Shown here piece by piece: positions 1 through 39,197 of a stretch of 39,197 bases of DNA (the stretch's first letter is position 1; each line of letters begins with the position of its first letter). Source of the stretch: Streptomyces glaucescens (lineage in GTDB: Bacteria; Actinomycetota; Actinomycetes; Streptomycetales; Streptomycetaceae). Location of the stretch: contig NZ_MUND01000208.1 in the NCBI RefSeq assembly GCF_002154375.1, positions 1 through 39,197 of the forward strand, in the 5' to 3' direction. The position numbers and the translations under genes were made by a program. The notes under the pieces are model-generated. The model was not told the origin of the DNA. It searched no databases and was given only the letters and a program-made list of their open reading frames with translations.

Positions 1-29
1 ACGGCGACTAGTCGCCGTCGAGCCTGTGA

Positions 30-69
30 GGCCGCCCCCTGTCGCGAGAGTGACAGGGGGCGGCCTTTT
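30..69 (+). terminator. Intrinsic terminator, probably of the upstream gene (rho?)
   Basis: A perfect 14-bp GC-rich stem (30-43 pairs with 52-65) with an 8-nt loop is followed by four T residues. It sits just after a possible stop codon TAG at 9-11. In Streptomyces chromosomes with this gene order the gene upstream of the LCP/rpmE block is rho, so this may be the rho terminator. Too little upstream sequence is present to prove that. Confidence 0.85.
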
Positions 70-135
70 GGCGCAGTGAGGAAGGGGGGCTTTCTCGCGC
101 CCTCATCTACTCATGGGCATCCCAGGGGGACTTCC

Positions 136-1929
136 TTGCACAGACGCCGTATACGCATCGCCCTGCCCTTCTGCGGGGCGGGTGTCGCCGCGGCTCTCGC
201 CGCCACGCTGCTGACCACCTCCGCCGAGGCGGCGACGCCACTGCCGCGGCCCGCCGTCACACCCGCCACCAGCTCACCGTCGGCCGCCGAGCTCGAGCGC
301 CGGCTCGCCACCGCGGTCGCCGGGGACGACACGGCCGGCGCGCGCCCGGCCAAGTCGTCGTACAGCGCGGGCAGCACGGGGCCGACCGCCGACGCGAAGA
401 TCATCGGCGGTACGACCACCACCATCACCTCCGCGCCCTGGATGGCGCAGCTCTGGTACGGCGACGACAAGGGCACCGCCGACACCTCCGACGACACCGG
501 CTTCTTCTGCGGCGGCGCGGTCGTCGCGCCGACGAAGATCCTCACCGCCGCGCACTGCGTCGCCGGATACGACTGGCACAACCACGGAGCGGTCATCACC
601 GGCACCGCCCAGCTGCCGGCCGTCGACGACCAGGGCTACATCACCGACCTGCACGGCGGCAGCATCGCCGGCGTCTGGCGGCAGTGGAACCACCCGTCCT
701 ACCGGGCGTCCACCATCGACGCCGACATCGCGGTCCTCACCCTGCCGTACGCGGTGAAGGCGACCCCGATCCGGATGACGACGTCCGGCGACACCGCCTC
801 GTACGCCGCCGGGACCAGCGCCAAGGTCTACGGCTGGGGCCGCACCAGCTCCACCCACGACAACCTCTCCGAGACGCTGAAGACGGCCACGCTGCCCATC
901 CAGTCGGACACCGCCTGCGCGAACGCCTGGGGCACCAGCTTCATCAAGGGCCACATGGTGTGCGCGGGCAACCCCGCCACCGGCAGCGACACCGGCACCA
1001 CCACCGCCTGCAACGGCGACTCCGGCGGCCCCCTGGTGGTGAACAGCCGGATCGTCGGCGTCGTCTCGTGGGGCGTCGAGGACTGCGTCGCCCAGGGCGC
1101 CTACGGCGTCTTCACCAAGGTCGCCACCTACGTCGGCGCCACCTACCCGCGCGTGGACGACACCAACATCGACGGCGACCACCGGGCCGACCTGTGGCTG
1201 CGCAACGCCGCCACGGACACCGGCTACTCCCGCTACTCCCGGGGCACGTCGTTCGTGGCCGGTGAGAACTGGGGCAGCTGGGCCGGGGTCAACCTCGTCC
1301 TCCAGACCGACCTGGACCGTGACGGCTACCAGGACCTCGTCTACCGCCGCAGCAGCGACGGCGACGTGTTCTGGGCCCACTACGTGTACTCCAGCAACTC
1401 CTGGGTCACCCAGCGGATCGCCGACAACTGGAAGACGCGCACCCGGATCGTCACCCCGGGCGACGTCACCGGCGACTACCTGCCCGACCTGCTCTCGGTC
1501 GACTCGGCCGGCGCGCTGTGGATCTACCCCGGCAAGGGCAACGGCACCTTCGCCGCCCGGGTCCAGTTCGGCTCCGGCTGGAACCAGTACAACCAGCTGC
1601 GCGGCCACGGCGACTTCACCGGCGACGGCCGGACCGACCTGATCGCCCGGAACGCGAGCAACGGCTACGTCTACCTGTACAAGGGCCTCGGGAAGACGAG
1701 CGGCGGAGCGTTCGCCTCCCGGATCAAGCTGGCCACCTGGAGCAGCACCACCTACAACGCCATCACCGCGGTCGGTGACGTCAGCGGCGACGGCCGCGCC
1801 GACCTCCTGGCCCGCACCCCGGGCGGCACGCTCTACCTCTACCGGGGCACCGGGAAGGCCACGGGCGAGATCTTCACCACAAGGATCTCCGTCGGGACGT
1901 ACTTCAAGCAGTACGACATCCTCGGCTGA
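136..1929 (+). CDS. Secreted trypsin-like serine protease with FG-GAP/VCBS-type repeats
   Basis: Predicted secreted S1-family endopeptidase, 597 aa. The TTG at 136 is preferred because AGGGGGA lies 5 nt upstream and the product then begins with an arginine-rich n-region, a hydrophobic stretch and an Ala-rich cleavage region, a classical signal peptide. A GTG at 76 is possible but adds an unlikely N-terminus. The mature domain appears to start near IIGG. The catalytic triad is visible: His in LTAAHC, Asp in DADIAVL, Ser in GDSGGPLV. The C-terminal third carries about five repeats with DxDxDGxxDL-like loops (for example GDFTGDGRTDL, GDVSGDGRADLL), typical of Ca-binding FG-GAP/VCBS propeller repeats. 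It stands alone between two terminators, so it is a monocistronic accessory gene. The substrate is unknown. Confidence 0.9.
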   Translation: MHRRRIRIALPFCGAGVAAALAATLLTTSAEAATPLPRPAVTPATSSPSAAELERRLATAVAGDDTAGARPAKSSYSAGSTGPTADAKIIGGTTTTITSAPWMAQLWYGDDKGTADTSDDTGFFCGGAVVAPTKILTAAHCVAGYDWHNHGAVITGTAQLPAVDDQGYITDLHGGSIAGVWRQWNHPSYRASTIDADIAVLTLPYAVKATPIRMTTSGDTASYAAGTSAKVYGWGRTSSTHDNLSETLKTATLPIQSDTACANAWGTSFIKGHMVCAGNPATGSDTGTTTACNGDSGGPLVVNSRIVGVVSWGVEDCVAQGAYGVFTKVATYVGATYPRVDDTNIDGDHRADLWLRNAATDTGYSRYSRGTSFVAGENWGSWAGVNLVLQTDLDRDGYQDLVYRRSSDGDVFWAHYVYSSNSWVTQRIADNWKTRTRIVTPGDVTGDYLPDLLSVDSAGALWIYPGKGNGTFAARVQFGSGWNQYNQLRGHGDFTGDGRTDLIARNASNGYVYLYKGLGKTSGGAFASRIKLATWSSTTYNAITAVGDVSGDGRADLLARTPGGTLYLYRGTGKATGEIFTTRISVGTYFKQYDILG

Positions 1930-1971
1930 AACCGCAGGTGAGCCGGGGCATGCCTGGCCCGCCACCGCTAC

Positions 1972-2007
1972 GCACCGTGCCCACCCGAGCTCCGGGTGGG
2001 CACAGTG
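1972..2007. terminator. Hairpin terminator after the protease gene
   Basis: An 11-bp perfect stem (1977-1987 with 1993-2003) is extended by four more pairs across one mismatch. There is no T-tract, which is common for Streptomyces terminators. It separates the protease gene from the LCP gene and could work in both directions. Confidence 0.7.
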
Positions 2008-2139
2008 CGTCATGCAACCCTGTGCCGAGTTTCCCCGTCTGACCCGGCGGGGCGACGATGGAGCGGTACGGGGTCGTTCGTCCGATCCGGCCCGACCGCC
2101 ACCGCAGGGGGTAACCGACCGACGAGAGCCGAGGAGCAC

Positions 2140-3273
2140 ATGTCCGCCCAGAGCACGCCGGGACCCGGCACAGCGGGCGAGCCCGGCGGGGACGGCCCGC
2201 GCCGCCGAGCCAAGGGCCGCCGCCGCAAGCCCCGCAGCAGACACCACAAGGGGCTGCTCATCTCGGCCTGGACCGCGGCGGGCATCGTCGTCCTCGGCGG
2301 CACCGGCGTCGGGTACGTCTACTTCAAGCTCAACGGCAACCTCGAGAGCGTCGACATCGACCAGGTCCTCGGCACCGACCGCCCCACCAGGACGGACAAC
2401 GGCTCGCAGAACATCCTGGTCCTCGGCTCGGACACCCGTTCCGGCGGCAACAGGAAGCTCGGCGGCGGCACCGACGACGGCAGCGCCCGCGCCGACACCG
2501 CGATGATCCTGCATGTCCACGAGGGACACCGGAAGGCCAGCATGGTCTCCATCCCGCGGGACACCCTCATCGACCGGCCCGCCTGCACCGACACCGACGG
2601 CGGCAGCCACCCGGCCGCCTCCGGCGTGATGTTCAACTCCGCGTACTCCACCGGCGGCGCCGCCTGCGCGGTCAAGACCGTCGAGTCGCTGACCGGCATC
2701 CGCATGGACCACTACCTGGAGGTCGACTTCTCCGGCTTCCAGCGGCTCGTCGACGAGCTGGGCGGTGTCGAGGTGACCACCACCCAGGACATCAAGGACC
2801 CCGACAGCCACCTCTACCTGGAGGCCGGCCCGCACCGGCTGACCGGCGAGCAGGCCCTCGGCCTGGTCCGCACCCGGCACGGCGTCGGGGACGGCTCCGA
2901 CCTCGGCCGCATCCAGCTCCAGCAGGCCTTCCTCAAGGCCCTGCTCGAGCAGGTGAAGGACGTCGACCTGTTCGGTGACCCGAAGAAGCTGTACGACCTC
3001 GCCGACACCGCCACGAAGACCGTGACCACCGACTCCGCTCTGGGCTCGGTGAACTCCCTGATGTCCTTCGCGAGCGGCCTCAAGGGCATCGGCGCGTCCG
3101 ACATGACCATGGTCACCATGCCGGTCGTCTACGATCCCGCCGACCCCAACCGCGTCCTCCTGGCGAGGACCAAGGCCGACCAGGTCTGGACAGCCCTGAG
3201 GAACGACCGGCCCATCCCCCGGTCGGCCACCCAGGGCACGGCCACCGGCGAAGCCGAGGGCGTCGTGAACTAG
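2140..3273 (+). CDS. LytR-CpsA-Psr (LCP) family cell-wall glycopolymer ligase
   Basis: Membrane-anchored LCP protein, 377 aa. The family transfers undecaprenyl-linked glycopolymers such as teichoic acid-like polymers to peptidoglycan outside the membrane. The start is ATG 2140, with GAGGAG just upstream. The N-terminal ~36 residues are rich in Arg/Lys and cytosolic. One membrane segment follows at about residues 37-60, then the extracellular LCP domain. Characteristic motifs are GSDTR, RADTAMIL, SIPRDT and the C-terminal RTRHGVGDGSDLGRIQ block, which includes the Arg and Asp residues that bind lipid pyrophosphate in LCP structures. The nearby WecA-type transferase would make a lipid-linked sugar, so a shared wall-polymer role is plausible. 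The polymer attached cannot be read from sequence. Confidence 0.9.
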   Translation: MSAQSTPGPGTAGEPGGDGPRRRAKGRRRKPRSRHHKGLLISAWTAAGIVVLGGTGVGYVYFKLNGNLESVDIDQVLGTDRPTRTDNGSQNILVLGSDTRSGGNRKLGGGTDDGSARADTAMILHVHEGHRKASMVSIPRDTLIDRPACTDTDGGSHPAASGVMFNSAYSTGGAACAVKTVESLTGIRMDHYLEVDFSGFQRLVDELGGVEVTTTQDIKDPDSHLYLEAGPHRLTGEQALGLVRTRHGVGDGSDLGRIQLQQAFLKALLEQVKDVDLFGDPKKLYDLADTATKTVTTDSALGSVNSLMSFASGLKGIGASDMTMVTMPVVYDPADPNRVLLARTKADQVWTALRNDRPIPRSATQGTATGEAEGVVN

Positions 3274-3329
3274 CCGGGGGCGCGCGGCCGTACCGGTGTG
3301 CGGCTCCGCCGCGTGGGCGCCACGGGCAA

Positions 3330-3472
3330 CAGACGGCCCGCGGGGAACAAACGACGGGCACCCCCGGTTTTGGGAGTAGGCCCCAGTCCTGGCAGACTGG
3401 TACGTCGGCCCCGGTTCACGCTGCCGCACCCCGCGGAAGCGACCCGGCGCCCTCCCGAACCTAGGAGACACC
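3330..3472 (+). promoter_or_regulatory. Promoter and 5' leader of rpmE, possible L31 autoregulatory leader
   Basis: This gene-free stretch between the LCP gene and rpmE must hold the rpmE promoter and 5' UTR. The segment around 3390-3425 (GGCAGACTGGTACGTCGG) looks like a promoter or conserved leader element. Actinobacterial rpmE genes are known to carry L31-binding leader RNAs (L31-Actinobacteria motif), but I could not fold or align this one. AGGAG just upstream of TTG 3473 is the ribosome binding site. Confidence 0.35.
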
Positions 3473-3697
3473 TTGAAGCGCGACATCCACCCCGAGTACG
3501 TCGAGACGCAGGTCAGCTGCACCTGCGGCGCGTCGTTCACCACCCGTAGCACCATCGCGTCCGGCACCATCCGGGCCGAGGTCTGCTCCGAGTGCCACCC
3601 GTTCTACACGGGCAAGCAGAAGATCCTCGACACCGGTGGCCGTGTGGCCCGCTTCGAGGCCCGCTTCGGCAAGGCTGCCGCCGGCTCCAAGAAGTAG
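3473..3697 (+). CDS. rpmE: 50S ribosomal protein L31, zinc-binding form
   Basis: 74-aa large-subunit ribosomal protein that bridges the two subunits. The TTG start follows an AGGAG site and gives the usual MKRDIHP N-terminus. The four zinc ligands are present as Cys16, Cys18, Cys38 and Cys41 (CTC and CSEC), so this is the zinc-containing C+ form, not the Zur-controlled zinc-free paralogue. The HPFYTGKQK block is the family signature. It is followed by a strong intrinsic terminator, so it is transcribed apart from prfA at least in part. Confidence 0.97.
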
Positions 3698-3709
3698 CGA
3701 GCCCCTTTT

Positions 3710-3761
3710 CGCCGGTCCACGGTCACGCCCCTTCCCCGGGCGTGCCGGGACCGGCGTTTTT
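3710..3761 (+). terminator. Strong intrinsic terminator after rpmE
   Basis: The outer 9-bp stem (3710-3718 with 3748-3756) continues through a one-base bulge into a second CACGCCC/GGGCGTG stem with a short loop. Five T residues follow at 3757-3761. It lies between rpmE and prfA. Confidence 0.92.
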
Positions 3762-3805
3762 GGTCGCCGCCCACTTCACCTTCGTACGCAGTCAGGAGCC
3801 CAGAG

Positions 3806-4873
<1,068 letters not shown>

Positions 4874-4909
4874 GGCACGTACGAGCAAGTACCCACACGG
4901 AGGACGAGC

Positions 4910-5755
4910 GTGAACCTGCTGCTCGCGGAGGTGGCCCAGGCCACCCAGCGGCTGGCCGACGCCGGCGTGCCCTCGCCGCGCACCGACGCGGAGGAGCTGG
5001 CCGCGTTCGTGCACGGCGTGAAGCGGGGCGAGTTGCACTCCGTGAAGGACGCCGACTTCGACGCCCGCTACTGGGAGGTCGTCGCGCGCCGGGAACAGCG
5101 CGAACCGCTCCAGCACATCACCGGCCGAGCCTTCTTCCGGTACCTGGAGCTCCAGGTCGGGCCCGGGGTGTTCGTGCCCCGCCCGGAGACGGAGTCGGTC
5201 GTCGGCTGGGCCATAGACGCGGTCCGCGCCATGGACGTCGTCGAGCCGTGCATCGTCGACCTGTGCACCGGCTCCGGCGCCATCGCGCTCGCCCTCGCCC
5301 AGGAGGTGCCCCGCTCCCGGGTGCACGCCGTGGAGCTGAGCGAGGACGCCCTGGTGTGGACCCGCAAGAACGTGGAGGGCTCCCGCGTCGACCTGCGCCA
5401 GGGCGACGCGCTCACCGCCTTCCCCGACCTCGACGGCCAGGTCGACCTGGTCATCTCCAACCCGCCGTACATCCCGCTCACCGAGTGGGAGTACGTCGCT
5501 CCCGAGGCCCGGGACTACGACCCCGAGATGGCCCTGTTCTCCGGTGAGGACGGCCTCCACCTGATCCGCGGCCTGGAACGCACCGCGCACCGGCTGCTGC
5601 GCCCCGGCGGTGTCGTCGTCATCGAGCACGCCGACACCCAGGGCGGCCAGGTGCCGTGGATCTTCACCGAGGAGCGCGGGTGGGCCGACGCGGCCGATCA
5701 CCCCGACCTCAACAACCGCCCACGGTTCGCCACCGCCCGCAAGGCACTGCCGTGA
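4910..5755 (+). CDS. prmC: Release factor glutamine N5-methyltransferase
   Basis: 281-aa SAM-dependent enzyme that methylates the glutamine of the GGQ motif in release factors. The start is GTG 4910 behind a GGAGGA site. The N-terminal helical release-factor-binding part is followed by a Rossmann methyltransferase fold with the SAM motif DLCTGSGAIALALA and the diagnostic NPPY motif beginning at Asn184 (SNPPYIPLTEWEY). Its position directly after prfA is the classical arrangement. Confidence 0.96.
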   Translation: MNLLLAEVAQATQRLADAGVPSPRTDAEELAAFVHGVKRGELHSVKDADFDARYWEVVARREQREPLQHITGRAFFRYLELQVGPGVFVPRPETESVVGWAIDAVRAMDVVEPCIVDLCTGSGAIALALAQEVPRSRVHAVELSEDALVWTRKNVEGSRVDLRQGDALTAFPDLDGQVDLVISNPPYIPLTEWEYVAPEARDYDPEMALFSGEDGLHLIRGLERTAHRLLRPGGVVVIEHADTQGGQVPWIFTEERGWADAADHPDLNNRPRFATARKALP

Positions 5756-5807
5756 GCACCACCCCCACTCTTTCTCTGAAGCACGTGTACGAGGAGGCCC
5801 GCTAGAT

Positions 5808-6455
5808 ATGGCACGGCGATACGACACCAACGACGTGACCGACCGCGTGACCGGTCTGCGTGAAGCCGCGTCCGCCGTCCGCCGTGGCGAGCTGGTGGTC
5901 CTCCCCACCGACACCGTGTACGGCATCGGCGCCGACGCCTTCTCCAAGGAGGCCGTCGGCGACCTGCTCCAGGCCAAGGGCCGGGGCCGCAACATGCCCA
6001 CCCCCGTGCTCATCGGCTCCCCGAACACCCTGCACGGCCTCGTCACCGACTTCTCCGAGCTGGCCTGGGAACTGGTCGACGCGTTCTGGCCGGGCGCCCT
6101 CACGCTGGTCGCCAAGCACCAGCCGTCCCTCCAGTGGGACCTGGGGGACACCCGCGGGACGGTCGCCGTGCGGATGCCGCTGCACCCGGTCGCCATCGAG
6201 CTGCTGACCGAGGTCGGCCCGATGGCGGTGTCCTCCGCCAACCTCACCGGCCACCCGGCGCCGGAGGACTGCGACGCGGCGCAGGGCATGCTCGGCGACT
6301 CCGTCTCCGTCTATCTCGACGGCGGCCCGACCCCCGGCAATGTGCCGTCCTCGATCGTCGACGTCACCCGCGAGGTGCCGCTGCTGCTGCGCGCGGGCGC
6401 GCTGTCGGCGGACGAGTTGCGGAAGGTCGTACCCGACCTCGAGGTGGCGAATTGA
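5808..6455 (+). CDS. tsaC: L-threonylcarbamoyladenylate synthase (Sua5/YwlC/TsaC family)
   Basis: 215-aa enzyme making threonylcarbamoyl-AMP from threonine, bicarbonate and ATP, the first step of t6A37 modification of ANN-decoding tRNAs. GAGGAGG lies 10 nt before ATG 5808. The family signatures are PTDTVYGIGADA near the N-terminus, the KGRGRNMPTPVLI block, FWPGALTLV and the SSANLTG loop. At this length it is the single-domain type without the extra Sua5 domain. Its stop overlaps the start of the next gene (TTGA), indicating translational coupling. Confidence 0.93.
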   Translation: MARRYDTNDVTDRVTGLREAASAVRRGELVVLPTDTVYGIGADAFSKEAVGDLLQAKGRGRNMPTPVLIGSPNTLHGLVTDFSELAWELVDAFWPGALTLVAKHQPSLQWDLGDTRGTVAVRMPLHPVAIELLTEVGPMAVSSANLTGHPAPEDCDAAQGMLGDSVSVYLDGGPTPGNVPSSIVDVTREVPLLLRAGALSADELRKVVPDLEVAN

Positions 6456-7117
6456 CACCCCCCGAAGCGGGGCGTGGCATAGGCAGCGGGGAAGAGACCA
6501 CCACCTTCGGCTTCCCGAGGGACACCTTCCGCATCCTCCACGTCAGCACCGGCAACGTGTGCCGCTCGCCGATCACCGAGCGGCTGACCCGGCATTTCGT
6601 GTCGCAGCGGCTCGGCGTGCTGGGCGGCGGACTGATCGTGGAGAGCGCCGGAACCTGGGGCCACGAGGGCGCGCCCATGGAGGCCAACGCGGAGACCGTG
6701 CTGGCCGAGTTCGGCGCGGACGCCTCCGGGTTCGTCGGCCGCGAGCTGCTGGACGAGCACGTCATCATGGCCGACCTGGTCCTGACCGCCACCCGCGACC
6801 ACCGCGCCCAGGTCATCTCCATGGGCCACTCCGCGGGCCTGCGCACCTTCACCCTGAAGGAGTTCACCCGCCTGGTGAAGGCCATCGACCCCGCGACCCT
6901 CCCTCCGCTGGAGGACGGTGTGGTCATGCGGGCCCGTGCCCTGGTGCGGGCCGCCGCCGCGCTGCGGGGCTGGCTGCTGGCTCCCACGGCGGAGGCGGAC
7001 GAGGTGTACGACCCGTACGGGGCGCCCCTGCCGTTCTTCCGCTCGGTGGGCGACGAGATACACCAGGCGCTGGATCCGGTGGTGACGGCGCTGACCGGAG
7101 TACCCGCACGGACGTAG
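6452..7117 (+). CDS. Low-molecular-weight protein tyrosine phosphatase-like protein, catalytic Cys replaced by Ser
   Basis: 221 aa with an LMW-PTP fold, longer than the usual ~150-160 aa. The TTG start at 6452 overlaps the tsaC stop and has GAGGTGG just upstream, so a TTG/TGA coupled start is the best choice. The phosphate-loop region reads HVSTGNVCRSP. In active enzymes it is VCxGNxCRS with the first Cys as nucleophile, and here that position is Ser32 while Cys37 and Arg38 remain. The C-terminal DPY, which holds the general-acid Asp (Asp187), is kept. It may therefore be a phosphate-binding pseudophosphatase or use another mechanism. From memory this Ser form recurs in Streptomyces orthologues in this position. 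The function is unknown. Confidence 0.82.
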   Translation: MTPPEAGRGIGSGEETTTFGFPRDTFRILHVSTGNVCRSPITERLTRHFVSQRLGVLGGGLIVESAGTWGHEGAPMEANAETVLAEFGADASGFVGRELLDEHVIMADLVLTATRDHRAQVISMGHSAGLRTFTLKEFTRLVKAIDPATLPPLEDGVVMRARALVRAAAALRGWLLAPTAEADEVYDPYGAPLPFFRSVGDEIHQALDPVVTALTGVPART

Positions 7118-7186
7118 TCGCGGGGCGGGGTGCGGTGCCCGGGCCTACATTGGACGTACGTCAGCGTCGACGCCCCGGAGCCCACC

Positions 7187-8425
7187 ATGACGGTCAGCCC
7201 TGCCCGTGAGACCGATGTCCTGCGCGCTCAGGATCCCGAGCTGGCCGAGCTGCTGCTCGGGGAGCTGACACGGCAGTCGACGACGCTCCAGCTGACGGCG
7301 GCGGAGAACTTCACCTCGCCCGCCGTGCTGGCCGCGCTCGGCTCCCCGCTCGCCAACAAGTACGCGGAGGGGTATCCGGGCAACCGCCACCACGGCGGCT
7401 GCGAGTTCGCCGACGTGGCCGAGCGGATCGCCGTGGACCGGGCGAAGGCGCTGTTCGGGGCCGAGCACGCCAATGTGCAGTCGCACTCCGGGTCGTCCGC
7501 CGTGCTCGCCGCCTACGCCGCGCTGCTGCGGCCCGGGGACACCGTGCTCGCCCTCGGACTGCAGTACGGGGGGCACCTCACGCACGGCTCGCCCGCGAAC
7601 TTCTCCGGCCGCTGGTTCGACTTCGTGGGCTACGGCGTCGACGGCGAGACCGGGCTCGTCGACCACCAGCAGGTGCGCGCCCTGGCCCGCAGCCGCCGGC
7701 CCAAGGCGATCGTGTGCGGGTCCACCGCCTATCCACGCCACCCCGACTACGCGCTCTTCCGTGAGATCGCCGACGAGGTCGGCGCCTACCTCATCGCCGA
7801 CGCCGCCCACCCGATCGGCCTGGTCGCCGGGGGAGCGGCGCCGACGCCGGTGCCGTACGCCGACATCGTGTGCGCCACCACCCACAAGGTGCTGCGGGGG
7901 CCGCGCGGCGGGATGATCCTGTGCGGCGGCGAGCTGGCCGAGCGCGTCGACCGGGCCGTCTTCCCGTTCACCCAGGGCGGCGCCCAGATGCACACCATCG
8001 CCGCGAAGGCGGTCGCGTTCGGCGAGGCGGCCGCACCGGCGTTCTCCGTGTACGCCCATCAGGTGGTCGCCAATGCGCGGGTCCTCGCGGCCGCGCTGGC
8101 CGCCGAGGGGCTGGTCGTCACCACCGGCGGCACGGACACGCACCTGATCACCGCCGACCCGTTCCCGCTGGGCGTCGACGGCCGCACCGCCCGCGGCCGG
8201 CTCGCCGCCGCCGGGATCGTCCTGGACTGCTGCGCCCTGCCGCACGGCGACCTGCGCGGCCTGCGCCTGGGCACGGCGGCGGTGACCACGCAGGGGATGA
8301 GGGAGGAGGAGATGCGGCGGATCGCCGTACTTCTCACGACCGCGCTGCGGGAGCCGACGCGGGGCAGGGCGGTGCGTGCAGAGGTGCAGGAACTCACCGG
8401 CGGATTTCCGCCCTATCCTGGCTGA
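7187..8425 (+). CDS. glyA: Serine hydroxymethyltransferase family protein (GlyA type)
   Basis: 412-aa fold-type I PLP enzyme. The family interconverts serine and glycine with tetrahydrofolate. ATG 7187 has CGGAG 6 nt upstream; a GTG at 7130 would add an unconvincing N-terminus. The N-terminal LTAAENFTSPAVL, the NKYAEGYPGNRHHGG motif and the PLP-lysine motif TTHKVLRGPRGG are clear family marks. Streptomyces carry more than one SHMT paralogue and this is the divergent copy in the prfA-atp interval, so the physiological substrate could differ (other beta-hydroxy amino acids). It lies 69 bp after the phosphatase-like gene, probably in the same transcription unit. Confidence 0.85.
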   Translation: MTVSPARETDVLRAQDPELAELLLGELTRQSTTLQLTAAENFTSPAVLAALGSPLANKYAEGYPGNRHHGGCEFADVAERIAVDRAKALFGAEHANVQSHSGSSAVLAAYAALLRPGDTVLALGLQYGGHLTHGSPANFSGRWFDFVGYGVDGETGLVDHQQVRALARSRRPKAIVCGSTAYPRHPDYALFREIADEVGAYLIADAAHPIGLVAGGAAPTPVPYADIVCATTHKVLRGPRGGMILCGGELAERVDRAVFPFTQGGAQMHTIAAKAVAFGEAAAPAFSVYAHQVVANARVLAAALAAEGLVVTTGGTDTHLITADPFPLGVDGRTARGRLAAAGIVLDCCALPHGDLRGLRLGTAAVTTQGMREEEMRRIAVLLTTALREPTRGRAVRAEVQELTGGFPPYPG

Positions 8426-8553
8426 ACGGGGTAGGCGAACGTCTGTGCACAGCCGCACGTGCAACCATCGTCGCTACCCGCAAGTCCCCACACATATGCG
8501 TGCCTCGCTAGGGTGTGGGACTGAGATGGCCAGCGAGACCTGTGGGGAAGCCC

Positions 8554-9894
8554 GTGCGTGAATACCTCCTGACGCTCTGCATCACGGCCGCGGTGACGTA
8601 CCTGCTGACCGGGCCGGTGCGGAAGTTCGCGATCGTTGCGGGAGCGATGCCGGAGATCCGGGCCCGGGACGTGCACCGGGAGCCGACTCCGCGGCTCGGC
8701 GGGATCGCGATGTTCTTCGGCCTGTGCGCGGGCCTGCTGGTCGCGGACCACCTCACCAACCTCCACCAGGTCTTCGAGAAGTCCAACGAACCCCGCGCGC
8801 TGCTCTCCGGAGCCGCGCTGATCTGGCTGATCGGCGTCCTGGACGACAAGTTCGAGATCGACGCCCTGATCAAGCTCGGCGGCCAGATGATCGCCGCCGG
8901 CGTGATGGTCATGCAGGGTCTGACGATCCTGTGGCTGCCCGTGCCGGGCGTCGGCACCGTCGCCCTCACCCAGTGGCAGGGCACGCTCCTCACCGTCGCC
9001 CTGGTCGTGATCACTATCAACGCGGTCAACTTCGTCGACGGGCTGGACGGGCTGGCCGCGGGCATGGTGTGCATCGCGTCCGCCGCGTTCTTCATGTACG
9101 CCTACCGCATCTGGTACTCGTACGGCATCGAGGCCGCCGCGCCCGCCAGCCTCTTCGCGGCCATCCTGATGGGCATGTGCCTGGGCTTCCTGCCGCACAA
9201 CATGCACCCGGCGCGGATCTTCATGGGCGACTCCGGCTCGATGCTGATCGGCCTCGTGCTGGCCGCCGGCGCCATCTCCGTGACCGGCCAGGTCGACCCG
9301 GACGTGATGAACCTGTTCTCCGGGTCCGAGCGCAACACCGTGCACCAGACGGTCCCCGTCTACATTCCGCTGCTGCTGCCGCTGACCATCATCGCGATCC
9401 CGGCCGCCGACCTGATCCTGGCGATCGTGCGCCGCACCTGGCGCGGCCAGTCGCCGTTCGCCGCGGACCGCGGGCACCTGCACCACCGGCTGCTGGAGAT
9501 CGGCCACTCGCACAGCCGCGCGGTGCTGATCATGTACTTCTGGTCGGCGCTGATCGCCTTCGGCGCGCTGGCGTACTCCGTGAACAGCGCGTCCATGTGG
9601 ATCGTACTGAGTGTCGTGGTACTCAGCGCGATCGGCCTCGTCCTGCTGCTGCTGCCCCGCTTCAGGCCGCGCGCGCCGCGCTGGATGGAGGCCTTCGTCC
9701 CGCCCCGCTACCGCCGTCGCCGGGTCGCACCTGCCGCGTCATCGGTGATCCGGTCCGCGGGGGGCGAGGCTTCAGCGGCGGGCGGGACCGCTGACGGCCA
9801 TGAGGGCGAGCAGCGCAGCACGCCGGTCGCGGCCGGTGTGGCGTCGGCCAACGGAGCGACCGCCATCGGCGCCCGTTCACATACGAGCCGCTGA
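8554..9894 (+). CDS. wecA: WecA/Rfe-type undecaprenyl-phosphate sugar-1-phosphate transferase
   Basis: 446-aa polytopic membrane enzyme of the MraY/WecA family. It links a UDP-HexNAc (probably GlcNAc) 1-phosphate to undecaprenyl phosphate and starts wall or surface glycan assembly. The start is GTG 8554, with TGTGGGGA upstream and the natural MREYLLTLC N-terminus; the longer reading from 8515 has no such support. Motifs in order are PTPRLGG, DDKFEIDALIKLGGQ, NFVDGLDGLAAG, FMGDSGSM and the HHRLLEIGHSHSR cytosolic loop that marks WecA-like members, with about ten membrane spans. The final ~70 residues form a low-complexity Ala/Gly/Arg cytosolic tail. It is the last conserved gene before the accessory island. 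Confidence 0.9.
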   Translation: MREYLLTLCITAAVTYLLTGPVRKFAIVAGAMPEIRARDVHREPTPRLGGIAMFFGLCAGLLVADHLTNLHQVFEKSNEPRALLSGAALIWLIGVLDDKFEIDALIKLGGQMIAAGVMVMQGLTILWLPVPGVGTVALTQWQGTLLTVALVVITINAVNFVDGLDGLAAGMVCIASAAFFMYAYRIWYSYGIEAAAPASLFAAILMGMCLGFLPHNMHPARIFMGDSGSMLIGLVLAAGAISVTGQVDPDVMNLFSGSERNTVHQTVPVYIPLLLPLTIIAIPAADLILAIVRRTWRGQSPFAADRGHLHHRLLEIGHSHSRAVLIMYFWSALIAFGALAYSVNSASMWIVLSVVVLSAIGLVLLLLPRFRPRAPRWMEAFVPPRYRRRRVAPAASSVIRSAGGEASAAGGTADGHEGEQRSTPVAAGVASANGATAIGARSHTSR

Positions 9895-9950
9895 CCCAAA
9901 GCCAGAGCATTCACATTCCGGAGTAGGCTCGGTCGCCCTTGCGTGACATT

Positions 9951-10643
9951 ATGCGCCGCCACTATGTTGAGGCGGTGGCTACTCAAATCATGTCCTCGCC
10001 GGAATTACTTTCCTATGTGCGTGACGTCTCCCTGCGGGACGACGAGATATTGCGCGGCCTGCGCGATCTGACCGGTGAACTGCCCATGGGGCAGGCCATG
10101 CAGGTCATGGCCGAGGAAGGGCAGTTGCTCGGTTTCCTGGTCGGTCTGACAGGTGCCCGTCAGGTGCTGGAGATCGGCACGTTCACCGGGTACAGCACGC
10201 TGTGCATGGCCCGCAGCCTCGCCCCGGGCGGACGCGTGGTCACCTGCGACATCAGCGACAAGTGGCCCGGCATCGCTCAGGAGTACTGGGCGAAGGCGGG
10301 CGTGTCGGACCGCATCGACGTTCGTATCGGGAATGCCGCCGAAACCCTTGCCGGACTGCTCGACGAAGAAAAGGCGGGCACCTTTGACTTCGCCTTCATC
10401 GACGCGGACAAGGCGAATTATCGTCGCTATTATGAATTGTCGCTCGAGCTGGTGAGGCCGGGCGGACTCGTCATCCTCGACAACACTCTGCTTTTTGGCC
10501 GGGTCATCGACCCGGAAGCCCAGGATCCCGACACGGTCGCGATCCGCGAGCTGAATTCCTTCCTGCACGACGACCATCGGGTGGAGATATCACTCCTCCC
10601 GATGGCCGATGGCATCACTCTGGTACGCAAGAAAGCATGCTGA
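9951..10643 (+). CDS. fkbG: FkbG-type O-methyltransferase of methoxymalonyl-ACP biosynthesis
   Basis: 230-aa class I SAM-dependent methyltransferase of the catechol/caffeoyl-CoA OMT type. In the methoxymalonyl pathway FkbG methylates the 2-hydroxyl of hydroxymalonyl-ACP. The SAM loop is [16 protein letters not shown], with [19 protein letters not shown] and [11 protein letters not shown] following in the order usual for the family. The start is uncertain: ATG 9951 is used here, while ATG 9990 is better spaced from GAGGCGG and TTG 9939 is also in frame. The first ~60 bases are less GC-rich than the rest. A TTA leucine codon lies at 10005-10007, inside the gene whichever start is right. It converges with fkbH, with 7 bp between the stops. 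Confidence 0.88.
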
Positions 10644-10650
10644 GCACCGG

Positions 10651-11757
10651 TCAGTGCACCGGATCCGGAGCGGCCACACGGTGGTCCGCGGCCAGGTCCG
10701 GTGCGCTGATCCGGATCGTCGCGTGCGGCTCACGAGGCGCCGGCACCAGGTGCAGGCGTCGTAGACCGTCCGCTCCCGCATCGGGCAGCGCGTCCTGGCA
10801 CGCACAGGACTCCTCGCCGAGACCGGCGAACCGGTAGGCGATCTCCATCATGCGGTTGCGCTCCGTGGGCCGGAAGTCGGCCACCAGATGGGCGCCCGCC
10901 CGGGCGGCCTGGTCGATCAGCCAGTTCAGGATCGCCGCACCCGCCCCGAACGACACCACCCGGCAGGACGTCGCCAGCAACTTGATGTGCCACACACCGG
11001 GCCGCGTTCGCAGCAGCATCACCCCGACCGCGCCGTGCGGACCGAAACGGTCGGCCATGGTCGTCACCAGCACCTCATGCCCGGGATCGGCCAGCAGCTC
11101 GCGCAGCGCTGCGTCGGAGTAGTGGACGCCCGTCGCGTTCATCTGGCTGGTGCGCAGCGTGAGCTCCTCCACGCGCGACAGTTGCTCCTCGGTCGCCCGG
11201 CCGATGCGCATGTCCAGCTCCAGCGAGCGCAGGAACTCCTCCGTCGGCCCGCGGAAAGCGGCCTGCTCCTCCTCACGCCGGAAGCCGGCCTGGTACATCT
11301 GGCGGCGCCGCCGCGCGTCCACGGTGACGTTCCGCGGACTGAACTCCGGCAGGTCCGCCAGCGCCGGCACCTGGTCGGCGGCGTAGCAGCGGACCTCCGG
11401 CAGGTGGAAAGAGACCTCGGCCCGCTCGGCGGGCTGGTCGTCCACGAAGGCGATGGTGCCGTGCGCGAACTTCAGCCGCTCCGCGATGTCCCGCACCGAG
11501 TCCGACTTCGGCCCCCACCCGATCCGCGGCAGCACGAAGTACTTGGCAAGGCCCAGCTCCTCCAGCTTGGCCCAGGCCAGGTCGTGGTCGTTCTTGCTGG
11601 CCACCGACTGCAGAATGCCCCGGGAGTCCAGCTCGATGATCAGCTCCCGCACGCCGTCCGGCGGGCGCACCGTGTCGCCCTCCGACAGCGTGCCCTGCCA
11701 GAGTGTGTTGTCCAGGTCCCAGACCAGGCACTTCACCGTGGTCGGCACGTCAGACAT
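10651..11757 (-). CDS. fkbH: FkbH-like glyceryl-ACP synthase (HAD family)
   Basis: 368-aa FkbH-like protein. The family takes the glyceryl unit of 1,3-bisphosphoglycerate, removes phosphate and loads it on the dedicated ACP, the first committed step to methoxymalonyl-ACP. The N-terminal HAD motif is VWDLDNTLW, with nucleophile Asp14 and Asp16. VASKND and AFVDDQPAERAEV are the further HAD motifs, and the C-terminal half is the GNAT-like acyltransferase part. ATG 11757 has GGAGG upstream. It is the last gene of the minus-strand fkbK-J-I-H operon, 18 bp after fkbI. Confidence 0.92.
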   Translation of the reverse strand: MSDVPTTVKCLVWDLDNTLWQGTLSEGDTVRPPDGVRELIIELDSRGILQSVASKNDHDLAWAKLEELGLAKYFVLPRIGWGPKSDSVRDIAERLKFAHGTIAFVDDQPAERAEVSFHLPEVRCYAADQVPALADLPEFSPRNVTVDARRRRQMYQAGFRREEEQAAFRGPTEEFLRSLELDMRIGRATEEQLSRVEELTLRTSQMNATGVHYSDAALRELLADPGHEVLVTTMADRFGPHGAVGVMLLRTRPGVWHIKLLATSCRVVSFGAGAAILNWLIDQAARAGAHLVADFRPTERNRMMEIAYRFAGLGEESCACQDALPDAGADGLRRLHLVPAPREPHATIRISAPDLAADHRVAAPDPVH

Positions 11758-11775
11758 GAAGATCCTCCAGGATGG

Positions 11776-12915
11776 TCACTGTGCCGTCGCCACGGCGTGC
11801 TGCGCCAGAATCAACTGGCAGATTTCGTTGCTGCCTTCGATGATCTCCATCAGCTTCGCGTCCCGGTACGCGCGCGCCACGACATGACCGTCCCGCGCCC
11901 CGGCCGAGGCCAGCACCTGCACGGCCGCCGCGGCACCGCGGGCCGCGTGCCCGGCGCTGACGTGCTTGGCCAGCACGGTCGCCACGACCTGATCCGGGGA
12001 ACCGGCGTCCCAGCACGCGCTGGCATGGGCGCACGCCTGGGCCGCGACCTGCTCGTCCGCGTACAGGTCGGCGAGGTGCCCCGCCACCAACTGGTGCTCG
12101 TGCAGCGGCTTGCCGAACTGCACCCGCGACGCGGCGTGCCGCGCCGCGGCGTGCCGGCAGGCGCGCAGGATGCCCACACACCCCCAGGCCACCGAGATAC
12201 GGCCGTAGGCGAGGGCGGTGGTGACCAGCAGCGGCAGCGGCATGCCCGGCGTGCCGAGCAGACTGGACAGCGGCAGCCGCACCGAGTCGAAGCGCACGTT
12301 CGCATGCCCGGCCGCACGGCAGCCCAGCGGATCGGCGACCCGCTCCACGTGCACGCCGGGTGCCGAGGCGGGCACCGCGACGACCGCCGCACCGCCTTCG
12401 CACTGCCCGAACACGACCAGCAGGTCCGCGTAGTGGGCCGCGGTCATCCACACCTTGTGGCCGGTGACCACGACGGAGTCGCCCGACACCTCGATCTTGG
12501 TGGTCATGGCGGTCACGTCGGAGCCGGCGCCGCTCTCACTGAAGCCGACCGCGGCCAGCTTGCCGCCGACCAGCTCCGGCAGCAGCGCGGCCGACTGGTC
12601 GGGGTTGGCCAGCCGCTGGATCGTCCAGGCGGCCATGCCCTGCGAGGTCATCACACTCCGCAGCGAGCTGCACAGACTGCCCGCGTGCGCCGTCAGCTCA
12701 CCGTTGTCCCGGCTGCTGAGGCCGAGTCCGCCCAGCTCACGGGCGACCTGTGCGCACAGCAACCCCCGCTCCCCGGCGGTGCGCAGCACCTCCAGGGGGA
12801 TCTCGCCGGACAGATCCCATGCCTCGGCCCGCCCGTCGACGAGGGAGTCGAGGAGAGCGAACCCGTCGGCGAGCCGGTCGCCGGCAGCGGGACCGCCGAC
12901 GTGCCTGTCAGGCAT
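11776..12915 (-). CDS. fkbI: FkbI-type acyl-CoA (acyl-ACP) dehydrogenase
   Basis: 379-aa acyl-CoA dehydrogenase fold flavoprotein. In this pathway it oxidises the 3-oxo (aldehyde) group of 2-hydroxy-3-oxopropionyl-ACP to give hydroxymalonyl-ACP. FAD/substrate motifs include AVGFSESGAGSDV and the ALAYGRISVAWG helix. The predicted catalytic base is Glu360 in IIEGSNEI near the C-terminus. Length is normal for the family. Its ATG overlaps the fkbJ stop by 8 bp, so it is translationally coupled to the carrier protein on which its substrate is bound. Confidence 0.9.
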   Translation of the reverse strand: MPDRHVGGPAAGDRLADGFALLDSLVDGRAEAWDLSGEIPLEVLRTAGERGLLCAQVARELGGLGLSSRDNGELTAHAGSLCSSLRSVMTSQGMAAWTIQRLANPDQSAALLPELVGGKLAAVGFSESGAGSDVTAMTTKIEVSGDSVVVTGHKVWMTAAHYADLLVVFGQCEGGAAVVAVPASAPGVHVERVADPLGCRAAGHANVRFDSVRLPLSSLLGTPGMPLPLLVTTALAYGRISVAWGCVGILRACRHAAARHAASRVQFGKPLHEHQLVAGHLADLYADEQVAAQACAHASACWDAGSPDQVVATVLAKHVSAGHAARGAAAAVQVLASAGARDGHVVARAYRDAKLMEIIEGSNEICQLILAQHAVATAQ

Positions 12916-13204
12916 GACCGACCGCGGGCGACCCGGCCCGCAGCCTCAGCACCAGCTCTGTCATGCGCTGCACGGTCCGGAAGTTGTCCAGCTTGAGGTC
13001 CGCGCCCACGATGGCGACCCGGTAGGTCTGTTCGAGGTGGACGACCAGTTCCATGGCGAACATGGAGGACACCAGACCGGAGGCGAACATGTCCTGGTCC
13101 GGCGTCAGCGTGGTCCTGGTCTTGGCCTCCAGGAAGCCCAGCAGCTCCCGCTCGATGGACTCGGCGCTCAACTCGGCGCCCTGCGCGGTCGATTCAGTGC
13201 TCAC
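12908..13204 (-). CDS. fkbJ: FkbJ-type acyl carrier protein
   Basis: 98-aa discrete ACP that carries the glyceryl, hydroxymalonyl and methoxymalonyl intermediates. The start is GTG 13204, with GAAAGG upstream. The phosphopantetheine site is Ser47 in the sequence GLVSSMFAMEL; the usual Asp before the serine is Ser here, which fits FkbJ-type ACPs (VSS or VNS) rather than PKS-module ACPs. It is the only carrier protein in the island, so it is unlikely also to serve as the starter-unit carrier. Confidence 0.9.
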   Translation of the reverse strand: MSTESTAQGAELSAESIERELLGFLEAKTRTTLTPDQDMFASGLVSSMFAMELVVHLEQTYRVAIVGADLKLDNFRTVQRMTELVLRLRAGSPAVGHA

Positions 13205-13267
13205 CGCAACACCTTTCGGCTATGGAAGTGACTTTCAGGGGTCTTCGACTCGGGATTCGCGCGTGTC

Positions 13268-14116
13268 TCAGTACGCGTAGAAGCCCCGGCCGGACTTGCG
13301 GCCGAGGTCACCCTGGCGGACCTTCTCCAGCAGCAGGTCGGCGGGCTCGCAGGAGGGGTCGCCGGTGCGTTCGTAGAGAACCTGGAGGGAGTCGGCCAGG
13401 TTGTCCAGGCCGATCAGGTCGGCGGTGCGCAGCGGGCCGGTCGGGTGCCCGAGGCAGCCCTCCATCAGCTCGTCCACCGCCTCCGCCGTCGCGGTGCCCT
13501 CACCGACGATCCGCGCCGCGGCGTTGATCATCGGATGCAGAAGCCGGCTCGTGACGAAGCCCGGCGCGTCCCGCACGATGACCGCCTTGCGGTTCAGCGC
13601 AGACAGCAGCTCGACCACGGCAGCCACGGCGGCGTCACCGGTCTGCGGGCCCCGGCTGACCTCGACCATCCTGATCAGGTACGACGGGTTCATGAAGTGC
13701 GTGCCGAGCAGTTCCTCGGGCCGGTCGACCGACCGGGCCAGCTCGGCGATGGGGATCCCGGACGTGTTGGAGATCAGTGGCGTCCCGGGCCGTACGGCCG
13801 CCGAGACCTCGGCCAGCACTTTGGCCTTCTCCGCCGGCAGTTCCACGATCGCCTCGATCACCGCGGTCGCGTTCGCCACGTCCGCCAGGGACACGCTGGT
13901 CGTCAGCTCGCCGGGTGCCGTGCCCGCGGGCAGCGCGCTCATGAGCTGAGCGTGCCGCAGCTGCTGTTCGATCCTGACGCGCGCCGCGCTCAGCGTCGTG
14001 TCGTCGACGTCCACCAGGACGACGGGGATGCCGTGTCCGAGCACCAGGGCAGCGATTCCCGAACCCATCACCCCCGCACCCACGATGGCGACTTGATGGG
14101 CTGTTGGCTCACTCAT
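13268..14116 (-). CDS. fkbK: FkbK-type 3-hydroxyacyl-CoA dehydrogenase
   Basis: 282-aa NAD-dependent dehydrogenase of the 3-hydroxybutyryl-CoA dehydrogenase family. In this cassette it oxidises the C3 hydroxyl of glyceryl-ACP. The NAD-binding loop is IVGAGVMGSGIA (Gly13, Gly15, Gly18), followed by ISNTSGIPI and GTHFMNPSYL with the catalytic His, and the C-terminal domain ends in the family motif GRKSGRGFYAY. ATG 14116 is used; a GTG at 14128 is in frame but sits on top of the GAAGGAG site. It is the first gene of the minus-strand operon, 63 bp ahead of fkbJ. A primary-metabolism paralogue lies at 36379-37227. Confidence 0.9.
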   Translation of the reverse strand: MSEPTAHQVAIVGAGVMGSGIAALVLGHGIPVVLVDVDDTTLSAARVRIEQQLRHAQLMSALPAGTAPGELTTSVSLADVANATAVIEAIVELPAEKAKVLAEVSAAVRPGTPLISNTSGIPIAELARSVDRPEELLGTHFMNPSYLIRMVEVSRGPQTGDAAVAAVVELLSALNRKAVIVRDAPGFVTSRLLHPMINAAARIVGEGTATAEAVDELMEGCLGHPTGPLRTADLIGLDNLADSLQVLYERTGDPSCEPADLLLEKVRQGDLGRKSGRGFYAY

Positions 14117-14387
14117 CGTGCCGGACACACTCCTTCACGCTCGCCAGGCCGGCTCGCTACGGCTGTCAGGGACGGGGGCATGCTCGTGTGCGCGGGCCAC
14201 GGTCGCGGTCATCACCGGCTGAGCGCCGAACGGCAACGGGCTTGCTGCACAAGTACGGGACAGGGGACGGGCGTTCACCGGGAGGAAGAGGCACCAGGAA
14301 CGGGCCACGCTCCAGGCAGGGCCGAGACCCCCCTGGGACCCTGTCGCCCACAACTGGGCGACCCGGCCGAGTCGGTGACGCGCAGTC
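14117..14387. other. Junction between the two halves of the island
   Basis: About 270 bp without a recognisable gene in any frame. It must hold the promoter of the fkbK-J-I-H operon (minus strand). Adenylation-domain homology on the plus strand begins abruptly near 14385-14391, and the same frame is closed by a TGA at 14376-14378. I found no PKS, NRPS or transposase remnant here and no clear repeat. Confidence 0.6.
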
Positions 14388-15377
14388 GGCGACCGGCTCT
14401 CCCAGACCTTCGACCTCACCTTCGACCTCTCCGTCTTCGACCTGTTCGCGGCCTGGAGCAGCGGCGCCACGGTCGTCGTGCCCGGCCGCGGCGACCTCCT
14501 CGCCCCCGCCCGGTTCGTCGCCAGGGAACGCATCACCCACTGGTTCTCCGTGCCCTCGGTGATCTCCCTCGCCCGACGGCTGCGCGGCCTGCCCCCCGGC
14601 TGCATGCCCACGCTGCGCTGGAGCCTGTTCTGCGGCGAACCCCTGACCACCGCCCAGGCCGAGGCCTGGCGGGCGGCCGCCGCCGGCAGCGTGCTGGAGA
14701 ACCTTTACGGCCCCACCGAACTGACCCTGAGCTGCACCCAGCACCGGCTGACGGACACCCCGGCCGAGCAACTGCCCGCGCACGGCACCGTGCCGATCGG
14801 GCGGCTCTACCCCGGCCTGGAACAGCTCGTCGTGGACGACGACGGCCGCCCCGCCGCCGAGGGCGAGCTGTGCGTCCGAGGCGTCCAGCGCTTCCCCGGC
14901 TACCTCGACCCCGCCGACAACGCCGGCCGCTTCCTGCGCTACGAACCCGGCGACGACCGCGCCACGGCCGTGGACGCCGTGGCGGACCCGGACGACCGGC
15001 TCTGGTACCGCACCGGTGACCGGGTACGCCTCGACGAGGACGGCCTCACCCACCTCGGCCGCCTGGACGACCAGGTCAAGGTGCGCGGCTACCGCCTGGA
15101 GCTCGCGGAGGTGGCGAGCGAACTGCGCGCCCATCCGGACATCCGCGACGCCGTCGCGCTCACCCTGCCCGGTCCACGCGACGAGACCCGCCTCGCAGCG
15201 GTCTGCACGGGAGACGACGTCGATCCCGCCGATGTCCTCGCCTCCCTGCGCGCCCGCCTGCCCGAGTACATGATCCCCAGCACCCTCACCGTGCTGGCGG
15301 ACCTGCCGCTGAACGCCAACGGAAAGATCGACCGCCGCGCCCTGCGGGACATGCTCACGACCGCCCGCGCACGCTGA
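14388..15377 (+). pseudogene. 5'-truncated amino-acid adenylation enzyme (VinM-like?)
   Basis: The C-terminal ~330 residues of an NRPS-type adenylation enzyme. Visible cores are A4 (SQTFDLTFDLSVFDLF), A5 (NLYGPTE), A7 (WYRTGDRV), A8 (GRLDDQVKVRGYR) and A10 (LPLNANGKIDRR). Everything before A4 is missing, including the A3 phosphate-binding loop. No start lies upstream of A4; the only plausible one, GTG 14478, falls after it. The product could not bind ATP normally. By eye the specificity code reads DLFSLCLLSK, which I cannot assign. In vicenistatin-type clusters VinM, a stand-alone adenylation enzyme, sits beside VinN and adds a protecting alanine to the starter; the position here fits that. 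The gene ends 19 bp before the VinN-like start. Confidence 0.85.
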
Positions 15378-15396
15378 AACTTTGGGGGAAACACGC

Positions 15397-16890
15397 TTGA
15401 ACGGTCAGACCATCCACTCCCTGCTCGACGCCGCGGTCCAGGAGACGCCCGACGCCCCGGCGATCCGGGATGCCGCCGGCCGCTGGACCTACCGCGAGCT
15501 GGACGCCGCCGCCCGGGCCTTCGCCCGCTGGCTTCGCCGCCAGGGCATCGGCCGCGGCGACCGCGTCGTCGTCCAGCTGCCGACCAGCCGGGAACTGGCC
15601 GCGATGTTCTACGGCACCTCCCGCGTCGGTGCCGTCTTCGTCCCGCTCAACCCGGCGATGAAGGAGTTCCACCTGCGCTCCGTCGTCGGCAACGCGGAAC
15701 CCAAGCTGGTCCTCACCGACGCCGCGGGCGCCCCGGTGCTGCGCCGCGTCAGCACCGCGCCGGTGCACGACATCGCCGACGTCGAGCCGGACCTGGTGCC
15801 GGCCGGCGAGGACCCCGGCGAGGCGGAGGCGGTCGCCCCCGACGATCTGGCCGTGCTGATCTACACCTCCGGCAGCACCGCTGCCCCCAAGGCGGTCATG
15901 TGCCCCCACGCCCAGGTGACCTTCGCCTGCCGCGCCCTGACCGAGGTGCTCGGCTACCGCCCGGACGACGTCGTCTTCTGCCGCTTCCCCATGTCCTGGG
16001 ACTACGGCCTGTGCAAGGTCCTGATGACCTGCGTCGCCCGCTGCGAGATCGTCCTCGCCGACGGCGAGTCCGACCTCCTGCTGCTCCGGCGCATGCGGGA
16101 GACCGGCGTGACGGTCGTACCGATCGTGCCGTCCCTCGCCACGATGATCGTCCGCCTGGCCGGCCGGGACGCCGGGCCCGTGCCGCCCGTGCGCATGTTC
16201 ACCAACACCGGCGCCGCGCTGCCCCAGAGCACCATCGACGCCCTGCGCACCCGTTTCCCCGGCGCCCGCGTCGTCCGGCAGTACGGCCAGACCGAGGCCA
16301 AACGCATCACGGTCATGCCGCCCGAGGCCGACCGGGAACGTCCCGACTCCGTCGGCCTGCCGCTGCCCGGCACCCGCGTGCTGATCCTGGACGACGACGG
16401 CAGTCCCCTGCCCGCCGGCGAGGTGGGGGAGATCGTCGCCACCGGCCCCCATGTGATGGCCGGCTACTGGCGCAACCCCGAGGACACCGCCCGCTCCTTC
16501 CGCCGGGACCCGCGCACCGGGGAGCCCTTGCTGCACACCGGCGACTACGGCTGGCTGGACGACGACGGCTACCTCTACTTCCAGGGCCGCCGCGACGACA
16601 TGTTCAAGCACAAGGGCTTCCGCATGAGCACCCTGGAGATCGAGAGCGCGGCCATGGACATCCCGGGCGTGCGGGCCGCCGCCGCGCTGCCGCCCACCGA
16701 CGGACACGGGCTCGCCCTGTTCGTGGAGAGCGACCTCGACGCCCACCAGGTCATCACCGAACTCACCCGGCGCCTCGAACTGCCCAAGGTGCCCACCGTC
16801 TGCCGGGTCCTGAAGGAGTTCCCGCTCACCCTGCACGGCAAGAACGCCCGCCGCGAGCTCGCGGCCCTGCTGGAGGGAAACGGCGCATGA
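15397..16890 (+). CDS. VinN-like beta-amino-acid adenylating enzyme (3-methylaspartate-ACP ligase)
   Basis: 497-aa stand-alone acyl/aminoacyl adenylating enzyme. GGGGGAA lies 6 nt before TTG 15397, so the in-frame TTG at 15382 is rejected. Cores present are A3 (YTSGSTAAPKAVM), A5 (YGQTE), A7 (LHTGDYGWLD), A8 (RRDDMFKHKGFRMSTLE) and the A10 lysine in LHGKNARREL, so it looks active. The pocket carries Asp202 (SWDYG) and Lys302-Arg303 (TEAKRI). From memory the VinN residues that bind the beta-amino and carboxylate groups of 3-methylaspartate are Asp230 and Lys330/Arg331, a constant offset of 28. Inferred role: activate 3-methylaspartate and load it on a starter ACP, which is not encoded here. 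It overlaps the next gene by 4 bp. Confidence 0.8.
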   Translation: MNGQTIHSLLDAAVQETPDAPAIRDAAGRWTYRELDAAARAFARWLRRQGIGRGDRVVVQLPTSRELAAMFYGTSRVGAVFVPLNPAMKEFHLRSVVGNAEPKLVLTDAAGAPVLRRVSTAPVHDIADVEPDLVPAGEDPGEAEAVAPDDLAVLIYTSGSTAAPKAVMCPHAQVTFACRALTEVLGYRPDDVVFCRFPMSWDYGLCKVLMTCVARCEIVLADGESDLLLLRRMRETGVTVVPIVPSLATMIVRLAGRDAGPVPPVRMFTNTGAALPQSTIDALRTRFPGARVVRQYGQTEAKRITVMPPEADRERPDSVGLPLPGTRVLILDDDGSPLPAGEVGEIVATGPHVMAGYWRNPEDTARSFRRDPRTGEPLLHTGDYGWLDDDGYLYFQGRRDDMFKHKGFRMSTLEIESAAMDIPGVRAAAALPPTDGHGLALFVESDLDAHQVITELTRRLELPKVPTVCRVLKEFPLTLHGKNARRELAALLEGNGA

Positions 16891-18146
16891 CCGACCGCAC
16901 CCGCCTGCGCGCACTGGCCGACGCGTACGGCACCCCCCTGTACGTCTACGACCTCGACCGCCTCGACGCCGCCCGGCGCGATCTGTTCGGCTGGCTGCCC
17001 GACGAGTTCGACGTCTTCTACGCCCTCAAGGCCAACCCGCACACCGATCTCGTCCAGGCCCTGCGCGAGGGCGACGGCCCCGGCTGCCGCGCCGAGATCA
17101 GCTCCACCGGAGAACTCGCCGCGGCCCTTCAGGCTGGCCACGACCCCGCGGACATCCTCTACACCGGGCCCGGCAAGACCGCCGGCGAACTGCGTGAGGC
17201 AATCGGACAGGGCGTCCGGCTCTTCTCCGCCGAATCGCTCACCGACCTGGAACGCATCGGTGAGGCCGCGCTGGCCCACGACACGGTCGCCGACTGCCTG
17301 CTGCGCGTCAACGACGAGACCGCCCGGGCGGCCACCGGCGTCCGGATGACCGGCCGCCCCACCCAGTTCGGCTTCGACAGCGAGACCATCGCCGGCCTCG
17401 CCCCCCGGCTGCGCGCGGTGCCGGGTACCTCACTGGCCGGTCTGCACCTGTTCACCCAGAGCAACGCCTCCGACGAGGCAGCGCTGATCGCCGAGTTCCG
17501 GCACACCATCGACACCGCCGCCCGCGTCGAGCGGGAACTCGGCGTGCCCCTGCGCCTGCTCGACATCGGCGGCGGCTTCGCGTCGCCGTACGGCCAGCAC
17601 GGCGAGCGCACGGCCTACCCCGCCCTGCGCGCCGCGCTCGAAACCGCCCTCGACACGCACTTCCCGCGCTGGCGGCAAGGCGCCCCCCGGCTCGCCGTCG
17701 AGTCGGGCCGCTACCTGGTGGGCGATTGCGGAACCCTGCTGGCGTCCGTCGGCAACGTCAAGACCGGCCGCGGCCGGACCTTCGTCGTCCTCGACGCCGG
17801 CATCAACACCTTCGGCGGACTGTCCGGCCTCGGCCGCATCCTTCCGGTGTCCGTCCGCATCGACTCCGACGCCGACGCCGGGCAGACGCAGCGGGTGACC
17901 CTCGCCGGGCCACTGTGCACCCCCGGCGACACCCTCGGCCGGGACGTCGAGGTCCCCGTCGGCCTCGGCCCCGGCGACCTCGTCGCCATCCCGAACACCG
18001 GAGCCTACGGCCCCACCGCCAGCCTCTTGATGTTCCTGGGCAGGCCCGCCCCGGCCGAGGCCGTGGTGCGCGCCGACGACGTGGTCTCCGTCTCCCGTAT
18101 CGAACACGTACGGACCTACCGAAAGGTGGAACGGGAACATGACTGA
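16887..18146 (+). CDS. VinO-like PLP-dependent decarboxylase (DapDC/ODC fold)
   Basis: 419-aa fold-type III decarboxylase related to diaminopimelate and ornithine decarboxylases. The PLP lysine is Lys48 in FYALKANPH. The glycine-rich phosphate loop LLDIGGGF and the C-terminal NTGAYGPTAS are in the expected places. In macrolactam clusters VinO-type members decarboxylate 3-methylaspartyl-ACP to 3-aminoisobutyryl-ACP. The overlap with the VinN-like gene (ATGA) and with the mutase S gene (8 bp) puts it in one operon with the enzymes that would make and activate that substrate. A free amino-acid decarboxylase cannot be excluded from sequence alone; the neighbours make the VinO role more likely. 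Confidence 0.8.
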   Translation: MTDRTRLRALADAYGTPLYVYDLDRLDAARRDLFGWLPDEFDVFYALKANPHTDLVQALREGDGPGCRAEISSTGELAAALQAGHDPADILYTGPGKTAGELREAIGQGVRLFSAESLTDLERIGEAALAHDTVADCLLRVNDETARAATGVRMTGRPTQFGFDSETIAGLAPRLRAVPGTSLAGLHLFTQSNASDEAALIAEFRHTIDTAARVERELGVPLRLLDIGGGFASPYGQHGERTAYPALRAALETALDTHFPRWRQGAPRLAVESGRYLVGDCGTLLASVGNVKTGRGRTFVVLDAGINTFGGLSGLGRILPVSVRIDSDADAGQTQRVTLAGPLCTPGDTLGRDVEVPVGLGPGDLVAIPNTGAYGPTASLLMFLGRPAPAEAVVRADDVVSVSRIEHVRTYRKVEREHD

Positions 18147-18612
18147 TGTGCGCACGACGGCCCGGCAGACCGTCGTGGTGACCTCGATGGCCTCCGACTC
18201 CCACACCTGGAACCTGGTGTTCCTCCAGCTGCTCCTGGAGGAACTCGGCTACGACGTCGTCAACCTCGGCCCCTGTGTCCCCGACGACCTGCTGGTCTCC
18301 CGCTGCGCCGCCGCGCGCCCGGCGTTCGTCGTCGTCAGCAGCGTAAACGGCCACGGGCACCAGGACGGGCTGCGCCTCATCGGGACGTTCCGCTCCCACC
18401 CCGACCTGGCCACCATCCCTGTGGTCATCGGCGGCAAGCTCGGTGTCGCCGGCCAGGACTCGGCCCGCGCGTGGGAGCTGCGGTCGGCCGGCTTCGACGA
18501 GGTCTTCGAGGAGGACACGGACCCGGCCACCGCCCTGGCGGCCTTCGCCGCCTCGCTTCCCCGGGCTGTGGCGCCGGACCGGCGCCCGGCCACGCTGCCC
18601 GCCGCCCGATGA
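18139..18612 (+). CDS. Glutamate (methylaspartate) mutase, small cobalamin-binding subunit S
   Basis: 157-aa B12-binding subunit of adenosylcobalamin-dependent glutamate mutase, which with subunit E rearranges L-glutamate to (2S,3S)-3-methylaspartate. It corresponds to clostridial GlmS and to the S subunits of vicenistatin and friulimicin clusters; the symbol is omitted to avoid confusion with glucosamine synthase. The cobalt-ligating His is His22 in the motif SDSHTWN. The usual DxHxxG motif therefore has Asn25 in the Gly position, probably a trait of the actinobacterial branch. The second B12-contact regions appear as VVVSSVNGHG and VIGGKLG. It overlaps both neighbours, consistent with strictly coupled synthesis of S and E. 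Confidence 0.88.
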   Translation: MTDVRTTARQTVVVTSMASDSHTWNLVFLQLLLEELGYDVVNLGPCVPDDLLVSRCAAARPAFVVVSSVNGHGHQDGLRLIGTFRSHPDLATIPVVIGGKLGVAGQDSARAWELRSAGFDEVFEEDTDPATALAAFAASLPRAVAPDRRPATLPAAR

Positions 18613-19868
18613 GCGATCCGCAGCAGACCGCCGGTTTCGGCGCGTACGTCAGGGCCGAGGCCGAGGCCGGCCGGCTCGTCGTCCAGCCGCGGATGGGATT
18701 CGGCGATCCGGCGACCATGCGCGCCGGGCTCGCGGCCACCCGGGCCGCAGCCGCCCGCACGGTCGGCACGATCACCGTCGACGCCCACACCCGGGTGGGT
18801 CACCTGGCGGCCGTCGAGAGCGCGCTGCGTGACGGGGTCGCACTCAACGGCTACCCCCTGGTCACTCACCCTGTGGCGACGACCGCCGAGGTGCTGGCCG
18901 GCATCCACGGCCCGGACTTCCCGGTTCAGGTGCGCCATGGTTCGGCAGACCCCCTCGGCATCTTCCGCGCCATGCTCGCCGTGGGCCTGGGCGCCACCGA
19001 GGGCGGGCCGGTCTCCTACTGCCTGCCCTACGGCCGTACGCCGCTTGTGGAGTCCGTCGACAACTGGGCGCGCGGCTGCGAGCTGCTCACCCGGCTCCGC
19101 GACCAGGGGCTGGAGCCGCACTTGGAGACCTTCGGCGGCTGCATGCTGGGGCAGCTGTGCCCACCCGGCCAGCTCGTGGCCATCAGCGTGCTGGAGGCTC
19201 TCTTCTTCGCCCAGCACGGCATCCGCAGCATCTCCGTCAGCTACGCCCAGCAGACCCACCCGGGGCAGGATCGCGAGGCGCTCGCGGCGCTGCGGCGGCT
19301 GTGCCGTGAGCTGCTGCCGGTGTCGGACTGGCACATCGTCGTCTACGCGTACATGGGCCTGTACCCGCAGACGCACGACGGTGCCTACCGCCTGCTGGGA
19401 CAGGCGGCCGAACTCGCCGTCGACGGCGGCGCGCAGCGGCTGATCGTCAAGACGGCCGCGGAGTCGCAGCGCATCCCCAGCATCGAGGTGAACGTCCGCG
19501 CTCTGGAATACGCGGCCTGGGCGGCCCGGCGGCCGCAGCTGCCGCCGGCCGGGGCCACCGCCGATCCGGAGGTGTATGAAGAGGCCTCGGCTCTGGTGGG
19601 CGCCGTTCTGGATCTTGACCCGGACGTGGGTCGCGCCCTGCTGCTGGCGTTCCGAAAGGGCTACCTCGACATCCCCTACTGTCTGCACCCCGACAACCGG
19701 GGCCGGACCCGCAGCTACATCGATGCTGACGGACGTCTGCGCTGGGAGTCCACCGGCGGGCTGCCGCTCACCGCCCTGCCACGGCCCCGCCGTCGGCGCT
19801 TCGGCTCGGCGGACCTCCTCGCGGACCTCTCTTACGTGCGTCGGAAGTTCGACGGTAGTGAACGTTAG
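18609..19868 (+). CDS. Glutamate (methylaspartate) mutase, large subunit E
   Basis: 419-aa catalytic TIM-barrel subunit, shorter than the ~480-aa clostridial GlmE. ATG 18609 overlaps the stop of subunit S (ATGA). Family features include VQPRMGFGDP near the N-terminus, the NGYPLVTHPV segment, VRHGSADPLGIF with the substrate-binding Arg region, TFGGCMLGQLCPP and the C-terminal YLDIPYCLHPDNRG block. Together with S and coenzyme B12 it supplies 3-methylaspartate to the VinN-like and VinO-like enzymes. A cobalamin adenosyltransferase gene that could renew the cofactor is encoded at 33384-33956. It is the last gene of the island. Confidence 0.9.
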   Translation: MSDPQQTAGFGAYVRAEAEAGRLVVQPRMGFGDPATMRAGLAATRAAAARTVGTITVDAHTRVGHLAAVESALRDGVALNGYPLVTHPVATTAEVLAGIHGPDFPVQVRHGSADPLGIFRAMLAVGLGATEGGPVSYCLPYGRTPLVESVDNWARGCELLTRLRDQGLEPHLETFGGCMLGQLCPPGQLVAISVLEALFFAQHGIRSISVSYAQQTHPGQDREALAALRRLCRELLPVSDWHIVVYAYMGLYPQTHDGAYRLLGQAAELAVDGGAQRLIVKTAAESQRIPSIEVNVRALEYAAWAARRPQLPPAGATADPEVYEEASALVGAVLDLDPDVGRALLLAFRKGYLDIPYCLHPDNRGRTRSYIDADGRLRWESTGGLPLTALPRPRRRRFGSADLLADLSYVRRKFDGSER

Positions 19869-20185
19869 TTCGAAATAGCGCTGAGGTAAGAATTTGACTA
19901 GAACGTTGCTGGATCATGGCGATGGGGGTGCGGCCTAAGTGTCGCAATACCGGACAAGTCCCTCATCGTCACGCTCTGACGAGCAAATTCAGCCTCATGT
20001 GTGACGCTGGGTGCGCCCTCGAGTAAAGACTGCATCAAATAGTTTGTGATACCGTTCACGAGAACCCCCGGGTAGAGCCGAAGGGCCGTGATGCGGCGGT
20101 CCGGCGGCGTGAGTTTCTGTCTCAGTCCGGGACTACGCTCGTCCATGACGACACCCCTGCCCCCTTTGAAAGCGGAGTTGCCGCC
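19869..20185. promoter_or_regulatory. Gap between the island and atpI: atp operon promoter region
   Basis: 317 bp without a supported gene. The first ~170 bp are less GC-rich than the flanking genes. There is no clear terminator hairpin after the mutase gene. The atpI promoter should lie in the second half, near the GGGACTACGCTCGTC segment around 20130, but I cannot fix its -35 and -10 boxes by eye. The right edge of the inserted island must also be within this stretch. Confidence 0.4.
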
Positions 20186-20623
20186 ATGCCGTCCAACGAT
20201 GTCCGAATCCTGGCTCAGGCCGCTGTGCCCACAGCTGCCGTCGGCGCCGTAGCCGCCGTCGCCAGCGGCGTGGTGGCCGGCGGCAAGGGAGCCATCGGGT
20301 CCATCGTGGCCGCGCTGGTGACGATCCTCTTCATGGGCATCGGCCTGCTGGTCCTCCAGCGCACTGCCAAATCGCTTCCGCACCTGTTCCAGGCGATGGG
20401 CCTGATGCTCTACGCGGCTCAGATCCTGCTGCTGTTCGTCTTCCTTGCGGCCTTCAAGAACACGTCGCTGTTCCACCCGCGGGCTTTCGCGTTCACGCTC
20501 ATCGCGACCACCCTGGTGTGGGTCGGCTCGCAGACGGTGGCGCACATGAAGTCCAAGATCCTTTATGTCGAACCGGACTCCGCCCAGGGCAGCAAGCCCG
20601 AGAAGACGGGCCCTTCATCGTGA
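20186..20623 (+). CDS. atpI: ATP synthase accessory protein I
   Basis: 145-aa small integral membrane protein with about four hydrophobic segments (for example VGAVAAVASGVVAGG and ILLLFVFLAAF) and a hydrophilic C-terminal tail. AtpI is the first gene of most bacterial atp operons and is thought to help assemble the c-ring or aid Mg2+ supply; it is not a structural subunit. The ATG at 20186 has a CGGAG site upstream. Assignment rests mainly on position and topology, because the family is weakly conserved. Confidence 0.82.
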   Translation: MPSNDVRILAQAAVPTAAVGAVAAVASGVVAGGKGAIGSIVAALVTILFMGIGLLVLQRTAKSLPHLFQAMGLMLYAAQILLLFVFLAAFKNTSLFHPRAFAFTLIATTLVWVGSQTVAHMKSKILYVEPDSAQGSKPEKTGPSS

Positions 20624-20848
20624 GGGGTAGGGCCGGGATAAGGACGCGTTCGACAAGCTGCTATCGTCCGGTGCCAACTGCGGCACTGCGGGCGCGGGCA
20701 TCCGAGCTGACGCCTGTTCCATCGCGAGGCTCGACGCCGAACCGCCGCCCTCACACCAGAAACACCAGTCCAGTGCCGAACCGCGGCCGCGTGCCGCGCC
20801 GACACAACGAGGTTGCCGTACCTATGCGCCACGCTGAAGGAGCCCGCG

Positions 20849-21670
20849 GTGAGTGCTGACCCGACGCAGGTGCTCGCCTTCGAGACCGACTGCCACATCT
20901 TCGACGGCTGTGGCTTCCCGGCTCCCGGCCTGCACTCGTTCCTGTTCGAACCCCTGTGGGGCGATGCGGACAGCAATCTGTACTTCAACAAGACGATGCT
21001 GCTGGCGCTGCTCGGCTCCGTCATCGTGGTCGGCTTCCTCTGGGCCGCCTTCAGCAAGCCGAAGGTCGTCCCGGGCAAGCTGCAGATGGTCGCCGAGGCG
21101 GGGTACGACTTCATCCGGCGCGGCATCGTCTACGAGACCCTCGGCAAGAAAGAGGGCGAGAAGTACGTCCCGCTGATGGTCTCGCTGTTCTTCTTCGTCT
21201 GGATGATGAACCTCTGGTCCATCATTCCGGTGGCCCAGTTCCCGGTGACGTCGATCATCGCGTACCCCGCGGTCCTGGCGGCGATCGTGTACGTCACGTG
21301 GATGACCATCACCTTCAAGCGGCACGGCTTCGTCGGGGGATTCAAGAACCTGACCGGCTACGACAAGTCGCTCGGCGCGGTGCTGCCTCTGGTCATGCTC
21401 ATCGAGTTCTTCTCGAACGTGTTCGTCCGGCCCTTCACGCACGCGGTCCGACTCTTCGCGAACATGTTCGCGGGCCACACGCTGCTGCTCCTCTTCACCA
21501 TCGCCAGCTGGTACCTGTTGAACGGCATCGGCATCGCCTACGCCGGCGTCTCGTTCGTGATGGTGATCCTGATGACGGCCTTCGAACTCTTCATCCAGGC
21601 CCTCCAGGCGTACGTGTTCGTGCTCCTGGCATGCACCTTCATTCAGGGCGCGCTCGCCGAGCACCACTGA
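20849..21670 (+). CDS. atpB: F1Fo ATP synthase subunit a
   Basis: 273-aa membrane subunit that forms the proton half-channels next to the c-ring. GTG 20849 has GAAGGAG 6 nt upstream; the longer reading from TTG 20813 lacks such a site. The essential arginine lies in the conserved helix FVRPFTHAVRLFANMFAGH, and the last helix has ELFIQALQAYVF. The 225-bp gap after atpI suggests that a second promoter could be present, but I could not define one. Confidence 0.95.
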   Translation: MSADPTQVLAFETDCHIFDGCGFPAPGLHSFLFEPLWGDADSNLYFNKTMLLALLGSVIVVGFLWAAFSKPKVVPGKLQMVAEAGYDFIRRGIVYETLGKKEGEKYVPLMVSLFFFVWMMNLWSIIPVAQFPVTSIIAYPAVLAAIVYVTWMTITFKRHGFVGGFKNLTGYDKSLGAVLPLVMLIEFFSNVFVRPFTHAVRLFANMFAGHTLLLLFTIASWYLLNGIGIAYAGVSFVMVILMTAFELFIQALQAYVFVLLACTFIQGALAEHH

Positions 21671-21728
21671 TCGCCCCGCATATCACCACCCCGTAGTCGT
21701 CCGGTGGCCGACCGCCACCGGTCCGTAA

Positions 21729-21986
<258 letters not shown>

Positions 21987-22030
21987 TCACCTCAGGCTGA
22001 CGACCAGCAATCCAGACGAAAGGCAACGAC

Positions 22031-22579
22031 ATGAGCCAGCTGCTCATCCTGGCGGCTGAGGGGGAGGCCGAGAACCCCCTCATCCCGCCGATCCCTGAGC
22101 TCGTCATTGGCCTGCTCGCCTTCGTCATCGTCTTCGGCTTCCTCGCCAAGAAGCTCCTTCCGAACATCAACAAGGTTCTGGAAGAGCGCCGCGAGGCCAT
22201 CGAGGGCGGTATCGAGAAGGCCGAGGCCGCCCAGACCGAGGCCCAGAGCGTCCTCGAGCAGTACAAGGCCCAGCTCGCCGAGGCCCGGCACGAGGCCGCG
22301 CGGCTGCGCCAGGAGGCGCAGGAGCAGGGCGCCGCGCTCATCGCCGAGATGCGCGCGGAAGGCCAGCGGCAGCGCGAGGAGATCGTCGCCGCGGGTCACG
22401 CGCAGATCGAGGCCGACCGCAAGGCCGCCTCGTCCGCGCTGCGCCAGGACGTCGGCAAGCTCGCCACCGACCTGGCCGGCAAGCTCGTCGGCGAGTCCCT
22501 CGAGGACCACGCCCGGCAGAGCCGTGTGATCGACCGCTTCCTCGACGAGCTCGAGGAGAAGGCCGAGGCCGGCCGATGA
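22031..22579 (+). CDS. atpF: F1Fo ATP synthase subunit b
   Basis: 182-aa peripheral stalk subunit. A short N-terminal segment is followed by one membrane helix (ELVIGLLAFVIVFGFLA), then a long charged alpha-helical coiled coil rich in Glu, Ala, Gln and Arg that reaches up to F1. The stop overlaps the atpH start (ATGA), so b and delta are translationally coupled. Confidence 0.96.
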   Translation: MSQLLILAAEGEAENPLIPPIPELVIGLLAFVIVFGFLAKKLLPNINKVLEERREAIEGGIEKAEAAQTEAQSVLEQYKAQLAEARHEAARLRQEAQEQGAALIAEMRAEGQRQREEIVAAGHAQIEADRKAASSALRQDVGKLATDLAGKLVGESLEDHARQSRVIDRFLDELEEKAEAGR

Positions 22580-23391
22580 ACGGAGCGAGCCGCGGGGCCC
22601 TGGCAGCCGCACGTGAGCGTCTCGACGCGCTGACGGACAACACGTCCGTCGACGCGGCCAGGCTCGCCGACGAGCTGGCCGCCGTCACCGCGCTGCTCGA
22701 CCGCGAGGTGTCGCTGCGTCGGGTCCTGACCGACCCGGCGCAGGCCGGTGAGGCCAAGGCCGAGCTGGTCCAGCGGCTGATCGGCGGCCAGGTCGGCGGG
22801 GAGACCACTGACCTGCTGGCCGGCCTGGTGCGCTCCCGCTGGTCGCAGTCGCGCGACCTGGTGGACGCGCTGGAGGAGCTGGCGAACACCGCCGAGCTCA
22901 CCGCCGCGCAGAGGGCGGGCACGCTCGACGACGTCGAGGACGAGCTGTTCCGGTTCGGCCGGATCGTCTCCGGCAACACCGAGCTGCGCGCCGCGCTGAC
23001 CGACCGCAAGGCCGGTGCCCCCGCCAAGGGCGAGCTGCTGCGCAGCCTGCTCGGCGGCCGGACCGCCGCGACCACCGAGCGTCTGGTGACGCGCCTTGTG
23101 ACCGCGCCGCGGGGACGTAGCCTGGAAGCGGGACTGGAGTCCCTGTCCAAGCTCGCCGCCGACCGCCGGAACCGCATGGTCGCCGTCGTCACCTCGGCGG
23201 TCCCGCTGAGCGACCCGCAGAAGCAGCGCCTGGGCGCGGCTCTCGCGAAGCTCTACGGCCGTCAGATGCACCTCAACCTGGACGTGGACCCCGAGGTCCT
23301 CGGCGGGATCCGGGTGCAGGTCGGCGACGAGGTCATCAACGGCTCCATCGCGGACCGTATCGGCGACGCCGAGCGCCGCCTGGCCGGCTGA
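22576..23391 (+). CDS. atpH: F1Fo ATP synthase subunit delta
   Basis: 271-aa peripheral stalk subunit that caps the alpha3beta3 hexamer. It is longer than the ~177-aa E. coli protein, as is normal in actinobacteria, where an extra N-terminal region is present. The C-terminal family signature is [20 protein letters not shown] followed by NGSIADRI. It overlaps atpF by 4 bp and is followed by a 148-bp gap with hairpins before atpA. Confidence 0.95.
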
Positions 23392-23474
23392 CGGCGACGC
23401 GGCGGCAGCGACCGCCGCGGCAACTGAACACGCAGTACGTACTTACGGCCCTGGTTGGGCCGTGCAGAGGATTC

Positions 23475-23497
23475 CTGGGGGTCGCCCCCAGACCCCC
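23475..23497 (+). promoter_or_regulatory. Two mutually exclusive hairpins in the atpH-atpA gap
   Basis: CTGGGGG (23475-23481) can pair with CCCCCAG (23485-23491), and GGGGGTC (23477-23483) can pair with GACCCCC (23491-23497). Both are perfect 7-bp stems that share bases, so only one can form at a time. They lie about 45-65 nt upstream of the atpA start. They may affect mRNA stability, processing or readthrough inside the operon. Confidence 0.5.
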
Positions 23498-23539
23498 AAA
23501 GTGAAACTTCGGGCCCAACAAGGAGAGCAGGGAACCCAG

Positions 23540-25129
23540 ATGGCGGAGCTCACGATCCGGCCGGAGGAGATCCGGGACGCGCTGGAGAACTTCGTCCAGT
23601 CGTACAAGCCGGACGCGGCCTCGCGCGAGGAGGTCGGTACGGTCACCCTTGCCGGCGACGGCATCGCGAAGGTCGAGGGTCTTCCCTCGGCCATGGCCAA
23701 CGAACTGCTGAAGTTCGAGGACGGCACCCTCGGCCTCGCGCTCAACCTGGAAGAGCGCGAGATCGGCGCCATCGTCCTCGGTGAGTTCAGCGGCATCGAG
23801 GAGGGTCAGCCGGTCACGCGCACCGGCGAGGTCCTCTCCGTCGCGGTGGGCGAGGGCTACCTCGGCCGCGTCGTCGACCCGCTCGGCAACCCGATCGACG
23901 GCCTCGGCGAGATCGAGACGTCCGGCCGCCGCGCCCTCGAGCTGCAGGCCCCCACGGTCATGCAGCGCAAGTCGGTGCACGAGCCGATGGAGACCGGCTA
24001 CAAGGCCGTCGACGCGATGACCCCGATCGGCCGTGGTCAGCGTCAGCTGATCATCGGCGACCGCCAGACCGGCAAGACCGCCCTGGCCGTCGACACGATC
24101 ATCAACCAGCGCGACAACTGGCGCACCGGCGACCCGAAGAAGCAGGTCCGCTGCATCTACGTCGCCATCGGCCAGAAGGGCTCCACCATCGCCGGCGTGC
24201 GCCGCGCGCTGGAGGAGAACGGTGCGCTGGAGTACACGACCATCGTCGCCGCCCCGGCGTCCGACCCGGCCGGCTTCAAGTACCTCGCCCCCTACACCGG
24301 TTCGGCCATCGGCCAGCAGTGGATGTACGAGGGCAAGCACGTCCTGATCATCTTCGACGACCTGTCGAAGCAGGCCGACGCCTACCGCGCCGTGTCGCTG
24401 CTGCTGCGCCGTCCGCCGGGCCGCGAGGCCTACCCGGGTGACGTCTTCTACCTGCACTCCCGCCTGCTGGAGCGCTGCGCGAAGCTCTCCGACGACATGG
24501 GTGCCGGCTCGATGACCGGTCTGCCGATCGTCGAGACGAAGGCCAACGACGTGTCGGCGTTCATCCCGACCAACGTCATCTCCATCACCGACGGCCAGTG
24601 CTTCCTGGAGTCGGACCTGTTCAACGCCGGTCAGCGCCCCGCGCTGAACGTCGGTATCTCCGTCTCCCGAGTCGGTGGTTCCGCGCAGCACAAGGCGATG
24701 AAGCAGGTCTCCGGCCGTCTGCGTGTGGACCTGGCCCAGTTCCGTGAGCTGGAGGCGTTCGCCGCCTTCGGTTCCGACCTGGACGCCGCGTCGAAGGCGC
24801 AGCTGGAGCGCGGTCAGCGCATGGTCGAGCTGCTGAAGCAGGACCAGTACCAGCCGATGTCCACCGAGGACCAGGTCGTCTCCGTGTGGGCCGGTACCAC
24901 CGGCAAGATGGACGACGTGCCGGTCGCGGACATCCGCCGCTTCGAGAAGGAGCTGCTGGAGTACCTGCACCGCAAGGAGCAGGGCCTCATGACCTCCATC
25001 CGGGAGGGCGGCAAGATGTCGGACGACACCCTGCAGGCCGTCGCCGACGCCATCACCGCCTTCAAGAAGCAGTTCGAGACCTCGGACGGCAAGCTGCTCG
25101 GCGAGGACGCCCCGTCCGCCGCCAAGTGA
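23540..25129 (+). CDS. atpA: F1Fo ATP synthase subunit alpha
   Basis: 529-aa regulatory nucleotide-binding subunit of F1. ATG 23540 is the start of the conserved [12 protein letters not shown]-terminus, with GGAGAGCAGGG upstream. Walker A is GDRQTGKT at residues 173-180. The Walker B strand reads [11 protein letters not shown], and the arginine-finger segment is [12 protein letters not shown]. Three alpha subunits alternate with three beta subunits around gamma. Confidence 0.98.
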
Positions 25130-25149
25130 CGTAGGAAGGGACCTGACTC

Positions 25150-27503
<2,354 letters not shown>

Positions 27504-27524
27504 CCCGGGCAGCCGCCTGAGTCA

Positions 27525-27553
27525 TGAGGGGGCGGGCACGTCCCGCCCCCTCA
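27525..27553 (+). terminator. Strong hairpin between atpD and atpC
   Basis: A perfect 12-bp stem (27525-27536 with 27542-27553) with a 5-nt loop lies between the beta and epsilon genes. It lacks a T-tract, so it may act as a partial terminator or an RNA-stability element rather than a full stop. A smaller hairpin (27581-27587 with 27594-27600) follows before the atpC ribosome site. Confidence 0.65.
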
Positions 27554-27619
27554 TTCACGCCCACTAGACTTGTAACCAACACCCGGCAGTCCCGCCGGGT
27601 GGTGACCCGAGGAGCCACC

Positions 27620-27994
27620 TTGGCTGCTGAGCTGCACGTCGCGCTGGTCGCGGCCGACCGAGAGGTCTGGTCCGGCGAGGCCACCCTGGTCGTCGCGCGC
27701 ACCACGTCCGGCGACATCGGCGTCATGCCCGGTCACCAGCCGCTGCTCGGTGTGCTGGAGTCGGGCCCGGTGACCATCCGTAAGAGTGATGGCGGAACGG
27801 TCGTCGCCGCGGTGCACGGCGGTTTCATCTCGTTCGCGGACAACAAGCTGTCCCTGCTCGCCGAGATCGCCGAGCTGTCGGACGAGATCGACGTCCAGCG
27901 CGCCCAGCAGGAGCTGGAGCGCGCGAAGGCGGAGGGCGACGAAGCCGCCCAGCGCCGCGCGGACGTCCGACTCCGTGCGGCGGCGGCGCGCTGA
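27620..27994 (+). CDS. atpC: F1Fo ATP synthase subunit epsilon
   Basis: 124-aa F1 subunit that couples rotor and c-ring and can inhibit ATP hydrolysis. TTG 27620 follows a GAGGAG site and gives the usual MAAELHVALV start; a reading from 27524 adds unrelated residues. The N-terminal beta-sandwich shows TSGDIGVMPGHQPLL, and the C-terminal helical part (QRAQQELERAKAEG) is the inhibitory hairpin. It is the last gene of the atp operon. Confidence 0.96.
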   Translation: MAAELHVALVAADREVWSGEATLVVARTTSGDIGVMPGHQPLLGVLESGPVTIRKSDGGTVVAAVHGGFISFADNKLSLLAEIAELSDEIDVQRAQQELERAKAEGDEAAQRRADVRLRAAAAR

Positions 27995-28052
27995 CCCCGA
28001 GGGTCGCTCCCGGGCCGTCTAGGCTCTGGGGGAGCGCCGAGTAGTGACGTCA

Positions 28053-28119
28053 CTCAGCCGCGGTCGGCACCGGAGCAATCCGGAGCCGGCCGCGGCTGAG
28101 GCAGATATAGAGGTTTTTT
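28053..28119 (+). terminator. Terminator of the atp operon
   Basis: A long hairpin, 28053-28100. The outer 11-bp stem (28053-28063 with 28090-28100) continues into inner pairs including CCGGA/TCCGG around a GCAA tetraloop. Six T residues occur at 28114-28119. The left arm overlaps the 12-bp palindrome AGTGACGTCACT at 28043-28054. The following DUF2550 gene starts 31 bp after the T-run, so some readthrough is possible. Confidence 0.8.
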
Positions 28120-28150
28120 CCGTTCCGTTACCTAGGAGACGAGGAGGTCG

Positions 28151-28603
28151 GTGTCGATGGTCCTCGCTCTGACTGTGTGCGGAATCGTCGTCGCCCTCGT
28201 GGTGCTGGGGCTGTTCGTCTTCGGTCTGCGGCGACGGCTCATCCAGCGTTCCGGCGGCACCTTCGACTGCTCCCTGCGCTGGGACGCCCCGGAGCAGGGC
28301 GACACCAGCGGCAAGGGCTGGGCCTACGGCGTGGCCCGCTACAACGGCGACCGGGTCGAGTGGTTCCGGGTCTTCTCGTACGCTCCGCGCCCGCGCCGGG
28401 TGCTGGAGCGCTCGGCGATCGAGGTGGCCGGCCGCCGGCTGCCCGACGGCGAGGAGGAGCTGGCGCTGCTGTCCGACGCGGTGATCCTGGCCTGTCTGCA
28501 CCGGGGCACGCGGCTCGAGCTCGCCATGAGCGAAGACGCGCTGACCGGTTTCCTCGCGTGGCTTGAGGCAGCCCCGCCCGGTCAGCGCGTCAATGTCGCT
28601 TGA
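28151..28603 (+). CDS. DUF2550 family membrane-anchored protein
   Basis: 150-aa protein of unknown function, widely kept just downstream of atpC in actinobacteria. One N-terminal membrane helix (VLALTVCGIVVALVVLGLF) is followed by a small cytosolic beta-rich domain with GGTFDCSLRW and GWAYGVARYNGDRVEWFRV. GAGGAGG stands upstream of both GTG 28151 and ATG 28157; the former is used. Its conserved site next to the ATP synthase genes suggests an envelope or bioenergetic role, but nothing in the sequence proves it. It converges with chiC, with 17 bp between the genes. Confidence 0.82.
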   Translation: MSMVLALTVCGIVVALVVLGLFVFGLRRRLIQRSGGTFDCSLRWDAPEQGDTSGKGWAYGVARYNGDRVEWFRVFSYAPRPRRVLERSAIEVAGRRLPDGEEELALLSDAVILACLHRGTRLELAMSEDALTGFLAWLEAAPPGQRVNVA

Positions 28604-28620
28604 GGGTTTCCCCCGAAGGT

Positions 28621-30462
28621 TTACTTCAGGCCGTTGGCCATGGCGTTCACCAGTTCACCGTTGCTGGTGTCGCCGCTGAACTCCCAGAAGAAGGCACCGC
28701 CCAGGCCCTGGTTCTTGGCCCAGCTCATCTTGGTGCCGATGGTCGCCGGGGTGTCGTACGACCACCAGTTGGTGCCACAGTGCGCGTACGCGGTGCCGGC
28801 GATGGTGCCGGTCGCCGGGCAGCTGTTCTTCAGGACCTTGTAGTCCTCGATGCCGGCCTCGTAGGTGCCGGCCGCCGGTCCGGTCGCGGTGCCGCCGGGC
28901 GCGGACTGGGTGACGCCGGTCCAGCCACGGCCGTAGAAGCCGATGCCGAGCAGCAGCTTGGACGCGGGCACGCCCTTCGCCTTGAACTTGGCGATCGCGT
29001 CGGCGGAGGTGAAGCCCTGCTGCGGGATGCCGGGGTACGAGGTCAGCGGCGAGTGCGGAGCGGTGGGACCGTTCTTCGCCCAGGCGCCGAAGAAGTCGTA
29101 CGTCATCACGTTGTACCAGTCGATGTACTGCGCCGCGGTGCCGTAGTCGGCGGCGTCGATCTTGCCGCCGGCGGAGCCGTCGGCGGTGGTGGCCGCGGTG
29201 ATCAGGGCGTCCTTGCCGAACTCGGCGCGCATGGCCTTCATCATGCTGCTGAAGGCGTTGGGCGCGCTGGTGGTGTCACAGCTCAGACCGCAGGCGTTCG
29301 GGTACTCCCAGTCCAGGTCGATGCCGTCGAAGACGTCGGCCCAGCGCGGGTCCTCGACCAGGTCGTGGCAGGACTTGGCGAACGCGGCCGGGTTCTTCAC
29401 GGCGTCGGGGAAGCCGCCGGACCAGGTCCAGCCGCCGAAGGACCACAGCACCTTGATGTGCGGGTACTGGGCCTTGAGCTTGCGCAGCTGGTTGAAGTTA
29501 CCGCGCAGCGGCTGGTCCCAGGTGTCGGCCTTGCCGTCGACGGACTGGTCGGCGGTGTAGGCCTTGTCGTAGTCGGCGTAGGCGTCGCCGATCGTGCACT
29601 TGCCGCCCTGGACGTTGCCGAAGGCGTAGTTGATGTGCGTGATCTTGGACGCGGAGCCGGAGGTGACCAGGTTCTTCACGTGGTAGTTGCGTCCGTAGAC
29701 GCCCCAGTTGGTGAAGTAGCCGAGGTTGACCTTGGCGCCGGGCTGCGGGCCGGGACCGCCGTCGCCGCCGGTGGTGCGGACCGCGACCGAGCCGCTGACC
29801 GGGCCGGTCTGGTCGGCGGTGTCACGGGCCTGGACGGTGTACGAGTAGTCGGTGCCGGCGGTGAGGCCGGTGTCCGTCCAGCTCGTGCCGGTGACGGTGG
29901 CGACCTTGGTGCCGCCGCGCAGCACGTCGTAGTTCTTGACGCCCTTGTCGTCGGTGGCCGCGCTCCAGGTGAGCTTCACCGAGGTGTCGGTGATGTCCGA
30001 GGCGGCCGGGGTGCCGGGGGCGCTCGGCGGGCTGTCACCCGGGACGTTGGGGCCGCCGTCGCAACTGCCGCCGTTCAGCTTGCAGTTGGCCGGTGCGCCG
30101 GTGCCGGTGCCGTTGAACCCGAAGGTGACGGAGGCGCCGGGGGCGAGGGTGCCGTTCCAGGCCTTGTTCTTGGCGGTCCAGTGGGTGCCGGCGGAGGTGA
30201 TGTCGGCGTCCCAGCCGGAGGTGACGGACGTGCCGGAGGGGAAGTCCCACTCGACGGTCCAGGAGTTGATGGTCGTGGTGCCGGTGTTCTTCACCGTCCA
30301 CTTGCCCTCGAAGCCGCTGCCCCACTCGGAGGCTTTGGTGTAGGTGGCGGTGGCCGAGGTGGCTTCCGCGGCGGCCTGGGCGGGGCCGGCGAGCCCCGTC
30401 AGTCCGGCGAGGGGGAGCAGCAGGGTCGCGAACCCTGCCGCGGCTCTGTGTCTGAAGCGCAT
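28621..30462 (-). CDS. chiC: Secreted family 18 chitinase with carbohydrate-binding and FnIII domains
   Basis: 613-aa endochitinase precursor. ATG 30462 has AAAGGAGG 6 nt upstream. Signal peptide (~30 residues, ending AQA-AA), a CBM2-type carbohydrate-binding domain (about 31-140, with YTKASEWGSGFEGKWTV and the C...C pair near NCKLNGGSC), a fibronectin type III domain (about 150-240), then the GH18 barrel. The GH18 catalytic motif is DGIDLDWE with acid/base Glu386. Order and length match Streptomyces ChiC/Chi63. It breaks chitin to oligosaccharides outside the cell. Expression is likely induced by chitin and repressed by glucose through the promoter repeats at 30537-30569 and the adjacent two-component genes. 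Confidence 0.95.
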   Translation of the reverse strand: MRFRHRAAAGFATLLLPLAGLTGLAGPAQAAAEATSATATYTKASEWGSGFEGKWTVKNTGTTTINSWTVEWDFPSGTSVTSGWDADITSAGTHWTAKNKAWNGTLAPGASVTFGFNGTGTGAPANCKLNGGSCDGGPNVPGDSPPSAPGTPAASDITDTSVKLTWSAATDDKGVKNYDVLRGGTKVATVTGTSWTDTGLTAGTDYSYTVQARDTADQTGPVSGSVAVRTTGGDGGPGPQPGAKVNLGYFTNWGVYGRNYHVKNLVTSGSASKITHINYAFGNVQGGKCTIGDAYADYDKAYTADQSVDGKADTWDQPLRGNFNQLRKLKAQYPHIKVLWSFGGWTWSGGFPDAVKNPAAFAKSCHDLVEDPRWADVFDGIDLDWEYPNACGLSCDTTSAPNAFSSMMKAMRAEFGKDALITAATTADGSAGGKIDAADYGTAAQYIDWYNVMTYDFFGAWAKNGPTAPHSPLTSYPGIPQQGFTSADAIAKFKAKGVPASKLLLGIGFYGRGWTGVTQSAPGGTATGPAAGTYEAGIEDYKVLKNSCPATGTIAGTAYAHCGTNWWSYDTPATIGTKMSWAKNQGLGGAFFWEFSGDTSNGELVNAMANGLK

Positions 30463-30527
30463 GCTGCGCCTCCTTTGTGGGGATGTCGGGGTGGGCGCGA
30501 CTGAGCCTTCACGCCCACGGTGCGGCG

Positions 30528-30569
30528 AGAATAGAAAGGTCTGGACCATAGGTCAATAGGTCTGGACCA
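30528..30569 (-). promoter_or_regulatory. chiC promoter with paired 12-bp direct repeats
   Basis: Read on the minus strand, TTGACC (30551-30556) and TATTCT (30528-30533) are separated by 17 bp and form a good -35/-10 pair. Two perfect copies of TGGTCCAGACCT (30558-30569 and 30537-30548) lie 21 bp apart, about two helical turns; one lies just upstream of the -35 box and the other inside the spacer. This is the known Streptomyces chitinase operator arrangement that mediates chitin induction and glucose repression, and it resembles DasR sites. Confidence 0.9.
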
Positions 30570-30597
30570 CTACCCCTTCGCCGCCTCCGTAACCCCG

Positions 30598-31239
30598 TCA
30601 GATCCCCAACTCCTGCGCGAGTACCGCGGCTTGCACCCGGCTGCGCAGCTCCAGCTTTCCCAGCAACCGGCTGACGTGCGTCTTCACCGTCGCCTCCGCC
30701 ATGTCGAGCCGCTCCGCGATGGCCGCGTTCGACAGGCCCTCGCCGAGGCACGACAGCACCTCCCGCTCCCGCCGGGTCAGCTGCTCCAGCACCGCCGGGT
30801 CCGTCTTCGGCTCCCGCGACGGCCCGGCGGCGAACTCGGCGATCAGCCGCCGGGTCACCGCGGGCGCGATCAGCCCCTCCCCGCGCGCCACCGTCCGCAC
30901 CGCCGCGAGCAGATCCTTCGCCTCGGTGTTCTTCAGCAGGAACCCGGCCGCACCCGCCCGCAACGCCCCGAACACGTACTCGTCCAGATCGAAGGTGGTC
31001 AGCACCAGCACATCCGCCAGCCCCTCCGCCACCACCCGCCGGGTCGCCGACACCCCGTCCAGGCGCGGCATCTGCACGTCCATCAGCACCAGGTCGGGCC
31101 GCAGCTCCCGGGCCAGGGCCACCGCCTGCTCGCCGTCCGCCGCCTCGCCGACCACCTCGATGTCGGGTGCGCTGCGCAGGATGAGCACCAGCCCGGCGCG
31201 GACGGCGGACTGGTCCTCGGCGACCAGGACACGGATCAT
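30598..31239 (-). CDS. chiR: NarL/LuxR-family response regulator, probable ChiR
   Basis: 213-aa response regulator. The receiver domain has the acidic pair near AEDQ, the phosphorylated Asp in LVLMDVQMP and the Lys in FLLKNTEAKD. A C-terminal LuxR-type helix-turn-helix follows (LTRREREVLSCLGEGLSNAAIAE is its typical start; motif LSNAAIAERL). Its ATG overlaps the kinase stop (ATGA). In Streptomyces the pair next to chiC is ChiS/ChiR, which controls chiC, and the position here matches. The symbol rests on this context. Confidence 0.85.
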   Translation of the reverse strand: MIRVLVAEDQSAVRAGLVLILRSAPDIEVVGEAADGEQAVALARELRPDLVLMDVQMPRLDGVSATRRVVAEGLADVLVLTTFDLDEYVFGALRAGAAGFLLKNTEAKDLLAAVRTVARGEGLIAPAVTRRLIAEFAAGPSREPKTDPAVLEQLTRREREVLSCLGEGLSNAAIAERLDMAEATVKTHVSRLLGKLELRSRVQAAVLAQELGI

Positions 31240-32426
31240 GCGGGGTCTCCTTCGACGGTGGGAAGCGTCGCGCGCACGGCCCAGATCTTGCCGTCCGCGG
31301 TGTCCTCGGGCCCGGCCTCCAGCGTGCCGTGCAGCAGCGTGGCCCGCTCCCGCATGCCGACCAGTCCGGCCCCCGAGCCGGGAGCGCGGGGTGCGTCCCG
31401 CTCACCGTACGGGCTGGTCACCGTGATGCCGAGGGAGCCGTCCCGCTGCGCGAGGGCCACGGTGACCGGGCCGGGGCCGGCGTGCTTGAGGGCGTTGGTC
31501 AGGGACTCCTGGACGATGCGGTAGGCGGCCAGCTCCACCGGCGCGGGCAGCGAGCCCTCGTGCTCGGAGCGCAGGGTGACGTCCAGGCCGTTGGCGCGGG
31601 CGGTGTCCACCAGGGCGGCAAGACCGTCGAGGGTGGGCGCGGCGGACGGCTCGGTCTCGGCCCCGGCGTCCCGCAGGATGCCGATCAGGCGGCGCATCTC
31701 GGCCAGACCCTCGACGCTGTTCTCGCGGATCACCCCGAGGGCCTGCCGGGTGGTGTCCGGGTCGTCCAGGGAGAGCGCGGCCGTGGAGTGGATGGCGATC
31801 GCGGAGAGATGGTTGGCGACCATGTCGTGCAGCTCCCGCGCCATCCGGGCCCGCTCGGCGCCGACCGCCTGAACCCGGTCCATCTCGGCCAGCAGCGCCG
31901 TCTGTTCGGCGCGCAGCCGGGCCGCCTCGGCGGCGTCGCGGTGGTTGCGCACGATCAGGCCGGTGGAGGCGGGCGCGAACGACACGATGGCGACGCCCGC
32001 GCCGATCAGCAGCGCCTCGGGCACCCGCCACGCCGCGTACGAGGCCACAGTGGCGATCACCGACACCAGCCCGGTGATCCAGGGGATGCGGCGGGCCGAG
32101 GCCGGGGTGCCGTACAGCACGGCCGCGTACATGACGTCGGTGTACATCACCAGCGTGGCCAGGCTGCCCTGGGTCATGGTGTCCAGCGTCAGCGCGGCGG
32201 TGGCGGTCAGCAGGGCGGTGCGCGGGGCGGCCCGGCGCATCAGCTCGCAGCCGGCGATCAGCGCGAGCGGGACCAGGAGCGGCCAGGGGCCCGGGAAGAA
32301 CACGATCGGCTCGTCCTTCGGCCGGGTCGCCAGGCCCATGCCCCACAGCAGCAGCCCGCCGAGCAGCCCGGCGAGCGCGACGCAGACGTCGAAGCGGTGC
32401 GGTCGGGGGAGTCGCGGGACGGCCAT
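31236..32426 (-). CDS. chiS: Membrane sensor histidine kinase, probable ChiS
   Basis: 396-aa HisKA_3 (NarX/DesK-like) sensor kinase. About five or six hydrophobic segments fill the first ~170 residues with almost no external loop, so sensing is probably within the membrane or indirect. The dimerisation/phosphoacceptor motif is ARMARELHDMVANHLSAIA with the phosphorylated His. A C-terminal HATPase domain ends in GSGAGLVGMRERA. ATG 32426 is the likely start; in-frame sequence further upstream has no membrane or family features. It is co-translated with the response regulator. Confidence 0.85.
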   Translation of the reverse strand: MAVPRLPRPHRFDVCVALAGLLGGLLLWGMGLATRPKDEPIVFFPGPWPLLVPLALIAGCELMRRAAPRTALLTATAALTLDTMTQGSLATLVMYTDVMYAAVLYGTPASARRIPWITGLVSVIATVASYAAWRVPEALLIGAGVAIVSFAPASTGLIVRNHRDAAEAARLRAEQTALLAEMDRVQAVGAERARMARELHDMVANHLSAIAIHSTAALSLDDPDTTRQALGVIRENSVEGLAEMRRLIGILRDAGAETEPSAAPTLDGLAALVDTARANGLDVTLRSEHEGSLPAPVELAAYRIVQESLTNALKHAGPGPVTVALAQRDGSLGITVTSPYGERDAPRAPGSGAGLVGMRERATLLHGTLEAGPEDTADGKIWAVRATLPTVEGDPA

Positions 32427-32578
32427 GGTCCCATCCAACACGGCACGTGCCGAGCTCGCCTGATGCCCGGGAAGGGTCCGTGACTGCATCTTTCGATGTA
32501 CCGCGAGTTCGTCACCGGCGACGACGATCGGGGCCGCTTTCGCCGGGAGCCTGGAAGGGTGACCGAAAGGAGCACGTC

Positions 32579-33178
32579 GTGATCGTCGCATTGATCATCG
32601 CCTGCGAGGTGGGCTTCTGGGTGCTGCTGGCGCTCGGCCTCGCCGTCCGCTACCTGCTGAAGTGGCGCCGGACGAGCAACGTGCTGCTGCTGTGCGAGCC
32701 GGTCCTGGAGCTGGTGCTGTTCGTGGCGACGGCGGTCGACCTGAAGAACGGCGCCGAGCCGGGCTGGGAGCACGGCGTCGCGGCGCTGTACATCGGCTAC
32801 ACGGTGGCCTTCGGCCACTACACGATCCGCTGGCTGGACGGCCATGCCGCGCACCGCCTGGGCGGTGCCCCGCCCCCGCCGAAGCCCCCGCGCTACGGCC
32901 GCGCCCGCGCCCGGCACGAGGCGAAGCTGTGGCTGCGCACGGTGTTCGGCGGCGCGGTCGCGCTGGTCCTGCTCCAGCTGGCGGTCTGGTACGTCGGTGA
33001 CTCCGGGGACGTCAGCTCGCTGCGCTCGTTCCAGTGGGTGGCGCTGCGGGTGATCGGCATCTACGGCCTGATCGCGCTGTCGTACACCATCTGGCCGCGC
33101 AAGGCCCCGGAGGGAGGGGCCGCCGAGGACCGGTCAGCCGCGCCGCCGAAGGGGGAGAAGGAGGAGGCCCGGCGGTGA
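32579..33178 (+). CDS. Integral membrane protein of unknown function
   Basis: 199-aa protein with about five hydrophobic segments: VALIIACEVGFWVLLALGL at the N-terminus, VLELVLFVATAV, a segment near YIGYTVAFGHY, VALVLLQLAVWYV, and VIGIYGLIALSYTIW. A proline-rich, basic cytosolic loop lies in the middle (PPPPKPPRYGRAR), and the C-terminal tail is charged. GTG 32579 has GAAAGGAG 6 nt upstream. It diverges from the kinase gene and overlaps the next small membrane gene (GTGA), so the two may form a complex. I do not recognise a function. Confidence 0.82.
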   Translation: MIVALIIACEVGFWVLLALGLAVRYLLKWRRTSNVLLLCEPVLELVLFVATAVDLKNGAEPGWEHGVAALYIGYTVAFGHYTIRWLDGHAAHRLGGAPPPPKPPRYGRARARHEAKLWLRTVFGGAVALVLLQLAVWYVGDSGDVSSLRSFQWVALRVIGIYGLIALSYTIWPRKAPEGGAAEDRSAAPPKGEKEEARR

Positions 33179-33387
33179 CCAAGGGGTCGAGGAACCTGCC
33201 GGAAGGTGCCGTCACCCTCGCCACAGGACTGGTCCTGTGGCTGTTCACCGGCGATGTGGACACACCCGTCGTCACCCTGACGAAGGCCGGCGTGGTGCTG
33301 ATGTGCGTCGGCGGGGTCCTGCTGGCGACGGGCCTGTACCAGCGGGCGCGCAGCCGGGCCCAGGGTCGTCCGACAGACCCTGGCTAG
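33175..33387 (+). CDS. Small two-helix membrane protein
   Basis: 70 aa, predicted two membrane segments (AVTLATGLVLWLFTG and GVVLMCVGGVLLATGLY) with a basic tail. GTG 33175 overlaps the preceding stop, and AAGGAGGAGG lies just upstream, which supports coupled translation. Its TAG stop and the stop of the convergent adenosyltransferase gene share the sequence CTAG. Function unknown. Confidence 0.75.
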   Translation: MTKGSRNLPEGAVTLATGLVLWLFTGDVDTPVVTLTKAGVVLMCVGGVLLATGLYQRARSRAQGRPTDPG

Positions 33388-33956
33388 CGCTCGCCGCCCG
33401 GCACCCAGAGCACGTCCCCGACGTCCTTGTTGGCCGTCCGGGCCAGGATGAACAGCAGGTCGGAGAGGCGGTTGAGGTAGGTGGCGGTGAGCGGGTTCAT
33501 CGTCTCGCCGTGGACCTCCAGCGCCGCCCAGGTGGAGCGCTCGGCCCGGCGGACGACCGTGCAGGCCTGGTGGAGGAGGGCCGCCCCCGGGGTCCCGCCG
33601 GGGAGGATGAAGGAGCGCAGCTTCTCCAGCCGCTCGTTGAAGCGGTCGCAGTCCGCCTCCAGCCGGTCGATGTAGAACTGCTCGACCCGCAGCGGCGGGT
33701 ACTCGGGGTTCTCCACCACCGGCGTCGACAGGTCCGCGCCCACGTCGAACAGGTCGTTCTGCACGCGGGTGAGGACCTCGACGATCTCCTCCTCCAGGTT
33801 CCCCAGCGCGATCGCCGTGCCGATCACCGCGTTCGCCTCGTTGGCGTCGGCGTACGCGGAGATCCGCAGATCGGTCTTGGCGACCCGGCTCATGTCGCCG
33901 AGGGCGGTGGTGCCCTGGTCGCCGGTCCTGGTGTAGATGCGCGTCAGATTGACCAT
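33384..33956 (-). CDS. PduO-type cob(I)alamin adenosyltransferase
   Basis: 190-aa ATP:cob(I)alamin adenosyltransferase, which makes coenzyme B12 from cob(I)alamin and ATP and can hand it to B12 enzymes. The N-terminal ATP motif is YTRTGDQGTT. The conserved core includes KTDLRISAYADANEANA, LPGG and RRAERS, with NRLSDLLFILAR near the C-terminus. It is a core gene rather than part of the island, but its product could serve the glutamate mutase encoded at 18139-19868. It is followed on the same strand 20 bp upstream by nothing coupled; the ABC permease gene ends nearby. Confidence 0.94.
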   Translation of the reverse strand: MVNLTRIYTRTGDQGTTALGDMSRVAKTDLRISAYADANEANAVIGTAIALGNLEEEIVEVLTRVQNDLFDVGADLSTPVVENPEYPPLRVEQFYIDRLEADCDRFNERLEKLRSFILPGGTPGAALLHQACTVVRRAERSTWAALEVHGETMNPLTATYLNRLSDLLFILARTANKDVGDVLWVPGGER

Positions 33957-33976
33957 GCGGCCAGCGTAGTGACCGG

Positions 33977-34726
33977 CTAGGCCCCGGCGGTACGGAAGAC
34001 CCGTGTGCCCACCGTCACGGAGAGGGCGGTCATACCGACGGCCACCAGCACGCCGTACAGCATGTGCACGCTCGTGTAGTGCCCGGTGTAGGCGTCGCGC
34101 ATGGCGTCCACCAGGTAGCGGAACGGCACGAAATGGGAGAGCACGTCCAGCCAGGCCGGTCCGAGGCTCATCGGCAGCATCAGGCCGGACAGCAGCATCG
34201 AGGGCATGCTGACGGCGTTGACCAGCGGTCCGAACTCCTGCGGGCTGCGTACCTTCATCGCCAGCGCGTACGACAGCGAGGCGAGCGACACGGTCAGCAG
34301 GGCGACGAAGGCGAAGCCGATCAGAATGCCGGCCAGCGGCGCCCGCAGCCCCATGACCAGGGCGGCCAGCACCAGCAGCACGGCCTGGAAGACGAACACG
34401 GTGGCGTCCCGCAGCACCCGGCCGAGCAGCAGCGCGAGCCGGCTGACCGGGGTCACCCGCATGCGTTCGACGACGCCCTGGCCGGTCTCGACGATGATCA
34501 TGAAACCGGCGAACAGCGCTCCGAACAGTCCGAGTTGGAGGAGCAGCCCGGGCACCAGCACCTGCCAGGAGCTGCCCTCCTCGCCGAGCGGCAGGTCGGT
34601 CAGCAGCGGGCCGAAGAACAGCAGGTAGAGCAGGGGCATCAGCACGCCGAAGAGCAGCGCGAAGCGGGAGCGCAGAATCTGGCGGGCGTAGCGCCCGTAG
34701 ATCAGCGCGGTGTCGTGCAACAGCAT
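33977..34726 (-). CDS. ABC-2 type drug-exporter permease
   Basis: 249-aa membrane protein with six predicted spans, of the ABC-2/DrrB-like family. The segment ARQILRSRFALLFGVLMPLLYLL is the typical entry into the first helix (motif FGVLMPLLYLL). The cytosolic motif near VETGQGVVERMRVTPVSR is the coupling region seen in daunorubicin-type exporters. AGGAGGT precedes ATG 34726. It lies 19 bp after the ATPase gene and forms one exporter with it. The substrate is unknown. Confidence 0.9.
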   Translation of the reverse strand: MLLHDTALIYGRYARQILRSRFALLFGVLMPLLYLLFFGPLLTDLPLGEEGSSWQVLVPGLLLQLGLFGALFAGFMIIVETGQGVVERMRVTPVSRLALLLGRVLRDATVFVFQAVLLVLAALVMGLRAPLAGILIGFAFVALLTVSLASLSYALAMKVRSPQEFGPLVNAVSMPSMLLSGLMLPMSLGPAWLDVLSHFVPFRYLVDAMRDAYTGHYTSVHMLYGVLVAVGMTALSVTVGTRVFRTAGA

Positions 34727-34745
34727 CAGAGACCTCCTGGGCGGG

Positions 34746-35528
34746 TCATACGGCGACGGGTGCGGTGTCGGCCGGGGCGGCGCTGCGGCCGGTGATGGCG
34801 AGGAAGGTGTCCTGGAGGGTGGCGTCGACCGAGCCGCCGTACTTCAGCTTCAGCGCGGTCGGCGTGCCCTCGGCCGCCACCACGCCCCGGTCGACGATCA
34901 CCAGGCGGTCGGAGAGGGCGTCGGCCTCGTCGAGGTAGTGGGTGGTCAGGAAGACGGTCGTGCCGTGCTCGTCGCGCAGCCGGCGGACCAGGGCCCAGAG
35001 GTCGGCGCGGCTGCCGGGGTCGAGCCCGGTCGTCGGCTCGTCGAGGAAGAGGACCTGCGGGCGGTGGGTGAGTGCCATGGCGATGTCCAGGCGGCGGCGC
35101 TGGCCCCCGGAGAGCGCCGCGGTCCTGCGGTCCAGCAGGCCGGTGAGGTCCAGCTCGGCCGCCAGCTCCTCGGCCCGCTGCTGGGCCCGGGCCTTCGTCA
35201 GCCGGTACAGCCGCCCCTGGGTGACGAGTTCCTCGCGGACGCCGATCTGCCCGTCCACGCCGCCGGACTGGGCGACGTAGCCGCAGGCCCGGCGGACGCC
35301 GGCGGGGTCGCGGACCAGGTCACAGCCCGCGACGGTGGCGGCGCCGCCGGTCGGCTTCAGCAGGGTGGTCAGCATGCGCAGGGTGGTCGTCTTGCCCGCG
35401 CCGTTCGGGCCGAGGAAGCCGAGGATCTCGCCCTGCCGGACGGTGAGGTCGATGCCGCGCACGGCCTCCACGGAGCCGTGTTTCGTCTGGAAGGTACGGG
35501 CCAGTCCGGCCGTACTGATGATTGCCAT
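34746..35528 (-). CDS. ABC transporter ATP-binding protein (DrrA-like)
   Basis: 260-aa ATPase. Walker A GPNGAGKTT, Q-loop GYVAQSGG, signature LSGGQRRRLDIA, Walker B VLFLDEPTTGLD and switch His in TTHYLDEAD are all intact. The ATG at 35528 is chosen; a GTG 6 bp further upstream is in frame. The first gene of a two-gene exporter operon, it diverges from a TetR gene across an 82-bp gap that contains an inverted repeat, which suggests that the TetR protein represses the exporter. Confidence 0.95.
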   Translation of the reverse strand: MAIISTAGLARTFQTKHGSVEAVRGIDLTVRQGEILGFLGPNGAGKTTTLRMLTTLLKPTGGAATVAGCDLVRDPAGVRRACGYVAQSGGVDGQIGVREELVTQGRLYRLTKARAQQRAEELAAELDLTGLLDRRTAALSGGQRRRLDIAMALTHRPQVLFLDEPTTGLDPGSRADLWALVRRLRDEHGTTVFLTTHYLDEADALSDRLVIVDRGVVAAEGTPTALKLKYGGSVDATLQDTFLAITGRSAAPADTAPVAV

Positions 35529-35547
35529 GCCCACAGAAAAACAGAGT

Positions 35548-35582
35548 CGCTGAAATTTTGCAATGACCCCAAGTTTTCAGCG
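35548..35582. promoter_or_regulatory. Inverted repeat between exporter and TetR genes, probable operator
   Basis: The arms CGCTGAAA (35548-35555) and TTTCAGCG (35575-35582) are perfectly complementary, with a 19-bp AT-richer spacer. The element occupies the centre of the 82-bp divergent gap, where both promoters must lie. It is placed well for binding by the adjacent TetR regulator. Confidence 0.6.
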
Positions 35583-35610
35583 GCACCAGCGAAACGGGTA
35601 GGATGCGGGC

Positions 35611-36252
35611 ATGGCCGAGGGACTCAGGGAACGGAAGAAGCGGCAGACCCGGCAGTACATCTCCGATGTCGCCACGGGCTTGTTCATCGAGCGCGGCTTC
35701 GACGCCGTCACCGTCGCGGAGATCGCCGAGGCCTCCAACGTCTCCGTCAACACCGTCTACAACTACTTCCCGGCCAAGGAGGACCTGTTCCTCGACCGCT
35801 CCCGTGAGGTCGTCGACCGGCTCTCGCGCTGGGTGCGCGGCCGGCGTGAGGGCGAGTCCGCCGCGGAGGCGGTGCTGCGTGAACTGCGCGACGAGGTCGA
35901 GGCGGTCTCGCCCCGGATGGGGCTCATGGACGGCTATGCCCGGTTCATGACGGTGATTCATGACTCGCCCGCCCTGCGCTCCCGGCTCTGGGCCATCGGC
36001 CAGGAAGTCGTCGACAACCTGGAGGCCACCCTGCGCGAGGAGACCGGCGCCGCACCCGACGACCCCGCGCCCGGCCTGATCGCCGGCCAGGTCAACTGGC
36101 TGCACCAGACGGTGATGGCGGACATCGGCCGCCGCATGATGGCCGGCGGCAGACCCGCCGAGGTGTCACGCGAGGTGCTGCTGCTGCTCGACGAGATGGC
36201 GGAGCTGTTGAGCGAGAAGGTGCTCAACTACGCCGTACGAGGCGCCGCGTGA
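35611..36252 (+). CDS. TetR-family transcriptional regulator
   Basis: 213-aa repressor-type regulator. The N-terminal TetR helix-turn-helix covers about residues 10-57, with VTVAEIAEASNVSVNTVYNYF as its recognition part (key motif VNTVYNYFPAKEDLF). The C-terminal ligand domain is helical and not assignable to a ligand. It is transcribed divergently from the ABC exporter and probably controls that operon and itself through the inverted repeat at 35548-35582. Confidence 0.92.
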   Translation: MAEGLRERKKRQTRQYISDVATGLFIERGFDAVTVAEIAEASNVSVNTVYNYFPAKEDLFLDRSREVVDRLSRWVRGRREGESAAEAVLRELRDEVEAVSPRMGLMDGYARFMTVIHDSPALRSRLWAIGQEVVDNLEATLREETGAAPDDPAPGLIAGQVNWLHQTVMADIGRRMMAGGRPAEVSREVLLLLDEMAELLSEKVLNYAVRGAA

Positions 36253-36378
36253 CCCCTCCCGGTGTGATGTCCGTCATCTGAGACGTGACGCGCGTTACTT
36301 ACCGGTCACACAGCCCCTCACGAGCGCTAGTGTCCGCCCGAGAGGAACAAGGACAGCGCGTATCAGGGGAGTCGCACA

Positions 36379-37227
36379 GTGGCACGGAAGCTCGCCGTCA
36401 TCGGGGCCGGTCTCATGGGATCCGGCATCGCCCAGGTCTCCGCCCAGGCGGGCTGGGACGTCGTTCTGCGCGACGTCACCGACGAGGCGCTGAAGCGCGG
36501 CACGGACGGCATCAAGGCGTCGTACGACAAGTTCGTCGCCAAGGGGAAGCTGGACGCGGCCGACGCCGAGGCCGCCCTCGGCCGGATCACCGCCACCACC
36601 GACCTGGACGCCGTCGCCGACGCCGACATCGTCGTCGAGGCCGTCTTCGAGAAGCTCGACGTCAAGCACGAGATCTTCCGCGCCCTCGACAAGCTGACGA
36701 AGGACGAGGCGGTCCTCGCCTCCAACACCTCCGCCATCCCGATCACCAAGATCGCCGCCGTCGTCGAGCGCCCCGAGCGCGTCGTCGGCACCCACTTCTT
36801 CTCGCCGGTCCCGATGATGCAGCTGTGCGAACTGGTGCGCGGCTACAAGACCAGCGACGAGACCCTCGCCACCGCGCGGGAGTTCGCCGAGTCCGTCGGC
36901 AAGACCTGCATCGTCGTCAACCGCGACGTGGCCGGCTTCGTCACCACCCGGCTGATCTCGGCGCTCGTCGTCGAGGCCGCCAAGCTGTACGAATCGGGTG
37001 TCGCCAGCGCCGAGGACATCGACCTCGCCTGCAAGCTGGGCTTCGGCCACGCCATGGGCCCGCTCGCCACCGCCGACCTGACCGGCGTCGACATCCTGCT
37101 GCACGCCACCGGCAACATCTACACCGAGACGCAGGACGAGAAGTTCGCCCCGCCGGAGCTGATGCGCCGGATGGTTGACGCCGGTGACATCGGGCGCAAG
37201 AGCGGGCAGGGCTTCTACAAGCACTGA
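36379..37227 (+). CDS. 3-hydroxybutyryl-CoA dehydrogenase
   Basis: 282-aa NAD(P)-dependent dehydrogenase of fatty-acid/butyrate-type metabolism. The nucleotide loop is VIGAGLMGSGIAQ, the catalytic His lies in VVGTHFFSPVPMMQL, the Ser/Asn segment is ASNTSAIPI, and the C-terminus ends GRKSGQGFYKH. GTG 36379 has AGGGGAG upstream. A GTGAC/GTCAC inverted repeat (36285-36309) lies in the upstream gap and could be a regulatory site. It is the primary-metabolism counterpart of fkbK in this window, with the same length. Confidence 0.93.
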   Translation: MARKLAVIGAGLMGSGIAQVSAQAGWDVVLRDVTDEALKRGTDGIKASYDKFVAKGKLDAADAEAALGRITATTDLDAVADADIVVEAVFEKLDVKHEIFRALDKLTKDEAVLASNTSAIPITKIAAVVERPERVVGTHFFSPVPMMQLCELVRGYKTSDETLATAREFAESVGKTCIVVNRDVAGFVTTRLISALVVEAAKLYESGVASAEDIDLACKLGFGHAMGPLATADLTGVDILLHATGNIYTETQDEKFAPPELMRRMVDAGDIGRKSGQGFYKH

Positions 37228-37409
37228 AAAAGCACTCGCCCCAGGAACGTCACACCTCGGGGTGAATTCGGTATCGGTTCGCTTACAAGCAGCAACCGCA
37301 CCGCTGCCGAAGCAGTCAGACGGTGCAAGCCACCGTCCTCATCCGATCCGACGTTGCACAGCCACCGTCATCGTCATGGAGCACGTCACCGAACGCACGG
37401 GGAGCGCAT

Positions 37410-37733
37410 ATGCACATCAGGGGCGACCACGCCGAGGTGGTCGTCGGGGGCCGCCTCGACGTCCGCAGCGCGGCGGACGCCCGTGCGGTTCTGCACTCGG
37501 CCGTCGACGACGGAGTCGGCGATCTCGTCCTCGACCTGTCCGAACTGGACTCCTGGGACGCCACCGGGCTCGGGGTGATCATGGGTGCCCACCGGCGGGC
37601 CGGCCGCTGTGGCCGCCGGCTGGTGCTGCGCGGCGTACCGCCGCAGATGCAGCGCCTGCTGGTGGCCACCCGGCTGCACCGGATCCTGGCGATCGAGGGC
37701 GGCATCGGCGTGGAGTCCCTGCCGCGCGTATGA
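37410..37733 (+). CDS. STAS-domain protein (anti-sigma factor antagonist-like)
   Basis: 107-aa single STAS domain. The family binds anti-sigma factor kinases and is switched by phosphorylation. GGGGAG lies 5 nt before ATG 37410. The usual phosphorylation loop DSSGLG reads DATGLG here (LDSWDATGLGVIMG), with Thr in the position of the phosphorylated Ser, so it could still be phosphorylated. It stands alone, without an adjacent kinase or sigma gene. Two copies of AGCCACCGTC 32 bp apart (37328 and 37360) lie in its upstream region. Confidence 0.85.
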   Translation: MHIRGDHAEVVVGGRLDVRSAADARAVLHSAVDDGVGDLVLDLSELDSWDATGLGVIMGAHRRAGRCGRRLVLRGVPPQMQRLLVATRLHRILAIEGGIGVESLPRV

Positions 37734-37983
37734 CGGCGGGCACCGGGTACCCAGAGCCGGACGTTCCGGCCCCGAATCGCCCGTCGCGCCCAATCCTCAC
37801 GAGACCATGACGTCTCGGACGGCGCGGTACCCCGGGCTGTCATGGATACTGAGCAACGGTTTAGGGTTCGGTCGCCCGCTGTCCGATCCACCCTCGAGCG
37901 GGCCCGGACCAGAAGCGACAGCGCGGTGTGCGACACGGCCGGGAGGGGCCCTACGCACTCGACGCTTTTGGGGGCTTGAACCT

Positions 37984-39197
37984 ATGGACCCGAACAACCG
38001 GGGACCCGAGGACCACGGCCATGACGGCGCAGGCCAGGCGCCGCGCCAGCGCCCGCCCAGGGAACCCCTCACGCCGGACTTCGGCCAGCACGCACCGGCA
38101 CTCGCCCGCACGGTCCAGCTCGTCTCCGGGGAATACCTGCTCACCGTCAACCCCGTCGACGGCAGCGAGATAGAGCTCTGCCCGCCCGTCGAACGGCCCG
38201 GCAGGCCGCGGAAGCCGACCGCCGCCGAACGCGCCGGGAGCGACCGCGTGGCCCGCCCGCCGGCGCCGCCCGGGCCCACCCTGCCCGAACTCCCCCTGGT
38301 CGGCCGCGAGGAGGAGCGCGAACGCCTCGTCCGGCTGCTCGCCCGCGGACGCTCGGTACGCGTCACCGGCCCCGGCGGCTCCGGCCGCACCCGGCTCCTC
38401 GACACCGTCGCCGAGGACTGCGCGGACCTCGCCCCCGACGGTGTGATCCGCCTCAGCGGCTTCCACCGCACCGCCGCCGAACTGCTCCAGGAGCTGTTCC
38501 ACGCCGTCCACGAGGCACCCCGGCACCGCCCGGAACGGGACGAACTGCTCGAAGCCGTCCGGGAGATCGGCGCGGTCGTCGTCCTCGACGACATCGAGTT
38601 CGGCGGCGCCGCCCTCGACGAGCTGCTGGACGCCACCCCCGAGTGCGCCTTCCTGATCAGCGCCACCCCCGACGTGCCCGCGCCCTCCGCCGAGTCCGCC
38701 CTGGAGGAGGTCTTCCTCGGCGGCCTCGACCGCGCCGGCGGTCTGGAGCTGCTGCGGCACGCCGTCGGCCGCGCGCTCACCGAGGACGAGGCCGGCTGGG
38801 CCGGCGACCTGTGGTTCGAGTCCGAGGGCCTGCCGCTGCGCTTCGTCCAGGCCGGCGCCCTCCTCCGGCAGCGCGACCGGCTCCGGGCCGGCGCGGATGC
38901 CTTCGACGAGTTCGGCGTCTTCCAGGAACCACCCGCCGACGAGCCGTTCGACGCGGCCATCGCCGACGAGATACCGCTGCCCTCCCTCGCCGAGGGCGCC
39001 GCGCCCGCCGCCCTGCTCGCCTCCCGGCTGAGCGAGTCGGCGCGCGCCACCCTGCGGTTCGCCGTCGCCCTCGGCGGCGAGGTGCCGCACCAGGCCCACC
39101 TGCCCGCCCTGGTCGGCGACACCCACGCGGACGCCGCCCTCGGCGAACTGCTGAACTGCGCCCTGGTCAGTCCGGTCGGCGTCCGCGTGGGTGTCGC
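37984..39197 (+). CDS. P-loop ATPase-like protein, 3' end beyond the window
   Basis: Open for 404 codons to the window end. ATG 37984 has TGGGGGC 9 nt upstream. The first ~110 residues are Pro/Arg/Gly-rich with a conserved-looking TVQLVSGEYLLTVNP patch. From about residue 115 a signal-transduction ATPase (NB-ARC/AAA-like) fold begins with LVGREEERERL. The P-loop is GPGGSGRT (129-136), with Arg135 in place of the usual Walker A Lys. A Walker B-like VVVLDDI follows about 60 residues later. Similar proteins are common in Streptomyces with no proven role. The C-terminal part is not visible, so the full domain set is unknown. Confidence 0.8.
   Translation, partial: MDPNNRGPEDHGHDGAGQAPRQRPPREPLTPDFGQHAPALARTVQLVSGEYLLTVNPVDGSEIELCPPVERPGRPRKPTAAERAGSDRVARPPAPPGPTLPELPLVGREEERERLVRLLARGRSVRVTGPGGSGRTRLLDTVAEDCADLAPDGVIRLSGFHRTAAELLQELFHAVHEAPRHRPERDELLEAVREIGAVVVLDDIEFGGAALDELLDATPECAFLISATPDVPAPSAESALEEVFLGGLDRAGGLELLRHAVGRALTEDEAGWAGDLWFESEGLPLRFVQAGALLRQRDRLRAGADAFDEFGVFQEPPADEPFDAAIADEIPLPSLAEGAAPAALLASRLSESARATLRFAVALGGEVPHQAHLPALVGDTHADAALGELLNCALVSPVGVRVGV

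Follow-up and report, generated by a model that had tools for sequence, protein, structure and literature searches.

Vicenistatin-type clusters for 3-aminoisobutyrate (3-Amp) encode enzymes of the VinN, VinO, VinH and VinI types and an A domain in the VinM position, and each of these is also found in the window, the 39,197-nucleotide stretch of Streptomyces glaucescens DNA analysed here. The window has the gene order A domain–vinN–vinO–mutS–mutE, as do many of the PKS-linked loci that we found. It differs from vicenistatin-type clusters in having no VinJ, VinK, VinL or PKS and in its truncated A domain. The second described system is the FK520/ansamitocin-type methoxymalonyl-ACP cassette (FkbG–K), all five genes of which are full length in the window; in contrast to that system, no methoxymalonyl-using PKS is evident in the draft genome of the strain, where a multimodular PKS with an AT for this product was not found.

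Gene content of the wecA–atpI interval

The sequence-only reading had placed gene sets for methoxymalonyl-ACP and for a 3-methylaspartate-derived unit between wecA and atpI. Domain matches and coordinates bear this out:

8515–9894, + strand: wecA-type glycosyltransferase, left flank (core genome); Pfam PF00953, TIGR02380-like but under the cut-off; syntenic with the DSM 15324 left arm
9939–10643, + strand: FkbG-type O-methyltransferase of the methoxymalonyl-ACP cassette, ATG at 9951; PF01596, 223.9 bits; syntenic with the DSM 15324 left arm
10651–11757, − strand: FkbH, HAD-type enzyme of methoxymalonyl-ACP formation; TIGR01686, 354.9 bits (cut-off 146.65)
11776–12915, − strand: FkbI-type acyl-CoA/acyl-ACP dehydrogenase; PF00441/02770/02771 and place in cassette
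12908–13204, − strand: FkbJ-type ACP; weak PF00550 match (22.3 bits versus a cut-off of 20.8) and place in cassette
13268–14128, − strand: FkbK-type 3-hydroxyacyl dehydrogenase, full length; PF02737/PF00725
14381–14385, no strand: deletion junction, with DSM 15324 left-arm homology running to 14380 and right-arm homology from 14382–14385
14382–15377, + strand: A domain in VinM position, 5′-truncated pseudogene; partial AMP-binding match and comparison with the DSM 15324 homologue
15382–16890, + strand: VinN-type 3-methylaspartate adenylation enzyme; best PDB sequence match 3WVN, 630.6 bits
16887–18146, + strand: VinO/BtrK-type PLP decarboxylase; Pfam and PDB sequence matches
18139–18612, + strand: glutamate mutase S subunit, VinH-type; by translation; amino acid identity 73% (DSM 15324) and 83% over 101 residues (S. 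tailanensis)
18609–19868, + strand: glutamate mutase E subunit, VinI-type; PF06368, 263.1 bits
20186–20623, + strand: atpI, first gene of the ATP synthase operon, right flank

We take PDB 3WVN, listed only as 'non-ribosomal peptide synthetase', to be VinN. The conserved wecA–atpI spacer starts at about 19884.

By sequence, the methoxymalonyl-ACP cassette is complete, with homologues of FkbG, H, I, J and K (FkbI, J and K assigned by domain and gene order), and the VinN, VinO and glutamate mutase genes of a putative set for carrier-bound 3-aminoisobutyrate are present. The claim that the island lacks a PKS also stands: no KS or AT Pfam match was obtained among the 20 window proteins scanned (ten from the island and flanks and ten others). 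The gene content was thus read correctly, but the first A domain is truncated rather than intact, and the island genes include no counterparts of VinJ, VinK or VinL and no remaining VinL-type or other discrete vin-type-operon ACP.

Relatives with PKS genes at the same position

Comparison of the wecA–atpI interval in related genomes revealed PKS genes at this spot in three of them: S. himastatinicus, on one contig; DSM 15324, on two; and ISL-11, which has the right arm with a KS. The single S. himastatinicus contig carries wecA, fkbGHIJK, the PKS, a vin-type operon and atpI. Its PKS has 10 DTACSS KS motifs and one KSQ, with frames interrupted by apparent frameshifts, and the interval that matches the gap in the window spans ∼82 kb. 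The DSM 15324 cluster comprises contigs C3 and C20 of G061, with no single contig spanning the whole. Like the window, this locus has wecA to the left, atpI to the right and the same end cassettes, with amino acid identities of 94–97% for FkbH (94%), FkbI, FkbK, the A domain, VinN and VinO, 89% for FkbG, 87.5% for FkbJ and 73–80% for the mutase; unlike the window, it has genes for a PKS, sugars and acyl transfer. At ∼400 bp past the left breakpoint, a PKS gene begins that extends beyond the contig end, and a KS is located on C20 ∼25 kb beyond the mutE of the right arm. In ISL-11, a KS lies on the same contig as the right arm, and a genome search did not find FkbH.

The right-hand operon of the parents contains additional genes, encoding a ChlB3/CerJ-like acyltransferase (DSM 15324), two acyl-CoA-dehydrogenase-like proteins and, in ISL-11 and S. 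tailanensis, a phosphopantetheinyl transferase. ACPs occur in the PKS-bearing parents, and the parent ORFs that were scanned gave no VinK- or VinJ-type Pfam match. Two operon proteins of 305 and 364 residues lack relatives in Pfam or PDB over the main part of each, the latter giving weak carrier-protein matches; an assignment of both as BtrH-like, made by eye, was dropped because no Pfam match supports it.

The junction and the truncated A domain

Window positions 8448–14380 are 91% identical to C3 of DSM 15324, near the start of that contig, and positions 14385–23000 are 86% identical to C20; the two matches meet at the junction. The remaining part of the A domain covers positions 245–384 of the 384 in the AMP-binding model and corresponds to residues 183–513 of the DSM 15324 homologue. 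The first ∼182 residues are gone, the ATP-binding motif TSGSTGTPKG is missing with them and the cut falls exactly at the junction, leaving no complete VinM-type A domain.

Among the origins that the sequence-only reading had considered, a deleted cluster is strongly supported by the relatives with a PKS at the same site, by arms that are colinear with the ends of that cluster and meet at one point, and by a gene cut there. We propose, with a probability of roughly 0.92, that the island is what remains, from either end, of a modular PKS cluster whose middle has been deleted. A large cluster would once have occupied the space between wecA and the ATP synthase operon, its left end making methoxymalonyl-ACP and its right end converting glutamate through 3-methylaspartate to a carrier-bound 3-aminoisobutyryl unit, and its middle would have been lost by an illegitimate join at ∼14381. 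The remnant probably delivers neither unit, because it has lost the PKS, the vin-side carriers, the acyltransferases and the N-terminal portion of the partner A domain; the remaining island enzymes would then be idle.

The same junction could be produced by an assembler that joined two arms in a strain that has the PKS. The assembly is a draft of 1135 contigs, and short reads cope poorly with repetitive PKS genes. However, at the join the arms have neither extended homology nor a repeat in common, an assembly rated 99.97% complete would have to lack ∼80 kb of PKS and sugar genes, for which no contig was found, and in NBRC 110028 a comparable loss lies within a contig of 927 kb. We therefore regard an artefact as highly improbable.

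Independent losses and the possibility of a PKS-free pathway

Two further genomes, NBRC 110028 and S. tailanensis TRM68348, resemble the window: next to the atp operon they retain portions of both end cassettes but no PKS (their genomes as a whole have 56 and 29 KS matches, respectively, which might include a displaced copy of the cluster). Their breakpoints differ from that of the window. In NBRC 110028, where the locus sits between glyA and wecA, both fkbK and vinN are truncated, with fkbK residue 131 joined to vinN residue 315. In S. tailanensis, fkbI residue 96 is joined to residue 122 of a carrier-protein gene, three more genes are absent and frame breaks are present in fkbG, fkbH, the A domain and vinN; this version is decaying.

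A single ancestral deletion common to the window and S. tailanensis is ruled out by gene retention and dS. Each retains genes that are absent from the other, and dS for the interior of the window locus is 0.08–0.13 relative to DSM 15324, compared with 0.28–0.37 relative to S. tailanensis for fkbH, fkbI, the A domain, vinN and vinO. Because each keeps genes that the other lost and the window interior is closer to the PKS-bearing DSM 15324, the losses are separate. NBRC 110028 pairs instead with S. himastatinicus, with equal dS in the cluster and flanks (0.12–0.24).

All window genes outside the junction are open. Relative to DSM 15324, dN/dS for the island genes is 0.15–0.26, except for mutS (0.53) and fkbJ (0.70), and only for fkbH (0.26 versus 0.22) and fkbJ (0.70 versus 0.51) is it higher than between DSM 15324 and S. 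himastatinicus, which both carry the PKS. Given open genes and dN/dS values mostly not above those between these two PKS-bearing genomes, there is no clear signal of decay in the island, and some residual function is possible. These observations, together with the survival of parts of both cassettes at three PKS-less loci, are what would be expected if the cassettes formed a functional PKS-free pathway to a small molecule such as a β-amino acid amide. Such a pathway is nevertheless very unlikely: the cassettes adjoin where the PKS-bearing cluster of relatives was cut, the breakpoints cut through genes and vary from locus to locus, truncation or frame breaks affect the other two loci, and the window is left with an A domain without its ATP-binding motif and no discrete vin-type ACP.

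No matching PKS found elsewhere in the draft genome

The locus might also act as a satellite that feeds a PKS encoded elsewhere, and the draft genome does contain 15 KS-type and 5 AT matches. The KS/AT loci that we looked at, however, include no multimodular macrolide or macrolactam PKS; contig C1102 holds an NRPS-PKS fragment and C190 one KS and one AT match. Searching the S. glaucescens genome with 20 kb of the DSM 15324 cluster, taken from its PKS/sugar end and covering only the C20 side, gave best-scoring matches of 72% and 69%, with no long match exceeding 72% and no sign of a second copy. FkbH is present once. Two further mutase loci lie on other contigs: the portion of C205 examined has no VinN, VinO or FkbH match, and C233, which ends inside mutE, has only A-domain matches, all below 30%. 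A second PKS cluster with complete copies of both cassettes, which on the sequence-only reading would have made the island a dead remnant, was not found. With its A domain truncated and VinJ, VinK and VinL counterparts missing, the island is extremely improbable as a satellite, and we rejected a partner PKS elsewhere on these searches.

The parental product

The sequence-only reading had assigned the 3-methylaspartate-derived unit as a macrolactam starter, which is probably wrong. Priming by a β-amino acid through a loading ACP was not observed: the window has no PKS, and in both parents read (S. himastatinicus and DSM 15324) the first PKS opens with a KSQ (motif DTGQSSS), on which grounds we rejected starter supply. 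The parents further depart from vicenistatin-type clusters in the ChlB3/CerJ-like, acyl-CoA-dehydrogenase-like and phosphopantetheinyl transferase genes of their operon. Because the PKSs are KSQ-first and a ChlB3/CerJ-like acyltransferase is encoded nearby, 3-aminoisobutyrate more likely decorated a macrolide than primed the PKS, and we infer that the parent product would be a glycosylated macrolide.

Subunit c of the adjacent ATP synthase

Outside the island, the atpE product departs from the commoner sequence near its essential Glu:

21747–21986, + strand: atpE (subunit c), GFVFCEAL versus the commoner GFAFCEAL

Three residues ahead of this Glu, 6/6 carriers of the cluster or its remnants have Val in place of the commoner Ala, as against 9 of 56 readable other genomes, the lineages not being independent. 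The position presumably corresponds to yeast Ala56, within the oligomycin site. In the window, the Val allele is combined with an atpB background that is otherwise of the Ala type. Val is likewise present in a seventh genome, G068, where the arrangement differs and a PKS gene begins ∼2.5 kb upstream of atpI; it is the only one of the nine Val non-carriers in the random set with a PKS at that spot. A strict pairing of Val with a neighbouring cluster failed, as 14 of 14 further Val genomes have ordinary wecA–atpI spacing.

Val would fit self-resistance to an ATP-synthase inhibitor, although relatedness of the carriers confounds this association. It is conceivable, but on balance doubtful, that the parental macrolide inhibits F-type ATP synthase, that the cluster adjoins the atp operon because target and cluster travel together, and that the window keeps an Ala-to-Val self-resistance allele after loss of its PKS.

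Implications

Literature searches combining methoxymalonyl with glutamate mutase, 3-methylaspartate, VinN or macrolactam returned no description of this locus, and searches on S. himastatinicus with methoxymalonyl and on remnant clusters beside ATP synthase found nothing on it. Reading the locus as a PKS-free pathway would mislead genome mining. As a deletion remnant, it offers a worked case of the death of a large cluster, with PKS-bearing, freshly cut and decaying versions across species, and raises the question of whether the product was aimed at the neighbouring ATP synthase. It further suggests a family of glycosylated macrolides in S. himastatinicus, DSM 15324 and ISL-11, of which the methoxymalonyl searches likewise gave no description; here a vicenistatin-type route to a precursor has apparently been redeployed for decoration.

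Gene content of the island

The window is the complete contig C261 of a draft genome of 8.43 Mb in 1135 contigs. Two cassettes of five genes each lie between wecA and atpI:

8515–9894, wecA, left flank
Left-hand island gene, + strand: fkbG
Left-hand island genes, all − strand: fkbH, fkbI, fkbJ, fkbK
Right-hand island genes, all + strand: A domain, VinN-type A domain, VinO/BtrK-type decarboxylase, glutamate mutase S (mutS), glutamate mutase E (mutE)
20186–20623, atpI, right flank

The sequence-only reading described both cassettes correctly, and no KS or AT domain occurs among 20 scanned window proteins, but only part of the first A domain remains. Homology to the Streptomyces sp. DSM 15324 protein begins at 14382 and covers residues 183–513 of the latter, so that the N-terminal part carrying the TSGSTGTPKG motif is absent. 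A sequence search found the closest relatives of mutE within Streptomyces.

It had also been suggested that the island may be a satellite locus feeding a PKS elsewhere. The draft genome contains 15 KS-type and 5 AT matches, among them the KS part of an NRPS–PKS protein on the short contig C1102 and one match of each type on C190. Searching this genome with 20 kb of DNA taken from the PKS/sugar end of the DSM 15324 cluster gave no long match above 72%, and FkbH is present in a single copy. The two other mutase loci (C205 and C233) show no VinO or FkbH match within the available stretches; C233, which ends inside mutE, has A-domain matches only, below 30%. These searches thus revealed no recipient for the island in the draft genome.

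Comparison with PKS-bearing relatives

Window positions 8448–14380 align with DSM 15324 contig C3 (91.1% identity) and positions 14385–23000 with its contig C20 (86.3%). Only a few bases separate the two homologies at the junction, and no extended repeat common to both is present in the compared letters. In the left arm of DSM 15324 a PKS starts ∼400 bp past the breakpoint, with a KS-first protein (DTGQSSS) cut by the contig end. Ahead of its right arm lies a fuller operon and, ∼25 kb upstream of mutE, a KS. The scanned genes of this strain also encode two glycosyltransferase-type proteins, an NDP-hexose 2,3-dehydratase, a 4,6-dehydratase-type protein, a nucleotidyltransferase, a hexapeptide transferase and a KAS III-like protein whose top PDB matches are two 3-oxoacyl-ACP synthases, followed by ChlB3 and CerJ.

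S. himastatinicus carries the locus on a single contig, in the order glyA, fkbG, fkbH–K, PKS genes (10 DTACSS KS motifs and one KSQ, in frames interrupted by apparent frameshifts), glycosyltransferase, sugar and KAS III-like genes (assigned by eye), carrier-protein genes, two acyl-CoA-dehydrogenase-like genes, A domain, vinN, vinO, mutase, wecA and atpI. By coordinate arithmetic, ∼82 kb in this species separates the two points joined in the window. In a third PKS-bearing relative, ISL-11, KS and the right arm share one contig, and no FkbH was found in the genome. A 4′-phosphopantetheinyl transferase is present in ISL-11 and S. tailanensis. The parental operon (L036/L157, L041, L042) also encodes two conserved proteins, of 305 and 364 aa in DSM 15324, whose main parts have no Pfam or PDB relatives; the longer ends in a C-terminal carrier domain.

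Insertion site

Of 59 other Streptomyces stretches, 58 have no more than 1.2 kb between the end of wecA and atpI, the exception being L265 of genome G068. The cluster occupies this interval in the window, in DSM 15324 (from its two contigs) and in S. tailanensis, and the glyA–wecA interval in S. himastatinicus and NBRC 110028; in ISL-11, too, wecA is on the atpI side. The side of wecA thus varies by species (window 8425–8515, 19868–20186; L041, L159), always at tidy gene borders. G068 has a second type of PKS insertion at the atpI site: a divergent modular PKS gene starting ∼2.5 kb upstream of atpI (L265/L324; G068:C14:1–12000), in a stretch without wecA.

Separate losses of PKS genes from the locus

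A mutE search of genome contigs returned 266 relatives, from which 80 loci were kept. At least five of these have atpI and atpB near mutE (DSM 15324, S. tailanensis, NBRC 110028, S. himastatinicus and ISL-11), and early contig ends (e.g. L037) may conceal further carriers. When 392 Streptomyces genomes were queried with mutE, 40 matched at E ≤ 1e-160; among the 30 of these with a fetched locus, wecA or atpI lies near mutE only in the window and in G209, whose locus resembles that of S. himastatinicus.

PKS genes are seen at the locus in three of the six carriers and not in the other three. In NBRC 110028, fkbK residue 131 is fused to vinN residue 315 within a 927-kb contig. In S. tailanensis, fkbI residue 96 is fused to residue 122 of a carrier-protein gene, no match above 45% is seen for the carrier protein that follows or for either dehydrogenase-like gene, and the mutS end and mutE start are lost. 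Its fkbG, fkbH, A domain and vinN contain frame breaks, which could conceivably include sequencing errors. This locus (L158), with three losses inside it in addition to the broken frames, is the same cluster visibly decaying.

The window and S. tailanensis each retain genes missing from the other, and the window interior (fkbH to vinO) is closer to PKS-bearing DSM 15324 (dS 0.08–0.13) than fkbH, fkbI, A domain, vinN and vinO are to S. tailanensis (dS 0.28–0.37); their losses are therefore separate. Trees of wecA and of atpB both pair NBRC 110028 with S. himastatinicus, and dS between these two is equal in cluster and flanks (0.12–0.24), so the NBRC 110028 loss postdates their split.

Age of the deletion

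Between the window and DSM 15324, glyA, wecA, fkbG, mutS, mutE, atpI and atpB show dS of 0.35–0.73. In divergence the cluster ends match the core genome and the interior alone is young, as would be expected if recombination had overwritten it after the lineage already carried the cluster. Identity shows the same recombination mosaic, at ∼90–97% in the interior (window positions 10500–18100) and ∼75–91% in the island ends and flanks. The dN/dS of the truncated A domain is 0.20, and the cut is therefore recent. Values for fkbJ (0.70) and mutS (0.53) are higher, as they also are when DSM 15324 is compared with S. himastatinicus (0.51 and 0.58).

ATP synthase subunit c

Subunit c reads GFV(F/L)CEAL in all six carriers, with Val three residues before the essential Glu. 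Among 59 non-carriers, three are unreadable, and the other 56 have GFV (9) or GFA (47); the enrichment has p ∼8e-5 by hand arithmetic that ignores relatedness. The atpB tree places the window in a group of 22 with good support, in which none of the remaining 21 rows shows Val (one unreadable), and the other carriers, all nine Val non-carriers and eight Ala rows form another, weakly supported group. One Val non-carrier is G068, with its divergent PKS gene. Among the 30 subunit c loci closest to that of DSM 15324 (from 392 genomes), 22 have Val. All 14 newly examined ones have an ordinary wecA–atpI interval, so that 22 of 23 Val non-carriers examined, several closely related, lack a cluster there. 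G220 has two subunit c matches, the only such row noticed among the 392 genomes tabulated.

The oligomycin site on subunit c lies on the face of the c-ring, at the proton half-channel (PMC4415626), and F-ATPases are a target of venturicidin macrolides (PMC8249445). A link between Val-type subunit c and a cluster product acting on ATP synthase is therefore chemically sensible, and unproven.

Proposed chemistry

In the vicenistatin route, as given in PMC11284099, VinN puts 3-methylaspartate on VinL, followed by decarboxylation by VinO and addition of alanine by VinM; VinK passes the unit to the PKS and VinJ later removes the alanine. Here the first PKS begins with KSQ in both parents read, and would be self-priming; neither VinK nor VinJ was seen among the scanned parent genes. 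With the ChlB3/CerJ-like protein and discrete carrier proteins added to these features, the gene content of the parents is better read as attaching the 3-aminoisobutyryl-derived unit to a sugar or hydroxyl. In the window, both precursor chains would dead-end.
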